Source of the DNA: Leptotrichia hofstadii
GTDB taxonomy: Bacteria; Fusobacteriota; Fusobacteriia; Fusobacteriales; Leptotrichiaceae
Length of the DNA stretch: 64,000 nt
Direction: 5' to 3'
Assembly (NCBI RefSeq): GCF_007990525.1
Contig: NZ_AP019823.1
Coordinates: 1,116,001-1,180,000, forward strand
Shown one piece after another: positions 1 to 64,000 of the stretch. Below the pieces are notes generated by a model. It saw only the letters and a list, made by a program, of their open reading frames with translations, had not been told where the DNA came from and made no database searches. Numbering within the stretch: position 1 is the stretch's first letter; every line of letters begins with the position of its first letter. The translations under genes were made by a program, and so were the position numbers.

Positions 1-2025
1 AAGGCGGCAAGAGAGATGAAGGAAAGGGCTGCGGCACTTATTGGACATGAGGCGAATAATCTTGTAGTTTCTACATTTCACTCGTTTTCGGTAAGACTGC
101 TTAAAACTTATTCTGAAAGAATTGGATATGGGCGAAATTTTAATATTTATGATGTGGATGATCAGAAGTCAATTATTACAAAGATAAAAAAGGATATGGG
201 AATTAAGGATAATGACAATGTTCAGCCAGGAAAACTTGCAAACAGAATCAGTAAATTGAAGGAACAGGGGATAGGAATTAAGGAGCTTGAACGTGAAATT
301 GATATGAGGATTCCTGCAAACAGGCTTTTCGGCGAGATTTATCAGAAGTATGATGAAGTTTTGAAGGCAAATAATGCGATGGATTTTTCAGATTTGCTTT
401 TGAATGCAAGAAAATTGCTGGATGATGCTTTTGTTCTCGAAAGAATTCAGGAAAGGTATCAGTATATTGTGGTGGACGAGTATCAGGATACCAATGATAT
501 TCAGTATGAAATGATTAATATGATTGCAGCAAAGTATCGAAACATCTGTGTCGTAGGGGATGAGGATCAGAGTATTTACGCATTTCGTGGAGCAAATATT
601 AATAACATTCTGAATTTTGAGAGAGATTACAAGGAAGCATTTACGGTAAAACTGGAAAGAAATTACCGTTCTACAAAGAAAATACTGGATACAGCCAATG
701 AGCTTATTAAAAATAATAAAAGTTCAAAAGGGAAAACACTTTGGACAGATGGCTCAGATGGAGAAAAAATCAAGATTTATAATGCAATGACTGTTTATGA
801 TGAAGCAGATTTCATTGTGACAGAGATGAAAAAAAAGAAAAGAGATGGTGCCGATTACAAGGATATGACGATTTTGTACAGGACAAATGCACAGTCAAGA
901 GTTTTGGAGGAAAAACTGCTGTCTGCAAATATTCCATATAAAATTTATGGCGGAATGCAGTTCTTTCAACGTAAGGAAATAAAGGATATTTTAGCATACT
1001 TGAGTCTTTTAAATAATAAAAATGATAATCACAATTTTTATCGTATAATTAACGTTCCAAAACGTTCGGTGGGGGAAAAGACTCTTGAAAAAATACAGGA
1101 AGTTGCAAATGAAAAAAATATTTCGATGCTTGAAGCACTTCATTACATTGATGAAATTCCAGTAAGAGCAGCTACAAAACTAGCATTAAAGGAATTTTAC
1201 AATTTAATGCAAGGCATTTACTCAAGCCTTGAAGAAATGTCAATTAAGGAAATATTTGATGAAATTCTTATAAAAACACGTTATATTGACTCAATTGAAG
1301 ACAATAAGGAAGACAGGGTTAGAAATATTGAGGAATTGTTAAACAGTATTACTGAAATTGAAAAGCAAAATCCAAGCATGTCCTTGAATGAGTATCTTGA
1401 TATGATTTCGTTAAGTTCAGCAACTGATCAAATGGAAGATGATGAAAATTATGTAAAACTTATGACAATTCACAGTTCAAAAGGGCTGGAATTTGATTAT
1501 GTCTTTCTTGCGGGAATGGAAGATGGGCTATTTCCGTCAATTTCTTTTGACGCTCCTGAAGAAGAGCTGGAAGAAGAGCGTAGACTTTGCTATGTTGCGA
1601 TAACCCGTGCTAAAAAAGAACTGTTTATTTCCTATTCTTCATCAAGAAAAATTTGGGGAAAAGATGATAATTTACGTCGTCCATCAAGATTTATCTACGA
1701 AATGAAGCAAGATAATCTAGAGTATGTGGGCGGAAAATACGGAAGCCTAAAAGGGCAATCTTCATCTCCAAGAAGTTTTACACCGAAAATAGAAAATTTT
1801 AATCCATTTTCTAAAGATAAATTATGGACATTTAGCAAAAAATCAGGTAATTCTCAAGATTCTTCAAATGTAAATTCAAAATATAAAGTTGGGGATGTTG
1901 TTAATCACAAGAAATTTGGACGTGGAAAAATAAAAAAAGTGGATACAAAAAGCATGATTGTGGAATTTATGGTTGGAGAAAAGAAAATAGCATTGGTTTT
2001 GGCGGATAAAATTTTGGAAAAATAA
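1..2025 (+). CDS. pcrA: ATP-dependent DNA helicase PcrA/UvrD, 5' end outside the window
   Basis: Superfamily 1A 3'-5' DNA helicase for repair and for clearing replication obstacles. The frame is open from base 1 and begins KAAREMKER, the sequence just after the family's TNKAA motif Ia, so the first roughly 60 residues with the Walker A loop lie upstream of the window. Visible motifs are VVDEYQDTND (motif II, Walker B), GDEDQSIYAFRGA (motif III), the LERNYRST region (motif IV), MTIHSSKGLEFDYVF (motif V) and CYVAITRAKKEL (motif VI). The C-terminus keeps the PcrA-type tail that ends in a small beta fold (KVGDVVNHKKFGRGKI), which in PcrA and UvrD binds RNA polymerase. A hairpin terminator follows closely. 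Family assignment is firm; PcrA versus UvrD naming is convention. Confidence 0.95.
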   Translation, partial: KAAREMKERAAALIGHEANNLVVSTFHSFSVRLLKTYSERIGYGRNFNIYDVDDQKSIITKIKKDMGIKDNDNVQPGKLANRISKLKEQGIGIKELEREIDMRIPANRLFGEIYQKYDEVLKANNAMDFSDLLLNARKLLDDAFVLERIQERYQYIVVDEYQDTNDIQYEMINMIAAKYRNICVVGDEDQSIYAFRGANINNILNFERDYKEAFTVKLERNYRSTKKILDTANELIKNNKSSKGKTLWTDGSDGEKIKIYNAMTVYDEADFIVTEMKKKKRDGADYKDMTILYRTNAQSRVLEEKLLSANIPYKIYGGMQFFQRKEIKDILAYLSLLNNKNDNHNFYRIINVPKRSVGEKTLEKIQEVANEKNISMLEALHYIDEIPVRAATKLALKEFYNLMQGIYSSLEEMSIKEIFDEILIKTRYIDSIEDNKEDRVRNIEELLNSITEIEKQNPSMSLNEYLDMISLSSATDQMEDDENYVKLMTIHSSKGLEFDYVFLAGMEDGLFPSISFDAPEEELEEERRLCYVAITRAKKELFISYSSSRKIWGKDDNLRRPSRFIYEMKQDNLEYVGGKYGSLKGQSSSPRSFTPKIENFNPFSKDKLWTFSKKSGNSQDSSNVNSKYKVGDVVNHKKFGRGKIKKVDTKSMIVEFMVGEKKIALVLADKILEK

Positions 2026-2036
2026 AAAAATCTTAT

Positions 2037-2085
2037 TACAGTAAAAATCTTTTGTTTAATTCAAAGAGGTTTTACTGTATTTTTT
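2037..2085 (+). terminator. Intrinsic terminator after pcrA
   Basis: A perfect 10-bp inverted repeat, TACAGTAAAA (2037-2046) and TTTTACTGTA (2070-2079), runs straight into a T-rich tract. It starts 11 bases after the helicase stop codon. Confidence 0.8.
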
Positions 2086-2350
2086 GTATATTTTCAAAGG
2101 AAAAAGAGTTATAATTGGGCATACAAATTAAAAGTATATAGATGATTTAAAAGTATCAAAGATTGACTAACAGCAGTGTCTACAACTACAAGAATTTTTG
2201 TTTCTTTGTCAAAGATGGAGAAAATAACAAAGCTAAAAATTTTAAAATATTGTATTTGGTGAAGTTTTTATACTTTTACGAAAGGCTAAAAGAGTATAGG
2301 GAAGGAGAGTATGATTTTTACATGATTTGTAATTATCATACAAAATAAAA
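2086..2350 (+). other. Leader region of nadV, no convincing gene
   Basis: A TATAAT at 2110-2115 could be a -10 box but has no good -35 partner. A 61-codon open frame (2163-2348, TTG start) ends two bases before the nadV ATG. Its composition is low-complexity and I recognise no family. An AAGGAG at 2301-2306 precedes ATG ATT TTT ACA TGA, a four-codon mini-ORF. Nothing here resembles a known NAD-responsive riboswitch that I can identify. Confidence 0.4.
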
Positions 2351-3781
2351 ATGAAAAATTTAATATTATCGACAGATTCTTATAAAATTACACATCCATT
2401 TCAGTATCCAGAAAATATGACGTATATGCACGATTATATCGAAAGCCGTGGTGGCTTATACGGATATGTAAAATTTTTTGGACTTCAATATTACTTAATG
2501 GGATATTTAACAAAAAGAATTACAAATGAAATGATAGATGAAGCTAAGGAAATTTGCGAATTGCATGGATTGCCATTTTTTGAAGAGGGATGGAGGTATA
2601 TTGTAGAAAGACTGGACGGGAAATTGCCACTTAGAATTAGAACCGTTCCAGAAGGCAGTGTTGTAAAAAATCATAATGTGCTGGTTACAGTTGAATCAAC
2701 TGACAAAAATGTGCCTTGGATTGTGGGCTGGGTGGAAACATTGCTGTTAAAAATATGGTATCCAATTACAGTTGCGACATTTTCATACAAGGCAAAACAG
2801 ATTATAAAATACTTTTTAGAGGAAACAAGTGATAATGTGGAGTCAGAATTGAAGTTTAAATTGCATGATTTTGGTTATCGTGGTGTTTCCAGCGAGGAAA
2901 GTGCCGGAATTGGCGGAATGGCTCATCTTACAAATTTTTATGGAACAGATACCTTAAATGCACTTGTCTTTGCCCGTAAATATTATAATGAAAAAATAGC
3001 CGCTTACAGCGTGCCTGCTTCTGAACATAGCACAATGACTTCATGGACTCAGGAATATGAAAAAGAGGCATACGAAAATATGCTTGATAAATTTCCAAAA
3101 GGAATTGTTTCAATCGTTCTTGACAGCTATAATTTTTTTAATGCGGTAGAAAATATTATTGGAAAAGAGCTGCGTGAAAAAATATTGGCAAGAGATGGAA
3201 TGGTTACAATACGTCCAGATAGCGGAGATGCAATTACAAATATTTTATTTGCACTCGAAAGTCTGGAGAAGAATTTTGGGTATACTGTAAACTCCAAAGG
3301 ATATAAAGTGATTAACAAAGTCCGTATTTTACAAGGCGATGGAATTAATGAAGATACAATCTGGGATATTTATAAATCTTTAAAGGATAACAAATATTCT
3401 GCCGAAAATGTTACTTTGGGCTGTGGAGGATCGCTTTTGCAAGGAAATGAAAAATCTAGCATTAACAGGGATACTCATAAATTTGCCATGAAATGCAGCT
3501 GTATAAAAATTGGAAATGAAGTTAGAGATGTTTACAAAAATCCTGTTACAGATAAAGGAAAAGTCAGTAAAAAAGGACGGCTTGACTTGATAAAAAATAA
3601 AAATGGAGAATTTGAAACAGTAAATATTTCAGATTTACCTGAAAATCAATATCATGAAGATTCCGTAATGGAATGTGTTTTTGAAAATGGAAAAATTTTA
3701 AAAACATATACTTTTGAAGAAGTAAGAAAAAATGAAAGTTTATTGTATAATCCGAGTTTAATTAGAGAAGTATCAAAATAG
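2351..3781 (+). CDS. nadV: Nicotinamide phosphoribosyltransferase (NAMPT/NadV family)
   Basis: Makes nicotinamide mononucleotide from nicotinamide and PRPP, the first step of the two-step NAD salvage route. The 476 residues match the NAMPT family in length and motifs: FGYRGVSSEESAGIG, GTDT with Asp200 (the residue class that sets preference for the amide over nicotinic acid in human NAMPT), YSVPASEHSTMTSW with His226 in the place of the catalytic histidine, LDSYNFFNA, and the phosphate-binding IRPDSGD. These distinguish it from the PncB nicotinate enzymes. The start matches family N-termini (LSTDSYKITH), but no Shine-Dalgarno sequence lies in front of it, so initiation may be weak or coupled to an upstream frame. 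No nadM-like partner is adjacent. Confidence 0.92.
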   Translation: MKNLILSTDSYKITHPFQYPENMTYMHDYIESRGGLYGYVKFFGLQYYLMGYLTKRITNEMIDEAKEICELHGLPFFEEGWRYIVERLDGKLPLRIRTVPEGSVVKNHNVLVTVESTDKNVPWIVGWVETLLLKIWYPITVATFSYKAKQIIKYFLEETSDNVESELKFKLHDFGYRGVSSEESAGIGGMAHLTNFYGTDTLNALVFARKYYNEKIAAYSVPASEHSTMTSWTQEYEKEAYENMLDKFPKGIVSIVLDSYNFFNAVENIIGKELREKILARDGMVTIRPDSGDAITNILFALESLEKNFGYTVNSKGYKVINKVRILQGDGINEDTIWDIYKSLKDNKYSAENVTLGCGGSLLQGNEKSSINRDTHKFAMKCSCIKIGNEVRDVYKNPVTDKGKVSKKGRLDLIKNKNGEFETVNISDLPENQYHEDSVMECVFENGKILKTYTFEEVRKNESLLYNPSLIREVSK

Positions 3782-3881
3782 AAATGATAAAATTAGATAA
3801 AAATAGTTTAAATTAAAACTGTAAAAATCATACAATTTAAATTTTTACAAACAACAGACAAATTACGAAAGAAGGGAAAAA

Positions 3882-4532
3882 ATGAAAAAAATATTATTAT
3901 TAGGAGCAGCTGCAGTAGTTCTGGCTGCCTGTGGAAATAAGCCAAAAACACAAAATGAAACAGGAAAGGCAGGACAAGATGCCGAATATGCACAATATTT
4001 AGACACTTTGAAAGCTGATAATAATTTAAAAATCACAATGGGAAAAGTTCCTGTAACAATTGTTGGAAAAGAATTAAAAGTTGGAGATAAAATAAGGGAA
4101 GTGCCTTTAGTTGTAAATACGAAATTGGAAGAAAAAAATATTTTTGAAGATAAAAATATAAAAGTAATTTATACAGCACCGTCACTTGATACAAAAGTTT
4201 GTTCACTGCAGACAAAACAGTTAAATGAAGCTGCCAAAACTCACACAAACGTGAAATTTTACTCTGTGACAGTTGACACTCCATTTGCTCAGGAAAGATT
4301 CTGTACAGCCAATGAAATTAACGGATTAAAAGCGGTTTCTGACTTTAAATATCATCAATTTGGTATCCAAAATGGATTTTTCATAAAGGAAAAAGGGCTT
4401 TTAACAAGAGCATTGATGATAGTGGATGAAAATAATAATGTGAAATACATTGAATACGTGTCTGAGGAAGGAAAAGAGGCAGATGTCGATAAGGCATTGA
4501 AATTTTTGGAAAATAAGTTGCTAAAAAAATAA
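3882..4532 (+). CDS. tpx: Thiol peroxidase (Tpx family) made as a lipoprotein
   Basis: Atypical 2-Cys peroxiredoxin that reduces hydroperoxides using thioredoxin. The Tpx core starts near residue 50 (KVPVTIVGKELKVGDK). The peroxidatic Cys107 lies in APSLDTKVCSLQT and the resolving Cys141 in FAQERFC; the 34-residue spacing is that of E. coli Tpx. The protein is about 50 residues longer than a usual Tpx because of a type II signal peptide with lipobox LAAC (lipidated Cys17) and a polar linker, so it should be membrane-anchored, probably facing the periplasm. Ribosome site AAGAAGGG precedes the ATG. It appears monocistronic, followed by the riboswitch promoter. A normal Tpx is soluble, so the anchor is unusual. 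Confidence 0.92.
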   Translation: MKKILLLGAAAVVLAACGNKPKTQNETGKAGQDAEYAQYLDTLKADNNLKITMGKVPVTIVGKELKVGDKIREVPLVVNTKLEEKNIFEDKNIKVIYTAPSLDTKVCSLQTKQLNEAAKTHTNVKFYSVTVDTPFAQERFCTANEINGLKAVSDFKYHQFGIQNGFFIKEKGLLTRALMIVDENNNVKYIEYVSEEGKEADVDKALKFLENKLLKK

Positions 4533-4577
4533 TATAAAATTGAAAATAGATTAACTTAGAATACAATGAGAAAAAAA

Positions 4578-4606
4578 TTGACACACAGAGAAAAATATGC
4601 TAACAT
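4578..4606 (+). promoter_or_regulatory. Sigma-70 promoter for the glycine riboswitch transcript
   Basis: TTGACA (4578-4583), 17-bp spacer, TAACAT (4601-4606), with an extended -10 TG at 4598-4599. It lies about 30 bases ahead of the first aptamer. Confidence 0.75.
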
Positions 4607-4633
4607 ATAGGAAAGTGAATAATTTGGATGAAG

Positions 4634-4822
4634 GTATGAGGAGAGATTTTATTTCATTTATAAATTTTGTAAATATGTAATAAAACACCGAAGAAGTAAC
4701 TCTTTCAGGTAAAAGGACTCATAGTGGACGAGCCTCTGGAGAGACTGTCTTAAATGACGGCACCGAAGGAGCAAAGGAATTTTATTCCCTAAACTCTCAG
4801 GTAAAAGAACAGAGAATGATAC
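4634..4822 (+). promoter_or_regulatory. Tandem glycine riboswitch
   Basis: Two consecutive aptamers with the conserved gcvT-type elements. The first runs from GAGGAGAGA (about 4638) through ACCGAAGAAG, CTCTTTCAGGTAAAAGGAC and GGACGAGCC. The second has CTCTGGAGAGA, ACCGAAGGAGCAA and ACTCTCAGGTAAAAGAACAGAG. A terminator hairpin follows at 4875-4915, before the symporter gene, so the expression platform is probably transcriptional. Whether glycine turns the gene on or off cannot be decided by eye. Confidence 0.93.
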
Positions 4823-4874
4823 ATATAAAATTATGGATTTTATATTTCTTTTTTAATATAAAAGAAATTTTAAG

Positions 4875-4915
4875 AGGTTGTCTTGACTTTATTTAAGTAA
4901 AAGACAGCCTTTTTC
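4875..4915 (+). terminator. Riboswitch expression-platform terminator
   Basis: AGGTTGTCTT (4875-4884) pairs with AAGACAGCCT (4901-4910, one G-T wobble), followed by TTTTT. It lies between the second glycine aptamer and the symporter start. Confidence 0.8.
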
Positions 4916-5006
4916 TTTGATTTATAATAAAATTTGTATTAAAACGCTTTAAACTTTTCTATCCATTCTAAAATTCAGAAATAAAAAACGAAGGAGAAGG
5001 ATTTAG

Positions 5007-6356
5007 ATGTTAGAAATTATTAAAAATTTTAATGAATTTTTTTGGGGAGTTATTTTAATTGTTTTGTTAGTTGGAACGGGAGTATTTTATACATTTCGAC
5101 TAAAATTTATTCAAGTTAGGGAGTTTAAAAGCGGTTTGAAACAGTTGACGAGCGGATTTGACTTGAGCGGAGAAAAGGCGGATAATAATGGAATGTCGTC
5201 GTTTCAGGCTTTAGCAACGGCTATTGCGGCACAAGTTGGAACAGGGAATCTCGCAGGAGCGGCAACAGCAATTGTATCAGGAGGACCAGGGGCAATATTC
5301 TGGATGTGGGTAAGTGCATTTTTTGGAATGGCAACTATCTATTCAGAAGCTGTATTAAGTCAGATTTTCAAACAGAAAAAAGATGGAGAAATGACGGGAG
5401 GCCCAGCCTACTACATTGAAACATTATTTAAAGGAGGAAAAGCGGCCAAATTTCTGGCAGCATTCTTTGCGGTTTCATGCATACTGTCTTTAGGATTTAT
5501 GGGAAATGCGGTTCAGGCAAATTCGGTAGGAGATGCTTTTCATAATGCTTTTCATGTTCCGACAGTTATAACAGGTATATTTTTGGCAATTTTATCTGGA
5601 TTTATATTTTTTGGAGGAGTAAAAAGAATTGCTTCAGTTACTGAAAAAATAGTTCCTATTATGGCAGTTCTTTATGTTGTAATATGTCTGTTCATTATTG
5701 TGTTAAATATTGGAAATGCAGGTTTGGCATTTAAAGCAATTTTTGTGAATGCTTTTTCGACAAAGGCAGTTTTAGGTGGATTTTTAGGAATGGGAATAAA
5801 AAAAGCAATAAGATTTGGAGTGGCAAGAGGGCTATTTTCAAATGAGGCTGGAATGGGTTCAACTCCACATGCTCACGCAATTGCAAAGGTTAAAAATCCT
5901 GAAGATCAAGGGCATGTTGCAATTGTTACAGTTTTTATTGACACTTTTGTAATTTTGACATTATCGGCATTAGTAATTTTGATTGCAGATGGAAAAGCAG
6001 ATGGAACTGGGATTTCATTGACACAACAGGCATTTCACGCAGTATTAGGTCATTTTGGAGTGATTTTTGTTGCAGTTGCATTATTCTTTTTTGCGTTTTC
6101 TACTATAATTGGATGGTATTTCTTTGGGGAAGCTAATGTGAAATATCTCTTTGGTAAAAAAGCGCTTAACATTTATAGAATTTTAGTAATGATTTGCATA
6201 ATTGCCGGTTCACTTCAAAAAGTTGATTTAGTGTGGGAACTTGCGGATATGTTTAATGGACTTATGGTAATTCCAAATTTGATAGCATTGATTGGATTGC
6301 ATAAATTGGTAGTCGAGGTTACGAAAAAGGATCCGTTGTTGCAGATTAGTGATTAA
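5007..6356 (+). CDS. Sodium:alanine/glycine symporter (AGCS family)
   Basis: Inner-membrane amino-acid:cation symporter of 449 residues, the family's normal length. It has about 11 hydrophobic segments and the AGCS signatures ATAIAAQVGTGNLAGAATAI near residue 72, GGPGAIFWMWVSAFFGMATIY, GGPAYYIE, and ARGLFSNEAGMGSTPHAHA near residue 275. AGAAGGAG precedes the ATG. The upstream tandem glycine riboswitch shows that glycine is sensed, so glycine and/or alanine uptake is the likely job. Glycine-linked GlyA lies 18 kb away and is not in this operon. The gene converges on the ABC transporter pair across a shared terminator. Confidence 0.93.
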   Translation: MLEIIKNFNEFFWGVILIVLLVGTGVFYTFRLKFIQVREFKSGLKQLTSGFDLSGEKADNNGMSSFQALATAIAAQVGTGNLAGAATAIVSGGPGAIFWMWVSAFFGMATIYSEAVLSQIFKQKKDGEMTGGPAYYIETLFKGGKAAKFLAAFFAVSCILSLGFMGNAVQANSVGDAFHNAFHVPTVITGIFLAILSGFIFFGGVKRIASVTEKIVPIMAVLYVVICLFIIVLNIGNAGLAFKAIFVNAFSTKAVLGGFLGMGIKKAIRFGVARGLFSNEAGMGSTPHAHAIAKVKNPEDQGHVAIVTVFIDTFVILTLSALVILIADGKADGTGISLTQQAFHAVLGHFGVIFVAVALFFFAFSTIIGWYFFGEANVKYLFGKKALNIYRILVMICIIAGSLQKVDLVWELADMFNGLMVIPNLIALIGLHKLVVEVTKKDPLLQISD

Positions 6357-6466
6357 TACTAAATCCCATTTAAACAACGAATTTTTTTAGCAATGGATAA
6401 AAGCCTAGTATTGCTAAATAATTAAAATATAATTTTTGCTTTTTAAACGGAGAATAGTCTATAATA

Positions 6467-6516
6467 AAAATATACCCAAATTTTTGATTGAAAAAATTCG
6501 AGATTGGGTATATTTT
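6467..6516. terminator. Bidirectional terminator between convergent genes
   Basis: AAAATATACCCAA (6467-6479) is perfectly complementary to TTGGGTATATTTT (6504-6516). T-rich flanks on both strands let it stop the symporter transcript from the left and the ABC transporter transcript from the right. Confidence 0.85.
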
Positions 6517-6521
6517 TTATA

Positions 6522-8270
6522 TTAAATTAATTCAAATTCAGATTGTGCCTTTTCCATTTCGATGTACATTTTATAATATCGTCCTTTATTTTTCATAAGT
6601 TGATTATGATTTCCAATTTCTTCGATTATTCCATCGGACATAACTATAATTTTGTCATAATCCTTTATTGTGTTGAGTTTATGGGCGATTGTAATTACAG
6701 TCTTGCTTTTTGTAAGAATACTTAGTGATTTTCTTATTTCGTGTTCGTTGTCGGCATCAAGAGAGGCTGTGGCTTCATCGACTAGGATAATTGGGGTATT
6801 TTTTAATAAGGCTCTTGCGATTGAAATTCTCTGTTTTTCTCCACCAGACAAAGTAGAGCCGCCTTCTCCGATTATAGTGTCGTATCCATTTTCGCTTTCC
6901 ATTATAAAATCGTGACAATTGGCATTTTTAGCCGCATTTATCACTTCTTCCTTTGTAGCCTTTGGTTTTCCCAGCCTTATGTTATTTTCAAAAGTGTCAT
7001 TTACCAAGTAGACATCTTGAAAAATCATGCTTATATTTGTAAGCAGCTCTTCAGGGTATATTTTTTGGATATTTATTCCACCAATGGTAATTTCACCGGA
7101 CTGGCAGTCCCAGAATCTTGCAATAAGGCTGGTAACAGTTGTTTTCCCAGAACCTGATGAACCGACTAGAGCAGTTTTTGTCCCCTGTTTTGCTTCAAAA
7201 GTAATGTTTTTTAAAACAGGAGTGTCTTTTTCATAAGAAAAATTTACATTCTGAAATTTTATATTATAATTTGGTAAAGTAACTTTTTCAAGTTCATAGG
7301 AAATTTCCTTTTCATTATGTACATTTATCAGCTTATCTGTGGCAAGTTTCAAGTATTGGATAAAAGTATATTGTGTAGAAAAGGCTTTTAGCACGTTTGA
7401 AAGTGAAAGTCCAATAATTATGTATGAAAAAAATTCCACTTTATTAATGGAAGAAGCCATAAAAAGTTGTGTAGACACAAGCAGAAGCAAGGCAAAGGAA
7501 ATATCCGTAATAAGCTGAAAAATCATAACATAAGGGGCAAGAGCAATTTCAGTATTTATACTTTCCCTTTTCAAATCATTAAAGCTGTCTTTTAACCTCT
7601 TAAATCGTTCCCCAGTCAGATTATATGCTTTAAAAAGTTCCATTCCAGCGATATATTCCACCATCCGTGAAACAACATTATCCATAGTATGCTTCTTTTT
7701 CAATGCTATTTTTGCACCTTTTTTCGTTCCCAGAATGACAAATACTAATCCAGCCAGCGAGATTATTAGTTGCAGTATGGCAAGCAAGGGAGAAATTGCA
7801 AATATAATTAACAGAAGATAAATTGTCAGTATAGATAACTTTATAATTTCTGATGTGCTGTGAGTTATAACCTGCTCAAAATCTTGTAAATCATTTGTCA
7901 TAATATTAATAATATTCCCAATGTTATGACTGTTAAAGTATCCCAGATTCAAATTTCTCAAATGATCCCCCATCCTGATTCTCAAATCCTGAATAATTTT
8001 AGCTCCCTCGGTTTGAATCCCAATATATCCGATACGATTTAATATAAATCTACAAATAATTGCAAAAATCATAATAAAAGTATAGATTATTAATTTTTTC
8101 ATCGTAAAATTATTATTCATCAAATCAATAATTGTAAAATAAAACATTGCATAGTTCATCATATAAAATAAGGCGTCTATTGTTAGAAAAAATATTGGAT
8201 TTTTCAAATTTTTATATTTATTTCCAGCAAGAGTTTTTATATTTCTAATATCGTTAATCATTATCTGCAC
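6522..8270 (-). CDS. ABC transporter half-subunit, fused permease and ATPase (second gene of pair)
   Basis: Type IV ABC half-transporter of 582 residues: about six membrane helices (residues 25-300), then an ATPase domain with Walker A GSSGSGKTT, Q-loop IFQDVY, signature LSGGEKQR, Walker B IILVDEATASLD and H-loop IAHKL. The catalytic glutamate is present. It starts three bases after the stop of its partner, so the two are co-transcribed and should form a heterodimer. Order and length resemble exporter-fold pairs such as YbtP/YbtQ and IrtA/IrtB that handle siderophores. That substrate is only a guess, because no siderophore or metallophore genes are adjacent. Confidence 0.88.
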   Translation of the reverse strand: MQIMINDIRNIKTLAGNKYKNLKNPIFFLTIDALFYMMNYAMFYFTIIDLMNNNFTMKKLIIYTFIMIFAIICRFILNRIGYIGIQTEGAKIIQDLRIRMGDHLRNLNLGYFNSHNIGNIINIMTNDLQDFEQVITHSTSEIIKLSILTIYLLLIIFAISPLLAILQLIISLAGLVFVILGTKKGAKIALKKKHTMDNVVSRMVEYIAGMELFKAYNLTGERFKRLKDSFNDLKRESINTEIALAPYVMIFQLITDISFALLLLVSTQLFMASSINKVEFFSYIIIGLSLSNVLKAFSTQYTFIQYLKLATDKLINVHNEKEISYELEKVTLPNYNIKFQNVNFSYEKDTPVLKNITFEAKQGTKTALVGSSGSGKTTVTSLIARFWDCQSGEITIGGINIQKIYPEELLTNISMIFQDVYLVNDTFENNIRLGKPKATKEEVINAAKNANCHDFIMESENGYDTIIGEGGSTLSGGEKQRISIARALLKNTPIILVDEATASLDADNEHEIRKSLSILTKSKTVITIAHKLNTIKDYDKIIVMSDGIIEEIGNHNQLMKNKGRYYKMYIEMEKAQSEFELI

Positions 8271-8273
8271 CCC

Positions 8274-10010
8274 CTAAATTTCCTTATTTTTCATCAAATC
8301 ATTATCGCTATATAAATTCCATAAATGCCAGTATTCAGACTTGTTTTGCAGAAGCTTTTTGTGAGTACCTTGCTCGGTAATACGTCCTTTATTCATTACA
8401 ACGATATTATCGGCATTTTTTATTGTGTAAAGCCTGTGAGCGATGATAATGGCAGATTTTCCTTTTAGTAAAGTACGTAAAGCCTCCTGAATCTTGGCTT
8501 CGTTTTCAATGTCGGAGTAGGAAGTAACTTCGTCTAGCACAATAATTGGGGCATTTTTTAAAATGGCACGAGCTATTGAAATTCTCTGCTTTTCCCCTCC
8601 GCTTAACTTAATCCCGCCTTCTCCAATCACAGTTTCATATTTTTGAGGCAAAGACATTATAAAATTGTGAATTTGTGCCTTTTTTGCTGCATTTTCCACT
8701 TCTTCCAGCGAATAATCCTTCCCCATTCTTATATTTTCAAAAATAGTGTCGTGAAGCATAAATGTATCTTGAAATACGAATGAAACATTATCAGCCAATC
8801 CTGTGTAAGCGAAGTCCTTAATATCAGTTCCGTCAATCGTTATTTTCCCGCTATTTATATCCCAAAATCTTCCAAGCAGAAGTCCTATCGTTGTTTTTCC
8901 TGAGCCAGAAGACCCGACAAGTGCAGTTGAAGTTCCAGCCTTTATTTCCAAGGAAAAGTCATTTATAACATTTTTATTTTTATATGCAAAATTTACATTT
9001 TCATATTTGATAAAACCTGAAAAATTAGAAGGGAAATTTGTGTTTCCAGATTTTTGCTCCTGTTCCCCATTGATTTCCATAATTTTCCCTAACCCTTTAG
9101 TTAATGCGGAAAGATGGTGTGCCAAGTCAAATAATGCCTTTAATGAGCTTAAAAAAATTGTACTCATTAAAATAAATAAAATATACACAGATACTGAAAT
9201 TTGATTATAAAACAGCATAAGTCCGCCAACGGGAATAATGAAAAGCAGCCCCGAATCAGTTAGACAGAGAAAAATCGAGTAAAACGGCACACTTAGTTCT
9301 GTAAGCTCAATCCAGTAATCTGCATATTCCTGAGTAATATCCCGATAATCCTTGAATGATTTAGCAGTAAGATTAAATGCTTTCATAACGTTCATTGCAT
9401 TTATGTATTCCATAATAGTAGCGTTTAAGTTTGCAAGAAGAGTGTAATAATGTTCAACACGACTTCCATAACTTTGAAACATTTTTCCCTGTGCCATTAT
9501 GCTCAAAATAATTGGAATAAATAAAACAAGTGTCAATTTCCAGTTAAAGTAAATCATAATCCCTAAAAATATTATCGGAGTTACAAGTGCCGATGATAAA
9601 TCTGGAATCTGATGTGCAATAAAGAGTTCCAATTTTTCAATATCCTCATTAATAATCTTTTTCAGTTTTCCAGTCATATTTTTCTTAAAAAACCCCATAT
9701 TCAGCTTTGACAAATGCTCAATCAAATCAATCCGAATCTTATACAAAATTGAAAAAGCCGCAATATGTGAAAAAACACCTGATAAAATTTGCATAATTAT
9801 TTTTACAATTATAAAAAATATTGCAATAAATACACAGAACTTTATTTTCAAATAATCAATATTTGTTTTAAAAAGCTCCAAAACAATCTGATACACAAGA
9901 AGATAAGGGACAGCAGATAATGTTGTACCAATTATACTGAATATTGCTGAAAAAATCAGCTTTATCCTATGTTTACCAGATAGACTTAGCAAGTATTTCA
10001 ATTCTTTCAT
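8274..10010 (-). CDS. ABC transporter half-subunit, fused permease and ATPase (first gene of pair)
   Basis: Partner of the following gene, 578 residues from the preferred start. The ATG at 10010 has GGAGG at 10018-10022, seven bases upstream; the ATG 18 bases further out has no ribosome site. Six membrane helices precede the ATPase domain: Walker A GSSGSGKTT, Q-loop VFQDTF, signature LSGGEKQR, Walker B IIVLDEVTSYSD, H-loop IAHRL. The D-loop region TSYSDIENE departs from the usual TSALD and is reminiscent of the TAFADPENE form in YbtP/IrtA-like proteins, a similarity recalled rather than computed. Both half-subunits keep complete catalytic motifs. Confidence 0.88.
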   Translation of the reverse strand: MKELKYLLSLSGKHRIKLIFSAIFSIIGTTLSAVPYLLVYQIVLELFKTNIDYLKIKFCVFIAIFFIIVKIIMQILSGVFSHIAAFSILYKIRIDLIEHLSKLNMGFFKKNMTGKLKKIINEDIEKLELFIAHQIPDLSSALVTPIIFLGIMIYFNWKLTLVLFIPIILSIMAQGKMFQSYGSRVEHYYTLLANLNATIMEYINAMNVMKAFNLTAKSFKDYRDITQEYADYWIELTELSVPFYSIFLCLTDSGLLFIIPVGGLMLFYNQISVSVYILFILMSTIFLSSLKALFDLAHHLSALTKGLGKIMEINGEQEQKSGNTNFPSNFSGFIKYENVNFAYKNKNVINDFSLEIKAGTSTALVGSSGSGKTTIGLLLGRFWDINSGKITIDGTDIKDFAYTGLADNVSFVFQDTFMLHDTIFENIRMGKDYSLEEVENAAKKAQIHNFIMSLPQKYETVIGEGGIKLSGGEKQRISIARAILKNAPIIVLDEVTSYSDIENEAKIQEALRTLLKGKSAIIIAHRLYTIKNADNIVVMNKGRITEQGTHKKLLQNKSEYWHLWNLYSDNDLMKNKEI

Positions 10011-10243
10011 AATAACTCCTCCATTCATTTGTTTATAAAGGACTTTTTTTTAACAGAATTTTACTTGAAAATCATTTTAGTTGAATTAATAAATTTAGAA
10101 ATGTGGTGATTTTTGGAATAAAAACGATAGTTTCCTCTTTTTTCTAATTAAGAGAAAAAACTAAAAAATATAATAAAAATTTTTATTAACAAAGAATTAC
10201 TAAATTTAAATGAAAACCATAATCTAAAGACTGAAGAAAAAAA

Positions 10244-11041
10244 TTAAAATTTTTCAAAAGTATAGATTCCTAGTCTGTTATTAACAATATAGAAGAACGG
10301 AATAAATAATTTTTTCCATCCAGGAAGATGCAATTTCATTTCATCGGTAAAATTAATAAGTCCAGTTTGCTTTAATTTTGGATTTAATTTTACAACTTCA
10401 CTTCCGTCCTTTACTCCCCACTTAAAAGTTGCGTCCATATTTTTTAGTACGTCGTGATGTTTTGTCGCTTTTACTGTTCCTTTATAAAGCAAGTCAAATT
10501 GGGCTTCAAAAGAATCAAAACTGTCAGTCAGCATTTCCAAAAACTCTTTAATCTGTTTTTCCTCAAAATACATGAGAACACCTTCTGAAATGATAAGCAG
10601 TTTTTTACCATTTAACTTAATTTCCTTAGTCCAGCTCGAATCAAATGCCGATTTTGAAATGTCAGTAACCCTTTCATTAGGCCCAAAGAATAACTTTCTT
10701 TCTTCAATCACTTCAGGCAAGTCAAGGTTATACCATCGTATTTTCCCATTGTCAACTCTTAAAAATCGAGTATCAAGACCGCTTCCTATGGAGACAATCA
10801 CACAATCTGGATATTTTTCCATAAATTTTCTTACTTGATTGTCCATGACTTTTGCACGTGACAGAATTCCATAGTATGAAGCCCAGGCCTTTTGAAATTT
10901 TGAAAAATCATAATCCAGCTGTGAAAAAATCTCGAAAGATTTTTTGTCATTTAAAATTGGATTTTTGCTGTTAGCATCTTTTGCACGTGCATATAAGGTA
11001 ACAAGCATAGTTTCAGAAACATTGTCAAGTTTTATTCCCAT
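10244..11041 (-). CDS. SAM-dependent methyltransferase, LCMT/PPM1-like family
   Basis: 265-residue class I methyltransferase of the leucine carboxyl methyltransferase-like family (PF04072). The SAM-binding motif I is VIVSIGSGLDTRFLR near residue 83, the acidic motif II is WYNLDLPEVIEER, and the later motif is LLIISEGVLMYF. In bacteria this family methylates small molecules, often O-methylating polyketide-like or other secondary products; the substrate here is unknown. It has its own promoter (11093-11120) and AAGGAGGAA ribosome site, and sits 233 bases upstream of the ABC pair on the same strand, so a functional link is plausible but not shown. Confidence 0.85.
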   Translation of the reverse strand: MGIKLDNVSETMLVTLYARAKDANSKNPILNDKKSFEIFSQLDYDFSKFQKAWASYYGILSRAKVMDNQVRKFMEKYPDCVIVSIGSGLDTRFLRVDNGKIRWYNLDLPEVIEERKLFFGPNERVTDISKSAFDSSWTKEIKLNGKKLLIISEGVLMYFEEKQIKEFLEMLTDSFDSFEAQFDLLYKGTVKATKHHDVLKNMDATFKWGVKDGSEVVKLNPKLKQTGLINFTDEMKLHLPGWKKLFIPFFYIVNNRLGIYTFEKF

Positions 11042-11092
11042 AACACGTTCCTCCTTATCATAAAAATTTTGATTATCAAACTATCTAATAGA

Positions 11093-11120
11093 ATTATACC
11101 CGCATTTATTCAAAATGCAA
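11093..11120 (-). promoter_or_regulatory. Promoter of the methyltransferase gene
   Basis: On the minus strand, TTGCAT (11120-11115), 16-bp spacer, TATAAT (11098-11093). A loose inverted repeat (TTATCAT 11055-11061, GATTATCAA 11071-11079) lies between it and the start codon. Confidence 0.7.
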
Positions 11121-11228
11121 GTTTTATTTAAAAAATAAAAATAGCTATTAAACTGTTAAAATCATATAAATTTGGTATTTGAGACCAATAATTATAATCG
11201 TAAGACTATTTATATAAAGGAAAACTGA

Positions 11229-11257
11229 TTGAAAAATAGCCTGAATTATGGTAAAAT
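11229..11257 (+). promoter_or_regulatory. Promoter of the acyltransferase gene
   Basis: TTGAAA (11229-11234), 17-bp spacer, TAAAAT (11252-11257) with an extended TG at 11249-11250. Confidence 0.65.
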
Positions 11258-11304
11258 TAGTTATATTTTTATTGAGGGAAATTGATAAATTTGGAGATTT
11301 ATAA

Positions 11305-12432
11305 ATGGTTAAAAGTAAAGACAGATTTTTTAATTTTGATATTTTAAAATGCATTGCAATTAGTATGGTTTTATTTATTCATATCGTTGCAAGCGAGCTA
11401 TATAATTATGGTAAAATATCTGGAAACAGATGGATGATGGCAAATATTGCAGATTCATTTAGCAGAATGTGTGTGCCGATATTTGTTATGGTTAGTGGAT
11501 TTTTTCTGTTGAGAAAAGATGAGGATGTGAAAATATTTTTTAAAAAAAGATTTGCAAAAATTCTTCCTAAGTTTTTTGTATATTCTGTTATTTTTTTTAT
11601 ATTTACAATAATTTTTAAAGGTGTTAAAGATAATGAATTATTTTCAGTTTTTTTTAGAAAATCAACTTATAAGACTATAATTTTGATTTTTTTCCAGAAA
11701 GAAAGTTATAATAATTTTTTTTCAAACTTTTTTCAAGGAAAAATTTACTATCATTTGTGGTATATTTATATGATATTGTCGCTTTATTTGATAACTCCGT
11801 TTTTACGAAAAGTTGTAGCAAAAATTGATAGAAAAAGTATTAATTATCTAGTTTTTATATGGATAATATTTATGATTTTAGTACCATTTCTAAATGTGAT
11901 TTTTAAGAAAAATATAAAAATATATTCTCCAGCTGGGCAATATGTAGGTTACTTCTTAATTGGCTATTTACTTGCAAAAAAGCCTTTGAATATGAAAAAA
12001 TGGAAAAAATATACAGGTTTTTTAATAGCAGTGTCACTAACTGTCTTTTTAACATATATATTTACAAAATCAAGTGGAAAATTTTTTGACTATTTTTACG
12101 ATTATCACTCAGTTAGTGTATTTATAGCCACAGTTTTTCTTTATGATTATATTGTAAATATTTTTGATGGAGAAAAAGTTTTAGGCAAAGTAAAAGGAAT
12201 TATAAAGCCTATATCAGCAAAAACTTATGATATTTATTTAATTCATCCGATTTTTTTATTTTTTTGCGAAAGAATATTAAAATCCAGAATGAATTATTTT
12301 TTATATATAATTATTACGTTTTTAATAGTATTTTTACTATCATTTTTTACAAGTGAAATATTAGATAGAATATATAATTTTTTAGCTGGAATGAATAAAT
12401 GGAGGGAGAAATATGGCAGAAAAAAAGACTAG
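11305..12432 (+). CDS. Membrane acyltransferase 3 family protein (O-acetyltransferase type)
   Basis: 375-residue integral membrane protein with about ten hydrophobic segments, of the acyltransferase 3 family (PF01757; OafA/WecH/Oac relatives). The family begins with a short motif containing the essential histidine, here FNFDILKCIAISMVLFIHIVA with His26, followed by VPIFVMVSGFFLL. These proteins transfer acetyl or other acyl groups onto envelope polysaccharides, peptidoglycan or lipids. The acceptor cannot be read from sequence. GGAG at 11292-11295 supports the start. The last 20 bases overlap the next gene, an unrelated AAA protein, so translation may be coupled. A sugar transferase two genes on fits a surface-glycan role. 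Confidence 0.85.
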   Translation: MVKSKDRFFNFDILKCIAISMVLFIHIVASELYNYGKISGNRWMMANIADSFSRMCVPIFVMVSGFFLLRKDEDVKIFFKKRFAKILPKFFVYSVIFFIFTIIFKGVKDNELFSVFFRKSTYKTIILIFFQKESYNNFFSNFFQGKIYYHLWYIYMILSLYLITPFLRKVVAKIDRKSINYLVFIWIIFMILVPFLNVIFKKNIKIYSPAGQYVGYFLIGYLLAKKPLNMKKWKKYTGFLIAVSLTVFLTYIFTKSSGKFFDYFYDYHSVSVFIATVFLYDYIVNIFDGEKVLGKVKGIIKPISAKTYDIYLIHPIFLFFCERILKSRMNYFLYIIITFLIVFLLSFFTSEILDRIYNFLAGMNKWREKYGRKKD

Positions 12433-14071
12433 AAATAGAAAGCCTTTGCCAATAGGGGTGTCCGATTTTAAGGAAATTGTAGAAAATAATTATTATTATA
12501 TTGATAAAACAAAGCTAATTGAAGATATTTTACACTACAGAGCAAAAGTAAACTTATTCACACGTCCAAGAAGATTTGGAAAAACCCTTAATATGTCAAT
12601 GATTAAATATTTTTTCGATATAGAAAATAAAGAAGAAAACCGAAAATTATTTGAAGAATTAAGTATTTCTGAAAGTGAACACATGCAGGAGCAGGGGCAA
12701 TATCCTGTTATATATATAAGTTTTAGGAACATGGAAGAGGTTAGTTGGGAAAATTCTCATATTGCAATTAGACAATTAATAAGTAATATATATGATGAAT
12801 TTAAATTCATAAGAGAAGAAATGGATGAAAGAGAATTATTTTATTTTGATAATGTCTGGTTTAATAAAAATATAGCAGATTGGAAAGGCTCATTGAAAGC
12901 ATTGACAAAATATTTGTATGAATATTATGGGGAAAAAGCTGTTGTGCTGATAGATGAATATGATACGCCGATAATTCAGGCTTATCAGGAGGGATATTAT
13001 AAACAGGCAATTTCTTTTTTTAAGAAGTTTTATGGAGATGCAATGAAAGATAATGAATATTTGCAGTTTGGAATTATGACTGGAATATTAAGAATTGCAA
13101 AAGAAGGAATTTTTTCAGGATTAAATAATTTGAAGGTAAACAATATCTTTAGCGAAAAATATTCAGAGTATTATGGACTTACTGAAAATGAAGTTGTTGA
13201 AGCTGTGAAATATTATGGGCTGGAATACGAGATGGAAGATGTAAGGGAGTGGTATGACGGTTATCAGTTTGGAGAAACTGAAATTTATAATCCTTGGTCG
13301 ATTATTAACTTTTTGGATGAAAAAAAATTACGTCCCTATTGGATAGGCGTTTCAGGAAATAAGACAATATATGATTTATTAGGAAAAGCAGATAAAAAAG
13401 TAATAGAAGATCTAGAAAAACTTTTTGTGGGAAAAACAGTTTATAAGGCAATAAATGAGTATATGGAATATGTATTTAATGCAAGTGATATATGGGAATT
13501 ATTTTTGTACAGCGGATATTTGACAACTGATGGCGAGAAAAAGGGGGAACTCTATCCATTAAGGCTTCCAAATAAAGAAATACAAACTTTTTTTAGAAAA
13601 ATTTTTATAGATAGATTTGTTGGAAATTATACACAGTTTTCAAATATTGTAGAGAATTTAAAAAATGGAAAAATAGAAGAGTTTGCAAAAGGGCTTCAAG
13701 ACGAGATACTTTCCTCACTTAGTTATTTTGACACGGAAAAAGATGAAAAGTATTACAAAATATTTTTAATTGGAATATTTATAATACTTGCAAATGACTA
13801 TATTAGACTATCAGAAAGAGAAAGTGGCTATGGAAGGGCAGATTTAGTTTTAGAACCAAAAAACAAAATAAATCCAGCGTATATATTTGAATTTAAAGCT
13901 GTAAATAACGAGAATGAGCTGGAAAATTATGCAAAAACTGGGTTTGAACAGATAAAAGAGAAAGAGTACGATGTGGAATTAAGAAATAGAGGAACAGGCA
14001 GAATTGTCTGCGTTGGGCTCGCGTTTTATAGAAAAAAGATTAAGATGAAATATGAAATAATGGAAAAATAA
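12413..14071 (+). CDS. AAA-ATPase-like protein with C-terminal PD-(D/E)XK nuclease-type domain
   Basis: 552-residue member of the AAA-ATPase_like (PF09820) plus PD-(D/E)XK (PF08011, DUF1703) family, common in Fusobacteria, Bacteroidetes and Clostridia, often in many copies. The N-terminus shows the family hallmark PIGVSDFKEIVENNYYYIDKT, then a Walker A-like FTRPRRFGKTLNMS, then Walker B VVLIDEYDTPI near residue 180. The C-terminus has GYGRADLVLE and YIFEFKAV, giving the D...E-x-K nuclease residues. Its role is undetermined; defence and mobile-element functions have been proposed. It starts inside the end of the acyltransferase gene, with GGAGGGAG eight bases ahead of its ATG. Confidence 0.88.
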   Translation: MAEKKTRNRKPLPIGVSDFKEIVENNYYYIDKTKLIEDILHYRAKVNLFTRPRRFGKTLNMSMIKYFFDIENKEENRKLFEELSISESEHMQEQGQYPVIYISFRNMEEVSWENSHIAIRQLISNIYDEFKFIREEMDERELFYFDNVWFNKNIADWKGSLKALTKYLYEYYGEKAVVLIDEYDTPIIQAYQEGYYKQAISFFKKFYGDAMKDNEYLQFGIMTGILRIAKEGIFSGLNNLKVNNIFSEKYSEYYGLTENEVVEAVKYYGLEYEMEDVREWYDGYQFGETEIYNPWSIINFLDEKKLRPYWIGVSGNKTIYDLLGKADKKVIEDLEKLFVGKTVYKAINEYMEYVFNASDIWELFLYSGYLTTDGEKKGELYPLRLPNKEIQTFFRKIFIDRFVGNYTQFSNIVENLKNGKIEEFAKGLQDEILSSLSYFDTEKDEKYYKIFLIGIFIILANDYIRLSERESGYGRADLVLEPKNKINPAYIFEFKAVNNENELENYAKTGFEQIKEKEYDVELRNRGTGRIVCVGLAFYRKKIKMKYEIMEK

Positions 14072-14145
14072 ATTTTAAAAAATGATGAAGATTTTAGTAA
14101 TTGAATATATTTTTAAAAAAATAAAAAAAGGAAGTGTAGTGTAGA

Positions 14146-15429
14146 ATGGCAGTAAGTGGAATGAAAAAAAATTATTCCTATTTATTTGGAATATTGATGA
14201 TTTTAATGTATTTTATAGGACTGTTGCTTATAAATCGTGGACTTGGATTTACAAATGTTATTGTGATTATTTGTTCTATGGTAATTTATTATGTGGCGAA
14301 TGTTTATAATATGGCAGGAAGATATAGATTACGGGATATTGTGATTATTGTTGGAATTAACTTTATTCTTGTTATGATTACAACATTTTTGCGTATATTT
14401 ATTTTGAATGAGGCGATAATTCTGTTTGGGCTGATTACAATGTTTCAGATTATTTATCGTTATATTATAATGATTGGATTAGCTGAAAAGCAAAGAATTG
14501 TATTTGTTGGTGAAAATGGGTATACACAGGATCTATTGGAAAGTATAAAGAAAGATCGTCAGTATAAATTATCAGACTTTTTAAAAGAAGAAAAGACTAT
14601 GGATATTTTAACAGAAAAATTATTGAATTTATGTGAAAATAAAAAAGTTGATATAATTGTGGATTTTACAAGCAATCTTTTATACGATACAAAGCTTGTG
14701 GATAAACTCTTGCAGTATAAACTTGGGGGAATACAGTATTATAACTATCTGGAATTTTATGAAATATACGAAAATAAATTGCCAGTTTCAAACTTGAGTC
14801 CAAAATGGTTTTTGGAAAATACAGGATTTGAAATTTACTACAACAGCTTTAACTTGAAGGCAAAACGTATTCTCGATATAATTTTCGCACTTTTAATCGG
14901 AGTTTGTGTGATTCCGATTATGATTATTGCGGCAATAATAATAAAAATAGAGTCAAAAGGACCAATATTTTTTATACAGGAAAGAATTGGAGAAGGAAAT
15001 AAGCCATTTAAAATAGTAAAATTTCGTTCAATGACAACTGATGCCGAAAAAGATGGACCAAAATGGGCTACAAAAAATGACAATCGTGTCACAAAATTTG
15101 GAAAATTTATGCGTCTTACAAGAATTGACGAATTGCCACAACTGTGGAATGTGCTACGTGGAGAAATGAGCTTCGTGGGGCCACGTCCAGAAAGAGAATT
15201 TTTTATAAAGCAGCTGGAAAAGGAAATTATGTACTACAATTTAAGACACACTGTGAAACCGGGGCTTACTGGCTGGGCACAAGTTATGTATCCGTATGGA
15301 GCGAGCATTGAAGACGCTTACAGAAAATTGCAGTATGACTTGTATTATATAAAAAATCACGATATTTTGTTTGATGTGAAGATATTGTTAAAGACAGTTA
15401 CGATTGTGATTTTTGGAAAAGGGAGATAA
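14146..15429 (+). CDS. Polyprenyl-phosphate sugar-1-phosphate transferase (WbaP/EpsL type)
   Basis: Initiating transferase for exopolysaccharide or O-antigen-like glycan: it moves a sugar-1-phosphate from a nucleotide sugar to undecaprenyl phosphate. The 427 residues have four N-terminal membrane helices, a degenerate Rossmann-like middle (residues 120-230) and the catalytic PF02397 domain from about 245 with a re-entrant helix. Signatures are [43 protein letters not shown] and [17 protein letters not shown]. The sugar cannot be deduced. No glycosyltransferases, flippase or polymerase are next to it, so it is an isolated priming enzyme here. GGAAGTG ahead of the ATG is a modest ribosome site. 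Confidence 0.92.
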
Positions 15430-15495
15430 TGATTTTAAATTTTTGAGAGAAAGTAATGAATGTTATTTTTTACATTTATTAATGGAGCCATGAAA

Positions 15496-16140
15496 ATGAA
15501 AAAATTTATTTTAATCACTTTGTTTATTCTATTTGTTTTATTCATTTTGCTATATGTAATAATATTTTATGATTATAAAACTTCTGAAAAAACAAAAAAA
15601 TTTATTATGTCCCATTATAATAATAAAAATAAAACTATAAATACTTTTTGTACAGATTATTATCATCTTGGAAAAGTTTATATTGAAAACGGAATTGAGC
15701 ATAGTGAAACATTAAATTTACGAAAAGTAGATAAAAACAAATGGACTGGAAAGTATTATAAATCAACTAATGAAATAGGGGTAGAAACAGAAATTGTATA
15801 TGAAAATGAAAAATATTATGATTCTAAAACAGGAAAAGAAATAAAAGATTTTATACCGTATTTTCAAAGTGACATAATAAAATATGATGAATTGGAGACA
15901 ACAGAAGAAGTAAGTATGGGAATTATATCCGATTATACCCCAAATGAAGGATATTTTCGTGGAAAATATTTAGATAAGAAATCATTCAAGGAATTTTTTA
16001 AAGATTCAGATTGGAATTTAGAAGGAGATATAAAAATAGATGTATATTATCAAAGTATAGAGCCGTTATATTATCAAATGCGACTTGAAACAGAAAATGG
16101 TGAGTTGGTTTTAGGTGAAAAGTGTAGGTATATAAAATAA
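15496..16140 (+). CDS. Membrane-anchored protein of unknown function, paralogue of the next gene
   Basis: About 214 residues with one N-terminal hydrophobic helix (FILITLFILFVLFILLYVIIF) and a polar, presumably extracytoplasmic domain. The ATG at 15496 is preferred because GGAG at 15484-15487 is eight bases away; an open frame extends back to 15460. I recognise no family. It shares with the following gene the pattern N-K-x3-N-x-FC-x2-DY near residue 45, a W-x-GKY element, an IVY-x-N-x-K-x-Y stretch and a YFQ-x3-I element, so the two are diverged tandem duplicates with a conserved cysteine. Confidence 0.7.
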   Translation: MKKFILITLFILFVLFILLYVIIFYDYKTSEKTKKFIMSHYNNKNKTINTFCTDYYHLGKVYIENGIEHSETLNLRKVDKNKWTGKYYKSTNEIGVETEIVYENEKYYDSKTGKEIKDFIPYFQSDIIKYDELETTEEVSMGIISDYTPNEGYFRGKYLDKKSFKEFFKDSDWNLEGDIKIDVYYQSIEPLYYQMRLETENGELVLGEKCRYIK

Positions 16141-16159
16141 AGTTTTAAAAGGAAATGAT

Positions 16160-16804
16160 ATGAAAAAAATACTGCCAATATTAACAATTATATTATTACT
16201 GCTGTTTTTATTATTAATTTATTTTATATATAACGAAACAAAAATATCAAATGAAATTGCAAAAATAGAAGAAAATATAGAAAAATTATATAAAAAAAAT
16301 AAATTGAATGATTTTTGTGAGAAGGATTACAGGCTGGAAATTCGTAAAAATAATTTTTTGATGAAATTGATTTTGGAGAAAAAAAATAATGTTTGGGAAG
16401 GAAAGTATAAATTAAATGATAAAATTTTTGATATTGTATACAGAAATGATAAATTTTATTATAAAAATACCGAAAGAGAAATATCAGAATTAAAAGATTT
16501 TAAATTTTATTTTCAATATGGTAAGATTGAGAAGGGAAAGTTAAAGGATATGCACTTTTTTAACGCTTTTTTGGCTCCAAAAGATTCGTTTTATTATAAA
16601 GAAGGGATAACTGGGAAGTATACTGAACGTAAAAAGGTAAATTTTGATAATAAAGAAACAGAATATGTTACAGAAAATACTTCAACCATTTATATTCGTT
16701 ATGATGTAAATGAGCGAAAAAGCAGTGTTGTAATTGAAGAAATTGGAGAAAATATTAGGGAAGAATGTGGCTTAGGAGAGGAAAGTATGATAAAATTACA
16801 TTAA
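16160..16804 (+). CDS. Membrane-anchored protein of unknown function, paralogue of the preceding gene
   Basis: 214 residues: an N-terminal membrane helix (about residues 4-25), a lysine-rich segment, then a domain aligned by eye with that of the previous gene (NKLNDFCEKDY, WEGKYKL, DIVYRNDKFYY, FYFQYGKI). It lies 19 bases after its paralogue and 33 before smc. AAAGGAAATGAT provides the ribosome site. No catalytic pattern is apparent. A second cysteine near the C-terminus (REECG) has a counterpart in the paralogue (GEKC), so a disulfide outside the membrane is possible. Confidence 0.7.
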   Translation: MKKILPILTIILLLLFLLLIYFIYNETKISNEIAKIEENIEKLYKKNKLNDFCEKDYRLEIRKNNFLMKLILEKKNNVWEGKYKLNDKIFDIVYRNDKFYYKNTEREISELKDFKFYFQYGKIEKGKLKDMHFFNAFLAPKDSFYYKEGITGKYTERKKVNFDNKETEYVTENTSTIYIRYDVNERKSSVVIEEIGENIREECGLGEESMIKLH

Positions 16805-16837
16805 ATAAAAAAGAGTTAAAAAATTAGGAGAGAAAAG

Positions 16838-19800
16838 ATGTACTTAAAAGCATTGGAGCTGACAGGGTTTAAATCATTTGCGAATAGGACTGTTGTGGAG
16901 TTTGATAATGGGATTACTTCAATTGTTGGGCCTAACGGGAGTGGAAAGAGTAATATTCTGGATGCGATTTTGTGGGTTTTGGGAGAGCAGAGTTATAAGA
17001 ACATACGGGCGAAAGAGAGTTCGGATATTATTTTTTCTGGCGGGAAGAATAAAAAGCCAAAGTCTATGGCGGAAGTCAGTCTTATTATTGATAACGGGGA
17101 TAGATATCTGGATGTAGATTTTTCAGAGGTTAAGATTACTCGAAGAATTTTTAAGACTGGAGAAAATGAGTATCTAATAAATAACAAGAAATCCAGGCTT
17201 AAAGATATTCATAATCTTTTTATGGATACTGGGATTGGAAAGCAGGCTTACTCGATAATTGGGCAAGGGCGTGTAGAGAGAATTATTGGCTCTTCTCCAA
17301 AGGAGTTAAAGGAGATTATTGAAGAGGCGGCTGGAGTCAAAAGGGCTAAGATTGAGAAGGAAGAGTCTGAGAAAAAGCTGCAGGACTTAAAAAATGAAAT
17401 TGAAAAAATTGATTATGTAGAAAAGGAATTAAAGCTGCGAGTTGACTATTTGAAGGATGAACAGGCTAAGGCCAGGCTGTTTAAGGAGTATACAAAAAAG
17501 ATTGATGTTCAAAGGTTTATGGTACTGGAATATAATGTCAATGAAAAAAGTTCGCTAAAATATGAATATGAGGAAAAAAGTCAGGAAATACAGAAAGAAT
17601 TAGAAAAAAGTGAAAAGAATTTTTCAGAAAAACAGGCGGAACTTCAAAGAACTAATGAAATTCGGGAAGAATTGTACAAAAATTTGGAAAGTCAAAAAAA
17701 TGAAAATAGCGAAAACTTTAAAAATTTGGAAACTTTAAAAGACGAGTATTCAACGCTAGTGAATCAAAATTCCAATTTGGAAACGGAAGCCAATGAAAAA
17801 GCTAAGAGAAAAGATATTTTGGAAAAGGATATTGCTGAAAAAGAAGAGATTTTAAATAAGTCTAGAAATGAGCTTGAGCTTATAACAAAGGATTTGATTG
17901 AAAAAGAAAAGGAAAAGGCTGAGTGGGAAGCAAAAGTTGGAGAATTGAAGCAGAAAAGTGATAAAATCACGCTTGAACTGAGAGAACGGACACAAAAGAA
18001 CTCTAATTTTGAAGTGGATAAAATAAAAGTCGCTGGAGAAAATGAGGATTTGGAAAAAAGAGTTCTGGCTGCGAAAACTGAAAATAAAAGGCATATCGCT
18101 GAGAAAAGTATTGCAGAAGCCGAGTTTAACAAAATAAATAAAGAAAAACAGATTTTTGAAATGCAAAAATCAGAAAATGAGAAGCAGAAACTTGAAAAAG
18201 AGCTGAAAATTCAGAAGCTCAATGAAAAAACAGAGGAATTGAGAAAGGAATATTCTGGAATTAATAAACAGAAAAATGAGATTAGCTACAAACTTCAGAA
18301 TTTTGAGGTTAAACAAAAGGCGATTTCAGATGCTATTGAGAAAAATGAAACTTTTAATCGAAGCATAAAACATATTCTGAATGAAAAAATTGATGGAGTA
18401 ATTGGTGCTTTTGTCAATTTGATTGATGTTCCAGCGGGATTTGAGGAAGCAGTACAGACTTTATCCGGTGGAATGTTTCAGGATATTGTCGTAAAAGACA
18501 GTGAAATTGGGAAAAAATGTATTGAAATCCTGAAGGAAAGAAAGCTGGGACGAGCTTCATTTTTACCGATTGAAAATATTCGTGTTTCTAAAATGAATGA
18601 TTTCCTGCCTACAATTGATGATGTTTCGTGGCAAAGCGACTTTAAAAATAAAATGTCAGAAGAGGAAATTCAAAATATAATTTCAAGCGCAAAAGGAAAA
18701 AATGGAATTATTGATTTTGCAAGGAATATTGTGAAAATTGATAAAAAATTTGTAAATAAAAATATAGAAAAAGTTATTCAGTTTGTGTATGGAAATTCAG
18801 TTGTTGTGGAAAATCTGGAAGTTGGAACACAGCTTTTGAAAAAAGGATTTAATGACAGAATTGTTACGCTTGAAGGGGATATTATCACTTCTCGCGGGAG
18901 AATGACGGGAGGGCATTCGTTTAGGGGTAAGGATGAAATTCTCGAGAGAAAAAAGGAATTGAAACATCTGAAAAGCGAAATTGAAAAAAATAAAAAGAAC
19001 TTTGACGAATTTGAGAAAAAATTATCGGAAATAGTTTTGGAAGCTGAAAAAGTTGAGGCAGAAAGGACAGAAACAGAAAAATTATTTGAGAATTTTAAAA
19101 ATGAATATCAGGTGTTTAATGAAAACTACGATGATTTTAATATTAAATTTAGTCGAAAACAGCGGGAAATCAATACTTTAAACTATGAAATTTCTGAAAA
19201 TGAGAAATTTATTTTGGAAAAAGAAACTAAAATAAAGGAAAATCTGGAATTAATTCAAAAAATCGAAAAAAATATTGAAGAAAATAATCTTAAAATTGAA
19301 AATTTGAATCAAAATTTGAAAAATTTTGAAAATATTGATGAATTTATTCAGAAATTGAATGTTGCCGACAGAGATTATGAAATTTTGAAGGTCAGAACAG
19401 ACAATAATAAAAATCGTTTTGCAGAAATTGAATCTGATTATAAGAAGCTTTTGAATGAGAAGGCAGAACTGGCTGAATTTGAAAAGAAAAGGGAAATGTT
19501 AGGAAAAGAATTATCTGTAAAAATTTCTGATAAAAAAAATGAAATTTCTGAAAATGAGAAATTAAATGAGAATATTTTAGGCGAAATTCAAAAAATTGAA
19601 AAAAATATTCATGAAATTGAAGAAAAAGAGCGAAAATTTATTGGTGAAATCAAAGATATTGAAGTAAATATGTTAAAACATAAAAATGACTATGAAAAAA
19701 TCATTGAAAAAATAACACGAAACGAAAGTGAGCTGGAGTTTCAGCTGGCTGAATTTAAGGAACTGGAAAATGAAGAAATTCTTGAAAACGAGGAATATTT

Positions 19801-20467
19801 TGAAATTGCTGATGAGAATGAGCTGATGGCGACAAAGAAAAAACTGGCAGTAAATGAGAGAAGCAGAACTGACATTGGAGCAGTGAATCTTGCCTCAATT
19901 GAAGAATTTGAGCATGAAAATGAGCGGTATCAGAATATTGCCGCACAGAAAAAAGATTTGCTCGAAAGCCGAGAGGCATTGCTTGGGTTTATTCAGGAAA
20001 TTGAAGAGGAAGTTACAAGTAAATTTTTTATGGCTTATGAACAAATAAATAAAAATTTTCAGTATATGTGTGAAACTATTTTAAATGGAGCAAAGGGACT
20101 GATAAAGATGACAGATCCTGAAAACTTGCTTACAACTGGCTTGGAACTTAGTGTAAAATATAAAAATAAGCCGGAACAGACTTTACTTTTACTTTCAGGT
20201 GGCGAAAAATCAATGCTTGCAGTATCCTTTATAATGGCAATCTTTATGTTTAAGCCGAGTCCATTTACTTTTTTTGATGAAATTGAGGCGGCTCTGGATG
20301 AAAAAAATACAAAAAAAATTGTAGAGCTTCTGCATCAGTTTATTGACAAATCGCAGTTTATATTAATTACTCATAATAAGGAAACAATGAAGGGTTCTCA
20401 TAGACTTTACGGGGTTACGATGAATAAGGAAATTGGGGAAACTAAAATTGTTTCGGTGGACGTGTAA
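16838..20467 (+). CDS. smc: Chromosome segregation protein SMC
   Basis: Structural-maintenance-of-chromosomes ATPase, 1,209 residues, which with ScpA and ScpB forms bacterial condensin. Walker A GPNGSGKS is at residues 31-38. Two long coiled coils, rich in Glu and Lys, flank a hinge near residues 510-670 (GVIGAFVNLIDVPAGFEEAV, then RGRMTGGHSF). The C-terminal head carries signature LLLSGGEKSM and Walker B FTFFDEIEAALDE. The signature continuation SMLAVSFIMAIF differs from the more common ALTALALLFAI but keeps all catalytic residues. AGGAGAG eight bases ahead sets the start. The gene follows the two anchored paralogues closely; ScpA and ScpB are not in the window. Confidence 0.95.
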   Translation: MYLKALELTGFKSFANRTVVEFDNGITSIVGPNGSGKSNILDAILWVLGEQSYKNIRAKESSDIIFSGGKNKKPKSMAEVSLIIDNGDRYLDVDFSEVKITRRIFKTGENEYLINNKKSRLKDIHNLFMDTGIGKQAYSIIGQGRVERIIGSSPKELKEIIEEAAGVKRAKIEKEESEKKLQDLKNEIEKIDYVEKELKLRVDYLKDEQAKARLFKEYTKKIDVQRFMVLEYNVNEKSSLKYEYEEKSQEIQKELEKSEKNFSEKQAELQRTNEIREELYKNLESQKNENSENFKNLETLKDEYSTLVNQNSNLETEANEKAKRKDILEKDIAEKEEILNKSRNELELITKDLIEKEKEKAEWEAKVGELKQKSDKITLELRERTQKNSNFEVDKIKVAGENEDLEKRVLAAKTENKRHIAEKSIAEAEFNKINKEKQIFEMQKSENEKQKLEKELKIQKLNEKTEELRKEYSGINKQKNEISYKLQNFEVKQKAISDAIEKNETFNRSIKHILNEKIDGVIGAFVNLIDVPAGFEEAVQTLSGGMFQDIVVKDSEIGKKCIEILKERKLGRASFLPIENIRVSKMNDFLPTIDDVSWQSDFKNKMSEEEIQNIISSAKGKNGIIDFARNIVKIDKKFVNKNIEKVIQFVYGNSVVVENLEVGTQLLKKGFNDRIVTLEGDIITSRGRMTGGHSFRGKDEILERKKELKHLKSEIEKNKKNFDEFEKKLSEIVLEAEKVEAERTETEKLFENFKNEYQVFNENYDDFNIKFSRKQREINTLNYEISENEKFILEKETKIKENLELIQKIEKNIEENNLKIENLNQNLKNFENIDEFIQKLNVADRDYEILKVRTDNNKNRFAEIESDYKKLLNEKAELAEFEKKREMLGKELSVKISDKKNEISENEKLNENILGEIQKIEKNIHEIEEKERKFIGEIKDIEVNMLKHKNDYEKIIEKITRNESELEFQLAEFKELENEEILENEEYFEIADENELMATKKKLAVNERSRTDIGAVNLASIEEFEHENERYQNIAAQKKDLLESREALLGFIQEIEEEVTSKFFMAYEQINKNFQYMCETILNGAKGLIKMTDPENLLTTGLELSVKYKNKPEQTLLLLSGGEKSMLAVSFIMAIFMFKPSPFTFFDEIEAALDEKNTKKIVELLHQFIDKSQFILITHNKETMKGSHRLYGVTMNKEIGETKIVSVDV

Positions 20468-20565
20468 TTTAATAAACTTTTTTACTGGAAATTTTTTGAT
20501 ATTTTTGATAGAATATAGGTAAAATAAATAAAAAGTATAACTTTTGAAAATTGGAAAGGAGAAAT

Positions 20566-21897
20566 GTGAAAAAGTTTTCACATAAATTGGAGATTATGTT
20601 AAAAAAATTATTAGGTTTAATAATGATGCTTGTGTTTTCGGCTATTGGGGTTGCTGAAACAGATATATCACAAATTGCAAGCGATTATCCATATAAGGAT
20701 AGCGCAATAATGGCGACTGTTCTTGGAACGCCTTCAGAACAGCACTACAAGTTCAAAAATCCGAAAGGACCTAAAGTAAGGAAATTTAAGACGACAAAGA
20801 CAATTCCAGAAATACTTAGACAATGGAGTGACTATGAATACGGTGTCTGGACTCAAAAGAAGGAAGCGCCGTTAATGATTATAATTTCAGGAACAGGGTC
20901 GCTTTACAACAGCGGAATGTCACTTTACATGGCAAATGTATTTTATGACAGAGGATACAACGTAATCGCCTTCAGTTCACCAACAACAATGCCCTATATA
21001 GTAAGTCAGAGTAAAAATGCATATGCAGGCTACATAAAAGATGAAACTGTGCAACTGTACGATCTGGTGGAAAAGGCTATTTCAAAGGAAAAGGCTGATG
21101 GCATGAAATTAAATGGAAGAGTGTATATCGGAGGTTACAGCCTAGGTGGATTCCAGTCACTTCAAATTCACGAGCTGGATTCCAAAAAAAATAGAAGAAT
21201 AGGAATAAATAAGTCGCTTATGTTAAATTCGCCAGTTAGCATTCTGACTGCGACACAAAATTTGGACGGCTTTTTAGTAAAAAATGGAATTTACGATGCA
21301 AGAAGCTTGGAAAAATATTTGGATACAATATTTAGCAGACTTATGTATGACAAGTCAATTCAGATAAAGGACATCGAGTTTTCAAACTTGACATCCTCGT
21401 TAGGAAAGCTGGGGCTTGAGGAAAAGGATTTTGAAGTGCTGACAGGACTTCTGTTTAGATTCTATTCAGCAAACATGACTTTTGCGGGGGAAGTTTTTAG
21501 CGGAAATAATGCTGTTGGAAGGCTATCCGATAAAAAGTCATATAAAAGATTTGATTCAGTTACTCAGGAATTTAGGGAAGGATTGTCTGTTTCATTTGAT
21601 GAGTATGCTAAGGAAATATTATATCCATATTTAAAAAAATATAAAAATCCTAATCTTGATTTTAATGATTTTATAAATGAATTTGATTTGAGAAGCAATC
21701 AGGATTTTATCAACAGAAATAATAAAAACATCATATTTATAACATCAACAAATGACGTTCTGTATTCAAATGATGACTTGGATTATATAAAGAACACGTT
21801 TTCAAACAAAGTTTTAATACCGTTTGGAGGGCATACTGGAGTCTTGTGGCATGCTGACGTGGCAAAATTAATGGTAGATAAATTGGAGGAAAAATAA
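20566..21897 (+). CDS. Exported alpha/beta hydrolase, paired with MlaA
   Basis: About 443 residues with an N-terminal signal sequence (LGLIMMLVFSAIGVAE). The start is uncertain: GTG at 20566 has AAAGGAG four bases upstream, while ATG at 20596 gives a more compact signal peptide with GGAG only three bases away. An alpha/beta-hydrolase core is suggested by LMIIISGTGSLYNSG (oxyanion-type loop), the nucleophile elbow GGYSLGGFQS near residue 200, and a late Asp/His region (TSTNDVLY and FGGHTGVLWH). It is three bases from the MlaA gene. A lipase acting with MlaA on mislocalised phospholipids is an attractive inference; the substrate is not known. Confidence 0.75.
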   Translation: MKKFSHKLEIMLKKLLGLIMMLVFSAIGVAETDISQIASDYPYKDSAIMATVLGTPSEQHYKFKNPKGPKVRKFKTTKTIPEILRQWSDYEYGVWTQKKEAPLMIIISGTGSLYNSGMSLYMANVFYDRGYNVIAFSSPTTMPYIVSQSKNAYAGYIKDETVQLYDLVEKAISKEKADGMKLNGRVYIGGYSLGGFQSLQIHELDSKKNRRIGINKSLMLNSPVSILTATQNLDGFLVKNGIYDARSLEKYLDTIFSRLMYDKSIQIKDIEFSNLTSSLGKLGLEEKDFEVLTGLLFRFYSANMTFAGEVFSGNNAVGRLSDKKSYKRFDSVTQEFREGLSVSFDEYAKEILYPYLKKYKNPNLDFNDFINEFDLRSNQDFINRNNKNIIFITSTNDVLYSNDDLDYIKNTFSNKVLIPFGGHTGVLWHADVAKLMVDKLEEK

Positions 21898-21900
21898 AAA

Positions 21901-22881
21901 ATGGCAGGGAAAAATAAATTTATATTGCTGATGGCGTTGCTTACTGCCACGGCAGTTTCTTATTCAAAGGGAAGTGAACTGAAAAATGAGGAAACAGTGA
22001 TGTTTGCTGAAGAAACTGAAAGAGAAGCAAATGACGATATTTATATTGAATTTGTAGATGGAAAGGTCGCTGAAGCGTCTGGAAAAAATCTTGACAAAGT
22101 TTCACGTACAAATATAGCTGTAAAGAAAAATAAGATAGATACCAACAGATATATTGCCTTTGAGCAGGATGGATACGGAGTTCTTGCAACAAATCTGGAA
22201 GAACTGAATGAAGATTACATTGTTTCAAGCCAAGTGTTTCAGCTAACAGGAATCAATGATTCGCTGGAGCCTTTAAATAGAAGGATGTATGCCTTTAATA
22301 CGCAGCTTGACAGAAAAGTGCTTTATCCAGCTTCACGTGTATATTCGGCAGTAGTGCCAAAACCAATTAGAAAGGGAATTTCAAATTTCTATCAGAATTT
22401 TAGTGAAATACCGACATTTGTAAATTCACTGTTGCAGTTAAAACCTGGAAAGGCTGCAAACGCGCTTGGAAGATTTGTGGTAAATTCCACTGCTGGTATC
22501 CTGGGAGTGGCTGATGTCGCTAAAAATATGGGAATGAAAAGAGACCCAGAAACTATGGGAGATACGTTAGGACATTACGGAATGGGGACAGGATCATACT
22601 TAGTGCTGCCCATGTTTGGACCAAGCAACCTGAGAGATGCCTTTGGAAGTGCCATAGATTCTGCTGGAGAAGGTGCGGTACGTGGTATTGCTGAAAAAAA
22701 ACTGTTTTTTGATACAGGCGTATTTGACAAAAATGTTTATGGATTTACAAGACCTGTTGTGACAGGACTGAATGCACGTTCTATGCTCAGCATAAAGTAC
22801 GGAGATTTGAATTCGCCGTTTGAATATGACTTGGTAAAAGCGCTTCATTACAACTATAGAAAAATACAGGTTATAAAATAA
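21901..22881 (+). CDS. mlaA: MlaA/VacJ family outer-membrane lipid-asymmetry protein
   Basis: MlaA removes phospholipids from the outer leaflet of the outer membrane and passes them to the Mla shuttle. The family domain spans about residues 112-300: NDSLEPLNRRMYAFN, PKPIRKGISNFYQNFSEIP, GRFVVNSTAGILGVAD, the GDTLGHYGMGTGSYLVLP block and FGPSNLRDA. The N-terminus has a hydrophobic leader (FILLMALLTATAVSYS) but no lipobox cysteine, so unlike E. coli MlaA it is not an obvious lipoprotein. About 85 extra polar residues precede the domain. Cotranscribed with the upstream hydrolase, with GGAGG in the end of that gene. No MlaBCDEF genes are in view. Confidence 0.88.
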   Translation: MAGKNKFILLMALLTATAVSYSKGSELKNEETVMFAEETEREANDDIYIEFVDGKVAEASGKNLDKVSRTNIAVKKNKIDTNRYIAFEQDGYGVLATNLEELNEDYIVSSQVFQLTGINDSLEPLNRRMYAFNTQLDRKVLYPASRVYSAVVPKPIRKGISNFYQNFSEIPTFVNSLLQLKPGKAANALGRFVVNSTAGILGVADVAKNMGMKRDPETMGDTLGHYGMGTGSYLVLPMFGPSNLRDAFGSAIDSAGEGAVRGIAEKKLFFDTGVFDKNVYGFTRPVVTGLNARSMLSIKYGDLNSPFEYDLVKALHYNYRKIQVIK

Positions 22882-22959
22882 AACGATAAAAAGTTAAAAG
22901 CTATATTTTGTCTAGCAGAAGAACTGCTTGATTTTCAATAAAATTAGGAGGAAACTAGG

Positions 22960-24204
22960 ATGAGCTATATAAAAGATGTGGATTTAGAAGTGTACAATGC
23001 AATTGTGGAAGAAGAAAGAAGACAGGAGGAAGGAATTGAGCTAATCGCTTCTGAAAATTTTGTTTCAAAGGCCGTGATGGAGGCGGCAGGTTCTGTATTT
23101 ACAAATAAATATGCAGAAGGTTACCCTGGAAAGAGATATTACGGCGGATGTGCAAATGCTGATGTTGTAGAAAGCCTTGCAATTGAAAGATTGAAAAAAA
23201 TATTTGGGGCAAAATATGCAAATGTGCAGCCACATTCGGGATCCCAAGCAAATATGGGAGTTTATGTTGCACTGCTTGAAGCTGGAGATAAAATTCTGGG
23301 AATGAGCCTTAGTGCTGGTGGACATTTGACACATGGCTATAAAATCAATTTTTCAGGAAAAAATTACATTGGACTCGAATACGGTCTAAATCCTGAAACA
23401 GAACTGATTGATTATGAGGCAGTCAGAGAAATTGCATTAAGAGAAAAGCCTAAAATGATAGTTGCAGGAGCAAGCGCTTATTCAAGAACAATTGACTTTA
23501 AAAAATTTAGGGAAATCGCTGATGAGATTGGGGCATATTTAATGGTAGATATGGCTCATATCGCTGGACTTGTAGCTGCAGGACTCCATCCAAATCCAAT
23601 AGAATATGCAGATGTGGTAACTTCAACAACCCATAAAACTTTAAGAGGGCCTCGTGGTGGAATAATTTTAACAAATGATGAAGAAATTGCTAAAAAAATT
23701 GATAAGACAATATTTCCAGGAATACAAGGGGGACCATTAGTTCATATAATTGCGGCAAAAGCGGTTGCATTTAAAGAGGCACTTAGTCCAGAATACAAAA
23801 AATATCAGGAACAAGTGGCAAAAAATGCTAAAATTCTGTCAGAAGAATTGGTAAAAGGTGGGCTTAGAATTGTAAGCGGCGGTACCGACAACCATTTAAT
23901 GCTGGTTGATTTACGTCCAATGGGAGTTACAGGAAAATTAGCCGAAGCAAAATTGGAAGAGGCTGGAATAACTTGTAATAAAAACGCTATTCCAAATGAT
24001 CCTGAAAAACCATTTGTTACAAGTGGAATAAGACTGGGAACACCTGCAATCACAGCTCGTGGATTTAAGGAAGAAGAAACAAGACAGGTAGCGAAATTTA
24101 TATTAACTGTTTTAGGAAATATAAATGACAGTGAAAAAATTGCTCAGGTAAAAGAGCAGGTTTTAAAGTTAACGGAAAAATTTCCACTTTATAAAAATAA
24201 ATAA
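22960..24204 (+). CDS. glyA: Serine hydroxymethyltransferase
   Basis: PLP enzyme interconverting serine plus tetrahydrofolate with glycine plus 5,10-methylene-tetrahydrofolate in the cytoplasm. 414 residues, full length. Motifs include [46 protein letters not shown] and the PLP lysine Lys226 in [20 protein letters not shown] at about 22947-22952 sets the start. It probably shares a transcript with rph, whose start lies 25 bases downstream. Confidence 0.97.
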
Positions 24205-24229
24205 AATGGAAAATAAATTAGGAGAAAAT

Positions 24230-24925
24230 GTGAGAAAAAATAATAGAAAAAATGATGAAATGAGAGAAGTAAAAGTGACAAAAAATTACATTATTCATCC
24301 AGAAGGTTCAGTTTTAATGGAATTTGGGAACACAAAAGTTATTTGTAATGCAACAGTTGAGGAAAAAATACCTAGGTGGCTGAAAGGAACAGGCTCAGGA
24401 TGGGTAACAGCAGAATACAGCATGCTTCCAAGAGCAACAAATGCACGTGTCCAAAGGGAATCAACAAAAGGAAAACTTTCTGGAAGAACTATGGAAATCC
24501 AGCGTCTAATCGGAAGGGCCCTAAGAGCCGCAATAGACTTGGAGAAATTAGGGGAAAGAACAATAATGATAGACTGCGATGTAATTCAGGCAGACGGCGG
24601 TACAAGAACAGCCTCAATTACAGGAGCTTATCTTGCTTTGGAACTGGCAATTGAAAAACTGATAGACGAAGGAAAATTAAAAGATATCCCAATAAAATCA
24701 AAAGTTGCAGCAATAAGCGTCGGGAAGGTCCGGAATGAATTGCTTCTTGACTTAGAATACGAAGAAGACTCAAGAGCCGATGTGGATATGAACATTGTAA
24801 TGAATGACAAAGGTGAATTTATTGAACTGCAAGGTACAGGGGAAGAAGCAACTTTTACTCATGCAGAACTATTGAAGTTTATTGAATTATCCAAAAATGC
24901 CTTTGATAAATTATTTAGTTTATAA
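24230..24925 (+). CDS. rph: Ribonuclease PH
   Basis: Phosphorolytic 3'-5' exoribonuclease that trims tRNA 3' ends. Preferred start is GTG at 24230: AGGAG at 24220-24224 is five bases away, and the product begins [16 protein letters not shown], which lines up with the MRxDGRxxDELR start of Bacillus RNase PH. An ATG at 24206 in the same frame has no ribosome site. The 231 residues carry [49 protein letters not shown] and [19 protein letters not shown]. Many homologues are fused to or followed by a RdgB-type NTP pyrophosphatase; none is present here. Confidence 0.96.
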
Positions 24926-25078
24926 ATTAAAATTAATTTTGAAGTATTTAAATAAGAGCTTATCAGTTTAATTATGGTAATCAATATACATAAAATATAA
25001 TGTTAAGCAAAATTTTGTCAAGAAGTTTTAAAGATATGAATAAAAAATATAAAATTTAGAAAGGATGGTGAAAGATAT

Positions 25079-25678
25079 ATGAAAAAAAATGGGATGGATA
25101 AATTGCTTGAGAAGTATATGAAAAGGATACAGGCTGGGGATACAAAGGCTATGAATGAAATTGGTCTGATTTTTCAAAACAGTTATGATAATGAAAATGC
25201 CAAAAAATGGTTTTTGAAAGCTATTGAGGCAGGGGATTATGAGTTTGCGAATAATCTGGGGTATCTTTATGCCAGTCAGCATGATTTTGAAAATGCTGAA
25301 AAGTATTATTTGATTGCGATTGAAAATGAAGATTACGACGCTTTAAACAATTTAGCAATTTTATATGAACAGAATGGGAAAACTGAAGAAGCTGAGAAAT
25401 ATTACCTTATGGCGATTGAAAAGAACTGTGAAGGCGCAAAGGAAAATCTTTTGACATTTTATAATTCGACTAGACAGACAGCAAAGGAAAAAGACATTTA
25501 TTTGCAAATGGCGTGGAAAGACGATATTAATGCAATGAACCATCTAGGAATGATTTTCGGAAATGAAGGAAATTTTAAGGAATCGGAGAAATGGTTTTTA
25601 AAGGCTGCGGCGCTTGGAGATAAACATGCGAAAAGTAATTTGGAAATATTGAAAAACAGCTTGAAAAAATCAAATTGA
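25079..25678 (+). CDS. TPR/Sel1-like repeat protein
   Basis: 199 residues made almost wholly of helical repeats of about 34-36 residues: AMNEIGLIFQ...NAKKWFLKAIEAGD, FANNLGYLYA...NAEKYYLIAIENED, ALNNLAILYE...EAEKYYLMAIEKN, and AMNHLGMIFG...ESEKWFLKAAALGD. It has no signal peptide, so it is probably a cytoplasmic protein-interaction scaffold; the partner is unknown. AAGGATGG about ten bases ahead of the ATG is the ribosome site. It stands alone between rph and the EIIA gene. Confidence 0.85.
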   Translation: MKKNGMDKLLEKYMKRIQAGDTKAMNEIGLIFQNSYDNENAKKWFLKAIEAGDYEFANNLGYLYASQHDFENAEKYYLIAIENEDYDALNNLAILYEQNGKTEEAEKYYLMAIEKNCEGAKENLLTFYNSTRQTAKEKDIYLQMAWKDDINAMNHLGMIFGNEGNFKESEKWFLKAAALGDKHAKSNLEILKNSLKKSN

Positions 25679-25791
25679 CAATAATAAAAAAATTTTATGG
25701 ATTAAGAAGAAAAATTTGACTAATTTGATTATATATGGTAACATAAAATTAAGATAATTAAATATAAAATAAATAAATTGGAGGAATTAGA

Positions 25792-26310
25792 ATGGGATTA
25801 TTTGATTTATTCAAAAAAGGGAACAAAGGTGAAGAAGTGAAACAGGAATTTGAGGGAAAAGTAATAGCTCCTATTTCAGGAAACTTATTACCTTTATCAG
25901 AAGTGCCTGATGAAGTTTTTGCTCAAAAAATGGTAGGAGATGGAATTGCTATCGAACCAACTGCATCAGGTGTAATGTTAGCGCCAGCTTCTGGAAGAGT
26001 AGAAAAAATCTTTGATACTAATCATGCTTTCAGTATAGTAACGCCTTCTGGAATCGAAATTTTTGTTCACTTTGGAATGGATACAGTTCAACTGGAAGGA
26101 AAAGGATTTGAAAGAATCGCTGAAGAGGGAGCAGTAGTAAAAGTAGGAGACCCATTAATCAAATACGACTACGATTTCTTAAAGGCAAACGCAAAATCAA
26201 TTATTACGCCAGTAATTATTTCAAATTACGAAAGTTACAGCGCATTAAATCCGCTTGAATCAGGATCGGCAGTAGCTGGAGAAACAGCAGTTCTAAATGT
26301 TGAAAAATAG
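25792..26310 (+). CDS. crr: PTS glucose-type EIIA component (Crr-like), stand-alone
   Basis: Phosphocarrier of the sugar phosphotransferase system: takes phosphate from HPr and hands it to an EIIB domain. 172 residues, a single PF00358 domain. The active-site His93 is in IFVHFGMDTV, and the second catalytic-site His78 is in NHAFSIVTPSG, with the E. coli 15-residue spacing. VAPISGNLLPLSEVPD and KVGDPLIKYDYDFL are typical. With no EIIBC domain attached or adjacent, it may serve several permeases, as E. coli Crr does, possibly including one for trehalose given the treC gene at 50 kb. GGAGG precedes the ATG, and a terminator follows. Confidence 0.92.
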   Translation: MGLFDLFKKGNKGEEVKQEFEGKVIAPISGNLLPLSEVPDEVFAQKMVGDGIAIEPTASGVMLAPASGRVEKIFDTNHAFSIVTPSGIEIFVHFGMDTVQLEGKGFERIAEEGAVVKVGDPLIKYDYDFLKANAKSIITPVIISNYESYSALNPLESGSAVAGETAVLNVEK

Positions 26311-26338
26311 TTTTAATCGAAAATGCCTTTAATAAAAG

Positions 26339-26387
26339 AATCTCTATCTAAGCATAGCGGTATATATGCTTTTTTAGAGATTTTTTA
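26339..26387 (+). terminator. Terminator after the EIIA gene
   Basis: AATCTCTA (26339-26346) pairs with TAGAGATT (26375-26382), followed by TTTTT. The loop carries a second small inverted repeat (AGCATA/TATGCT). Confidence 0.75.
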
Positions 26388-26481
26388 TTTCTATGTTTAA
26401 ATAGTAAATATTATTATATTAATTTTATAAGGAAAAATAAATGCTTTGATATGAAAAAAATATAAATTTTTAAAAAAGGTA

Positions 26482-26509
26482 TTGACATTTTTTTTAAATT
26501 TGATAAAAT
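26482..26509 (+). promoter_or_regulatory. Strong promoter of the autotransporter leader
   Basis: TTGACA (26482-26487), 16-bp spacer, extended -10 TGATAAAAT (TG 26501-26502, TAAAAT 26504-26509). Transcription should begin near 26516, about 290 bases upstream of the likely start codon. Confidence 0.75.
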
Positions 26510-26558
26510 ATATAGGTGATGAATTTTTTAATAAATTAAATCATTTCCTTTGTTAATG

Positions 26559-26600
26559 AGGTTATTTCATAGTAACTAACGAGTGGAATAACCTTTTTAT
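26559..26600 (+). terminator. Terminator-like hairpin inside the autotransporter leader
   Basis: AGGTTATT (26559-26566) and AATAACCT (26587-26594) form an 8-bp stem with a 20-base loop, followed by TTTTTAT. It sits about 45 bases after the predicted transcription start and ahead of the coding region. It would give either a short RNA of about 80-85 bases or an attenuation point. The rest of 26311-26729 is AT-rich with no recognisable gene. Confidence 0.65.
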
Positions 26601-26765
26601 TTGTATTTATTAATTAAATGAAATAGAAATATAAATAATATTATTTAAAAATTATAATAATTATAAAAAATATGGATGTATAATTTTTAGATAATTTTAT
26701 TTGCTGTTAGAAACAGTATTCAGGAATAGATGATTTCGATTGTAAAAGATTTCATCACGGCTAAG

Positions 26766-26790
26766 AAAATTAGAAAAATTAGAAAAATTA
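26766..26790 (+). repeat. 9-bp tandem repeat beside the autotransporter ribosome site
   Basis: AAAATTAGA occurs at 26766-26774 and 26775-26783, then a partial third copy AAAATTA at 26784-26790. It lies just before AAAAAAGGAG and the ATG at 26808. Copy-number change would alter the spacing upstream of the ribosome site. Confidence 0.7.
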
Positions 26791-26807
26791 ATAAAAAAGG
26801 AGAAGAA

Positions 26808-29800
26808 ATGACAAACAATTTGAGAAGATTTTCGCAGGATTTACGTGCGTTTGCAAAAAGAACAAAAGATTTCAAATATACGGAATCAGCATTAATCACA
26901 TTTTTAATAACAGGAATGATATTTTCTGCAGGAAAACTGGATGCAGCTCCGAAAGAGCCTACTATAGAAAATCAAAGAAGATCTATTTCTACATCCATAA
27001 CAGATATGCGCCAGAACTTTAAAAGAGTGAAAGCTGAAACTAAAAAATTAATAAAAGACAGCAACATGGAATTGATACAATTGATGGAACAGGGAGATCA
27101 TGTAACAAAAAGTCCTTGGAGCAGCTGGCAATTTGGACAAAACTTTTTCTATGATGACTGGCATGGCGCTTATAAGGGAAGAGGAGATAAGAAAATAAAA
27201 TATCCTTATGAAGGAATTTTTGAAAGAGGGGACAGATACGAAAGGGCAATAAATCCTTTAAGTGACAAGTACGAGGAGATGCCTCTGGCTTCAAGAAAAA
27301 ATGCCGCTTCAAGTTCGCAAAGAACAGGGCTTGTTTCAGATTCGTACGGACTTGTGGGAGTAAAACCTCTTTTAGAACCGACAGTAGGATTTAATGTAAG
27401 CGTTGCAATTAGACCAAAACAGGTTGTAAAAGGAGCAATAACGATTGCAGATAAAACGCCTGCAACACCTGCACAGCCAGAAACAATAATTTTTAACGCT
27501 CCTAATATAAGCGTAACAGCGCCAGCGGCGCCACAAGTGGAACCTGCACAAGTTACAATAAGCTCGTTGACGGTAACACCTCCGATGCTGCCTAGTATTA
27601 CGTTGCCAACGCCACTTTCGTTTACACCGGCTTCACCAACAGTAAATGTAAGTATTCCAACTCCAAATTCTTTGCCAACGCTAAATTTTACAGCGACAGG
27701 TAATGGAGATGAATCATATATGCTAGGTGGAGGTCCTGGGACATGGACTTATACAAAAGGGGCTTCATATTATGCTCCAAGTGACAGGGCGGCAGTTGCG
27801 CTTATGGGTCAGGTAAGTATGAGTTCGGGAACAGTTAGCTACACGGATTCAGGTATTACTATAAATGGAAATTTGACTGGATCAGGTTCAATGGGTGGAA
27901 GCTGGAGTTTTAGTGGAACTCATAGCGTAACAGGATTTACTGGACATGCGCTTATAAAAAATACTGGAGATTATACTTCAAATATAGACAATACAACTAT
28001 AACCTTCAACAGATCGGGAGGTGCTAATTATGATGCATGGCTATTTCACACGGATGCCCATAATAGCAGCGTAGTATCTGCATTTGTCCTAGGAAGTGGA
28101 ACAACAATTAATACAACGGGTAATAAATCTGTTGTATATACTTCTCAATTTCATAATGGAAATTTAAATGCTGAATTTACAAATAATGGAACTATTGATA
28201 TGGGAGGTACTGAGAATATTGTATGGGTAGCATTGAATGAAAATGCAAGAAGCAGACATAAAGACAATATTTTCAGAAATGGCGGAACAATAAAGCTGAA
28301 CAGTTCTAAAAATACGTTTGCATATATAGATATGCCGACTACTATAGGAGCTATTGGTGGAGGCTGGGCTGGAAAAGGAGTTCCAGCAGGCGGTTCTGCA
28401 GGTGGAACTAACGCAGGTAATAGTAACGGTTGGGAAATAATAAGTACAGGAACGTTAGATATAGGCGGGACTCAGAATACAGGAATATTTATAAATGACA
28501 GCTGGAAATACTGGAAGGCTAAGATTGAGCTTGCTGCTGGAGATAAAACTAAAATTTCAGGAACTAAAAATATAGGAACATATTTTAAAGGCTGGGCAGA
28601 TGTCTCTACTTCAAAACTTAATATGCAAATGCCTGGAGATGAAAATGTAGGAATATACCTTGAATACGCAGGTACAGCAACAGATGATGAGTTTAAGTTC
28701 ACAAGCGCTTCAACATTAGATTCAGAAGGCAAGAAAAATGTTTTGATATACAATAAGGCCAGTAAAGCTAATTTTGGAACAAATGTTAATTTAAAAGTTA
28801 ATGGAAAAGAAAATGTTGGGATTGTTAATGAATCTGCACAAGATTTAGTAACTGCCGCAAAAATTGAAACAACAAAAAATTCTGGGGAAGAATCAATTGG
28901 AATATACTCAAAAGGGACAGGTGCAACTACTAATACTGGAAATATAACTATGAAGGCTAAAAAAGTAAAAGGTATTGTAGCTGATAACTCAGGAACTATT
29001 AACAATAATGGTGGAACTATTGCTGTGGAAGGAGATGAAGTTGCAGGTGCAATTGCGATGGGGAATGGAACTGTAAATATTTCGACAGCTTCACCAAGCA
29101 ATGCAACAACGATTACAGTAAAAGGAAAATCAGGACTCGGACTTTATGCAGAAAGTGGCGGTACAATTAATGCAGGCGATGCAACAATTACAAGTTCTGG
29201 AGGTGCCGTAAATGTTTATTCTAATGGTGGGGATATTCATTTAAGCAAAAACAATAAAAAGACTACAGTAAATGTAGGAGCTGATTCACTTGGATTTATG
29301 AGAACGGGAGGTAACCAGATAATATTTGACAGTGCTACAGAACTTAATGTTGCCACAGGCGGATCAGGATTTTATATAACAACATCTCCAGTTCCAACTT
29401 CAGTTTCATATCCTGTAAACATTGCGTCAGAACTTACTGCTGGATATTCGGGACTGAATAAATTGACTGCAAATATGAGTGCAGACTCGAACTTGGTAGT
29501 TGCTTCGTATGCACAAGCTAATTTATCTGATTTGGATCTTTCGGGATATGGTATGACTATAAATGGTACTGGGCATAAAGAATTTTTACTGTACAGAAGT
29601 AAATTGACTCTTGATTCTCCAAAGACTTATAATGATTATAAAAAAATAGCATTATCCAGTTCATCAATTATTAATGATACAGCTATACAGACAGATGATG
29701 ACGGTGTAAAGCTTATGGCACAAGAAAATGATGGCGGTACTGATAAATGGGTAAAACTGGAAAATAAGAAAACTATTGAACTAGGTGGAAAAAATTCAGT

Positions 29801-32800
29801 TGCGATGTATGCGAGCGATGGTACTATAAAAAATCATTCAGGTGCAACTATCACAATGAAAAAAGAAGGATCTGCCGCAATCTTTGGTAAGAATACAGGA
29901 AAAGGTGATACAGAGATTATAAATGATGGAGACATCCAGATTGGTGAAAAATCTGTAGGACTTTTTGCTGAAGATTATACTGAAAAAAATCTTGAAAATG
30001 CAGGTAAAATTGCTATTGTTGGAAACAGCGGAATCGGAATGTACTACAAGGCAGGGGCTTTGACGCAAGATGTAACAATGGAAAATAAAACTGGAGCTGA
30101 GATTAGTGGAACTGAATTGGGTGGAACAACTCCAGCAACATCTGTAAAAAGAGTTGGAATGTACTCAGAAGCTAACAGCAGCAGCAAAAAACTGACTGCT
30201 AAAAACTCGGGAGACATAAAGATTCTCGGAGATGGTGCAAGTTCTATAGGCGATGCTAACATCGGAATGTACACGAATGCAACTGCAGCAGGAACAAATC
30301 CATTGGAAAATGCAGGAACGATTGAACTTGGAAAATATGGAATCGGAATGTATGGATGGGATTTGGATACTAGCGGAGATATAACAGTCGGAGATGGCGG
30401 AGTTGCCATTTATTCACAAGGTGGAGATGTCAATATGACTGCGTCTGGAACTAAAAAGATAAAAGTTGGGAAAGACGCAAGAGGAATTCTTGTTGTAGGA
30501 GACGGTCAGACTGTTACAGCCACTAACTATGAATATGAAATTGGAGATGGGTCTTACGGATTTGTTAATAGAAATTCGGGATCAACAGGAAATACATTTA
30601 CAATAAGTGGCGGAAAGGCTACATTAGGAAACAAAGGTAAATTTATTTACTCAAGTGATACAAAAGGAAATATTACAAACTCAACAGACATGGAAATGCT
30701 AAGTACTGCAACTGATGGAGAAAACTACGGTATTTATGCTACAGGAACTGTAATTAACAGTGGGAAAATCGAATTTACTAAAGGTAAAGGGAATGTAGGT
30801 ATTTATGCTACAGAAGATGGAAACATTACAAACAGTGGAAATATTGAACTTGGAGAATCTGATGCCGCAAACAAGAAGTACAGTATAGGAATTATAGCAA
30901 AACCTGGAAAAGTTACAAACAGCGGAACTGTCAAGATTGGAGATTCAGCTAATTCAATTGACGGAAAAGATGGAATTGGACTGTTTGCAGACAGTGAAAA
31001 TGGAAAAAATGGAGAAATCATAAATACAGGAGCGGTAACTACCGAAGGAGATTCAACTATCGGTGCTTATGCAAATGCAAGTTCAAAAATTAGCCTTGGT
31101 GCAGGCGGAGATATTACCGTAAAGGGAGATAAGACTACTGGATACTATATTGATCAAGGTACAGGAAGCAGCATTGATTCAGGTGTAAGCATAGATGTGA
31201 CAGGAGACAATGCTAATGGTGTATTTGTAAACAAAGGTGGACTGACATACGAAGGGGACACGACTGTAACAGGTGATGGAGCTTACGGATTTGTAGCAGG
31301 TAAAAATTCTTCTGTAACTGCTAACGGCGGAAGCGTTACCGTGTCAGGCGCTTCAGGATCTTCAAAAGCTACAACTGGAACTGGTGGAAGAGGAACTGCA
31401 GGAGTTGTCGCGTTGGCAGGGGCAAATCTGACTGGCGGAAAAATGAATGTAGATGCAGATGTTACAGATGAAGGCTCTGTAGGAATATATTCGGCTGGAA
31501 AAATTGAAATTGACAAGGCTGATATAAAAGCATACAATGGAGCAGTAAACTTCTTTGCTGATAATGGAGGAACTATCTCTGTTGGAAATAATGGTGGCTC
31601 AAGCACAGTCGTAACAGGAACTGGTACTGACAAGGGCTCACTTCTGTTCTACACTCCTGGAGGAAAAGTGCTTATAAACGGTCCTATGACTGCTACTATT
31701 GAAGGTGGAACTAAAGCTACTACACGTGGTACTGCATTCTACTATACTGGTGGAGGGACATTAGGAAATATCGCTTCTTATACGGCATTGACACCTGGGA
31801 ACGTTGCAGCTTGGGCAAGAACTAACTATGGAAACGGTACAACAAGTACGCTTGGTAACTTGACATTAAATATGCAGGCTGATTCAAGACTGTTCCTGAC
31901 TCAAAAAGTTAATATGAATTTGTCAAATACGTCAGTTTCAAACTTGTTTAGCGGTCTTGCCTCAACAGAAAAGCCGACAGTAGGAGGAAGTAACGATTAT
32001 AGAAGATTTATGCTTTATCAAAGTCATCTGAACGTGGATCAGGCAGTAAATCTGGATAATCCAAGCGATGACTACAACCTGCTTGAAATCTCAAACTCAA
32101 GCATAACTAACAATAGCACGATAACAGGAACTCAAGATGGGCAAATTGGTATTGCGCAGGAAAACTCAGACCTTGCTACGCCAAAATCTACAGTAACACT
32201 TATAAATAAAGGGACTATAGACTTGTCTGGTAAAAACTCGGCTGCAATTTATGGGAAAAACGCTATTGTCGTAAATGATACTGCAGGTATCATAAAGATA
32301 GCAAAAAGCTCGACAGGGCTATATGGATTGAGAAATACAGAGATTTATAACAAAGGAAATATTTCGGTAGGAAATAAATCGACAGGAATGTTCTATTCAG
32401 ACGTATTTACAGATCCAGTAACAAGTGCTTTAACAATATACGATACAGAAACAGGGCTTCAAAATACAGGTACAATAACTCTTGATGACGAAGAAGGAGT
32501 TGGAATGACATACGAACCTGGAAATATAACTGTTGCGCCAGTATTTGAAAATGCAGGGACAATTACAAGTACAAAAGATAAGAATGTCGGAATGTATGCA
32601 AAAGTCGCAAAAAATAATATTTCATACGACACAGTAAACAGCAAAGTAATCACATTTGGAGATTCTGCTTCGCTTGCTGACCCTAATGTGGCAATGTATA
32701 CAAATGCAGCTGGAACTGGTACAAATCCGCTTATAAATAACGGAGATATAACAATCGGAAAAAATGCCGTTGGAATATATGGATTTGAAGAAGTGAACAA

Positions 32801-35297
32801 TAAAAACATAACTGTAGGCGATGGATCTGTCGCAATGTACTCTAAAGGAGGAAATGTTGACTTAAATTCAGGGACTATTAAGGTTGGAAAAAATGAAGCT
32901 GTCGGAGTGTATACAGTTGGAAGCGGACAGCAGATTACAAATACAGGAACAGCGTTTGACATAGGGGATACTTCGTTCGGATTTGTAAATGTTGGAACAG
33001 GGAATACGATTGAAAGCAATATTTCAGATGTAACACTGAAGAATGATTCGGTTTACGCATATTCAAATGATACTTCTGGAATAATCAGAAATAATACAAA
33101 CTTGACATCAGTAGGTACGAATGGAAATAACTATGGTATTTACGCTGCAGGGACAATTGAAAATAACGGAAATATTGACTTTAATACAGGAATAGGAAAT
33201 GTCGGTGTTTATTCTGTAAAAAATGGAAATGCGAGAAATACTGGTACAATATCTGTTGGGGGATCTGATCCTATTAACAAGATATTCAGTGTCGGAATGG
33301 CCGCTGGATATATAGGGGATTCCAGCACGCCTGCAACTACTGGAAATATTGAGAACAACGGAACAATCAACGTAAACGGAAAATACAGCATAGGAATGTA
33401 CGGTGTTGGAGCAGGAACTACAGTTACAAACAACAGTGACATTGTATTAAATGCAAACAACACAATAGGTATTTACGTTGAGGAAGGTGCAAAGGCTATA
33501 AATAACGGTTCGATAAGAACAGGTGCAAGCGGGCTGTCAAGCGTGACAGGAGTTGTGCTTAGCAAAAATTCAACTTTGGATAATAGAGGTACGATAGATA
33601 TTGACTCAAGATCTGGAGTAGGAGTGTATCTTAAAGGTGGAACAATTATCAACCGTGGACGTATAAATGTAACTGGAAAAGGAGCTGTGGAAGAGTACGA
33701 CATGGCTAAGAATGCCACTTCAAAACCTATGGGAGATGTAATAATTGATGCTCCTGCAGGATCGCCAACTGCTAAAATAATAGTAGCTGGAAAAGGTGAA
33801 GTTCAGCCTACATTAGTTACAACTACAGCAGAAAATCCAATAACAGTGTCGGCTTCAAGCATAGGGCTTTATGTAGATACTTCCAGCAAAAATTATACTC
33901 AGGCGATTGATAATCTAGGAGCATTGACAGGCGAGGCTGATCTGATAATAGGAGTAGAGGCGGCAGAAAATACGGCAAGCAAATATATTCAGATAAATGA
34001 CAGAAATATCCTGGATCCATATAACAGGGCAATCGTGTACGGTGGAGTTGCAAAATGGACAGTCTATTCTGGAGCGTTGACTTGGATGGCTACACCGACT
34101 CTTGATCCTGACACAGGAGAAATTACAAATCTGTACATGGCGAAAGCGGCATATACTAACTGGGCCTCTAACAGCAAAGTAACTCCAACAAAAGTTACAG
34201 ATACATACAATTTTGCTGACGGGCTGGAACAAAGATATGGAGTTAAGCCGCTTGGAACTAGGGAAAATCAAATATTCCAAAAATTAAATTCAATTGGAAA
34301 TAATGAAGAAATCCTTCTGTACCAAGCTTTTGACGAAATGATGGGACATCAGTACGGTAATCTGCAGCAAAGAATCAGCAAAACTGGAAGCCTTCTGGAT
34401 AAAGAGTTCAACCACTTGAGAAAAGACTGGAGAAAACCATCTAAGGACAACAACAAAATTAAGGTATTCGGTATGAGGGACGAATATAATTCTGATACTG
34501 CCGGAGTAATTGACAACACTAGCAACGCTTACGGATTTGCTTATGTTCATGAAAATGATACAGTAAAATTAGGAAACAGTTCAGGATGGTATGCCGGAGC
34601 GGTAACTAACAGATTCAGATTCAAGGATATTGGACATTCTAAAGAAAATCAGTCAATGATTAAGGCAGGAGTATTCAAGACAATGTCGCCTAAAAATGAC
34701 CATAACGGTTCATTAAGATGGACTATCTCGGGAGATGTGTATGCTGGAATTAATGATATGAAACGTAGATATCTTGTAGTAGATGAAGTATTTGAAGCAA
34801 AATCTGACTACCGTACTTATGGAGCGGCAGTTAAGAATGAGCTTGGATATAACATAAGAATGAGCGAGAGAACACATTTACGTCCTTATGGAGCATTAAA
34901 GATGGAATACGGAAGATTTAACAACATAAAAGAAGACAGAGGGGAAATGCGTCTGGAAGTAAAAGGAAACGACTACTTCTCAGTAAAACCTGAAGTTGGA
35001 ATGGAATTCAGATATGTACAGCCATTGGCAGTAAGAACAAATTTATCGGTAGGACTGACAGCGGCTTATGAAAACGAACTAGGAAAAGTTGGAGAAAATA
35101 ACAACAAGGCAAGAGTAAGATATACAAATGCCGACTGGTTTGGAATAAGAGGCGAAAAGGATGACAGAAAAGGAAGCGGTAAGTTTGACTTGAATATCGG
35201 AATTGATAATACGAGATTTGGAGTGACTGTAAATGCCGGATATGACACTAAAGGTAAAAATGTAAGAGGTGGAATAGGATTCAGGGCTATTTACTAA
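26808..35297 (+). CDS. Giant type V autotransporter (adhesin-like), Leptotrichia/Fusobacterium type
   Basis: About 2,829 residues from the ATG at 26808, which has AAAGGAGAAG ahead of it; the open frame reaches back to 26730 without a ribosome site. Order: an extended charged N-region with a hydrophobic stretch (MTNNLRRFSQD...ALITFLITGMIFSAG) typical of fusobacterial autotransporters; a conserved WSSWQFGQNFFYDDWHG segment; a Pro/Thr-rich linker near residues 220-310; then about 2,100 residues of Gly/Asn/Thr-rich beta-helix repeats of the form NxGxIxxGxxxxGIY; and a C-terminal beta-barrel of about 280 residues ending GGIGFRAIY. The passenger contains a roughly 800-residue internal duplication. 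Cysteine is essentially absent. Function is probably adhesion or surface coat, by family. Confidence 0.93.
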   Translation: MTNNLRRFSQDLRAFAKRTKDFKYTESALITFLITGMIFSAGKLDAAPKEPTIENQRRSISTSITDMRQNFKRVKAETKKLIKDSNMELIQLMEQGDHVTKSPWSSWQFGQNFFYDDWHGAYKGRGDKKIKYPYEGIFERGDRYERAINPLSDKYEEMPLASRKNAASSSQRTGLVSDSYGLVGVKPLLEPTVGFNVSVAIRPKQVVKGAITIADKTPATPAQPETIIFNAPNISVTAPAAPQVEPAQVTISSLTVTPPMLPSITLPTPLSFTPASPTVNVSIPTPNSLPTLNFTATGNGDESYMLGGGPGTWTYTKGASYYAPSDRAAVALMGQVSMSSGTVSYTDSGITINGNLTGSGSMGGSWSFSGTHSVTGFTGHALIKNTGDYTSNIDNTTITFNRSGGANYDAWLFHTDAHNSSVVSAFVLGSGTTINTTGNKSVVYTSQFHNGNLNAEFTNNGTIDMGGTENIVWVALNENARSRHKDNIFRNGGTIKLNSSKNTFAYIDMPTTIGAIGGGWAGKGVPAGGSAGGTNAGNSNGWEIISTGTLDIGGTQNTGIFINDSWKYWKAKIELAAGDKTKISGTKNIGTYFKGWADVSTSKLNMQMPGDENVGIYLEYAGTATDDEFKFTSASTLDSEGKKNVLIYNKASKANFGTNVNLKVNGKENVGIVNESAQDLVTAAKIETTKNSGEESIGIYSKGTGATTNTGNITMKAKKVKGIVADNSGTINNNGGTIAVEGDEVAGAIAMGNGTVNISTASPSNATTITVKGKSGLGLYAESGGTINAGDATITSSGGAVNVYSNGGDIHLSKNNKKTTVNVGADSLGFMRTGGNQIIFDSATELNVATGGSGFYITTSPVPTSVSYPVNIASELTAGYSGLNKLTANMSADSNLVVASYAQANLSDLDLSGYGMTINGTGHKEFLLYRSKLTLDSPKTYNDYKKIALSSSSIINDTAIQTDDDGVKLMAQENDGGTDKWVKLENKKTIELGGKNSVAMYASDGTIKNHSGATITMKKEGSAAIFGKNTGKGDTEIINDGDIQIGEKSVGLFAEDYTEKNLENAGKIAIVGNSGIGMYYKAGALTQDVTMENKTGAEISGTELGGTTPATSVKRVGMYSEANSSSKKLTAKNSGDIKILGDGASSIGDANIGMYTNATAAGTNPLENAGTIELGKYGIGMYGWDLDTSGDITVGDGGVAIYSQGGDVNMTASGTKKIKVGKDARGILVVGDGQTVTATNYEYEIGDGSYGFVNRNSGSTGNTFTISGGKATLGNKGKFIYSSDTKGNITNSTDMEMLSTATDGENYGIYATGTVINSGKIEFTKGKGNVGIYATEDGNITNSGNIELGESDAANKKYSIGIIAKPGKVTNSGTVKIGDSANSIDGKDGIGLFADSENGKNGEIINTGAVTTEGDSTIGAYANASSKISLGAGGDITVKGDKTTGYYIDQGTGSSIDSGVSIDVTGDNANGVFVNKGGLTYEGDTTVTGDGAYGFVAGKNSSVTANGGSVTVSGASGSSKATTGTGGRGTAGVVALAGANLTGGKMNVDADVTDEGSVGIYSAGKIEIDKADIKAYNGAVNFFADNGGTISVGNNGGSSTVVTGTGTDKGSLLFYTPGGKVLINGPMTATIEGGTKATTRGTAFYYTGGGTLGNIASYTALTPGNVAAWARTNYGNGTTSTLGNLTLNMQADSRLFLTQKVNMNLSNTSVSNLFSGLASTEKPTVGGSNDYRRFMLYQSHLNVDQAVNLDNPSDDYNLLEISNSSITNNSTITGTQDGQIGIAQENSDLATPKSTVTLINKGTIDLSGKNSAAIYGKNAIVVNDTAGIIKIAKSSTGLYGLRNTEIYNKGNISVGNKSTGMFYSDVFTDPVTSALTIYDTETGLQNTGTITLDDEEGVGMTYEPGNITVAPVFENAGTITSTKDKNVGMYAKVAKNNISYDTVNSKVITFGDSASLADPNVAMYTNAAGTGTNPLINNGDITIGKNAVGIYGFEEVNNKNITVGDGSVAMYSKGGNVDLNSGTIKVGKNEAVGVYTVGSGQQITNTGTAFDIGDTSFGFVNVGTGNTIESNISDVTLKNDSVYAYSNDTSGIIRNNTNLTSVGTNGNNYGIYAAGTIENNGNIDFNTGIGNVGVYSVKNGNARNTGTISVGGSDPINKIFSVGMAAGYIGDSSTPATTGNIENNGTINVNGKYSIGMYGVGAGTTVTNNSDIVLNANNTIGIYVEEGAKAINNGSIRTGASGLSSVTGVVLSKNSTLDNRGTIDIDSRSGVGVYLKGGTIINRGRINVTGKGAVEEYDMAKNATSKPMGDVIIDAPAGSPTAKIIVAGKGEVQPTLVTTTAENPITVSASSIGLYVDTSSKNYTQAIDNLGALTGEADLIIGVEAAENTASKYIQINDRNILDPYNRAIVYGGVAKWTVYSGALTWMATPTLDPDTGEITNLYMAKAAYTNWASNSKVTPTKVTDTYNFADGLEQRYGVKPLGTRENQIFQKLNSIGNNEEILLYQAFDEMMGHQYGNLQQRISKTGSLLDKEFNHLRKDWRKPSKDNNKIKVFGMRDEYNSDTAGVIDNTSNAYGFAYVHENDTVKLGNSSGWYAGAVTNRFRFKDIGHSKENQSMIKAGVFKTMSPKNDHNGSLRWTISGDVYAGINDMKRRYLVVDEVFEAKSDYRTYGAAVKNELGYNIRMSERTHLRPYGALKMEYGRFNNIKEDRGEMRLEVKGNDYFSVKPEVGMEFRYVQPLAVRTNLSVGLTAAYENELGKVGENNNKARVRYTNADWFGIRGEKDDRKGSGKFDLNIGIDNTRFGVTVNAGYDTKGKNVRGGIGFRAIY
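29150..33420 (+). repeat. Large internal duplication in the autotransporter passenger
   Basis: Two modules, about 29.15-30.98 kb and 31.48-33.42 kb, align in order with an offset of about 2.4 kb. Matching landmarks: GAVNVYSNGGDI and GAVNFFADNGGTI; LTANMSADSNL and LTLNMQADSRL; FLLYRSKL and FMLYQSHL; MAQENDGG and IAQENSDL; MYTNATAAGTNPL and MYTNAAGTGTNPL; VAIYSQGGDV and VAMYSKGGNV; ENYGIYATGT and NNYGIYAAGT. Identity is moderate, so the duplication is old. Confidence 0.8.
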
Positions 35298-35388
35298 AAC
35301 GAAGAATCAGAAAAAAGTGGAAAATTTTATCAAATAAAGATTTAACAGGTCTTTGATTAAGAACTTAAAAATAGAAAAATAACGGAAA

Positions 35389-35422
35389 GGGCAGCGAAAC
35401 TTAGATTTTGCTGTTCTTTTTT
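35389..35422 (+). terminator. Terminator after the autotransporter
   Basis: GGGCAGCGAAA (35389-35399) can pair with TTTTGCTGTTC (35406-35416) through several G-T pairs, followed by TTTTTT. It is about 90 bases beyond the stop codon. Confidence 0.65.
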
Positions 35423-35578
35423 GTCTTTTTGATAAAATAGAGGTATTAGTTACAGGAGGATGAGTTTATTTTTATAATATTTCCTGTTTAAACAGCAGAA
35501 ATAAAAAAGTGATACTGGTAGATTTTATTAAAAAATTTACAATATCACCTTTCCTTACAATAGTTTTAAAGCTCTTTT

Positions 35579-35752
35579 TTATCTTTTATTTTTATTTAAA
35601 GCCTTGCATGGCACCTTTTGGGGGTATTCTCTCCAATCATAATATAAGCCGTCTTCCTCATTATAAGAACAATTTCTATAATTTCCCATTTTCAAAGCAT
35701 AACAGCTAGTTAATAATGCTGTTAAAATAGTCAATAATATAATGTTTTTCAT
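35579..35752 (-). CDS. Tiny lipoprotein, array member 4 (57 aa)
   Basis: Translating the minus strand by hand from ATG at 35752 gives 57 residues: a type II signal peptide with lipobox LLTSC (Cys17), then YRNCSYNEEDGLYYDW, a second conserved Cys49 in KVPCKALNK, and a basic C-terminus. AAGGAG lies nine bases ahead, within the stop region of the preceding array member. It is the last of four tandem paralogues. No known family is recognised. Mature length is about 41 residues, so it is likely a structural or inhibitor-type lipoprotein rather than an enzyme. Confidence 0.8.
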   Translation of the reverse strand: MKNIILLTILTALLTSCYALKMGNYRNCSYNEEDGLYYDWREYPQKVPCKALNKNKR

Positions 35753-35764
35753 TTTTCTTGCTCC

Positions 35765-35941
35765 TTACCTCGGTTTTATATTACACTTTTTAACCCCGAC
35801 ATATTTCCCATCAACATATACTGATTTATAAAAAGCATCTTTTTCCTTGTCATAGGAACACTCTCGGTATAAACCCATATTCCAAGCATAGCATCCAGTT
35901 GTTAATATTGATAAAATAATCAATAATAAAATTTTTTTCAT
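35765..35941 (-). CDS. Tiny lipoprotein, array member 3 (58 aa)
   Basis: Hand translation from ATG at 35941 gives 58 residues: signal peptide with lipobox LTTGC (Cys17), core YRECSYDKEKDAFYKS, and second Cys53 in GVKKCNIKPR. This is the most diverged copy: DGLYYD has become DAFYKS and the PCxxLNKK tail is replaced. The start context GAGAATTAAA is a weak ribosome site, derived from the duplicated spacer shared with member 2. The stop is 12 bases before the next array member. Confidence 0.8.
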   Translation of the reverse strand: MKKILLLIILSILTTGCYAWNMGLYRECSYDKEKDAFYKSVYVDGKYVGVKKCNIKPR

Positions 35942-35970
35942 TTTAATTCTCTTTCTTTCCTTTGCAGAAA

Positions 35971-36159
35971 TTATTTTTTTCTCTTTCTTTCAATTTTCTT
36001 ATTTAAACTCGTACAAGGCACTTTTTCTGGATATTTGACCCAATAATCATAATATAAGCCATCTTCGTCGTTATAAGAACATCCTCTATAGTTGCTTTGC
36101 TCTAAAATGTCACATCCAGTTGTTAATACTAAGATAAGCAATAATAAAATTTTTTTCAT
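35971..36159 (-). CDS. Tiny lipoprotein, array member 2 (62 aa)
   Basis: 62 residues with signal peptide and lipobox LTTGC (Cys16), core YRGCSYNDEDGLYYDYW, then VPCTSLNKKIERKRKK with Cys49. The Lys/Arg-rich tail is shared almost exactly with member 1. The intergenic spacers 36160-36192 and 35942-35970 are themselves near copies (TTTTAATTC, CTTTCTTTC, CAGAAATTATTTTTTTC on the plus strand), which shows the repeat unit included the ribosome-site region. Function unknown. Confidence 0.82.
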   Translation of the reverse strand: MKKILLLLILVLTTGCDILEQSNYRGCSYNDEDGLYYDYWVKYPEKVPCTSLNKKIERKRKK

Positions 36160-36192
36160 TTTAATTCCCTTTCTTTCTTTCCTTTACAGAAA

Positions 36193-36363
36193 TTATTTTT
36201 TTCTATTTCTTTCAATTTTTTTATTTAAAGAAGTGCAAGGTGTACCATCTACTGAATTATAATACAGTCCGTCTCCTTCATAGTAAGAACAATTTCTTGA
36301 ATACCACACCGTACAGCTTGTTGTTAATGCTGATAAAAATAATAAAAGCATTAGTCTTTTCAT
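36193..36363 (-). CDS. Tiny lipoprotein, array member 1 (56 aa)
   Basis: Promoter-proximal copy. The ATG at 36363 is chosen over one 30 bases further out because AGGAGG (36374-36379) is ten bases upstream. The product is 56 residues: signal peptide, lipobox LTTSC (Cys17), core RNCSYYEGDGLYYNS, then TPCTSLNKKIERNRKK. Two cysteines outside the lipobox (Cys25 and Cys43) are conserved in all copies, suggesting one disulfide in the mature protein. It is driven by the promoter at 36390-36418 and transcribed divergently from the lysine riboswitch. Confidence 0.82.
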   Translation of the reverse strand: MKRLMLLLFLSALTTSCTVWYSRNCSYYEGDGLYYNSVDGTPCTSLNKKIERNRKK

Positions 36364-36389
36364 TTTTCTTCTACCTCCTATCTGTAATA

Positions 36390-36418
36390 ACAATACCTTA
36401 TAAAATTTGAATTGTCAA
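36390..36418 (-). promoter_or_regulatory. Promoter of the tiny-lipoprotein array
   Basis: Minus strand TTGACA (36418-36413), 17-bp spacer, TATTGT (36395-36390). It lies back to back with the lysine riboswitch promoter, about 30 bases away. Confidence 0.65.
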
Positions 36419-36448
36419 TATATTTGTCTACAAAATTTTGAAAAATAC

Positions 36449-36477
36449 TTTACAAATGTGAAAAAATTAGTTATAAT
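36449..36477 (+). promoter_or_regulatory. Promoter of the lysine riboswitch-lysA transcript
   Basis: TTTACA (36449-36454), 17-bp spacer, TATAAT (36472-36477). The aptamer begins 14 bases downstream. Confidence 0.75.
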
Positions 36478-36490
36478 AATAAATATTATG

Positions 36491-36656
36491 TGATAGAGGT
36501 GCAATTATTAAAAGTAAATTTACGGAGAAAAGTCGATTCTGTGAAATAAGTTGAAAGGAATAATTGCCGAAGCGTAGGGATTGACTATCTTTATTGCTGG
36601 GGCTATGGAGAATATCCATAGGACTGTCATTATCAAAGGATAATGGGGAGCTGTCA
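36491..36656 (+). promoter_or_regulatory. Lysine riboswitch (L box)
   Basis: P1 is closed by TGATAG (36491-36496) and CTGTCA (36651-36656). Between them are the conserved elements AGAGGTGC, AAGTTGAAAGGAATAATTGC, GCCGAAGC, TTGCTGGGG, GGACTGTCAT and GGGGAGCTGTC, in the order seen in Bacillus lysC leaders. It lies ahead of lysA and lysC, and a terminator hairpin follows at 36733-36760, so lysine should cause premature termination. Confidence 0.93.
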
Positions 36657-36732
36657 GATATAATTCATATAAATTTTTTAAGTTTTTTAGTTTAAAATAA
36701 AAATAATAAAAATTTTTAAATATATGTTTTAT

Positions 36733-36760
36733 ATGCTGATGCTTGTTGTCAGCATTTTTT
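36733..36760 (+). terminator. Lysine riboswitch terminator
   Basis: ATGCTGA (36733-36739) pairs with TCAGCAT (36749-36755), followed by TTTTT. About 190 AT-rich bases without a gene separate it from lysA. Confidence 0.8.
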
Positions 36761-36951
36761 ATTACCCAAAAAAACAAAAATACTGAAAGGAGAAGAAATT
36801 TCTTATTTTAAAGCTAATTTGCATTATAAATATAGATTTTTTAAAAATTATTCTAAATTTTTCGTAAAAAAATTAAGAAATATAAGTGAAAGAACAATAA
36901 TTTCTAATATTTAAATTCAAATTAATTAAAATAAAAAATTTCAATGGAAAT

Positions 36952-38262
36952 ATGAAATTATTTGGAACGTCGAAAGTTAATGAAAAAGGGAATTTATCGA
37001 TAGGGGGAGTGGATGCATCTGAACTTGCAAAAAAGTTTAAAACGCCGCTTTACGTAATGGATCAGGAGCTTATTGAAACGACTATTGACAAGATGAAAGA
37101 AGCTTTTCAATCAAACAGGTTTGATACGCAGATTGCTTATGCGGGGAAAGCGTTTTTGTCAATGGGGATGTTAAAGCTGGTTGATGCTAAGGAACTTGAT
37201 TTGGATGTAGTTTCTGGCGGGGAGCTTTATACTGCTTACAAGGCAGGATTTCCAATGGACAGAGTGCATTTGCACGGAAATAACAAGACTGTGGAAGAGC
37301 TGGAAATGGCAATTGAATTTGGAATAAAGGAGATTGTTATTGATAATGAGGATGAAATTGATAAAATTGAGAAAATTTGCCGTGAGAAAGGGAAGAAGCA
37401 GGCTGTGCTTGTGAGAATTGATCCAGGAATTGAGGCACATACGCATCATTATATAAAGACTTCTGGGCTTACTTCAAAATTTGGAATTTCATTGTTTCAG
37501 GATAATTTATTTGATATAATTAAAAGATTGAATGATAGCGAATGGATAGAATTTAAAGGATTTCATACGCATATCGGTTCGCAAATTTTCCAATCGGCGT
37601 TCTTTATATTTGCTCTAGATGAGATTTTTAAATATTTGGATAAATTGAAAAAGGAATTGGGAATAGTAGTTCACACAGTAAATATGGGTGGAGGATTCGG
37701 AGTTTACTATAAGGAAGGAGATGATCCGAAACCGATAGAGGAAGTTCTGAGCGAAATAATAACATACACGGAAGCAATGGAAATTAAATATCAGATTGGA
37801 TTTAAGGAACTTTGCATTGAGCCAGGAAGAAGCATTGTTGGAAATGCGGGAACTACTTTGTACGAAGTTGGAGGAATTAAGGAAACAGTCGGCGGAAAAA
37901 CGTATGTATTCATAGATGGAGGAATGTCGGATAATATAAGAACAGCATTATATCAAGCGGAATATGAGGCTGGAGTTGTAAACAAGCTAAATGATACAGA
38001 TGTAAGAGAAATAACTTTGGCAGGAAAACTGTGTGAATCAGGGGATATTATCATTGAAAAAGGAAAATTGCCAAAAGCAACAGAAATTGGAGATATTGTG
38101 GCAGTAACGACAACAGGGGCATATTGTTACACAATGTCAAGCAATTATAACAGAATGATGCGTCCAGCGGTTGTATTTGTAAAGGATGGAAAAGCGAAAG
38201 TTGCGGTAAAAAGGGAAACACTGGATGATCTGATTAGAAATGATGAAATTTTTGATTTATAA
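36952..38262 (+). CDS. lysA: Diaminopimelate decarboxylase
   Basis: PLP enzyme that decarboxylates meso-diaminopimelate to L-lysine, the last step of the pathway. 436 residues, fold type III: the PLP lysine Lys66 is in AYAGKAFLS; HLHGNNKT, GFHTHIGSQI, NMGGGFGVYY and EPGRSIVGNAG are the barrel motifs; and CESGDII in the C-terminal domain supplies the active-site cysteine across the dimer. First gene after the lysine riboswitch and 25 bases ahead of the aspartokinase gene, so lysine controls both. The ribosome site is weak (TGGAAAT). Confidence 0.96.
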   Translation: MKLFGTSKVNEKGNLSIGGVDASELAKKFKTPLYVMDQELIETTIDKMKEAFQSNRFDTQIAYAGKAFLSMGMLKLVDAKELDLDVVSGGELYTAYKAGFPMDRVHLHGNNKTVEELEMAIEFGIKEIVIDNEDEIDKIEKICREKGKKQAVLVRIDPGIEAHTHHYIKTSGLTSKFGISLFQDNLFDIIKRLNDSEWIEFKGFHTHIGSQIFQSAFFIFALDEIFKYLDKLKKELGIVVHTVNMGGGFGVYYKEGDDPKPIEEVLSEIITYTEAMEIKYQIGFKELCIEPGRSIVGNAGTTLYEVGGIKETVGGKTYVFIDGGMSDNIRTALYQAEYEAGVVNKLNDTDVREITLAGKLCESGDIIIEKGKLPKATEIGDIVAVTTTGAYCYTMSSNYNRMMRPAVVFVKDGKAKVAVKRETLDDLIRNDEIFDL

Positions 38263-38287
38263 AAAATAAGAAAGAGGTGAATTTATT

Positions 38288-39505
38288 GTGATTATTGTGC
38301 ATAAATATGGTGGGACTTCGGTTGCTACAACGGAGAAAATAATGAATATCGCAAAATATCTGGGAAGTGTGAAGGATTCTGGAAACGATGTGGTTGTCGT
38401 GGTTTCAGCAATGGGAAAAACTACAGATGCCTTAATAAAATTGGCTCACGAAATTACTGATAAACCTGACTTGAGAGAAATGGACAGGCTGATGTCAACT
38501 GGAGAGCAGCAGACAATTGCATTGCTTAGCATTGCTTTACAGACGCTTGGATATGAAGCTATCTCGCTTACAGGAGCTCAGGCTGGAATAAAAACGAGCG
38601 GACATTATACAAAAAACAGAATTGAGGACATTAACGGAAAAGAGATAAAAGAACATCTGTCAAAAGGGAAAATTGTAGTTGTGGCTGGATTTCAGGGAGT
38701 AAATGAAGCTGGAGATGTGACAACTTTGGGACGTGGAGGTTCTGATACTTCAGCTGTGGCTCTGGCGGCTGCACTTGGAGGAAAATGTGAAATTTACACA
38801 GATGTAGATGGAATTTACTCAATTGACCCAAGAGTTTATAAAGATGCCAAAAAATTGCCAGTTGTTTCGTATGATGAAATGATGGAGCTGGCTTTTTTAG
38901 GAGCTGGAGTAATGGAGCCAAGAGCAGTTGAGCTTGGAAGCAAATATGGTGTAGAAATTTACGTTGGAAAATCGCTTGGAGAAAAAAACGGAACGATTAT
39001 AACATCGGTAGAAAAAACAAAGGAGAATAAGGAAATGGAGCAAAAAGTAATAACTGGAGTATCAATCAATGAAAATATGGTAATGGTAAACGTGGAGGAA
39101 ATCCCAACAAATGCACAAAACGTATATGAAATTTTTGAAAAAGCTGAAGCAAATGGAATAAACATTGACATAATAAGTCAAAATGATGTAACAAGCCATC
39201 ACGGAAGTTTTGCCTTTACTTGTCCAAAAACAGACATTGCCGCACTTGAAAAAATTGGAGCAGAAATAGAAGCGGAATTTCCAAGAACATCCTTCATAAT
39301 AAATCCTTACATTACAAAAGTTTCTGTAGTAGGAATAGGACTGATAAGCAACATTGGAGTTGCTGCCAAAATGTTTAGAATCCTTTCAGAAAATGACATA
39401 AGTTTCCATCAAGTTTCTACTTCTGAAATCAGTATTTCATTAGTTGTAGACGAAGTTATGGGGAAAAAAGTGGCTGAGTTATTTGCGAAGGAATTTGATT
39501 TGTAG
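38288..39505 (+). CDS. lysC: Aspartate kinase (lysine-regulated operon)
   Basis: Phosphorylates aspartate, the first committed step toward lysine, DAP, threonine and methionine. 405 residues: catalytic domain with VHKYGGTSVA, VVVSAMGKTTD, STGEQQ, GGSDTSAVALAA and EIYTDVDGIYSIDPR, then two ACT domains from about residue 265 that normally bind feedback amino acids (GVSINENMVMVNVEEIP, VVGIGLISNIGVAAKMF). GTG is the start, with AGAGGTGA about nine bases ahead. Downstream of lysA in the riboswitch-controlled transcript, so it is probably the lysine-specific isozyme. Confidence 0.95.
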   Translation: MIIVHKYGGTSVATTEKIMNIAKYLGSVKDSGNDVVVVVSAMGKTTDALIKLAHEITDKPDLREMDRLMSTGEQQTIALLSIALQTLGYEAISLTGAQAGIKTSGHYTKNRIEDINGKEIKEHLSKGKIVVVAGFQGVNEAGDVTTLGRGGSDTSAVALAAALGGKCEIYTDVDGIYSIDPRVYKDAKKLPVVSYDEMMELAFLGAGVMEPRAVELGSKYGVEIYVGKSLGEKNGTIITSVEKTKENKEMEQKVITGVSINENMVMVNVEEIPTNAQNVYEIFEKAEANGINIDIISQNDVTSHHGSFAFTCPKTDIAALEKIGAEIEAEFPRTSFIINPYITKVSVVGIGLISNIGVAAKMFRILSENDISFHQVSTSEISISLVVDEVMGKKVAELFAKEFDL

Positions 39506-39518
39506 AAGGAAGATTTGA

Positions 39519-40154
39519 ATGAAAAAAATAGTAATTTTATTAATGTTGATTATTGGAATGATTTCTTTTAGTAATAATTATCAAAATAATTCAGAACTTG
39601 AAAAAGAAGTCAAGAAAGTAATAAACAATTTTAATCAAACTGAAAAAGATAAATTATTTTCTGAATTAATAAAAAGGAAAACAAAATTAACACTTGACAC
39701 AATAAGGATTAATGAAGTAAGACCAGTGAATAAATCTAAACAGAAATCATTTATGACAGTAATGGAAATGGTAACAGAACAGAATTTAAAGAATTTAATT
39801 TACAATTCAAAAATTGAACTGAAAGAGATAGAATATGTATCAGAAAATAAAGCTAATGTTTCAATAACTTTAAAAATGATAGATGCAATGGAACTTTTGC
39901 CAAGTTCAGAAAAATATCTTTTGAGTAAATATGGAAAAGGTGAAAAATATTTAGATTTGGATATATTTTTAAATGAAAAAATTAAAAATGATGTGATGAA
40001 ATATTTTGATGAACATACAAAAGAATTAATAAAAAATGATGACAATAGTGAACTAATAGTTAACATTGAATTGGAATTTACTAAAAAAAATGGGAAATGG
40101 ATTAGTAATGAAACTATATCAAAATATATTTTGAAGCGATTAAATGGTTATTAA
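39519..40154 (+). CDS. Exported protein of unknown function
   Basis: 211 residues with a cleavable signal peptide (IVILLMLIIGMISFSNN) and an otherwise polar alpha/beta sequence. A C-terminal stretch, ELEFTKKNGKWISNE, resembles the ends of small DUF4878- or NTF2-like lipoproteins, but there is no lipobox and I do not assign a family. The gene is 13 bases after lysC. Its downstream neighbour is an SDR enzyme 53 bases on, so it may simply ride in the lysine operon. Confidence 0.7.
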   Translation: MKKIVILLMLIIGMISFSNNYQNNSELEKEVKKVINNFNQTEKDKLFSELIKRKTKLTLDTIRINEVRPVNKSKQKSFMTVMEMVTEQNLKNLIYNSKIELKEIEYVSENKANVSITLKMIDAMELLPSSEKYLLSKYGKGEKYLDLDIFLNEKIKNDVMKYFDEHTKELIKNDDNSELIVNIELEFTKKNGKWISNETISKYILKRLNGY

Positions 40155-40207
40155 AAAAAATAAATTTTATAATGTGAAATAGATAAGGTGTCTTTTAAGG
40201 AAATTTT

Positions 40208-41020
40208 ATGAAAAGAGTTTTGATAACAGGGGCAAGCAGTGGAATTGGATATGAACTTGCTAAAATTTATGCAGAAAATGGACATGACTTGGTTATTGTG
40301 GCACGAAACAGGGATAAATTGAGAATGTTGCAAAAAGAAATTTTTGAGGAAATTTCTAAAAATATTAAAGTAACTGTGATTGAAAATGACTTGTCACAGG
40401 AAAAGGCTGCTGAAAGGCTTTATAATCAGATAAAATCTAGCAATCTTAAAATTGATACGCTTGTGAATAATGCTGGAGCTGGTATTTATGGAAGGTTTTC
40501 TGAATTTGATGAAGAAACGATGAAAAGAAATGATGCAATGATAAATTTGAATATAAAGGCAGTTGTAGAATTGACAAAGCTGTTTCTGGCTGATATGATA
40601 AAAGATGGAAGAGGCGAGATATTGAATGTTTCTTCAGTCGCAGCTTTTATGCCGGGACCTCTGATGAGCACGTATTATGCGAGCAAGGCCTTTGTGCAGT
40701 CATTTACTGAAGCGGTTAGGGAAGAAATGAGAAATGATGTTCGCACTAAGAATATAAAAATATCCGCCCTTTGTCCTGGTCCAACAGCTACTGAATTTGA
40801 AAAAAGCAGTAATTTGGAAGAAAGTTCACTTTTTGAACGAATGAAAGTTATGACAGCTAAAAAAGTGGCTGAAATTGGCTATAAGGAATTTCAGAAGGGG
40901 AAAATGATTATAATTCCTGGAATTTTTAATAGAATTGCAGTTTTTGGAACTAGATTTTTTTCAAGAAAGTTTGTTGTAAGAATGGCTAGAAAAATGCAGG
41001 AAAAAAAGAAAGATTCTTAA
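40208..41020 (+). CDS. Short-chain dehydrogenase/reductase
   Basis: 270-residue SDR of the classical DltE/YqjQ-like type that uses NAD(P)H. Cofactor loop TGASSGIGYE at residues 7-16, NNAGAG at about 90, catalytic Ser in NVSSVAAF, and Tyr156/Lys160 in STYYASKAFVQSF. The PGPTATEF loop closes the active site. The substrate is not predictable. The C-terminal basic tail (RMARKMQEKKK) after a hydrophobic patch is seen in membrane-associated SDRs. Located between lysC and dapF with no obvious pathway role. Confidence 0.9.
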   Translation: MKRVLITGASSGIGYELAKIYAENGHDLVIVARNRDKLRMLQKEIFEEISKNIKVTVIENDLSQEKAAERLYNQIKSSNLKIDTLVNNAGAGIYGRFSEFDEETMKRNDAMINLNIKAVVELTKLFLADMIKDGRGEILNVSSVAAFMPGPLMSTYYASKAFVQSFTEAVREEMRNDVRTKNIKISALCPGPTATEFEKSSNLEESSLFERMKVMTAKKVAEIGYKEFQKGKMIIIPGIFNRIAVFGTRFFSRKFVVRMARKMQEKKKDS

Positions 41021-41075
41021 TAAAAAAATTTTAGTATAAGTTGAGAATATTTTAAAAATTAAAGGAGGTTTTGAA

Positions 41076-41927
41076 ATGTTAAAATTTGAAAAGTATCAAG
41101 GTGCGGGGAATGATTTTATTATTGTTACTGAAAGGGAACTAATTGAAAAGGGGATACCTGAATACGGGGAATTTGCTAGTCAGGTTTGTGACAGGCATTT
41201 TGGAATAGGTGCAGATGGTCTGATTATTTTAAAATATGTGGCAAGCATGCCATTTATGTTTTTCTTTAATGGAGATGGAAGTCAAGCACCAATGTGTGGA
41301 AATGGAATAAGATGTTTCTCTCATTATCTTGTAAATAATCATTTAGTTGAAGGGGATGAATTTGTTGTAAAGACAGTTCCTGGAGACTTGATGATAAGAG
41401 TAAATTACGATGAGGAAAAAGATGATTTTTCAGCAAGAGTAAATATGGGTAAACCTGTTTTTAATGTAAAAGAATTGATAAATACTGAAAAAGAGCAGTT
41501 TTTAAGAGAAAAAATCAATGTTGATGGAACAGAAATTGAAATTTCGTATATTTTTATGGGAACTGACCATTCTGTTATATTTGTAAATGATTTTAATGAT
41601 TACAATATTGATGAATTTGGTAAAAAAATTGAAAATTATACTGATTTGTTTCCCAAAAAAGTTAACGTGAACTTTGTGAAAGTGCATGATAGAAAACATA
41701 TGGAAGTAATCACTTGGGAACGTGGGGCAGGACGAACATTAGCTTGTGGAACAGGCGTAACTGCTTCAGCAGTATTGGCCAAGACTTTTGGATTTGTTGA
41801 TGAAAAAGTGAACGTAAAAGTTCCAGGTGGACAGCTTGTTATTGAGTATGAAGGTGGAGAAAATGATGCCTTTATGACAGGACCTAGTGAAAAAATAGCT
41901 GAAGGATTGTATAAATATCAAAGATAA
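41076..41927 (+). CDS. dapF: Diaminopimelate epimerase
   Basis: Cofactor-independent racemase converting LL- to meso-diaminopimelate, needed for lysine and for DAP-type peptidoglycan. 283 residues. Catalytic pair Cys74 (PMCGNGIRCFSHY) and Cys224 (LACGTGVTASA), with KYQGAGNDFII at the start and WERGAGRTLACG. AAAGGAGG ahead of the ATG. The gene lies between an SDR gene and dapA. Confidence 0.96.
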   Translation: MLKFEKYQGAGNDFIIVTERELIEKGIPEYGEFASQVCDRHFGIGADGLIILKYVASMPFMFFFNGDGSQAPMCGNGIRCFSHYLVNNHLVEGDEFVVKTVPGDLMIRVNYDEEKDDFSARVNMGKPVFNVKELINTEKEQFLREKINVDGTEIEISYIFMGTDHSVIFVNDFNDYNIDEFGKKIENYTDLFPKKVNVNFVKVHDRKHMEVITWERGAGRTLACGTGVTASAVLAKTFGFVDEKVNVKVPGGQLVIEYEGGENDAFMTGPSEKIAEGLYKYQR

Positions 41928-42121
41928 TTTGGATATTGTATTATTTTTAGCGTAATAGTTAAATTAATTATAAATTTAAAAGTAAATACTATTTAACAAT
42001 GAGATTAAGCTTTTTTAAAATATAATTTGCACTTTTTAGATAGAGTTTAGTGATATTTAAAATTTTAAATAGGAATAAAATAAAAAAATTAGGAAACTAA
42101 ATTAAGGAAAGAAGGAATAAA

Positions 42122-43006
42122 ATGAAATTTGAAGGTTCATACGTGGCTTTAATTACGCCATTTAAAAATAATGGAACGGAATTGGATGAAGATAAATTAA
42201 GAGAATTGGTAAATTATCACATTGAAAATGGTACATCTGGAATCGTACCCTGCGGAACTACTGGAGAAGCTCCAACTCTGACATTTGCAGAACATGAAAA
42301 AGTAATAAAAATAGTTGTGGAAGAAGTGAAAGGAAGAATACAAGTAGTCGCTGGAGCAGGATCGAACAACACAACAAGAGCAATAGAACTTACAAAATAC
42401 GCAAAGGAACTGGGAGCGGATGCGGCGTTAAGCACTTGCCCATACTACAACAAACCAAGTCAAAGAGGACTTTATGAGCACTACAAAACAATTGCGCAAG
42501 AAGCAAAATTCCCTATAATGCTTTACAATGTGCCTGGAAGAACAGGAACAAATATTGAAGCAGAAACAATCGCAAAACTGGCTGAACTGCCTGAAATTGT
42601 AGCTGTAAAGGAAGCGACAGGAAGTCTTGAACAAATGATAAGAATTCAGGATTTATGCGGAGATAAAATTGAAATTCTTTCAGGAGAAGATCACCTAATC
42701 CTGCCAATGCTGTCAATCGGTGCAAAAGGAGTCGTTTCTGTAGTTGCCAACATAATGCCCCAAGAAATGAGCGATTTAATCAGTTCATTCTTAAATAAGA
42801 ACTTTGACAAAGCGTTTGAACTGCACACAAAATTATACGATGTAAGCAGAAATATGTTCGTAGAAGGAAATCCTGTAACTGTGAAAGCTGCTATGAAAAT
42901 ACTTGGAAAACTTGACAATGACATAGTAAGATTGCCATTGGTCGCGGCTGAAGCGGATACTTATGGGAAATTGACAAAAGTGTTTAAAGAAAAAGGGATT
43001 TTTTAA
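42122..43006 (+). CDS. dapA: 4-hydroxy-tetrahydrodipicolinate synthase
   Basis: Condenses aspartate semialdehyde with pyruvate, the first reaction specific to the lysine/DAP branch. 294-residue TIM barrel: Schiff-base Lys163 in VAVKEATGS, Tyr135 in MLYNVPGRTG, pyruvate-binding GTTGEAPTL. The sequence ends in a terminator 40 bases on. About 190 AT-rich bases without a gene precede it, so it may have its own promoter rather than depend on the lysine riboswitch. Confidence 0.97.
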   Translation: MKFEGSYVALITPFKNNGTELDEDKLRELVNYHIENGTSGIVPCGTTGEAPTLTFAEHEKVIKIVVEEVKGRIQVVAGAGSNNTTRAIELTKYAKELGADAALSTCPYYNKPSQRGLYEHYKTIAQEAKFPIMLYNVPGRTGTNIEAETIAKLAELPEIVAVKEATGSLEQMIRIQDLCGDKIEILSGEDHLILPMLSIGAKGVVSVVANIMPQEMSDLISSFLNKNFDKAFELHTKLYDVSRNMFVEGNPVTVKAAMKILGKLDNDIVRLPLVAAEADTYGKLTKVFKEKGIF

Positions 43007-43044
43007 TTTTTTATTTGCTGGAAAATTTTGAATTATGAAAAGAG

Positions 43045-43068
43045 CTGGAGTGAAATCCAGTTTTTTTT
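43045..43068 (+). terminator. Terminator after dapA
   Basis: CTGGA (43045-43049) and TCCAG (43056-43060) followed by eight T. Confidence 0.75.
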
Positions 43069-43198
43069 ATTAATATTTACTTTTTCTGCTAAACTTTTAA
43101 AAAAAGATAGACAAAGAAAAATTAAAGGAAATAGTCGCAAATATGACACATTAAATTGATAAAATTAATTTATCAAAAAAATAATTTGGAGGAAAACG

Positions 43199-44470
43199 AT
43201 GATAAAAAATATAGTAATAGGATTGTTAGGAATTGCAAGTTTGTCTTTTGCAGGTAATATTAAAAATGTGGAAGCGATAACAGAAGTGTTTGGAGATGGA
43301 GAGAAATTATCAGCAGTTGTGCTTACATACGATAAAGAAATTGCTGGGAATTCAGTTTCTGTTTCAGATTATAAAGTAGAAGGCAGAGAAATTGAAAAAG
43401 TATATGTAAGTAAACAAAATGAAAGAAATGAGAAAAAATCAAAAAATGGAAAATATGTAATTTTGGAATTGAAAAGACTTCCGATGGTAGCTCAGGCAAG
43501 CGACCATTCTAAAGAAGAAATGGAAAAGAAAAAAGCAACAGGACAAAAAGGACCGACATTGGGTGGAAAAGGTGATGCAAAACCTTTAAAAACAATTACA
43601 GCAGAAGTAACTCAAACAGGAAGTGTAAAAACTGTAAATGGAAAAGTTTACAATTCTGAGGAAAAACAAGTTTCAACAAAAACAAGACAATTAATAATAG
43701 AAGACTTCAAGCAATTTGTATTTACTGGAAAAGATGGGAAGACTTTGAAATATAATTTGTATATGCCTAAAAATTATGACCCATCTAAAAAATATCCGAT
43801 GGTAGTATTTATGCATGATGCAGGAGCTGTATCTTCTGAAACTGAGTACACATTAAGTCAAGGAAATGGTGCTACAGTCTGGGCAAGTCCTGAATGGCAG
43901 AAAAAACATCCTAGTTTTGTATTAGCGCCGCAATATGAAGTGGTAACAGTGAATGATAATTATGAATATGGTCCTGAACTGGACAGAACAGTTGAATTGA
44001 TAAACAGTTTAACTGGAAAATATTCAATAGATAAAGACAGAATTTACAATACAGGACAATCAATGGGTGGAATGTCTTCTATTTCATTGGATTCAAAATA
44101 TCCTGATTTATTTGGTGGTTCATATATTGTTGCAAGTAAATGGGACGTAAACGTAACAGAACCAATGAAAAATCAAAATATATGGTTTGTTGCGTCAGAA
44201 GGAGATCCCGGAGCTTATCCAAGCTTGACTGAAATATCAGATTATTTGGAAAAAAATGGTGCAAAAGTTCAAAGAATGACAGTTGATGCAGAACAAAATC
44301 AAGATGAAGTAAATAAAGAAGTTCAAAGTAAAATAGAAAATGGATACAATATTTATTACACGGTTTACAAAAATGGGAATCATCGTTATACCTGGCAGCA
44401 TGCATACGATATGAAACCTGCCATGGAATGGCTATTCAAACAGAAAAGAAATTCTTCAAAAATGAAATAG
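43199..44470 (+). CDS. Secreted EstA-like esterase with N-terminal Ig-like domain
   Basis: 423 residues: signal peptide (IVIGLLGIASLSFAG), an Ig-like N-terminal domain of about 150 residues (VEAITEVFGDGEKLSAVVLTYDKEI...VYVSKQNE) like that of Thermotoga EstA, then an alpha/beta-hydrolase domain from about residue 175 (LKYNLYMPKNYDPSKKYPMVVFMHDAGA). The nucleophile is in NTGQSMGGMSS near residue 290, and the late histidine in GNHRYTWQHAYD. The family hydrolyses short acyl esters. It is probably periplasmic or released. An insertion rich in Lys/Gly (EKKKATGQKGPTLGGKGDAK) splits the Ig-like domain. Single gene with GGAGG site and its own terminator. Confidence 0.82.
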   Translation: MIKNIVIGLLGIASLSFAGNIKNVEAITEVFGDGEKLSAVVLTYDKEIAGNSVSVSDYKVEGREIEKVYVSKQNERNEKKSKNGKYVILELKRLPMVAQASDHSKEEMEKKKATGQKGPTLGGKGDAKPLKTITAEVTQTGSVKTVNGKVYNSEEKQVSTKTRQLIIEDFKQFVFTGKDGKTLKYNLYMPKNYDPSKKYPMVVFMHDAGAVSSETEYTLSQGNGATVWASPEWQKKHPSFVLAPQYEVVTVNDNYEYGPELDRTVELINSLTGKYSIDKDRIYNTGQSMGGMSSISLDSKYPDLFGGSYIVASKWDVNVTEPMKNQNIWFVASEGDPGAYPSLTEISDYLEKNGAKVQRMTVDAEQNQDEVNKEVQSKIENGYNIYYTVYKNGNHRYTWQHAYDMKPAMEWLFKQKRNSSKMK

Positions 44471-44481
44471 AATAAAATTAG

Positions 44482-44510
44482 AATGCGTTATATATATGAC
44501 GCATTTTTTG
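44482..44510 (+). terminator. Terminator after the esterase gene
   Basis: AATGCGT (44482-44488) pairs with ACGCATT (44499-44505), followed by TTTTG. Confidence 0.8.
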
Positions 44511-44669
44511 TTTGTATATTTGATAAATTTAAAAAATTTAACGCAAAAATAAAAAAGTTTAAAAAAATATAAAAATTTTTTTGATTATCTGAAATTATGG
44601 GGTACAATATTGTTAATAGGGAAATGTTTTTTAATAATGGAAATTAGAAATTGAGAGGAATGAATAAAG

Positions 44670-46022
44670 ATGATACACACAACAAAAGAGTTAGAAGAGA
44701 TACAGAAAAATTTTATCGAAATGGAAGTAAAAAGTTTTGCAAGGGAAGTTATTGAATTTATTGATGAAAGTCCCAGTGCTTATCATGTTGTGAAAAATTG
44801 TTCAGATATTTTAGAAGAAAATGGTTTTGAGAGGGTTATGCCTCGTGAAAAATGGGAACTAAAAAAAGGTGGAAAATATTTTTTGAAAAAATCCAGTTCT
44901 ACTATAATTGCAATTACAATTGGTGAAAATTTTAATGTGAGAAAAGGGTTTAAGATTTTTGGAGCACATACCGATTCTCCTTGTTTTAGGATAAAACCTA
45001 ATCCTGAAATGGTTACAGAAAATATGGTGAGATTAAATACGGAAGTTTATGGAGGGCCTATTTTGAGTACATGGTTTGATAGACCTCTTTCCATTGCTGG
45101 ACGTGTTATTGTGAAAGGACAAGATCCATTTTTTCCAAAAACTGTAAAAATTAAGATAGATGAACCGCTTTTGACAATACCAAATCTTGCAATTCATCAG
45201 AATAGAGAAGTAAATAATGGAGTAAAAATTGATAAACAGAATGATGTCTTGCCTGTAATTTCACTTATTAATCAAAATTTTGAGAAGGAAGGCTATCTTG
45301 AAAGAATTATTTTGGAAAAGACAGGAATAAAGAAAGAAAATATAATTGATTTTGATTTGTATTTATATGCGACAGAAAAAGGATGTCTTTTAGGTGCAAA
45401 TGAAGAATTTATGTCATCTCCAAAACTTGACAACCTTGCCTCTGTTTATACAGGTCTTCTTGGGCTTGTGGAAGAGGAGGCGAGTCAGGACCAGATTAAC
45501 ATTTTTGTAGCGTTTGACAACGAAGAGATAGGAAGTGCTACAAAACAGGGAGCAGATTCTAATTATCTTTTGAATACGCTGGAAAGAATTGCTCTATCGT
45601 TAGGGCTTGACCGAAGTAATTTTCTGCAGATGCTTGAAAATTCGTTTATTTTGTCGGCTGATGCTGCACATGCGGCACACCCTGCACATTTGGAAAAAAC
45701 GGATCCTACAAATCGTGGAAAAATAAATGAAGGAATTTCAATAAAAATTAGTGCAAAACAGAAATATACATCCGATGGATATTCGATTGCTGTAATTAGA
45801 CAGCTTATAAAAGGAACGGATATACGGATTCAGCCTTTTGTCAATGAGTCAAACGAACTTGGAGGAAGTACAATCGGTCCGCTTTCTTCCACACATCTTG
45901 ATATAGACGGAGTGGATTTGGGAGTTCCGATGTTTGCGATGCATTCGGTACGTGAATTATGTGGAATTTTTGATGTGTTTTACTTAAAGGAACTGGCAAA
46001 GGAATTTTTTTCAAAAGGATAA
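44670..46022 (+). CDS. M18 family aminopeptidase
   Basis: Dinuclear zinc aminopeptidase of the aspartyl aminopeptidase (ApeB/LAP4) family, 450 residues, cytoplasmic. Metal ligands and catalytic residues are in FGAHTDSPCFRIKP (His and the Asp two residues on), VAFDNEEIGSAT (Glu pair) and the C-terminal MHSVREL His; the SADAAHAAHP block is a strong family mark. It removes N-terminal, often acidic, residues in peptide turnover. GAGAGGAAT is the ribosome site. A terminator follows. Confidence 0.93.
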   Translation: MIHTTKELEEIQKNFIEMEVKSFAREVIEFIDESPSAYHVVKNCSDILEENGFERVMPREKWELKKGGKYFLKKSSSTIIAITIGENFNVRKGFKIFGAHTDSPCFRIKPNPEMVTENMVRLNTEVYGGPILSTWFDRPLSIAGRVIVKGQDPFFPKTVKIKIDEPLLTIPNLAIHQNREVNNGVKIDKQNDVLPVISLINQNFEKEGYLERIILEKTGIKKENIIDFDLYLYATEKGCLLGANEEFMSSPKLDNLASVYTGLLGLVEEEASQDQINIFVAFDNEEIGSATKQGADSNYLLNTLERIALSLGLDRSNFLQMLENSFILSADAAHAAHPAHLEKTDPTNRGKINEGISIKISAKQKYTSDGYSIAVIRQLIKGTDIRIQPFVNESNELGGSTIGPLSSTHLDIDGVDLGVPMFAMHSVRELCGIFDVFYLKELAKEFFSKG

Positions 46023-46040
46023 AAAATATTATTTTTAAGG

Positions 46041-46068
46041 AGATAGCTGTATATTGGCTATCTTTTTT
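46041..46068 (+). terminator. Terminator after the aminopeptidase gene
   Basis: AGATAGC (46041-46047) pairs with GCTATCT (46057-46063), followed by TTTTT. Confidence 0.8.
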
Positions 46069-46143
46069 ATGGCAAGTTTGTTGTTTTTTTAGAGTATCTA
46101 TGATAAAATGAAAAATAATACGAAATAGCAGAAAGGTAGTAGA

Positions 46144-46683
46144 ATGAAAGTATATTTGGAATTGTTCTGGATTTTTTTTAAGATAGGTACATTTACTCTC
46201 GGTGGCGGATATGCCATGGTTCCGCTCATACAGAATGAAATTGTGAATAAGAAAAAATGGATTGAGGAAGAGGAATTTGTAAAGCTTTTGGCTCTGGCCC
46301 AGTCTTCACCCGGCGCATTGGCTGTGAATGTTTCGGTTTTTGTGGGGTATAAGATGAAAAGATTGCTAGGGCTTATAACTACAGTTCTGGGAGCAACATT
46401 GCCGTCGTTCATAATTATTCTTGTAATAGCTTCATTATTTAGCAATATACAGGACAACATATATGTTATAAAGGCTTTTAAGGCTATAAGACCGATGGTG
46501 GTTGCATTAATTGCAGCGAGTGTCTATACAATTGGAAAATCGGCTAAAATTAATAGAAAAACGTTATGGATTGTGATTTTAGTTGCAGCAATGGTGGCAT
46601 TCTTTAAATTTCCACCTATTGTTATGATTATTTTAGGTGCTTTTTTAGGAAATATCTGGATGATTTGGAGGAAAAATAAATGA
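46144..46683 (+). CDS. Chromate transporter family protein, half 1 (short CHR type)
   Basis: 179-residue membrane protein with one CHR domain (PF02417): FFKIGTFTLGGGYAMVPLIQ near the start, then LALAQSSPGALAVNVSVFVGYKM and about five hydrophobic segments. Short CHR proteins occur as adjacent pairs whose products are thought to assemble as a heterodimer with opposite topologies. Chromate efflux is shown for some members only; the natural anion here is unknown. Its stop overlaps the start of the second half by four bases (ATGA). Confidence 0.88.
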   Translation: MKVYLELFWIFFKIGTFTLGGGYAMVPLIQNEIVNKKKWIEEEEFVKLLALAQSSPGALAVNVSVFVGYKMKRLLGLITTVLGATLPSFIIILVIASLFSNIQDNIYVIKAFKAIRPMVVALIAASVYTIGKSAKINRKTLWIVILVAAMVAFFKFPPIVMIILGAFLGNIWMIWRKNK

Positions 46684-47231
46684 ATTTAGGGATATTATTG
46701 ATATTATTTTTTGTATTTTTTAAAATTGGAATGTTCAGTTTTGGTGGCGGATATGCAATTTTACCTCTTATTCAGGCAGATGTTGTAGATTTGCATAAAT
46801 GGGTAAATGTACAGCAGTTTACGGACATTGTGGCAATTTCACAGGTAACGCCGGGACCAATTTCATTAAATGCCGCAACTTATGTCGGCTATCTGATTGG
46901 AAACAAGGCTGGATTCTGGGATGCATTTATAATGGGGACAGTAGCAACATTGGGATTAATTCTTCCGTCAGTTATTATAATGACAATTTTTAGTAAATTT
47001 TATTTAAAATTTCAAGACAATAAATATATGGACAATGCTTTTGCAGGATTAAAAATCGTTGTTGTCGGATTAATTCTGGCGGCAGCTATAATGCTGATTG
47101 ATAAAAAGAACTTTATAGACTGGAAAAGTGCAGCAATATTCATTATTTCTGTGGCACTTGTGTTAAAATGGAAAATGAATCCAATATTGCTTACAGTAAT
47201 TGCGGCAATTGCAGGAATAATAATTTACTAA
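46680..47231 (+). CDS. Chromate transporter family protein, half 2 (short CHR type)
   Basis: 183 residues and homologous to its upstream partner: FFKIGMFSFGGGYAILPLIQ, then IVAISQVTPGPISLNAATYVGYLIG. The TPGP form here against SSPG in half 1 is the usual difference between the two kinds of half. GGAGG in the end of the first gene and the ATGA overlap indicate translational coupling. Confidence 0.88.
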   Translation: MNLGILLILFFVFFKIGMFSFGGGYAILPLIQADVVDLHKWVNVQQFTDIVAISQVTPGPISLNAATYVGYLIGNKAGFWDAFIMGTVATLGLILPSVIIMTIFSKFYLKFQDNKYMDNAFAGLKIVVVGLILAAAIMLIDKKNFIDWKSAAIFIISVALVLKWKMNPILLTVIAAIAGIIIY

Positions 47232-47388
47232 ACATATTTATTTTTTACAGACTTAAAAACGAGAAGATTGAGAAATATAATTTTATAACAAATAAAAAAT
47301 CTATGAAAATGTTTTATAATTATGAAGGCATAATATAAATGCTGATTTACAGCAAGAGATAAGAATATGAAAGAAAAGAGGGAAAATT

Positions 47389-48120
47389 ATGAAAAAAAAA
47401 TATACTATCGCAGTATTAATATTAATTTTATTGTTTAGCTGTGGTAAAAAAGATAAAAAATCACAAAATTCTCAAAGTAAGCCAAATATTGAAAATAGAC
47501 AGGATGACAAGCTCAAGGAATTGATAAAAAAAGCCGAAAAGGGAGATATATCGGCACAAACTGAACTTGGAGAAATGTATCTTCACGGAAATGGAGTAAA
47601 AGCAGATTATAAAAAATCCATGGAGTGGAGTAAAAAAGCTGCTGAAAAAGGAAGCTACCGGGCAATGACTAACATCGGGATTCTTTATTTGGATGGACTT
47701 GGAGTGGAAAAAGATTATAAAAAGGCTTTTGATTCATTTTCAAAGGCGACAGATGGCGGAGATATGAAAGGGCCAAGATACTTGGGAATAATGTCTGAGA
47801 AAGGGCTTGGAGTGAAAAAAAGCCTTGATGATGCCGCATTTTACTATGAAATTGGGGATAGCAGCGGAGACTTGACGTCACGATACAACTTAGGAAAAAT
47901 TCATGAAAAGGCAGGAGATTACGCAAGAGCAGTAGAACTTTATAAAAAAACAGACAACAGGATGGATCATGTTACAGCTCCAATGTATGAAGCTCTAGGA
48001 GATTTATATGCCGCTGGAAAAGGTGTGGAAAAAAGCACAAAAGAAGCTAGGGAATGGTACGAAAAAGCTGTAAAATCAGGAAGTCAGGAAGCCAGTAAGA
48101 AATTAAATAACTTGAAATAA
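47389..48120 (+). CDS. Sel1-repeat lipoprotein
   Basis: 243 residues: type II signal peptide with lipobox LLFSC (Cys19), a polar linker, then about five Sel1-like repeats of 36 residues (AQTELGEMYLHGNGVKADYKKSMEWSKKAAEKG, AMTNIGILYLDGLGVEKDYKKAFDSF, and so on). Repeat 4 is degenerate. The family mediates protein-protein contacts, here probably at the periplasmic face of a membrane. AGAGGG precedes the ATG. The partner is unknown. Confidence 0.88.
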   Translation: MKKKYTIAVLILILLFSCGKKDKKSQNSQSKPNIENRQDDKLKELIKKAEKGDISAQTELGEMYLHGNGVKADYKKSMEWSKKAAEKGSYRAMTNIGILYLDGLGVEKDYKKAFDSFSKATDGGDMKGPRYLGIMSEKGLGVKKSLDDAAFYYEIGDSSGDLTSRYNLGKIHEKAGDYARAVELYKKTDNRMDHVTAPMYEALGDLYAAGKGVEKSTKEAREWYEKAVKSGSQEASKKLNNLK

Positions 48121-48539
48121 AATAAAATAAATTATCGTATAACCAGCCATATTTTAAGAAAATCTAGTTATTATCTGAAAAAAACAAGTTTTATTAATAT
48201 TTGAATTGATTTTTTCTTAAAATTAGAGAAAATTTATAAATAATCTTATTTACTAAAATTGTTATTTATGATAAAATGAATACAAGAAATTAATATTGAA
48301 GAAATTTATATATTTTTATATTTAATTTAATTTTTTTAAGTTTTATAATCTTAGTTTAAATATAAAAATACAGGAATATTGAGTAAAGAATATATTTACA
48401 ATTATAAATTCAGTAAATTCTATATAAAAATGGGAAATAATGTAATAAGAAAGGAGATGCTACTTTTAAAGCGTGCTTTTAATTAAAAAAATATTACAGA
48501 TATTTTAATATAAAGTAAATACAGTAGCAGGAGGAAATA
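48121..48539 (+). promoter_or_regulatory. Non-coding stretch with the promoter of the TPR gene
   Basis: 419 AT-rich bases. A likely promoter is TTTACT (48249-48254), 17-bp spacer, TAAAAT (48272-48277) with extended TG at 48269-48270, which would give a leader of about 260 bases. An AAGGAG near 48451 is followed by a nine-codon frame (ATG CTA ... AAT TAA) that overlaps its own ribosome site and is unlikely to matter. No conserved RNA was recognised. Confidence 0.45.
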
Positions 48540-49163
48540 ATGTTAGAAACATTAATTTTTAGAGAAATAAGATACAATGAAAATAACGAGCGGCTTCTTA
48601 AAGAAAATTTGGAAAAAATAAAAGAGAATCCTGATGATGTGGAAGTGTTAAAAACATTAGCATCTATTTATCATGCGTTAAAGGAAAATGACAAGGCAAT
48701 TGAAATCTATGAAAAATTAGTAAAGCTGAAACCTGATGAAATTGAGATATCAGCATTTTTAGGATATTTATATTACGAAAATGAAGATCTTGACAAAGCC
48801 GAGGAAAACCTTAACAAGGCACTTGACGTAAGAACAGAAGATGAGCCATTTGTATTATTTTTACTAGGAAATATTTATTCAAGAAAAGGGAAAATATCAG
48901 AAGCGGTTGACTGTTATGAACTTGCTATATTCCTAGATTTTGATATGTATATTGCTCACATTGATTTTGCTAGAAAATATGAACATATGGGACGACATCA
49001 AAAAGCTCTTGAAGAATATAAGGCGGCATTTAGAATTGACTCAAGAGACGAAGGGCTAATTGAAAAAATACATTACATAGAAAATAAATGTAAAAATGTA
49101 ATAGGAGAAGATAAAAAGGATAAAAAATTAAATTTTGGAGCAGCAAATTTAGGAATTGTTTAA
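48540..49163 (+). CDS. Cytoplasmic TPR protein
   Basis: 207 residues with four to five tetratricopeptide repeats: VEVLKTLASIYHALKENDKAIEIYEKLVKLKPD, IEISAFLGYLYYENEDLDKAEENLNKAL, FVLFLLGNIYSRKGKISEAVDCYELAI and MYIAHIDFARKYEHMGRHQKALEEYKAAF. No signal peptide or catalytic domain. AGGAGG seven bases ahead of the ATG. Likely an adaptor; partner not evident. Confidence 0.85.
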   Translation: MLETLIFREIRYNENNERLLKENLEKIKENPDDVEVLKTLASIYHALKENDKAIEIYEKLVKLKPDEIEISAFLGYLYYENEDLDKAEENLNKALDVRTEDEPFVLFLLGNIYSRKGKISEAVDCYELAIFLDFDMYIAHIDFARKYEHMGRHQKALEEYKAAFRIDSRDEGLIEKIHYIENKCKNVIGEDKKDKKLNFGAANLGIV

Positions 49164-49208
49164 AATTAAACTAAATATGTATGGTTAAAGTAATAATTCT
49201 GCTTTATG

Positions 49209-49256
49209 AAGTTGTCTTAAAATAAGTAACTGAACTTATCTATGACAACTTTTTAT
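49209..49256 (+). terminator. Terminator after the TPR gene
   Basis: AAGTTGTC (49209-49216) pairs with GACAACTT (49244-49251), and an inner stem ATAAGT (49222-49227) pairs with ACTTAT (49234-49239). A TTTTATT tract follows. Confidence 0.8.
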
Positions 49257-49275
49257 TATTTGAGTATTTAAGAAT

Positions 49276-50133
49276 ATGATTAAAAAAATATCAAGGGAGA
49301 GAAAAGTGGTAAATTTAGTATGTGATGCTATTATTCCAGATGGTCCGATGAAGGATGTGGAAGAAATTGAGAAAAGTATATTGACAACTTATAAAAAAAG
49401 TATATGGTCAAAATTTTTAAAGGCAATTAATGATTTTGATATGATACAGGACGGGGATAAAATAGCCATTGGAGTTTCTGGCGGAAAAGACAGTTTGCTT
49501 TTAGTAAAACTGTTTCAGGAATTGAAGAAAGATAAACGGAAAAATTTTGAATTTAAGGCAGTTAGCTTAAATCCTGGTTTTAGAAATTCTGATTTGGATA
49601 ATTTTAAAAATAATTTGGATAAGTTAAATATTGACTGTGAGATTATTAATACGAATATTTGGGAAATTGCAAATGAAAAGGCAAAGGACTATCCGTGCTT
49701 TTTATGTGCTAAAATGCGACGTGGAATTTTGTACACGCAAGTCGAAGAACTTGGATTTAATAAATTGACGCTTGGGCATCATTTTGACGATGTTATCGAA
49801 ACAACTCTTATAAACATGCTTTATGCAGGAACAATGAAGACAATGACTCCAAAAGTTCCATCAACTTCTGGAAAATTAGAACTAATTCGTCCATTAATCT
49901 ATGTAAAGGAAGCTGACATAATTGATTACACAAAAACAAACGGAATTCGTGCAATGAACTGTGGATGTACAATCGAAGCTGGAAAAACTTCGAGCAAACG
50001 TAGGGAAGTAAAAAATTTATTAGCCGAGCTTGAAGAAAAAAATCCGGGAGTAAAGCAAAGTGTGTTTAATTCAATGAAAAATATAAATTTGGATTATGTT
50101 TTTGGATATACAGGCGGAAAGGAAGTTGAATAG
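49276..50133 (+). CDS. TtcA-family tRNA thiolase (ATP pyrophosphatase)
   Basis: 285-residue PP-loop enzyme of the TtcA/TtuA group that adenylates a tRNA base and replaces oxygen with sulfur. PP-loop GVSGGKDSLLL at about residue 76, a CxxC at YPCFLCAKMRR (iron-sulfur ligands), the GHHFDDVIETTLINM block and a third cysteine region MNCGCTIEAG. This fits a [4Fe-4S]-dependent 2-thiocytidine synthase, but the target base is an inference. The residues before 60 are an extra N-terminal segment. There is no strong ribosome site ahead of the ATG. A perfect terminator follows. Confidence 0.85.
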   Translation: MIKKISRERKVVNLVCDAIIPDGPMKDVEEIEKSILTTYKKSIWSKFLKAINDFDMIQDGDKIAIGVSGGKDSLLLVKLFQELKKDKRKNFEFKAVSLNPGFRNSDLDNFKNNLDKLNIDCEIINTNIWEIANEKAKDYPCFLCAKMRRGILYTQVEELGFNKLTLGHHFDDVIETTLINMLYAGTMKTMTPKVPSTSGKLELIRPLIYVKEADIIDYTKTNGIRAMNCGCTIEAGKTSSKRREVKNLLAELEEKNPGVKQSVFNSMKNINLDYVFGYTGGKEVE

Positions 50134-50138
50134 GTGTT

Positions 50139-50165
50139 AGAGCAGTCAATTACTGCTCTTTTTAT
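50139..50165 (+). terminator. Terminator after the thiolase gene
   Basis: AGAGCAGT (50139-50146) is perfectly complementary to ACTGCTCT (50152-50159), followed by TTTTAT. Confidence 0.9.
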
Positions 50166-50273
50166 ATTTGAATTTTTTAGGCAAAAGTTAAAAATTTGGT
50201 TGTATATATGGGAATAATGGAGTATAATTTAAAAAGAAGTTTTAAAATAAATAAAAATTTAGGAGTGAATTTT

Positions 50274-51968
50274 ATGAAAAAAAATTTCGATCAAAAGTGG
50301 TGGCATAAATCTGTAGTTTACCAAATTTATCCAAAAAGCTTTAATGACACGACTGGAAATGGAGAAGGAGATATAAGAGGAATTATCGAAAAATTAGATT
50401 ATTTGAAGGAACTTGGAGTGGAAGTAATCTGGATTACTCCAATGTATAAATCTCCACAGAATGACAATGGATACGATATAAGTGACTACTACAATATTGA
50501 TTCTAATTACGGAACAATGGAAGATTTTGAGGAAATGCTGTCTGAAGCACATAAAAGAGGGCTGAAAATAGTGATGGATATTGTTGTAAATCATTCTTCC
50601 ACTGAAAATGAATGGTTTAAAAAGTCTGAAGCCGGAGATACTGAATATAAAGATTTCTATATATGGAAAGATGCAGTTGATGGAAAAGAGCCTACAAACT
50701 GGCAATCAAAATTTGGAGGAAATGCCTGGCAATATTCAAAAAAGAGAGGGCAATATTATTTACATCTGTTTGATGTTACGCAAGCTGATTTAAACTGGGA
50801 AAATGAAAATGTAAGAAAAAAAGTATATGAAATGATAAAATTTTGGCTGAATAAAGGTGTAGATGGATTTAGACTGGATGTTATAAACCTTATATCAAAG
50901 GATCAGAGATTTCCGAATGATGATGGAAGTGATACAAGATTCGTACCTGATGGAAGAAGATTTTATACAGATGGGCCTAGAATTCATGAATTTTTGAAGG
51001 AGATGAATAGAGAGGCATTTGGTGGAGGAGAACTTATTACGGTTGGAGAAATGTCTTCTACAAGCCTTGATAACTGTATCAGATATTCAAATCCTGATGA
51101 AAAGGAATTATCAATGGCATTTTCATTTCATCATTTGAAAGTAGATTATCCAAATGGAGAAAAATGGGCAAAAGCACCATTTGATTTTGTGGAGTTAAAA
51201 AGGATATTCTCTAAATGGCAAATTGGAATGTATGAAGGAAATGGCTGGAATGCGACTTTCTGGAATAACCACGATCAGCCAAGGGCATTGTCAAGATTTG
51301 GAAATGATAAGGAATATCATAGGGAGTCGGCTAAAATGCTTGCCACAGTTCTTCATGGACTGCAAGGGACACCTTATATTTATCAGGGAGAAGAATTTGG
51401 AATGACAAATCCTTATTTTGATAATATTGAGAAATATCGTGATGTTGAATCAACTAATAATTACAAAATTTTACTCAATAAAGGATGTTCTGAAGAAGAA
51501 GCTATTGAAATTTTAATGCAGAAATCAAGAGATAATTCCAGAACGCCTGTTCAATGGAATGATTCTGAAAATGCAGGATTTACAACTGGAACCCCGTGGA
51601 TTGGAGTGCCTGAAAATTATAAGAAAATCAATGCTGAAGTGGCTTTAAAAGATAAAAATTCAGTATTCTATCATTATAAAAAATTAATTGATTTAAGAAG
51701 AAATGAAGAATTAATGATAACAGGAAGGTATGAAGATATTGACTTGGAAAATAAAAGTATTTATGCCTACAAACGTGTTGGAGAAAATGGAGAATTAGTT
51801 GTAATCAGTAATTTTTATGAACCTGAAGTAGAATTTGAACTGGAAAGAAATGGAGTTACAGGACTGGAAAATGCTCAAGTTCTATTATCAAACTACGAAA
51901 CAGAACCTGAAATCAAAGACGGAAAAATTATTCTGAAACCTTATGAATCAATTATCTTTAAAAAATAA
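50274..51968 (+). CDS. treC: Trehalose-6-phosphate hydrolase (GH13 family)
   Basis: Cytoplasmic glycosidase splitting trehalose-6-phosphate, delivered by a PTS permease, into glucose and glucose-6-phosphate. 564 residues from the ATG at 50274 (AGGAGTG upstream; the frame is open back to 50196). Catalytic residues: nucleophile Asp202 in GFRLDVINLISKDQRFPN, acid/base Glu259 in TVGEMSST, and Asp334 in WNNHDQPR. Blocks such as YLHLFDVTQADLNWEN, FSFHHLKVDYPNGEKWA and SRDNSRTPVQW match Bacillus TreA closely and favour TreC over oligo-1,6-glucosidase. No trehalose EIIBC or TreR is adjacent; the stand-alone EIIA at 25.8 kb could be its partner. Confidence 0.88.
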   Translation: MKKNFDQKWWHKSVVYQIYPKSFNDTTGNGEGDIRGIIEKLDYLKELGVEVIWITPMYKSPQNDNGYDISDYYNIDSNYGTMEDFEEMLSEAHKRGLKIVMDIVVNHSSTENEWFKKSEAGDTEYKDFYIWKDAVDGKEPTNWQSKFGGNAWQYSKKRGQYYLHLFDVTQADLNWENENVRKKVYEMIKFWLNKGVDGFRLDVINLISKDQRFPNDDGSDTRFVPDGRRFYTDGPRIHEFLKEMNREAFGGGELITVGEMSSTSLDNCIRYSNPDEKELSMAFSFHHLKVDYPNGEKWAKAPFDFVELKRIFSKWQIGMYEGNGWNATFWNNHDQPRALSRFGNDKEYHRESAKMLATVLHGLQGTPYIYQGEEFGMTNPYFDNIEKYRDVESTNNYKILLNKGCSEEEAIEILMQKSRDNSRTPVQWNDSENAGFTTGTPWIGVPENYKKINAEVALKDKNSVFYHYKKLIDLRRNEELMITGRYEDIDLENKSIYAYKRVGENGELVVISNFYEPEVEFELERNGVTGLENAQVLLSNYETEPEIKDGKIILKPYESIIFKK

Positions 51969-52073
51969 TAAAAATTATGAGTAATAAAAAATAGATTTTA
52001 CCGTTAAATAGGATTATCGTTTTGTAAACTTATTTGGCGGTATTTTAAATAAAAAATAAAGAAGGAAATCAAA

Positions 52074-52853
52074 ATGAAGACAGAAATTATATGCGTTGGA
52101 ACTGAATTATTAGTTGGAGATATTGTGAATACAAATGCACAGTATATTTCAGCAAAACTTACAAATATTGGGATTGACTTGTATTATCAGACTACAGTTG
52201 GGGATAATTACGGACGGCTTATGGAGTGTCTGGAAAATGCTTTTAAAAGGGTTGATTTGGTAATTACTACTGGGGGACTTGGACCTACAATTGATGATAT
52301 TACAAAAGAAGTTGTAGCCGATTATTTTGAGGAAGAGCTGGAAGTGATAGAGCGGTATTATGACTTGATTGTAAAAAAATATAATGAGAGGGGTTTTGGA
52401 GAAGTGGCTTCTGGTGGGAGAAAAGAGGCTTCGATTTTAAAGAACTCAGAATTGCTTGATAATGAAGTTGGGCTTGCACCAGGATTTTTTTATGAAAAAG
52501 ATAATAAAAAAATAATAGTATTGCCAGGGCCTCCAAGGGAAATGACTTGGATGGTGGATAATCAAGTTTTGCCATTTTTAAAAAAATATTCAAACGATAT
52601 TTTGCTAATGAAAACTCTTGAAATAAAAGGAGTTCCAGAAGGTAAAATTGATGACAGGCTAAAAGATTACTTTGAAATGTCAAATCCGACTGTTGCACCT
52701 TATGCAAAGGAAGGCTGTGTTCATGTAAGAATTGCAATGAAAGGCGATAGAAGCAGTACAGATTACCTGATTGCTGAAATTGACAAAATTGCGAATGAAA
52801 TTATTGAGATTTATCCGCAAGCAGTGGAAATACAGGAAGAGAAGATTAAATAA
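52074..52853 (+). CDS. cinA: CinA-like protein, N-terminal (MoCF-like) domain only
   Basis: 259 residues matching the first part of CinA: IICVGTELLVGDIVNTNAQYIS, VITTGGLGPTIDDITKE, LPGPPREM and VKGVPEG-like IKGVPEGKIDD. Full-length CinA is about 410 residues with a C-terminal PncC nicotinamide-nucleotide deamidase domain. That domain is absent and no remnant appears in the following 240 bases. The N-terminal COG1058 domain in other bacteria has ADP-ribose/NAD-type pyrophosphatase activity, so this may be a nucleotide-repair hydrolase. GAAGGAAAT is the ribosome site. Confidence 0.88.
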   Translation: MKTEIICVGTELLVGDIVNTNAQYISAKLTNIGIDLYYQTTVGDNYGRLMECLENAFKRVDLVITTGGLGPTIDDITKEVVADYFEEELEVIERYYDLIVKKYNERGFGEVASGGRKEASILKNSELLDNEVGLAPGFFYEKDNKKIIVLPGPPREMTWMVDNQVLPFLKKYSNDILLMKTLEIKGVPEGKIDDRLKDYFEMSNPTVAPYAKEGCVHVRIAMKGDRSSTDYLIAEIDKIANEIIEIYPQAVEIQEEKIK

Positions 52854-52914
52854 TTAAATAATTAAATTTAAGATTTGGAAAAAGTAAAAGTATATAGTAT
52901 TGTTTTATTTTTTT

Positions 52915-52940
52915 AAGAGCGGAGATTTTTCTGCTCTTTT
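52915..52940 (+). terminator. Terminator after cinA
   Basis: AAGAGC (52915-52920) pairs with GCTCTT (52933-52938), with additional GGAGA/TTTCT pairing, followed by TTT. Confidence 0.6.
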
Positions 52941-53102
52941 AATTTTTAAATTTGTAAAAATTACGAAAAAATGGTATAATTATAAAAATTTTAAGAAGGT
53001 ATTTTGAGTAAGTAATTGTAAAGTTTTTTATTAAAAATTTGATGAAAGATTTTACTATTATTTGCTCCCTTCTTAAAAAATAAATAAATTTTAGGAGGAA
53101 AA

Positions 53103-55202
53103 ATGTTTGAAGAGAAAATTTATGGTTTTAATTTAGGAAACCAGAAAATTAAAATAAGTACAGGAAAAATCGCACGTCAAGCTGGAGGTTCAGTTGTTGT
53201 TCAATGTGGAGGGACAATGCTTTTAGTTACAGCGACTAGAAGCAAGGATGTCAGGGAGGGGCAGGATTTTTTCCCTTTAACAGTTGACTATATTGAAAAA
53301 TTTTATGCATCTGGGAAATTTCCGGGTGGATTTATAAAAAGGGAAACTAAGCCAGGAACTGATGAAGTACTTATTTCAAGATTGATTGACAGACCAATTA
53401 GACCTTTATTTCCAGAAGGATTTTTGAATGCAGTACATATTGTAGTTACGGTGCTTTCTTATGATGAAGTGAATTATCCAGAAAACCTTGCTACAATTGG
53501 AGTTTCTGCCGCTTTAGGATTATCAGATATTCCATTTGCAGGAACTGTGGCTGGAGTTACAGTTGGGTACATTAATGGAGAATACATCTTGAATCCAACA
53601 GGAGAGCAGTTGCTGGAAAGTGAAATTCAATTGTCAGTTGTAGGGACAAAAGATGCTGTAACAATGGTAGAGGCTGGAGCTAAGGAAGTTTCTGAGGAAG
53701 TTATGCTGGAAGCGATTATGTTTGGGCATGAAAAAATCAAGGAAATTTGTGCAGAGCAGGACAAATTTTTAGAACAGTTTGATGTACAAAAATATGAATT
53801 TGAGAAAAAGGAAGTAGATTCTGAAATCAAGGAATTTATTGACAGTTTTGAAAATGAAGTTGAAAAAGCTATAATGACACCAGGCAAACTGGAAAAATAC
53901 GAGGCAATTGACAATCTGGAAATAGAACTTTTTGAAAAATATGTTGAAAAACTTGAAAATGAAGATAAAGAAATTGATGAAAATCTGGAAAAAGAATTTA
54001 AAAAATATTATAGAGATGTAGAAAAAAGACTTGTCAGAGATGCTATTTTATATAAGCAATATCGTGCTGATGGACGTCAAACTACTGAAATCCGTCCAAT
54101 TGATGTGGAAATAGATACACTTCCAGTACCGCATGGTTCTGCGTTGTTCACACGTGGAGAGACTCAGGCGTTAGTTGTTGCAACGCTTGGAAGCAAAGAA
54201 GACGAGCAAATTATTGATGGAATGGAAGATGAAACACGTAAAAAATTCTTCCTGCATTATAATTTCCCTCCATATTCAGTTGGAGAAGCTGGATTTATGA
54301 GAGCACCTGGAAGACGTGAACTAGGACATGGAAACTTGGCAGAAAGAGCCTTAAAATATGTTATGCCAGATACAGACAAATTCCCATACACAGTAAGGCT
54401 TGTTTCTGAAATTACAGAATCAAATGGTTCTTCGTCACAGGCTTCAATTTGTGGAGGATCGCTTGCATTAATGGCTGCTGGAGTTCCGATAAAATCTACA
54501 GTTGCCGGAATTGCTATGGGACTTATAAAAGAAGGGGAAACATTCACAGTACTTACTGACATCCAAGGGCTTGAAGACCATCTTGGAGATATGGACTTTA
54601 AAGTTGCGGGGACAAGAGATGGAATTACTGCAATTCAAATGGATATAAAAATTGAAGGAATCACAAGGGAAATAATGGAAATTGCTTTAAGACAGGCATT
54701 AGAAGGAAGATTGTTCATTATTGATAAAATGGAGGCAGTAATTAGTGAGCCAAGAGCGCAAGTTGCTGAGAATGCGCCAAAAATTGAGATTATTAAAATT
54801 AATCCTGATAAAATTGCTGGGCTCATCGGTCCAGGAGGAAAAGTTATTAGGGCAATTATTGATGAAACTGGAGTTTCGATAGACATTGAAGATGATGGAA
54901 CTGTTTCAATTTTTGGAAAAGAATCTGAAAATATGAAAAAAGCGCTGGAACTTGTCAAAAGACAAACTCAGTCAGTTGAGTTAAATGAAATTTATGAAGG
55001 AAAAGTTACAAAACTGATGAAATTCGGTGCATTTGTGGAAGTGCTGCCAGGAAAAGAAGGGCTTTTACATATTTCTGAAATTAGCAATAAAAGAGTTGAA
55101 AAAACTGAAGATGTACTAAAAGAAGGGCAAAATGTAAGAGTTAAGGTAATTTCAATGGAAAGCGAAGACAAATTTAACTTGAGCATGAAAACATTAAATT
55201 AA
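53103..55202 (+). CDS. pnp: Polyribonucleotide nucleotidyltransferase (PNPase)
   Basis: Trimeric 3'-5' phosphorolytic exoribonuclease of the RNA-decay machinery, 699 residues. Order: first RNase PH-like domain ([43 protein letters not shown]), helical linker (210-310), catalytic second RNase PH domain ([52 protein letters not shown]), KH domain ([17 protein letters not shown]) and S1 domain ([20 protein letters not shown]). The linker is longer and more acidic than in E. coli PNPase. AGGAGG is seven bases ahead. A leader of about 160 bases between the terminator and the gene could hold autoregulatory structure, but I saw no clear hairpin. Confidence 0.97.
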
Positions 55203-55238
55203 TTTAGAATATTATTATATTTAGGGAGTGTGGCAAAA

Positions 55239-55793
55239 ATGAAAATGAATTTACCTAATAAATTAGCGATATTAAGAATAATTCTAGTTATACCATTTGT
55301 GATTTTTTTAAGTTTAGCTTTGGAAGTTTCAGATAATGCAGCAGTTTCTGTGACGATGAGAATATTTGCGGCAATTATCTTTGTAGGGGCATCTATTACA
55401 GATTATTATGATGGAAAAATTGCAAGAAAATATAATTTAATTACAAATTTAGGGAAATTACTGGATCCATTAGCTGATAAAATACTTGTTATTTCAGCAT
55501 TAGTAACACTTGCAAAATTTAATCAAATAAGTTTGTGGTTTGTAATAATAATAATTTTTAGAGAATTGCTTATAACTGGACTTCGTTCAATTGTGGCGGC
55601 TGAAGGGGTTGTTATTGCGGCAGAGAGTCTTGGAAAATGGAAGACTGCTACTCAGATGGCAGCGCTTACACTAATAATTTTAATACCTTTTAATTTTACA
55701 GCAAACAACATATTATTATTAATTCCGTTAATATTGACTATAGTTTCAGGGGTTGAATATGTTTTGAAATGTAAAAATGTTTTAAATAAGTAG
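55239..55793 (+). CDS. pgsA: CDP-diacylglycerol-glycerol-3-phosphate 3-phosphatidyltransferase
   Basis: Makes phosphatidylglycerol phosphate, committing lipid to PG and cardiolipin. 184 residues from ATG 55239, which has AGGGAG at 55223-55228; a GTG nine bases earlier is too close to that site. Family motif DYYDGKIARKYNLITNLGKLLDPLADK contains the CDP-alcohol phosphotransferase D-x2-D-G-x2-A-R-x8-G-x3-D-x3-D signature. Four to five membrane helices. Directly follows pnp and precedes yggT. Confidence 0.94.
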   Translation: MKMNLPNKLAILRIILVIPFVIFLSLALEVSDNAAVSVTMRIFAAIIFVGASITDYYDGKIARKYNLITNLGKLLDPLADKILVISALVTLAKFNQISLWFVIIIIFRELLITGLRSIVAAEGVVIAAESLGKWKTATQMAALTLIILIPFNFTANNILLLIPLILTIVSGVEYVLKCKNVLNK

Positions 55794-55830
55794 AAATAAT
55801 ACTCTTTTTAAATTTTTTGGAGGTGTAATT

Positions 55831-56100
55831 TTGGATGTTTTTGTAAGAGTAATGTTAAAACTGTTTGATTTATATGCTCTTCTTATCTTGATTAATATTT
55901 TGGGGACATGGATTGACCCATACAATCAAATAGGGGTTTTTCAATGGGTAAGGAAGGTTACAGAGCCGTATTTACAAATGTTTAAAATAGTAATTCCAAT
56001 TGGAAATATGAATCTTGATATTTCTGGGATACTGGGATTGATGATTTTGGAATTGATAAAGGAAATTTTTGAAAGAACAGTTTTACTAAGTTCATTTTAA
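55831..56100 (+). CDS. YggT family membrane protein
   Basis: 89 residues with two hydrophobic helices (about 8-28 and 58-80) and the YggT features WIDPYNQIG, VRKVTEPYLQMFKIVIP and an N-terminal LLILINILGTW. The start is TTG at 55831 with GGAGGT (55819-55824) six bases ahead; no ATG is available in frame at that place. The family is linked to osmotic tolerance and cell-division or envelope functions, but its biochemical role is undefined. Confidence 0.85.
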   Translation: MDVFVRVMLKLFDLYALLILINILGTWIDPYNQIGVFQWVRKVTEPYLQMFKIVIPIGNMNLDISGILGLMILELIKEIFERTVLLSSF

Positions 56101-56262
56101 ATATTAAAATTTATCTTAATTTAATGGAGGAAATTTGTAAAAACTAAGGCTAATAAAAAATAGGATATTATTTTTTCTAAGAAAAGGGGAGTAAAATAAC
56201 TAACATTAAAAGATTTTAAAATCTTAAAATACAAATTTTATGAAAGAGGAGACTTTAAAAGT

Positions 56263-57402
56263 ATGAAATTAAAAAGACTTTTGACCACATCGTTTATGGC
56301 GGCCGCTCTAACAGCGACAGCTGCAGTTTCAAAAGATACAAATATTTTACAAAATAAGCAAATTGTTCAAAATACAAACATTACAGGAGATATGTACAGT
56401 GCGCAAAACGCGTTTTCAGCAGTCTATGAAAAGGCAAAAGATTCTGTTGTAAATATTAGAACTAAGAAAACAATCGTTGTGGAAACTTATAACCCGCTTG
56501 AAGCATTTTTATTCGGAACATCTGGAAGAAGGCAGCAAAGACGTGAATCAGGAAGTTTAGGTTCAGGATTCATAATTTCAAGCGACGGATATATGATGAC
56601 AAACAATCACGTTATTGACGGAGCAGATGAGATTTATGTAAAATTATCTGACGGGCATGAATATTTGGCAAAATTAGTTGGAACATCGCCAGAAGTGGAT
56701 ATTGCAATTTTAAAAGTAAATGCAAACAGAACATTTAAACCATTAAAATTTGCTGACTCAGATAATATAAAAATTGGGCACTGGGCAATTGCATTTGGAA
56801 ATCCGTTAGGATTGAACAGTTCGATGACAGTTGGGGTAGTCGGAGCTTCTGGAAGAAGTTCATTGGGAATTGAGCAAGTTGAAAACTTTATACAGACAGA
56901 TGCCTCTATTAATCAAGGAAACAGTGGTGGACCGCTTCTTAATATTAATGGAGATGTTATTGGTGTAAATACTGCCATTTATTCTCCAAATGGCGGAAGT
57001 GTAGGATTAAGTTTTGCAATTCCATCGAATTTGGCTGAAAATGTAAAAGATTCTATAATAAAAAATGGTAAATATGAACGTCCATATATTGGAATTTCAG
57101 TACTTGATTTAACTCCTGAATTGAAAAAAGAAAGAAGAATTTCATATTCGACAGGTATTTTGGTTCAACAAATTTATCCAAATTCGCCAGCGGCAAAATA
57201 TGGATTAAAAGTTAATGATTTAATTCTTGAAATCAATGGAAAACGTGTAACGTCCGCAGGATCATTTATCGGAGAAATTGCGGCTAAAAAAATTGGTGAA
57301 ACAGTTAACTTAAAAGTAGTGTCAAATGGAACTGAAAAAAATATTTCTATGAAATTGGAAGCGTTTAACTACCAGCAACAAAGAACTCAGCAAAGAAGAT
57401 AA
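56263..57402 (+). CDS. htrA: HtrA/DegP-type periplasmic serine protease with one PDZ domain
   Basis: Envelope quality-control protease, 379 residues. Signal peptide (TTSFMAAALTATAAVS), trypsin-like domain with catalytic triad His116 (MTNNHVID), Asp146 (PEVDIAIL) and Ser221 (NQGNSGGPL), then one PDZ domain from about residue 275 (GILVQQIYPNSPAAKYGLKVNDLILEINGKRV). DegP has two PDZ domains, so the architecture is that of DegS or Gram-positive HtrA, with a cleavable-looking leader. The tail is Gln/Arg-rich. AGAGGAG ahead of the ATG. It converges on a disrupted two-component system. Confidence 0.93.
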   Translation: MKLKRLLTTSFMAAALTATAAVSKDTNILQNKQIVQNTNITGDMYSAQNAFSAVYEKAKDSVVNIRTKKTIVVETYNPLEAFLFGTSGRRQQRRESGSLGSGFIISSDGYMMTNNHVIDGADEIYVKLSDGHEYLAKLVGTSPEVDIAILKVNANRTFKPLKFADSDNIKIGHWAIAFGNPLGLNSSMTVGVVGASGRSSLGIEQVENFIQTDASINQGNSGGPLLNINGDVIGVNTAIYSPNGGSVGLSFAIPSNLAENVKDSIIKNGKYERPYIGISVLDLTPELKKERRISYSTGILVQQIYPNSPAAKYGLKVNDLILEINGKRVTSAGSFIGEIAAKKIGETVNLKVVSNGTEKNISMKLEAFNYQQQRTQQRR

Positions 57403-57423
57403 AAAATTACCAATTATAAAAAT

Positions 57424-57458
57424 AGGCTTTCCCAAAATATTGAGATAGCCTGTTTTTA
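57424..57458. terminator. Terminator between htrA and the kinase gene
   Basis: AGGCT (57424-57428) and AGCCT (57447-57451), with extra pairing inside, flanked by TTTTTATTTT on the plus strand and ATTTTTAT on the minus strand, so it can serve both convergent genes. Confidence 0.7.
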
Positions 57459-57467
57459 TTTTATTAT

Positions 57468-58768
57468 TTATTCATTTTCGTAATTAATTTTTTTAAACTG
57501 AATTTTTACATCAACTCCATCTTTTCTATTTTCTAAATAAATTTTTCCATCATTTAGTAAAATTATATCTTTTATGATTGGAAGTCCAAGCCCTGAGCCT
57601 TTTTTAGCATTTTTACCTTGAAAATTTCGATTAAACAAATTTTTCTTTTCTTCTTCAGGGATCCTTTCCCCATAGTTCCTTACAATAATTTCGACTACTT
57701 CATCTTCTCTTGCAATTAATTGAATATTTCCTATGGAGTATTTAATACAGTTGTCAATTAATCCACGCAAAGCTTCTGAAATTAGATTTTTATCAACAAA
57801 AATATTTACCTCATTATTTACTTTTATTATCATTTCATTTTTAATATTTAGAAGTTCATAATCTTTTTTTATTTTCTCGAAAAGCTGTTTTACATCAATA
57901 ATTTCTTTTTTCACAGTTATTTTTTCAAGATTTGAATTTAAAAACAGTGTATTAATTATTCTTTCAATATTTTTTACTTCAAGATTTAGATTTTCGATTG
58001 CTTCGTTTAATAAATCTTTATCATCTTTTCCCCATTTTAGTATATCTAAATAACCTTTCATTATAGCAAGAGGTGTTTTTAATTCATGTGATACATTGGA
58101 AGTAAATGCTTTTTGGCTTTTTATAATTTCTTTTTTTTATTAAAAGTTTCATTTAAAACATCAATTAATTCGCCAATTTCATCATCTCGTGTCTTTGTTA
58201 ACTGCAAATCAATATTATGTTTACTCATTTCATTACTTTGAGAAATTATATTTGAAAGTGGGATCAAGACATGTTCTGCTACAATTTTAGAAATTATAAT
58301 AATTGAAATTGTTATTAAAACAAACATTGCAAGCATAACGTACAAAAGTTCATGTGCTTCCATAAATTCAAAATTTCTTATGACATAATATTTTGATTTG
58401 TATCCAGCATAAATTTTTTTATAGATAAACCGATCCCATTTTGTTTTAAGTTTATTTGATTCAAACTTTTTTAACTTAAAGCTGTTTTCATCATCTGTCA
58501 AATAAATAAATTTTCCATTTCTTAAAATTGCAAGAGAAATGTATTCTTTATCAGCATAATCGTATTTTTGATAAGTTTCTTTTAATTTATTGTCTGGAAC
58601 CTTATCTAGTTTTTCAATAATAGCAGGAATTAATTTATCCATTTCTTTACTTTCTGTTTCAACAGCTGTATGAATCAAAAAAAATGTCATTGATAAAATA
58701 ATAATAAAGGAAATAAAAACAAGGCTTACGGTATTTGCAATAATTATTTTGTCTTTTATTTTTTTCAT
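57468..58768 (-). pseudogene. Sensor histidine kinase, interrupted by a -1 frame break at an A-AAA-AAG tract
   Basis: The frame from ATG 58768 encodes a membrane sensor: helix 1, a periplasmic loop of about 110 residues, helix 2, then a HAMP-like segment (LLTKTRDDEIGELIDVLNETFNKKKKL), and stops at 58121. The rest continues in the -1 frame: KEIIKSQKAFTSNVSHELKTPLAIMKGY gives the H-box, then LIDNCIKYS (N-box) and GSGLGLPIIKDI (G-box), to 57468. The break is at eight A followed by G (58131-58138 on the plus strand as T8). Codons AAA AAA AAG form a classical -1 slippery heptamer, with a stop two codons later. Decay, homopolymer error and programmed frameshifting are all possible. It overlaps the regulator gene by ATGA. 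Confidence 0.85.
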
Positions 58769-59412
58769 ATTTGTAAAATGTAGCCAATTCCTCTCACTGT
58801 TTTAATTTTTTCCTTTCCTATTTTTTGCCTTATTTTTTTTATTGTGCTGTCAAGAAGATTGTCACTTGCTTCCTAACCCCATATTTTTTCAACAATTTTA
58901 TCCCTTAAAACAATTTCTTCTTTATTTTCAATTAGTAGTTTTACTAGTTCAAATTCTGTTTTTGTTAATAAAATAAGATTATTTTCCAGGTATGCAGAAT
59001 AATTTTCCATATTTAATTTTAAAGTCTTATAGATAATTTCAGAAATTTTCTCTTTTCTAATATTTATATTAATCCTTGCTTCTAATTCTAAAAAATCAAA
59101 AGGTTTTTTAACATAATCACTTGCTCCAGATTTTAACAAATCAACTTTTTCTTCTATATTGTTTTTGGCAGATACAACAATTATGGGAACTTTTGATATT
59201 TTTCGTACATTTTTGCAAACTTCATTTCCTTCCATGGAAGGAAGTCCCAAATCTAAAAGAATCAAGTCATAAAAGTCTCTTTTTCTGTCAATTTCATTTA
59301 ATGCATCAATTCCATTTTCAATTATTGTTATTTCATGATTTTTTCTTTCTAGCTGTAATTTCAAAATACGTGATATTTTTTTATCATCTTCAACAATCAG
59401 TATTTTTCCCAT
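58765..59412 (-). pseudogene. OmpR-family response regulator with an in-frame TAG
   Basis: The receiver domain (residues 1-120) is complete: acidic pair EDD at 8-10, phospho-Asp in LILLDLGLPSMEG, Thr/Ser in VVSAKN and Lys in DYVKKPFDF. The winged-helix output domain begins (LTKTEFELVKLLIENKEEIV) but a TAG at 58873-58875 falls after EKIWG. The same frame continues beyond the stop with the expected rest of the domain (EASDNLLDSTIKKIRQKIG, IKTVRGIGYIL) to a TGA at 58765 that overlaps the kinase ATG. So one nonsense codon removes the recognition helix and wing from a 215-codon gene. Without readthrough the 179-residue product should not bind DNA normally. Confidence 0.87.
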
Positions 59413-59571
59413 TTTTTCCCTTTCTAAAATTTATTCATACTAAATTCATTTTTAAATTTATTTTTTGTGGTATTATTACCTTACCAAAGATATTATATCT
59501 TAATTTTAAGAAAATAAAAAGATATAATCTTAAAATAATTTATTTAATTTAAAACAAAAGAGGAGAAGGTG

Positions 59572-60291
59572 ATGCCATTGCAACTAACTAATCATATTTT
59601 TTTTATTGACAGATTCTTTTTTAAACATTTATCATTTTTTTCAGAGTTTAGTATTTTTCATCGTTCAGAAAATCTTGAAAAAATCTTTCGTATTATTACT
59701 AAATTTGGAGAAGGATATTTTGAATTATCATTAGTTCTTATATTGTTTTTATTTATTTTTTTAAACAAAAAGAAATCCCATATTTTTAAAAAATACATTG
59801 CAGGTATCTTTTTTACTTTACTCTCTACACAAATTACTGTGAATTTATTTAAACTTTTGTTTGGAAGAGCGAGACCTTCAATAACTGCAAATCCAGAGAA
59901 ATTTTATGGAGTTTTAAGTTTAATAAAAAATAAGTTTCTTTTTGAAGGCGACTATGCCTCCTTTCCTTCGGGACATACAATTACTGTTTGGGGAACAATT
60001 TGGATTTTAAGTTTTTTCATAAAAAACAGAGTTCTCAAAATGTTGCTATTTATTTTAGGATTTTTAGTAGGAGTTAGTCGAATTTATTTGATGTATCATT
60101 GGACTACTGATGTTATTGCCAGTGTTATCCTTTCATATTTTATCGCAAAATTTGTGCATAAAAAGATATTTGGAAATAAAGAAAGAATTAGAAAAATAAG
60201 ATTATTTTCTTATGACAGAAAAACAAATATTGGTAAAAAAGATATAATGGCAAATACTTTGAATTATAAAAATAAAAAAATAAAAATTTAA
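59572..60291 (+). CDS. PAP2-family membrane phosphatase
   Basis: 239-residue type 2 phosphatidic acid phosphatase of the PgpB/BcrC sort, with about six membrane helices. Signature residues: KLLFGRARPS (KxxxxxxRP), FPSGHT and SRIYLMYHWTTDVIAS (SRxxxxxHxxxD). Candidate substrates are undecaprenyl pyrophosphate or phosphatidylglycerol phosphate; the latter would follow PgsA in the pathway, but the sequence does not decide. The ATG at 59572 is preferred (AGGAG at 59561-59565) over a GTG three bases earlier. Transcribed divergently from the broken two-component system. Confidence 0.88.
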   Translation: MPLQLTNHIFFIDRFFFKHLSFFSEFSIFHRSENLEKIFRIITKFGEGYFELSLVLILFLFIFLNKKKSHIFKKYIAGIFFTLLSTQITVNLFKLLFGRARPSITANPEKFYGVLSLIKNKFLFEGDYASFPSGHTITVWGTIWILSFFIKNRVLKMLLFILGFLVGVSRIYLMYHWTTDVIASVILSYFIAKFVHKKIFGNKERIRKIRLFSYDRKTNIGKKDIMANTLNYKNKKIKI

Positions 60292-60495
60292 AAACAGGAT
60301 GATATTTTTATCATCCTGCGCTACATATTATATTTTGAGTTTACATAAAATTATAGACACTGTCTCAACACTGTTCTTAAAAACATCAATTCTTTTTTGG
60401 TCATGCAAAATATATTTTGCTCAAGTTAACGGCAATATGATTGGTAACAGTAAAAAATACAACAAAGAAAATGATTAATTAAGATTTGCAGGAAG
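60292..60495. other. Intergenic stretch with a minus-strand hairpin, no recognised gene
   Basis: A perfect hairpin AGGATGAT / ATCATCCT (60297-60318) directly follows the phosphatase gene. A T-rich tract follows it only on the minus strand, so it looks like a terminator for leftward transcription. A leftward frame ending in KNSVETVSIIL then KLKI* runs into it but is short and unrecognised. The rest of 60292-60699 shows no gene. Confidence 0.4.
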
Positions 60496-60520
60496 GACTA
60501 TTTAATATAGTCTTTTTTTT
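60496..60520 (+). terminator. Terminator upstream of the aconitase operon
   Basis: GACTAT (60496-60501) pairs with ATAGTC (60507-60512), followed by eight T. Confidence 0.75.
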
Positions 60521-60695
60521 ACTTTTTTCTTGAAAGTTTATTAAATAATATTTTTATAAGCAATTTGTTTGCTACTCAAACAATAAAAAGTTTGATTAAA
60601 AAATAAGGTTTGAATATACAAGAAAGCTGTATTTATTGGCTTAAAATAAAAGATTTATAATATATATGCAATTATATAAAAAATATATAATATAT

Positions 60696-60728
60696 ATCGT
60701 TGACACAATTAACGATTAGTAATATAAT
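60696..60728 (+). promoter_or_regulatory. Consensus sigma-70 promoter with overlapping inverted repeat
   Basis: TTGACA (60700-60705), 17-bp spacer, TATAAT (60723-60728): a perfect match to consensus. An inverted repeat, ATCGTT (60696-60701), nine bases, AACGAT (60711-60716), covers the -35 box and may be a repressor site. Confidence 0.85.
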
Positions 60729-60766
60729 GGAAGTATGATTGAAAGTTATGTAAGGAGGGCAATACT

Positions 60767-62746
60767 ATGTCTATGAGTAAAAATTTGAACTCTAATAATA
60801 TGAGTTTAACATATAAGATTTTAGCTAAAAATCTTTTAAAGGGTGAATTAAAAGCAGGAAATGAAATCGCTGTCAGAGTTCATCAGACACTTACACAGGA
60901 TTCCACGGGAACGATGGCTTATCTGCAGTTAAATGCTATGGATGTCGATAAAGTTGCAACTGAAATTTCTGTGGCTTATGTCGACCATAATATGCTGCAG
61001 TCTAGCTTTGAGAATGCAGATGACCACGAGTTTATTAAAACATCAGCTGAAAAGCACAACATAGTTTTTTCAAAACCTGGAAACGGAATTTGTCACAGAT
61101 TACATCTGGAAAGATTTGGAAAGCCTGGGAAAATACTGATTGGATCGGATAGCCACACTCCAACTGGAGGAGGACTTGGAATGCTTGCAATTGGAGCGGG
61201 AGGACTTGATGTTGCGATTGGAATGGCACGGGGGCTATATTATTTGAAAGTCCCGAAAGTTTATAATATTGAGCTGAGAGGGAAATTGCAGCCTTGGGTG
61301 TCGGCTAAAGACGTTATTTTATACGTCTTGAAACAGCTTACAGTAAAAGGTGGAGTCGGATACGTAATGGAATATACTGGAGAAGGTATTAAATCACTGT
61401 CAGTTGAGGACAGGGCGACAATTACAAATATGGGAGCTGAATTAGGGGCAACAACGTCAATTTTCCCAAGCGATGAAAAAACAAGGATTTTTTTGGAAAA
61501 ACAGTCACGTGGAGGAGATTTTGCAGAATTATTGCCTGATGAAAATGCGTTTTATGATGATAAATTAGTTGTCAATCTGGACGAGCTTGTACCACTTGCG
61601 GCTTTTCCCCACAGTCCTGACAATGTGCATGAAATTCCAAAGGACAGAAAATTAAAAGTTGATCAGATTGCAATTGGTTCATGTACAAATTCATCGTATT
61701 CAGATTTTATGAAGCTTGCAGCAATTTTAGACGGAAAAAAAGTTCATCCAGATGTGAGCCTTGTATTATCGCCAGGTTCAAGCAATATTATGAAAATGAT
61801 TTCAGAAAATGGTGCATTGGCAAAATTTATAGCGGCCGGAGCAAGATTGCTGGAAGCCGCTTGTGGACCCTGCATTGGAATGGGGCAGGCACCAAAGACG
61901 GATGGAATTTCACTTAGAACATTTAACAGAAACTTTAAGGGAAGATGTGGAACAATGAGCGCCGGAGTATATCTGGTAAGTACAGAAACAGCGGCTGCGT
62001 CGGCAATTACAGGCTATTTGACAGATCCTAGGGAACTGGGAGCGGAAATTATTGTAGAAGAGCCTGAAAAATTTGAAATATCAGATAACTATTTTATTTT
62101 CCCAAATTCAAATGAAGAGGAAGCAAAGAAAGAAAGAGAAGCAGTAAAAATCGTAATGGGACCAAACATTAAGCCATTCCCAATTGGAGAAGAGCTGCAG
62201 GACAGTATTGCACGTAAAGTTATCTTAAAGACAGGAGATAACATTACAACAGATGATATTTGCCCATCAAATGCCGCATTGCTGCCATTCCGTTCAAATA
62301 TTCCAAAATTATCGGAACATTGCTTTGAAACAATAATTCCAGATTTTAAGGAAAGAGCTGAAAAAAATAATGGCGGAATAATTGTCGGTGGAGAAAATTA
62401 TGGGCAAGGTTCAAGCCGTGAGCATGCCGCATTATTGCCGCTTTATCTTGGCATAAAGGCGGTTATTGCAAAATCCTTTGCAAGAATACATAAGGCAAAC
62501 CTGATAAACAGCGGAATTATACCGTTGGAGTTTGAGAACGTGGAAGATTATGATAAAATTGATGAGTATGATGAATTACAGCTGTCAGACATTCCAAATT
62601 CATTGATAAACGGAAGATTTATAATAAAAAATATTACTAAAAATACTGAATTTCCTGCAAAATTCAATGGTTCAGCGAGAGAACTTAAAATCTTAAAATT
62701 TGGTGGCTACTTGAAATTTGCGACAAGTGATGAGTTTTTAAGCTAA
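60767..62746 (+). CDS. acn: Aconitate hydratase
   Basis: [4Fe-4S] enzyme converting citrate to isocitrate. 659 residues, the short bacterial form with the swivel domain C-terminal. Cluster ligands are Cys306 (AIGSCTNSSYSD), Cys366 and Cys369 (AACGPCIGMGQ). Other motifs: QDSTGTMAYLQL, YVDHNM, GSDSHTPTGGGLGM, and in the swivel NYGQGSSREHAALLP. AAGGAGGGC precedes the ATG at 60767. First gene of an acn-icd-citrate synthase operon; this makes 2-oxoglutarate for glutamate in an organism that otherwise ferments, an inference from the gene set. Confidence 0.95.
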   Translation: MSMSKNLNSNNMSLTYKILAKNLLKGELKAGNEIAVRVHQTLTQDSTGTMAYLQLNAMDVDKVATEISVAYVDHNMLQSSFENADDHEFIKTSAEKHNIVFSKPGNGICHRLHLERFGKPGKILIGSDSHTPTGGGLGMLAIGAGGLDVAIGMARGLYYLKVPKVYNIELRGKLQPWVSAKDVILYVLKQLTVKGGVGYVMEYTGEGIKSLSVEDRATITNMGAELGATTSIFPSDEKTRIFLEKQSRGGDFAELLPDENAFYDDKLVVNLDELVPLAAFPHSPDNVHEIPKDRKLKVDQIAIGSCTNSSYSDFMKLAAILDGKKVHPDVSLVLSPGSSNIMKMISENGALAKFIAAGARLLEAACGPCIGMGQAPKTDGISLRTFNRNFKGRCGTMSAGVYLVSTETAAASAITGYLTDPRELGAEIIVEEPEKFEISDNYFIFPNSNEEEAKKEREAVKIVMGPNIKPFPIGEELQDSIARKVILKTGDNITTDDICPSNAALLPFRSNIPKLSEHCFETIIPDFKERAEKNNGGIIVGGENYGQGSSREHAALLPLYLGIKAVIAKSFARIHKANLINSGIIPLEFENVEDYDKIDEYDELQLSDIPNSLINGRFIIKNITKNTEFPAKFNGSARELKILKFGGYLKFATSDEFLS

Positions 62747-62875
62747 GATATTTACTTTAGCTTTATTGTTCAAAATCAAGCTGGTAAAAACATAGAAATT
62801 GTGAAAGTTAATTTTAATTTTTGAATTTTGAAGTTTTAATCGTATAGAAAAATAAAATAGAAAGAGTGGTTTATT

Positions 62876-63877
62876 ATGAAGAAAGTTACATTAATACCTG
62901 GGGATGGGATTGGATATGAAATATCTGAAAGCTTAGTAGAAATTTTTAAGGCTGCTAAAGTTCCAGTTGAATTTGAAACTGAAAATGCAGGAGCAGATGT
63001 TTATGAGAAAACAGGAGAATTAGTACCAGACAGCCTTTATAAAAGTGTTGAAAAAAATAAAATTGCTATAAAAGGACCGATTACAACACCAATTGGAAAA
63101 GGATTTAGAAGTATAAATGTGTATCTTAGAAAAAAATACGATTTATATACGAATTTTAGGCCATCAAGAAATTTGCCGGGAATTAAAACTCGGTATGACA
63201 ATATTAATTTGGCAATTTTTAGGGAAAATACCGAAGGAATTTATATTGGTGAGGAAAAGTATGAAAATGATGAAAAGACAAGCGCGATTGCCATAAAACG
63301 AATTACAAGAAAAGGAAGCGAACGTATTATAAGAAGTGCATTTGAATATGCAAAAAATAATGGACTTTCCAAAGTTACGGCTGTACACAAGGCAAATATA
63401 CTGAAATTTACAGATGGAATGTTTCTGGAAATTGCAAGGGAAGTTTCAAAAAACTATGAAGGAATTGAGCTGGAAGAACTTATTGTTGATAATATGTGCA
63501 TGCAGCTTGTTACAAATCCAGAAAGATTTAGAGTAATCGTTACGATGAATTTATACGGAGATATTTTATCGGACTTAGTGGCTGGGCTTGTAGGAGGGCT
63601 GGGAGTTGCCCCTGGTGCAAATATAGGAGATGATATAGCTATTTTTGAAGCTGTGCATGGCTCTGCACCGGATATTGCGGGGAAAAATAAGGCAAATCCT
63701 TTGGCATTGCTGCTATCTTCATTAGAAATGCTAAAATATTTAAAGCTGAATGATTTTGCAGAAAATATAGAAAATGCTATTTTAAAGACATTGGAAGAAG
63801 GGTGTAAAACGAAAGATTTGGGTGGAAATGCTGCAACGACTGAATTTACAAAAAAAATTATTGAAAATTTAGGATAG
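62876..63877 (+). CDS. icd: Isocitrate dehydrogenase (decarboxylating, IDH/IMDH family)
   Basis: Oxidises isocitrate to 2-oxoglutarate. 333 residues, the short NAD-type form. LIPGDGIGYEIS, IKGPITTPIGKGFRSINVYLRKK (Ser/Asn substrate loop and Arg), FRENTEGIYIGEE, the Lys in TAVHKANILKFTDG, DNMCMQLVTNP and GSAPDIAGKNKANP. The RSINVYLRKKYDLYTNFRP segment and position between acn and citrate synthase favour isocitrate over isopropylmalate. AAAGAGTGG is a modest ribosome site; 129 bases separate it from acn. Confidence 0.92.
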   Translation: MKKVTLIPGDGIGYEISESLVEIFKAAKVPVEFETENAGADVYEKTGELVPDSLYKSVEKNKIAIKGPITTPIGKGFRSINVYLRKKYDLYTNFRPSRNLPGIKTRYDNINLAIFRENTEGIYIGEEKYENDEKTSAIAIKRITRKGSERIIRSAFEYAKNNGLSKVTAVHKANILKFTDGMFLEIAREVSKNYEGIELEELIVDNMCMQLVTNPERFRVIVTMNLYGDILSDLVAGLVGGLGVAPGANIGDDIAIFEAVHGSAPDIAGKNKANPLALLLSSLEMLKYLKLNDFAENIENAILKTLEEGCKTKDLGGNAATTEFTKKIIENLG

Positions 63878-63896
63878 GAGGGCATTATGAAAAGTG

Positions 63897-64000
63897 ATTT
63901 TATAAATGAGCTAGGCACGTTATTTAATCAGAATAATTCGATTTCAGACGATATTTACAATAAGCTTGATGTGAAAAGAGGGCTTAGGAATAAAAATGGG
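63897..64000 (+). CDS. gltA: Citrate synthase, 5' part only
   Basis: Starts at ATG 63897, with AGGAGG about seven bases ahead and 19 bases after icd; runs off the window edge after 34 codons. The visible end, YNKLDVKRGLRNKNG, matches the DVKRGLRNxDGTGV region found near the N-terminus of clostridial-type citrate synthases. Together with acn and icd it completes the oxidative branch from oxaloacetate plus acetyl-CoA to 2-oxoglutarate. Short, so the call leans on context. Confidence 0.75.

What the first reader, a model, noticed from the sequence alone, without database searches (positions are those of the whole stretch)
20566..22881. Exported alpha/beta hydrolase fused by operon to an MlaA with no lipobox
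A secreted protein with a GYSLGG nucleophile elbow lies three bases from mlaA. MlaA pulls stray phospholipids from the outer leaflet; a companion lipase could destroy them on the spot and make a shuttle to the inner membrane less necessary. This MlaA also has about 85 extra residues ahead of its domain and no cysteine for lipidation.
Basis: inference. Interest (0 to 1): 0.52.

Follow-up and report, generated by a model that had tools for sequence, protein, structure and literature searches.

The report
Lipid-removing MlaYZ pair in Fusobacteriota
Two neighbouring genes most likely make a lipid extractor and a partner enzyme that digests misplaced lipids on the spot, a known pairing from Pseudomonas that here appears to replace the usual lipid-return transporter in two bacterial families.

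Summary
In detail: an exported alpha/beta hydrolase (20596-21897) ends three bases before an MlaA-family gene (21901-22881) with no lipobox. The pair is conserved: of 98 Fusobacteriota genomes, 77 have both, 1 has the hydrolase alone (contig end), 20 have neither; 76 of the 77 keep them adjacent. One genome encodes both as a single 681-residue protein.

It is not a new kind. It matches Pseudomonas aeruginosa MlaY-MlaZ (phospholipase plus MlaA-like protein; Guest et al. 2023, known to me only through later papers): same order, same 3-base gap, conserved triad, and a shared MlaA subclade and C-terminal signature absent from ten other MlaA-family proteins.

What seems distinctive is the setting. 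P. aeruginosa also has a canonical Mla pathway. None of the 77 fusobacterial genomes with MlaA has MlaD, MlaE, MlaC or PldA over Pfam cut-offs, while four deep-branching relatives have MlaD/MlaE and lack this pair. So MlaYZ may be the only recognised lipid-asymmetry system in Leptotrichiaceae and Fusobacteriaceae. Lipid hydrolysis is inferred, not shown. The missing lipobox is ordinary.

The parts
20596..21897 (+). MlaY-type exported alpha/beta hydrolase (433 aa; alternative start GTG 20566)
   Evidence: alpha/beta hydrolase model pLDDT 86.4; 29% identity over 355 aa to the P. aeruginosa hydrolase of the same arrangement, E 9e-39
21139..21141 (+). Nucleophile Ser182 codon (GYSLGG)
   Evidence: S in 66 of 66 aligned hydrolases; aligns with MlaY Ser187
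21754..21756 (+). Candidate triad acid Asp387 codon
   Evidence: D in 33 and E in 33 of 66; aligns with MlaY Asp388. The residue before it (N386 here) is D in 54 and N in 12 of 66
21832..21834 (+). Triad His413 codon (GGH)
   Evidence: H in 66 of 66; aligns with MlaY His415
21901..22881 (+). MlaZ-type MlaA-family protein (326 aa), signal peptide without lipobox
   Evidence: PF04333 198.5 bits; 39% identity over 208 aa to P. aeruginosa MlaZ, E 7e-49; fold match 5nuo TMt 0.79
21958..22245 (+). N-terminal extension of MlaZ (residues 20-115), predicted disordered
   Evidence: pLDDT under 50 throughout
22255..22863 (+). MlaA domain (residues 119-321)
22282..22284 (+). Arg128 codon, MlaZ-clade signature
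   Evidence: R in 16 of 16 hydrolase-linked MlaAs, 0 of 10 others
22816..22827 (+). PFEY codons (residues 306-309), MlaZ-clade signature
   Evidence: F307 and E308 in 16 of 16 hydrolase-linked MlaAs and 0 of 10 others, which have D at the F position

Best explanation
The pair is an MlaYZ unit. MlaZ (21901-22881), a ring-shaped helical MlaA-family protein in the outer membrane, takes phospholipids that have strayed into the outer leaflet and passes them to the exported hydrolase MlaY (20596-21897), which cleaves the acyl esters with a Ser182-Asp387-His413 triad. The products are recycled or lost, so no MlaC shuttle and no MlaFEDB transporter are needed. In Leptotrichiaceae and Fusobacteriaceae this appears to be the only recognised system of this purpose. 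Shown: homology, adjacency, conserved triad residues, joint absence, one natural fusion, absence of MlaC/MlaD/MlaE/PldA by Pfam search. Inferred: localisation, lipid hand-over, phospholipase activity, physiological role.
For: Co-occurrence 77 of 98, hydrolase only 1 of 98 (contig end), neither 20 of 98; adjacent with the hydrolase upstream in 76 of 77. Gene fusion in 1 of 77 (G051, L074:4297-6339 minus, 681 aa; the linker has no signal peptide in its frame and the other frames give no such stretch, so not a simple frameshift). No MlaC 0 of 98, no PldA 0 of 98, MlaE 5 and MlaD over cut-off 4 of 98, none of them in a genome with MlaA (11, 15, 16). Homology to the P. aeruginosa pair: hydrolase E 9e-39, MlaA E 7e-49, same order and 3-base gap. 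Triad columns conserved in 66 of 66 (acid as D or E) and in register with MlaY Ser187, Asp388, His415 as cited in PMC11977310. MlaA tree: the 14 fusobacterial rows plus 2 hydrolase-linked proteobacterial rows separate from 10 other MlaA rows with support 96/94 (88). Flanks differ between the two families while the pair stays.
Against: No enzymatic or genetic data for any fusobacterial member. Related hydrolases occur in 51 of 290 Bdellovibrionota genomes, where MlaA is found in 0 of 290, so the enzyme family does not always need MlaA (34, 93). One fusobacterial genome (G041) keeps both genes apart. Nine Leptotrichiaceae genomes that are 92-99% complete (G065, G082, G083, G091-G096) lack both genes and show no MlaD over cut-off, MlaE or MlaC, so the function can be dispensed with. 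The exclusion of MlaDE may reflect a single historical event rather than repeated replacement. Pfam absence does not exclude a highly diverged substitute; TamB-like proteins are present in 73 of 98.
Confidence: 0.78

Rival explanations
1. MlaA here works as a canonical MlaA and hands intact phospholipids to an unrecognised carrier or to a TamB/AsmA-like bridge for return to the inner membrane; the hydrolase is an accessory esterase.
For: TamB family in 73 of 98 genomes, including the window's own genome. The MlaA fold is conserved.
Against: No MlaC in 98 genomes and no MlaD over cut-off or MlaE in any genome with MlaA. This MlaA lies in the hydrolase-linked clade and lacks residues shared by ten other MlaA-family proteins. 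The hydrolase is never missing where MlaA is present (0 of 77).
Confidence: 0.1
2. The hydrolase acts on something other than outer-leaflet glycerophospholipid, for example lysophospholipid, lipid A acyl chains, lipoprotein acyl groups or an imported ester, and MlaA supplies that substrate.
For: Fold matches are to esterases and lipases of many substrates; fold alone does not tell the substrate. Homologues without MlaA exist in Bdellovibrionota.
Against: Reported role of the homologous MlaY as a phospholipase in P. aeruginosa (passages of PMC11977310, PMC12569750, PMC11131202). MlaA-family proteins are phospholipid channels by prior knowledge.
Confidence: 0.1
3. The adjacency is an accident of operon structure with no functional link.
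For: Genes in compact genomes are often packed closely (general knowledge).
Against: 76 of 77 adjacent in two families with different flanking genes, joint absence, a gene fusion, and the same arrangement in P. aeruginosa and Skermanella.
Confidence: 0.02

Closest known systems
MlaYZ of Pseudomonas aeruginosa (PA3238/PA3239; Guest et al. 2023, cited in PMC12569750, PMC11131202, PMC11977310)
   Same: Order hydrolase then MlaA-family gene, 3-base gap, homologous proteins, same triad register, MlaZ without lipobox
   Different: P. aeruginosa also has canonical MlaA and MlaBCDEF (PMC11977310, PMC12569750); these Fusobacteriota have neither MlaC nor MlaD/MlaE with it. Fusobacterial MlaY carries no clear lipobox, whereas P. 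aeruginosa MlaY is called an outer-membrane lipoprotein (PMC10474453). One fusobacterial genome has the two fused.
Canonical Mla pathway (MlaA-MlaC-MlaFEDB)
   Same: MlaA fold and PF04333 match
   Different: MlaC absent in 98 of 98 genomes; MlaD/MlaE absent wherever MlaA occurs; different MlaA subclade and C-terminal signature
PldA (OMPLA), outer-membrane phospholipase
   Same: Proposed outcome: destruction of outer-leaflet phospholipid
   Different: PldA is a beta-barrel of another fold (recalled); PF02253 is absent in 98 of 98
Minimal MlaEFD with long MlaD (Veillonella; PMC10665443)
   Same: Another departure from the E. coli scheme
   Different: That system lacks MlaA and keeps the transporter; this one keeps an MlaA and lacks the transporter. 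Four Fusobacteriota genomes of other families have MlaD/MlaE without MlaA

Membership tests
MlaYZ | Exported alpha/beta hydrolase homologous to MlaY | tested here: met
   29% identity over 355 aa, E 9e-39; fold
MlaYZ | Ser-Asp-His triad in register with MlaY Ser187/Asp388/His415 | tested here: met
   Window Ser182, Asp387, His413 align with them; 66 of 66 S, 66 of 66 H, 66 of 66 D or E
MlaYZ | Adjacent MlaA-family protein of the MlaZ clade | tested here: met
   Branch support 96/94 against ten other MlaA rows; R128, F307, E308 in 16 of 16 against 0 of 10
MlaYZ | Phospholipase activity of MlaY fed by MlaZ | not testable with these tools
   Needs an assay
Canonical Mla pathway | MlaA domain | tested here: met
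   PF04333 198.5 bits; 5nuo TMt 0.79
Canonical Mla pathway | MlaC carrier in the genome | tested here: not met
   PF05494 0 of 98, control found in E. coli and Caulobacter
Canonical Mla pathway | MlaD and MlaE in the genome | tested here: not met
   PF02405: none in the window's genome. PF02470: 20.5 bits, below the cut-off of 25.1, in an MreC-like frame
PldA | PF02253 domain | tested here: not met
   0 of 98 genomes

The most novel reading that the evidence does not exclude
Leptotrichiaceae and Fusobacteriaceae dropped an ancestral MlaDE-type transporter and now keep outer-membrane lipid asymmetry only by extract-and-digest through MlaYZ, so these Gram-negative lineages would run without any retrograde phospholipid transporter; the natural MlaY-MlaZ fusion would be a single-chain lipid extractor and lipase.
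Probability: 0.45. Interest if true: 0.66.

Novelty: new member of a known kind. Interest (0 to 1): 0.48.

Why it matters
Whether MlaYZ can maintain lipid asymmetry alone cannot be read from P. aeruginosa, which also has the canonical pathway. These genomes look like a natural test: MlaYZ is present while the transporter, its carrier and PldA are not detected. The fusion implies that enzyme and extractor act in one compartment at equal dose, and the five signature residues give a simple sequence test to sort MlaA-family proteins into lipase-linked and other forms. It also suggests that the Fusobacterium nucleatum gene called vacJ and listed as a potential virulence factor (PMC1924603, passages) is better read as mlaZ of such a pair.

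Tried and rejected
MlaD in the window's genome: the only match (20.5 bits, below cut-off) lies in an MreC-like reading frame, rejected on reading the sequence; the name MreC is recalled and no separate MreC search was run. MlaE in G047: a fragment at a contig end of a 250-contig assembly, left as unsure. Joint model of hydrolase and MlaA: alignments A4 and A5 placed the last part of many hydrolases on MlaA, so no joint model was made and the two proteins were folded singly. Neighbours in Bdellovibrionota: none of the 13 loci inspected (L114 and L116-L127; flanks of about 1.5 to 3 kb, some cut by contig ends or runs of N) holds an MlaA next to the hydrolase. Foldseek and VIA-align give many esterases and lipases with no single closest family. 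The promoter and terminator scan found no more promoter-like sites than shuffles (8 against a mean of 9.9) and decided nothing. Guest et al. 2023 is not held, so I could not check whether it already discusses Fusobacteriota; the review PMC11131202 says that it built an MlaA tree from 56 Gram-negative proteomes of diverse phyla. Paper searches for a fusobacterial Mla or MlaY link. The listings showed a VacJ homolog named in an F. nucleatum genome paper but no paper on a fusobacterial MlaY; one search listed only 8 of 2,554 papers and is not conclusive.

Weak points: the ten comparison MlaAs come from plasmid records, and only some (E. coli, K. pneumoniae) are annotated mlaA; the signature columns were picked after grouping. 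In some searches the rows from loci were cut one residue short at the C-terminus by my end coordinates. In one search the lipobox patterns miss some likely cases (for example in L033-L036) and used an upstream start for the P. aeruginosa hydrolase.

Full report
Observation. The window lies in a genome of family f1; f1 is Leptotrichiaceae, since contig lengths tie G068 to L112, titled Leptotrichiaceae bacterium, and f2 is Fusobacteriaceae, since G016 ties to L101, Fusobacterium gastrosuis. A hydrolase frame ends at 21897 and an MlaA-family frame runs from 21901 to 22881. MlaA matches PF04333 with 198.5 bits; the hydrolase reaches only a sub-threshold Abhydrolase_1 match. Its predicted structure is good (pLDDT 86.4, pTM 0.87) and matches alpha/beta hydrolases, lipases and esterases in the PDB (VIA-align Z up to 19.4 with rmsd 3.6 over 242 residues). 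The MlaA model has a well predicted helical domain that matches solved MlaA (5nuo_B, E 2.4e-9, TMt 0.79) behind a disordered stretch at residues 20-115.

Conservation. Of 98 Fusobacteriota genomes, 78 have the hydrolase and 77 have MlaA. All 77 with MlaA have the hydrolase; the one hydrolase-only genome, G013, has it at a contig end; 20 have neither. In 76 of the 77 the two are adjacent, same strand, hydrolase first; G041 is the exception and keeps both genes at separate places. G056 has two tandem pairs. In G051 both lie in one frame of 690 codons (681 residues from the first Met), joined by a linker without a signal peptide, and the other two frames of the linker show none either. Flanking genes differ: smc and/or glyA in most f1 loci; M20 peptidase, PALP enzyme or LPG_synthase_C genes in most f2 loci with enough flank.

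Missing partners. MlaC: 0 of 98. PldA: 0 of 98. MlaE: 5 of 98. MlaD over cut-off: 4 of 98; four further sub-threshold MlaD matches (20.5-21.2 bits) are all in the window's genus, and the window's own one is an MreC-like frame. The four genomes with both MlaD and MlaE (G001, G063, G064, G097; families f3-f6) lack MlaA and the hydrolase; the fifth MlaE is a contig-end fragment in G047, which also lacks MlaA and the hydrolase. So 0 of 77 genomes with MlaA has MlaD over cut-off or MlaE. TamB-like proteins are found in 73 of 98. Genomes are related, so these counts are not independent events. Nine Leptotrichiaceae genomes that are 92-99% complete (G065, G082, G083, G091-G096) lack both genes and show no MlaD over cut-off, MlaE or MlaC.

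What it is. A paper search led to P. aeruginosa MlaY and MlaZ. [quoted passage not shown] PMC11131202 says the same, PMC10925693 calls it a compensatory system in species that lack PldA, and PMC11977310 gives the MlaY active site as Ser187, His415 and Asp388. The original paper is not held. A tblastn search of plasmid records with a fusobacterial hydrolase found P. aeruginosa, Skermanella and Fusobacterium vincentii records (6 of 72,556). In P. aeruginosa NZ_CP042268.1 the hydrolase is followed after three bases by a VacJ family gene; in Skermanella rosea a VacJ gene also follows, then a TamB gene. That the P. aeruginosa pair is PA3238/PA3239 rests on the matching active-site numbering and arrangement. 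The window proteins match this pair: hydrolase 29% over 355 aa, E 9e-39; MlaA 39% over 208 aa, E 7e-49. In the tblastn search with the window MlaA, the best hits outside Fusobacteriota were these hydrolase-linked genes, aligned through residue 324, whereas the other listed MlaA-family hits outside Fusobacteriota ended at residue 293 or before (60 of 69 records listed).

Tests of membership. Across 66 aligned hydrolases Ser182 and His413 are invariant and position 387 is D in 33 and E in 33; these align with MlaY Ser187, His415 and Asp388. Position 386 is D in 54 and N in 12, the window among the latter, so which of the two neighbouring positions is the catalytic acid remains open for members with D-E. 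In a tree of 26 MlaA-family domains the 14 fusobacterial rows and the 2 proteobacterial hydrolase-linked rows form one side of a branch (96/94) and the 10 others the other side; several end branches are long, and the P. aeruginosa row falls among the fusobacterial rows. R128, F307 and E308 are in 16 of 16 hydrolase-linked rows and Y300 and P306 in 15 of 16, each in 0 of 10 others (columns chosen after grouping). The hydrolase-linked proteins end soon after this motif, while most of the ten others carry a tail. I recall that the C-terminal part of MlaA has been linked to MlaC binding; the review searched did not give this, so it is only a lead.

Lipobox. Of 61 distinct fusobacterial pairs, MlaZ has a lipobox-like sequence in 20 of 38 Fusobacteriaceae and 3 of 23 Leptotrichiaceae, and MlaY in 0 of 38 and 1 of 23, by simple patterns that miss some. 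P. aeruginosa MlaZ has none, and MlaA proteins without a lipoprotein signal are reported in several genera (PMC11131202, section 7). The missing lipobox is therefore ordinary.

Outside Fusobacteriota. Related hydrolases are in 51 of 290 Bdellovibrionota genomes, none of the 13 loci inspected has MlaA beside it, and MlaA was found in 0 of 290 genomes of that phylum. The enzyme family is thus broader than the pair.

Mechanism and limits. Best reading: MlaZ extracts stray outer-leaflet phospholipid and MlaY hydrolyses it, replacing the return shuttle. The conserved pairing, the fusion and the homology carry this; activity, contact and localisation are inferred. PMC10665443 (passages) reports MlaABC mostly in Proteobacteria and MlaEFD as the ancestral core; its main text has no mention of Fusobacteri-. 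The presence of MlaD/MlaE in the other Fusobacteriota families (f3-f6) fits a replacement, but I did not build a species tree, and calling those families deep-branching rests on the kinship labels alone.

Noticed in passing
L087:6660-7526, L085:5010-6392 and similar Fusobacteriaceae loci: The pair is often followed by an M20 peptidase and/or a gene with LPG_synthase_C (phosphatidylglycerol lysyltransferase C-terminal, PF09924), a possible link to phospholipid modification.
   Followed up: partly
L082:2204-3115: In G041 mlaZ is separated from mlaY and instead follows a 304-codon exported ORF of repeat-like sequence.
   Followed up: no
L077:3963-7346 (minus strand): G056 carries two tandem copies of the hydrolase-MlaA pair.
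   Followed up: no
L131:1-9215: In Skermanella rosea the pair lies between RND efflux genes and a TamB gene on a plasmid.
   Followed up: no
L114 and L116-L127: Bdellovibrionota encode related exported hydrolases although no MlaA was found in 290 genomes.
   Followed up: partly
window 26730-35297: A 2855-residue repetitive ORF ending in a beta-barrel-like stretch, probably an autotransporter (by eye).
   Followed up: no
window 15460-16804: Two adjacent small proteins with an N-terminal hydrophobic segment and no Pfam match over cut-off.
   Followed up: no

What the first reader, a model, noticed from the sequence alone, without database searches (positions are those of the whole stretch)
26482..26807. 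Autotransporter leader with a built-in terminator: attenuator or small RNA
A strong promoter is followed, about 45 bases after the expected start, by an 8-bp stem and a T-run, well before the coding region of a 2.8-kilo-residue surface protein. Transcription should mostly stop near base 26600 unless an antiterminating structure or factor acts. That gives either a switch for a costly protein or an independent RNA of about 80 bases.
Basis: partly seen in the sequence, partly recalled or inferred. Interest (0 to 1): 0.52.

Follow-up and report, generated by a model that had tools for sequence, protein, structure and literature searches.

The report
Early stop signal before adhesin gene
A strong start signal for a giant surface-protein gene in a Leptotrichia bacterium is followed almost at once by a believable stop signal, so the gene probably makes a short stub of RNA in many rounds and the full message only by read-through; the layout is of a known kind.

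Summary
A promoter (26482-26509) is followed, 42 nt after the predicted start, by a hairpin (26558-26595, 13 outer and 2 inner pairs, -14.0 kcal/mol) and TTTTTATTT. 0 of 400 shuffled leaders had one at -13 or better. In a census of the window it is the only positive-scoring terminator neither at an ORF end nor behind a riboswitch. The gene is a fuso_auto_Nterm autotransporter of a Leptotrichia sp. Premature termination, giving about 85 nt of RNA, is the best reading. A regulated switch has thin support: an alternative pairing exists, but 3-6% of controls do as well; no Rfam family matches; one NusG domain was found. The terminator is not a family trait: the closest autotransporter found (87% over the N-terminus) keeps the promoter and lacks the hairpin. 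One L. hongkongensis leader keeps promoter, a 5' hairpin and the TCATTTCCTTTGT linker, but its second hairpin is followed only by ATTTCTT. Unexpectedly, the whole leader ranks first of 100 autotransporter leaders for excess folding, with a long-range helix reached by 1 of 1000 shuffles. Ordinary in kind, unconserved in what was searched, untested by experiment.

The parts
26338..26383 (+). Terminator of the upstream PTS IIA gene; a positive control, not part of the leader
   Evidence: -17.5 kcal/mol, d-score 11.6 (an earlier value of -13 used wrongly chosen ends). By eye a hairpin with an AGAGATTTTTT-type tail follows the IIA gene in 9 of 12 relatives, and another hairpin in the other 3 (L177-L179).
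26482..26509 (+). Sigma-70-type promoter, TTGACA-16-TGATAAAAT, predicted start about 26516
   Evidence: 11 of 12 matches, extended -10. A promoter with the same hexamers and spacing precedes the closest autotransporter found, L067.
26516..26544 (+). 5' hairpin of the short transcript; also part of the left arm of the long-range helix
   Evidence: Folds in the 91-nt transcript. Inverted repeat with 26730-26758, 76% over 29 nt.
26541..26553 (+). Pyrimidine-rich linker TCATTTCCTTTGT; its last 9 nt (UUCCUUUGU, 26545-26553) are unpaired in the short RNA
   Evidence: Fold; the 13 nt are identical in L091, a L. hongkongensis autotransporter leader.
26545..26588 (+). Alternative (antiterminator-like) pairing: 26545-26554 with 26578-26588, and 26560-26566 with 26571-26577; excludes the terminator
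   Evidence: MFE of the transcript prefix at 3' ends 26586 (-10.2) to 26592 (-13.7); 30-58 of 1000 controls reach it.
26558..26595 (+). Intrinsic terminator hairpin, -14.0 kcal/mol
   Evidence: 0 of 400 shuffles at -13 or better; d-score +3.5; the ten pairs 26560-26569 have probability 0.99 or more in the full leader.
26594..26602 (+). U-tract TTTTTATTT; expected 3' end of an RNA of about 80-88 nt
   Evidence: Sequence.
26633..26702 (+). AT-rich long hairpin in the read-through leader
   Evidence: -15.2 kcal/mol, 0 of 500 shuffles; arms 92% complementary over 24 nt.
26722..26758 (+). Right arm of the long-range helix with 26516-26549 (29 pairs), which would close the read-through leader
   Evidence: -24.8 kcal/mol, 1 of 1000 shuffles (tested after the fold had shown it); pairs in the MFE structure.
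26797..26810 (+). Shine-Dalgarno AAGGAG and start codon ATG 26808
   Evidence: Sequence; the MT(N/S)N start recurs in the six relatives printed.
26808..35297 (+). Autotransporter gene, 2829 aa, fuso_auto_Nterm domain
   Evidence: NF033175, 153 bits, E 3.4e-45.

Best explanation
The leader carries a working intrinsic terminator. RNA polymerase starting near 26516 is expected to stop near 26600 in a sizeable share of rounds and release an RNA of about 85 nt (5' hairpin, single-stranded UUCCUUUGU, terminator hairpin, U-tail). The autotransporter mRNA is made by the polymerases that read through, so the terminator mainly sets a low, fixed ratio of mRNA to starts. Shown: the sequence features, their non-randomness, their place between promoter and gene, and the lack of the hairpin in the nearest relative found. 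Inferred: the start site, the fraction terminated, read-through as the source of the mRNA, and any use of the short RNA.
For: 0 of 400 shuffled leaders had a hairpin with T-run at -13 kcal/mol or better. Census of both strands of the window (44 ORFs chosen by me as genes; d-score formula written from memory): 24 hairpin/T-run candidates at -9 or better. The 8 inside genes all had negative d-scores. Of 16 outside, 12 were positive and 4 negative (all 4 just after a gene end, one overlapping a positive). Of the 12 positives, 9 lie 6-112 nt after a same-strand gene end, 1 lies 28 nt after a small minus-strand ORF, 1 follows the tandem glycine riboswitch, and 1 is this one. It is part of the minimum-energy state of the 91-nt transcript (-18.7). 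Its core pairs keep probability 0.99 or more in the whole leader, and blocking its 3' arm costs 9-10 kcal/mol. No + strand promoter with 9 of 12 matches lies between it and the gene.
Against: No conservation seen: the closest autotransporter found (L067; 87% identity over the N-terminal 331 aa) has the same kind of promoter and a 195-nt leader with no terminator called in it. No homologue of the whole hairpin in 13 Leptotrichia genomes; only short partial matches at E 0.01-0.1. The d-score is modest: +3.5, against 6.6-19.9 for seven of the other eleven positives and 0.6-1.0 for four. A perfect TATAAT at 26679-26684 without a good -35 could start the gene downstream. The alternative pairing competes during synthesis. 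Nothing was measured.
Confidence: 0.55

Rival explanations
1. Regulated attenuator: the alternative pairing (26545-26554 with 26578-26588) is a true antiterminator, stabilised by a protein, RNA or other signal, so termination is switched off under some condition.
For: The alternative pairing is the MFE for every transcript 3' end from 26586 to 26592 (-10.2 to -13.7) and the terminator overtakes only from 26593. It uses the linker that L091 also keeps.
Against: 30 to 58 of 1000 controls with fixed terminator arms do as well. It loses by 5 kcal/mol once the hairpin is complete (-13.7 against -18.7). No Rfam match; one NusG hit only (a diverged paralogue could be missed); only 42 nt precede the hairpin, little room for an aptamer.
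Confidence: 0.15
2. Independent small RNA gene: promoter and terminator belong to an sRNA, and the autotransporter has its own start further downstream.
For: sRNA-like layout in the 91-nt fold: 5' hairpin, 9 single-stranded nt UUCCUUUGU, terminator hairpin, U-tail. FoxJ of F. nucleatum is such a case: a 5' UTR with a strong internal 3' end and a weak secondary start (PMC11005410, section 6 read).
Against: The same kind of promoter serves the related gene L067, which has no terminator after it. No second promoter with 9 of 12 matches. Pairing of the linker with the gene's own SD is no better than chance (257 of 1000). The three other sites for ACAAAGGAAATG in the genome all lie within long open frames, though one (L228) could be a start.
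Confidence: 0.12
3. The hairpin is only one arm of a folded 5' untranslated region that protects or shapes the mRNA; termination at it is weak and incidental.
For: The leader is far more folded than its shuffles (z -5.8; -6.5) and ranks first of 100 autotransporter leaders (z -7.1, next -5.7 and -5.3; 20 shuffles each, last 300 nt). A -24.8 kcal/mol helix joins the 5' end to 26722-26758 (1 of 1000). L091, whose leader is also over-folded (z -4.8), has a hairpin at the same place followed only by ATTTCTT (d-score -47).
Against: The long-range helix is not shared: of 15 leaders with a promoter assigned by script or by me, the window's had 0 of 300 shuffles as good, the next best L083 9, L067 28, L101 35 and L091 46 of 300. 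A U-tract directly after the stem is not needed for a purely structural arm.
Confidence: 0.18

Closest known systems
FoxJ, sRNA from the 5' UTR of ylmH in Fusobacterium nucleatum (PMC11005410; sections 5 and 6 and passages read)
   Same: Same phylum; a leader with a strong internal 3' end that yields a short RNA ahead of a protein gene.
   Different: FoxJ is about 156 nt, sigma-E dependent, lies between der and the 4.5S RNA, is strongly conserved among fusobacteria, and its gene has a weak second start. Here: about 85 nt, sigma-70-type promoter, autotransporter gene, no conservation found.
Rli51-mpl leader of Listeria monocytogenes (PMC11394854; abstract and outline read)
   Same: 5' UTR terminator releasing a short RNA (121 nt), with read-through into the gene under some conditions and an alternative fold.
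   Different: Rli51's antiterminator is predicted to be more stable than its terminator, and another sRNA acts on it; here the terminator is 5 kcal/mol more stable and no regulator is known.
Glycine and lysine riboswitches in this same window (Rfam RF00504, RF00168)
   Same: Leader RNAs; the glycine leader is also followed by a positive-scoring terminator (4874-4911).
   Different: They carry recognisable aptamers; this leader has none that Rfam knows.
radABCD leader of F. nucleatum (PMC12186487; passages read)
   Same: Controls a large fusobacterial autotransporter adhesin; the window protein matches part of the RadD model but far below its cut-off (211.6 against 3500 bits).
   Different: Its start lies 8 nt before the RBS of radA and it is controlled by CarR binding to DNA, so no long leader.

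Membership tests
Intrinsic (Rho-independent) terminator | Stable hairpin directly followed by a U-tract | tested here: met
   -14.0 kcal/mol then TTTTTATTT; d-score +3.5.
Intrinsic (Rho-independent) terminator | Transcripts end there | not testable with these tools
   No RNA data.
Transcription attenuator with antiterminator | Mutually exclusive alternative structure better than chance | tested here: inconclusive
   Present, but 30-58 of 1000 controls reach it.
Transcription attenuator with antiterminator | Conserved or covarying pairing in homologous leaders | tested here: not met
   No homologue of the whole hairpin; one leader shares promoter, GTGAT start, a 5' hairpin and linker only. Two sequences give no covariation test.
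Known riboswitch, T-box or other Rfam leader family | Match to a covariance model | tested here: not met
   No gathering-level match in the leader. At E up to 10 on 26300-26830 the one match was a sub-threshold microRNA model over the IIA terminator.
FoxJ | Location upstream of ylmH | tested here: not met
   The gene here is an autotransporter preceded by PTS IIA.
FoxJ | Primary-sequence conservation among fusobacteria | tested here: not met
   Over 26516-26760, 4 of 98 genomes of the phylum gave a match at E 1e-7 (8 candidates scored per genome): the window's own, and three that match only AT-rich sequence (query 106-177).
NusG-paralogue (RfaH/LoaP) antitermination | A second NusG-domain protein in the genome | tested here: not met
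   One PF02357 match in the genome at E 0.001.
fuso_auto_Nterm autotransporters | NF033175 N-terminal domain over its cut-off | tested here: met
   153 bits, cut-off 55.

The most novel reading that the evidence does not exclude
A lineage-specific two-state leader: the nascent RNA first forms the alternative pairing through the UUCCUUUGUU linker. Polymerases that escape the terminator go on to make a 243-nt closed multibranch leader, whose long-range helix takes up the same 5' hairpin and most of the linker. The short RNA and the mRNA would then differ in whether the linker is exposed, coupling adhesin output to a short RNA that can pair elsewhere.
Probability: 0.08. Interest if true: 0.5.

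Novelty: new member of a known kind. Interest (0 to 1): 0.25.

Why it matters
If termination is confirmed, it would be a case of premature termination at the leader of a giant fusobacterial-type adhesin gene, in a genus for which none of the 10 papers listed by my one search (84 held the terms) is a transcript-end map by its title. It also separates a stop signal found in one species from a more widespread trait: a predicted sigma-70-type promoter with a long leader at several Leptotrichia autotransporter genes.

Tried and rejected
Mobile repeat: the 29-nt inverted repeat at 26516-26544/26730-26758 suggested a MITE. Rejected: the own-genome search gave no second copy, only short promoter-like, RBS-like or AT-rich matches, and the start GTGAT recurs at other autotransporter leaders (L069, L078, L083, L091).

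Leader peptide: by eye only very short frames without a clear SD precede the hairpin; the one listed + strand frame of 20 codons or more that overlaps 26516-26558 begins before the predicted start. Rejected.

T-box-like reading of GAGTGGAATAACC: no Rfam support; in a T-box the motif lies in the 5' arm of the terminator (recalled), here it is in the 3' arm. Rejected.

Pairing of the linker with the gene's own ribosome-binding site: -9.5 kcal/mol, 257 of 1000 shuffles as good. Rejected.

Family-wide attenuation: 122 autotransporter N-terminus matches in 13 genomes. I fetched the leaders of 100 and left out 22, mostly the weakest matches and fragments. Of the 9 leaders whose best promoter scored 13 or more, two have a hairpin with T-run downstream of it (-6 or better): the window's, and a 56-nt one of L101 that ends about 70 nt before its start codon. 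A few others have candidates further from weaker promoters (for example L079 and L102). Not a shared trait.

Synteny: by eye the 700 nt after the IIA gene hold other sequence or genes in the 12 relatives, so synteny gives no comparison. An earlier count said that the IIA terminator is conserved in all 12; the recount is 9 of one kind and 3 of another.

Full report
Setting. The gene at 26808-35297 encodes 2829 aa with the fuso_auto_Nterm domain (NF033175, 153 bits). Upstream lies a PTS IIA gene (PF00358) with its own terminator; downstream are four small minus-strand ORFs, then a lysine riboswitch and lysA.

Observation. The promoter at 26482-26509 is real as a pattern: 11 of 12 consensus positions, extended -10, the only exact match in the window to the extended consensus. 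The hairpin at 26558-26595 is stronger than described: 13 outer pairs and 2 inner ones, -14.0 kcal/mol, followed by TTTTTATTT. Of 400 shuffled leaders 5 had such a hairpin at -8 or better and none at -13 or better.

Is it a terminator? I scanned both strands of the window for hairpins with T-runs, treating 44 ORFs as genes and using a d-score formula written from memory. Of 24 candidates, 8 lay inside genes, all with negative d-scores. Of the 16 outside, 4 were negative, all just after gene ends. Twelve were positive: nine 6-112 nt after a same-strand gene end, one 28 nt after a small minus-strand ORF, one behind the tandem glycine riboswitch, and this one. So a positive score is specific here, and this hairpin is the only positive case with no ORF end or known riboswitch just before it. 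Its score is modest (+3.5; the IIA terminator scores 11.6 in the same call).

Switch or fixed stop? While the transcript end lies between 26586 and 26592 an alternative pairing is the best structure; the terminator overtakes from 26593. That is the geometry of an attenuator. But with the terminator arms held fixed and the rest shuffled, 30 to 58 of 1000 controls fold as well, and the complete terminator wins by 5 kcal/mol. No Rfam family matches the leader. The genome shows one NusG domain. I therefore favour a fixed partial stop, about 0.55, over a switch, about 0.15.

Relatives. N-terminal searches of 13 Leptotrichia genomes gave 122 matches; I fetched and scanned 100 leaders. The nearest relative, L067 (87% over the N-terminal 331 aa), shares the promoter; its leader is 97 nt shorter and has no terminator called after the promoter. 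Beyond the promoter region the two leaders are barely more alike than shuffles (55 of 300 as good). L091, a L. hongkongensis autotransporter leader, shares 74 nt at 83% including the promoter, the start GTGAT and the 13-nt linker TCATTTCCTTTGT, and also folds a 5' hairpin. Its next hairpin is different in sequence and is followed only by ATTTCTT (d-score -47; the terminator scan lists none). In the 227 loci held the exact linker occurs in 15, all overlapping these two places. Wider searches found no homologue of the whole hairpin: in 13 Leptotrichia genomes matches of 17-27 nt at E 0.01-0.1 in 9 of the 12 others, several of them over the 3' arm and U-tract; in 33 genomes of the family with promoter plus hairpin three matches besides the window's own, none reaching the hairpin; in 98 of the phylum with 26516-26760 (8 candidates scored per genome) AT-rich matches only. 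By eye, after the IIA gene the 12 relatives have other sequence.

The rest of the leader. It is unusually folded: z -5.8 with 200 shuffles, and first of 100 autotransporter leaders when the last 300 nt are compared (z -7.1, next -5.7 and -5.3; only 20 shuffles each). A helix of 29 pairs joins 26516-26549 to 26722-26758 (-24.8 kcal/mol, 1 of 1000 shuffles; tested after it had been seen), and an AT-rich hairpin spans 26633-26702 (0 of 500). In the other 14 leaders with an assigned promoter no such closing helix stands out as clearly (L083 9, L067 28, L101 35, L091 46 of 300). This structure can form only in read-through RNA and leaves the ribosome-binding site free. Its role is unknown; stabilising the mRNA is a guess.

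Literature. FoxJ in F. nucleatum shows that leader-derived short RNAs occur in the phylum (PMC11005410, sections 5 and 6 read); the median 5' UTR there is 39 nt, so about 290 nt would be long. Rli51 in Listeria is reported to terminate early in a leader and to act as an sRNA too (PMC11394854, abstract and outline). F. nucleatum radABCD starts 8 nt before its RBS and is controlled by CarR (PMC12186487, passages). I found no transcript-end map of Leptotrichia in one search, of whose 84 papers I saw 10 listed.

Verdict. Observation confirmed; premature termination likely; regulated switch unproven; independent sRNA possible. A new example of a known kind of leader, not found in the relatives examined.

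Noticed in passing
L069, L073, L078, L083, L087, L091, L097, L107 and others (597 nt upstream of Leptotrichia autotransporters): ATCAC repeated two to three times at 9-11 nt spacing: 12 of 100 upstream regions hold three or more ATCAC, and ATCACT occurs in 38 of 100 against 15 expected. Helical spacing suggests a protein binding site; the window's leader shows no such cluster.
   Followed up: partly
35579-36393 (- strand): Four small tandem ORFs (57-66 aa) with similar lipoprotein-like starts and a shared CSY motif (DGLYY in three of the four) between the autotransporter and the lysine riboswitch.
   Followed up: no
26516-26758: The read-through leader is closed by a strong long-range helix and ranks first of 100 autotransporter leaders for excess folding.
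   Followed up: yes
4628-4911: Tandem glycine riboswitch followed by a positive-scoring terminator 96 nt before the next gene.
   Followed up: no
26730-26808: The mechanical ORF extends 26 codons upstream of the conserved start through the folded leader; probably not translated.
   Followed up: partly

Follow-up and report, generated by a model that had tools for sequence, protein, structure and literature searches.

Four tandem mini-lipoprotein genes beside lysA in Leptotrichia hofstadii, a lineage-specific array within a genus rich in small lipoproteins

Introduction

Tandem paralogous lipoprotein genes that change in copy number are known from the Lpl family of Staphylococcus aureus and from families of Borrelia, and orphan immunity arrays typically consist of tandem, diverged paralogues whose copy number changes rapidly. 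LptM and Lpp are very small lipoproteins, Lpp having a basic C terminus, and genes of such shortness are often missed by annotation. The window analyzed here, a stretch of 64,000 nucleotides from Leptotrichia hofstadii, holds an array of four very short lipoprotein genes (w1-w4, the window family). This array resembles those of S. aureus and Borrelia in its tandem paralogous arrangement and changing copy number, but the proteins of the latter are of greater size and fall into named families, to which the window family gives no profile match. With LptM and Lpp it shares the very small size and, in the case of Lpp, the basic C terminus, whereas it differs from both in having no helical-repeat pattern, extra cysteines, a patchy distribution and no profile match.

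Tiny lipoproteins are also encoded by phages. Rtp45 of phage Rtp is a hairpin-forming lipoprotein of ~6 kDa, bridged by a Cys30-Cys38 disulfide, which docks on LptD and blocks phage binding (PMC12685063); Llp of T5 blocks phage binding by docking on FhuA, and both Llp and Cor (T1/phi80) contain an intramolecular disulfide (PMC9586334). The window family is similar to these three proteins in its tiny size, short mature part and cysteine pair. However, they are products of phage genes, while the window genes form a chromosomal tandem array between an autotransporter gene and lysA, and 17-24 residues separate the cysteines of the window family in contrast to 7 in Rtp45.

Layout of the array

The four lipoprotein genes, of 56-62 codons, lie in tandem in a compact unit on the minus strand (35579-36363), divergent from lysA and tail-to-tail with the autotransporter gene. 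The features of the region are as follows.

26730-35297, plus strand: autotransporter of 2855 aa (ORF)
35503-35554, minus strand: terminator-like hairpin followed by a T run (fold, z = -3.1)
35579-35752, minus strand: w4, lipoprotein of 57 aa with a predicted hairpin at residues 28-39
35765-35941, minus strand: w3, lipoprotein of 58 aa, the most divergent member, without DGLYY and with the second Cys displaced
35942-35970, minus strand: w2-w3 spacer of 29 nt, a near copy of the w1-w2 spacer
35971-36159, minus strand: w2, lipoprotein of 62 aa (ORF and alignment)
36160-36192, minus strand: w1-w2 spacer of 33 nt with a ribosome site, a near copy of the w2-w3 spacer
36193-36363, minus strand: w1, lipoprotein of 56 aa (ORF from an internal ATG, and alignments), orthologous to the one copy of Leptotrichia sp. 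oral taxon 879
36390-36418, minus strand: sigma-70-like promoter of the array, TTGACA-17-TATTGT (consensus scan)
36429-36441, no strand: edge of a species-variable cassette, adjoining the lysA promoter/riboswitch (blastn)
36486-36661, plus strand: lysine riboswitch upstream of lysA (RF00168, 117.6 bits)

The stretch with the terminator-like hairpin folds better than 199 of 200 shuffled versions, and the array promoter is also conserved in oral taxon 879 and in a relic found in another Leptotrichia genome (G009). With one promoter-like and one terminator-like element, the four paralogous, lineage-specific mini-lipoprotein genes form, on sequence grounds, a single transcription unit. The earlier note had described four minus-strand genes and a duplication of the unit together with its ribosome site; both points hold, as the four ORFs are intact and the w1-w2 and w2-w3 spacers nearly repeat one another, the third (w3-w4) being only 12 nt long. 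No toxin gene could be recognised next to the array or to its orthologue, and the array is accompanied by no partner or defence gene. The minus-strand ORFs listed across the lysine riboswitch are most likely spurious.

Coding potential and selection

The paralogues share 54-73% DNA identity, and their differences are concentrated at synonymous sites: pS is higher than pN in each of the six pairs (bootstrap P 0.003-0.077), with NG86 ratios of 0.24-0.52, while each of the other two forward frames contains 4-7 stops. Based on this pattern of substitution, the four genes are real and under purifying selection. The excess of pS over pN in the six pairs, the stops in the other frames and the presence of an intact orthologue elsewhere place the array beyond chance.

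Features of the encoded proteins

Each member contains a lipobox, as had been claimed from the sequence; direct reading gives LTTSC in w1, LTTGC in w2 and w3 and LLTSC in w4. All four, with their short signal region, satisfy a PROSITE-type lipoprotein rule (basic N terminus, hydrophobic stretch, [LIVMFWSTAG]2-x-[AGS]-C and no charge in the preceding six residues), and Pfam LPAM_1 matched w4 with an E of 0.063, under its cut-off. The lipid Cys, R-x-C-S-Y and one Tyr are invariant, and the signal region is also shared. The core proposed by the earlier note for all members is thus common only as regards CSY, since D-G-L-Y-Y and the second conserved cysteine, within PC[TK][SA]LNK, occur in w1, w2 and w4, whereas w3 reads KDAFY and has its cysteine further on (KKCNIK). 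Likewise, the very basic tail attributed to most members is pronounced in w1 and w2, while that of w4 is short and that of w3 weak. AlphaFold2, run with five sequences, returned a model with a mean pLDDT of 75, in which residues 28-31 and 36-39 are the strands of a hairpin (block pLDDT about 86).

A disulfide had been considered probable. The two mature cysteines are present, but the proposal is weakened by the lack of recognizable catalysts: among 13 Leptotrichia genomes the profiles DSBA (PF01323), DsbB (PF02600) and Thioredoxin_4 (PF13462) gave no match, with controls detected, and VKOR (PF07884) gave matches only below the cut-off. A Cys-Cys bond in the window family is therefore plausible but doubtful, with no DsbA, DsbB or VKOR detected in the genus; a bond formed by spontaneous oxidation would be compatible with the absence of known catalysts.

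Distribution and decay

In a survey of 98 Fusobacteriota genomes, one per species, the window family was found in two, this genome (4 copies) and that of Leptotrichia sp. oral taxon 879 (G011, 1 copy), so that the homologue check proposed earlier retrieved an intact homologue in one other species only. Searches of plasmids, phages and viral contigs yielded no homologue. The copy in oral taxon 879 is the w1 orthologue and is located at the same site beside lysA; DNA identity is 95% across the promoter and w1, and the sequence diverges after w1. The ratio for this orthologue pair is 0.58 overall, on few changes, one of which turns DGLYY into DRLYY. G009 keeps the promoter and the ribosome site beside lysA, but the start codon of w1 is ATA there and the gene is gone, and a second relic, ~5.4 kb away past two other genes, retains a promoter, a decayed last gene and a terminator-like hairpin. 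Homology with ten other Leptotrichia species ends at about 36429-36441, and the array is absent there. The orthologue in oral taxon 879 and the decayed array in G009 argue for rapid birth and death; as read from these comparisons, the array is a cassette of fixed location that expands, contracts and decays, with gain and loss between species.

The earlier note had allowed for non-functional duplicates, here understood as dying copies retained by chance, and the comparison of species gave an intact orthologue in one and a decayed array in another. This explanation is favored by the decay in G009 and by the ratio and the DRLYY change of the orthologue pair, but the four intact frames, the excess of pS over pN between paralogues and the conserved promoter make it improbable.

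As a separate observation, the region upstream of lysA is a hotspot, with content that varies across most Leptotrichia species examined.

Searches for described relatives

Profiles from Pfam, NCBIfam, PHROGs and PADLOC gave weak matches, mostly over the signal peptide, and assigned no family; a match of w4 residues 1-37 to TrbH (E 0.0008) was rejected, being far under the cut-off of 160 bits. No sequence match was found in PDB and no description of the window family in the literature, and Foldseek searches of viral and PDB libraries, with a query model that is tiny and moderate in quality (pLDDT 75), returned no match at E<=0.001. The view that these genes are a lipoprotein family duplicated in tandem, without described relatives, is accordingly supported by the profile, PDB and genome searches. 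Most weak matches in relatives were signal peptides of other lipoproteins and were discarded; some led to the families described below. Taken by itself, the array is a modest novelty limited to its lineage, and the mini-lipoprotein set of the genus is its more surprising context.

Other mini-lipoproteins of Leptotrichia

The mini-lipoproteins reached through weak matches combine a lipobox with a two-cysteine hairpin at the C terminus. Copies of family M (ERG..CY...G..YC, about 58 aa) number about 30 in this genome, 22 in G007, 17 in G009, 14 in G011, 11 in G010 and 0-3 in eight others, with only four matches outside Leptotrichia. Its copies are solitary or in short tandems between unrelated genes, and several sites are common to various species with differing numbers of copies (2 vs about 6; 2 vs 5; 2, 3, 2, 1, 1). 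AlphaFold2 predicts a short helix and a hairpin (37-41 and 47-51; mean pLDDT 67). Family T comprises about 35 tandem copies on two contigs of oral taxon 879, in runs that end at the contig edges and may be one array split by assembly. A further relative, named core, is present as a single copy between aldehyde dehydrogenase-like and phosphatase-like genes in at least five Leptotrichia species and is a candidate for the ancestral member of families M and T, the three being linked to one another by mature-sequence tests.

G000 (this genome), loci L084-L105, e.g. L103:9729-9905 and L097:4717-5203: M copies, a few with stops
L111 (G011:C13), 1669-7066: T run, about 25 matches in 7.1 kb, most of the contig (ERG-x-x-C-x-Y-N..G...C)
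L134 (G011:C42), 5342-7346: T run, 10 matches at the contig end
L132:5266-5424, L137:5017-5175, L138:4548-4706, L140:4429-4590 and L145:4604-4792: core (CSYFKIPK...C-T-Y-T-A-K-G-E-F-I-G-C)

M copy number and autotransporter number do not rise together, and species without M copies have 14-21 autotransporters; a role of the mini-lipoproteins as partners of autotransporters is consequently unsupported. A sub-threshold VKOR match that tracked the expansion of family M was rejected, as in the window's genome it corresponds to an iron ABC permease (FecCD-type). Several of the 13 Leptotrichia genomes are rich in two-cysteine lipoproteins with predicted export, although none gave a DSBA, Thioredoxin_4, DsbB or above-threshold VKOR match.

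Relationship to the other families and possible roles

The window family and M/T/core are found in the same genus and share size, lipobox, a hairpin core (C-x-Y...G...Y, and likewise C-x-Y...G...C) and the habit of tandem expansion at fixed sites, and pairwise alignments such as RNC-SYNEEDGLYY / RRC-YKRADGIYY can be obtained. The window family could thus be a strongly diverged branch of an M/T/core superfamily, with common ancestry and function. However, ERG-x-x-C and Cys-x9/10-Cys are characteristic of M and T, in contrast to R-x-C-S-Y and a longer cysteine spacing in the window family, and whole-length matches between the window family and M/T/core come mainly from generic signal peptides. 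The mature parts gave hhalign probabilities of 0.8% and 2.3% and shuffle p values of 0.07-0.9, in a test by which M, T and core do join one another. On these values the joining to M/T was rejected as unproven, and since the mature parts do not connect, a common origin is kept as a rival explanation, conceivable though somewhat short of probable. Common descent with M/T would fit any of the proposed functions, and the confidences given to the explanations are not mutually exclusive.

Regarding function, the preferred, though tentative, proposal, by analogy with Llp and Rtp45 and without implying kinship, is that these are outer-membrane mini-lipoproteins whose hairpin docks on a membrane protein and modulates it, although this is on the unlikely side. 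Each protein would be exported, lipidated at Cys+1 and retained in the envelope; the short Cys-bounded beta-hairpin (C-S-Y...D-G-L-Y-Y...P-C) and the basic tail would then dock on an envelope component, most likely an outer-membrane protein, and several diverged copies might allow the cell to mask or modulate several variants of the partner, such as receptors for phages, bacteriocins or contact toxins. This proposal is favored by the excess of pS over pN, by the promoter-like and terminator-like elements, by the orthologue and the decayed array with the fast turnover they indicate, by the hairpin modelled at residues 28-39, by the precedent of Rtp45 and Llp and by the many mini-lipoproteins of similar architecture at variable-copy sites in the genus. 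It is weakened by the fact that neither a sequence or fold match to superinfection-exclusion lipoproteins nor a co-located partner gene was found; the Cor profile (phrog_1119) matched the window proteins only at E 0.036-0.099, starting at the signal peptide. Also against it are the lack of phage, plasmid or viral-contig homologues, the failure to detect disulfide machinery and the M copy number, which does not increase with that of autotransporters.

An arms-race role, either in receptor masking or in immunity, would agree with the turnover and the diversification of the copies. As an orphan immunity array, in which every member would counter a toxin of its own, secreted or delivered by contact, from neighbouring cells, the locus would show just such tandem diverged paralogues with fast changes in copy number, but neither the array nor its orthologue has a recognisable toxin gene next to it and PADLOC gave no match, and this role is regarded as unlikely. 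The Lys/Arg-rich C termini of w1, w2 and w4, the small size, the lack of a partner gene and the purifying selection are, on the other hand, in line with structural or stress-related envelope lipoproteins of the Lpp/LptM kind, anchored in the outer membrane and binding peptidoglycan, LPS or a biogenesis machine through the basic tail, the multiple copies serving dosage and not diversity. Since the array is missing or decayed in most Leptotrichia species, it is not a core structural part, and the C terminus of w3 differs; such a function is considered rather unlikely.

Returning to docking, its broadest extension is that the window array, M and T together supply each cell with dozens of hairpin mini-lipoproteins, a genus-specific repertoire that binds and masks diverse outer-membrane proteins and acts as a chromosomal, expandable receptor-shielding system of lipoproteins of 35-45 residues; this joint claim is highly doubtful. 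If receptor modulation were true, Leptotrichia would show that a host can build a whole repertoire from receptor-docking mini-lipoproteins of the phage type. Leaving a receptor role aside, these families amount to a defined set of genes open to testing, in oral bacteria about whose surface biology little is known and in a genus that appears to give dozens of loci to tiny lipoproteins and in which copy number shifts between close species.

Apart from these families, a further conserved mini-lipoprotein (ERGEKCRNGDAGNWRYCDYIN), with weak similarity to the EexN family (E 0.009, under the cut-off), is encoded at L133:4702-4884 and L135:4604-4786, beside genes of a peptide-type ABC transporter.
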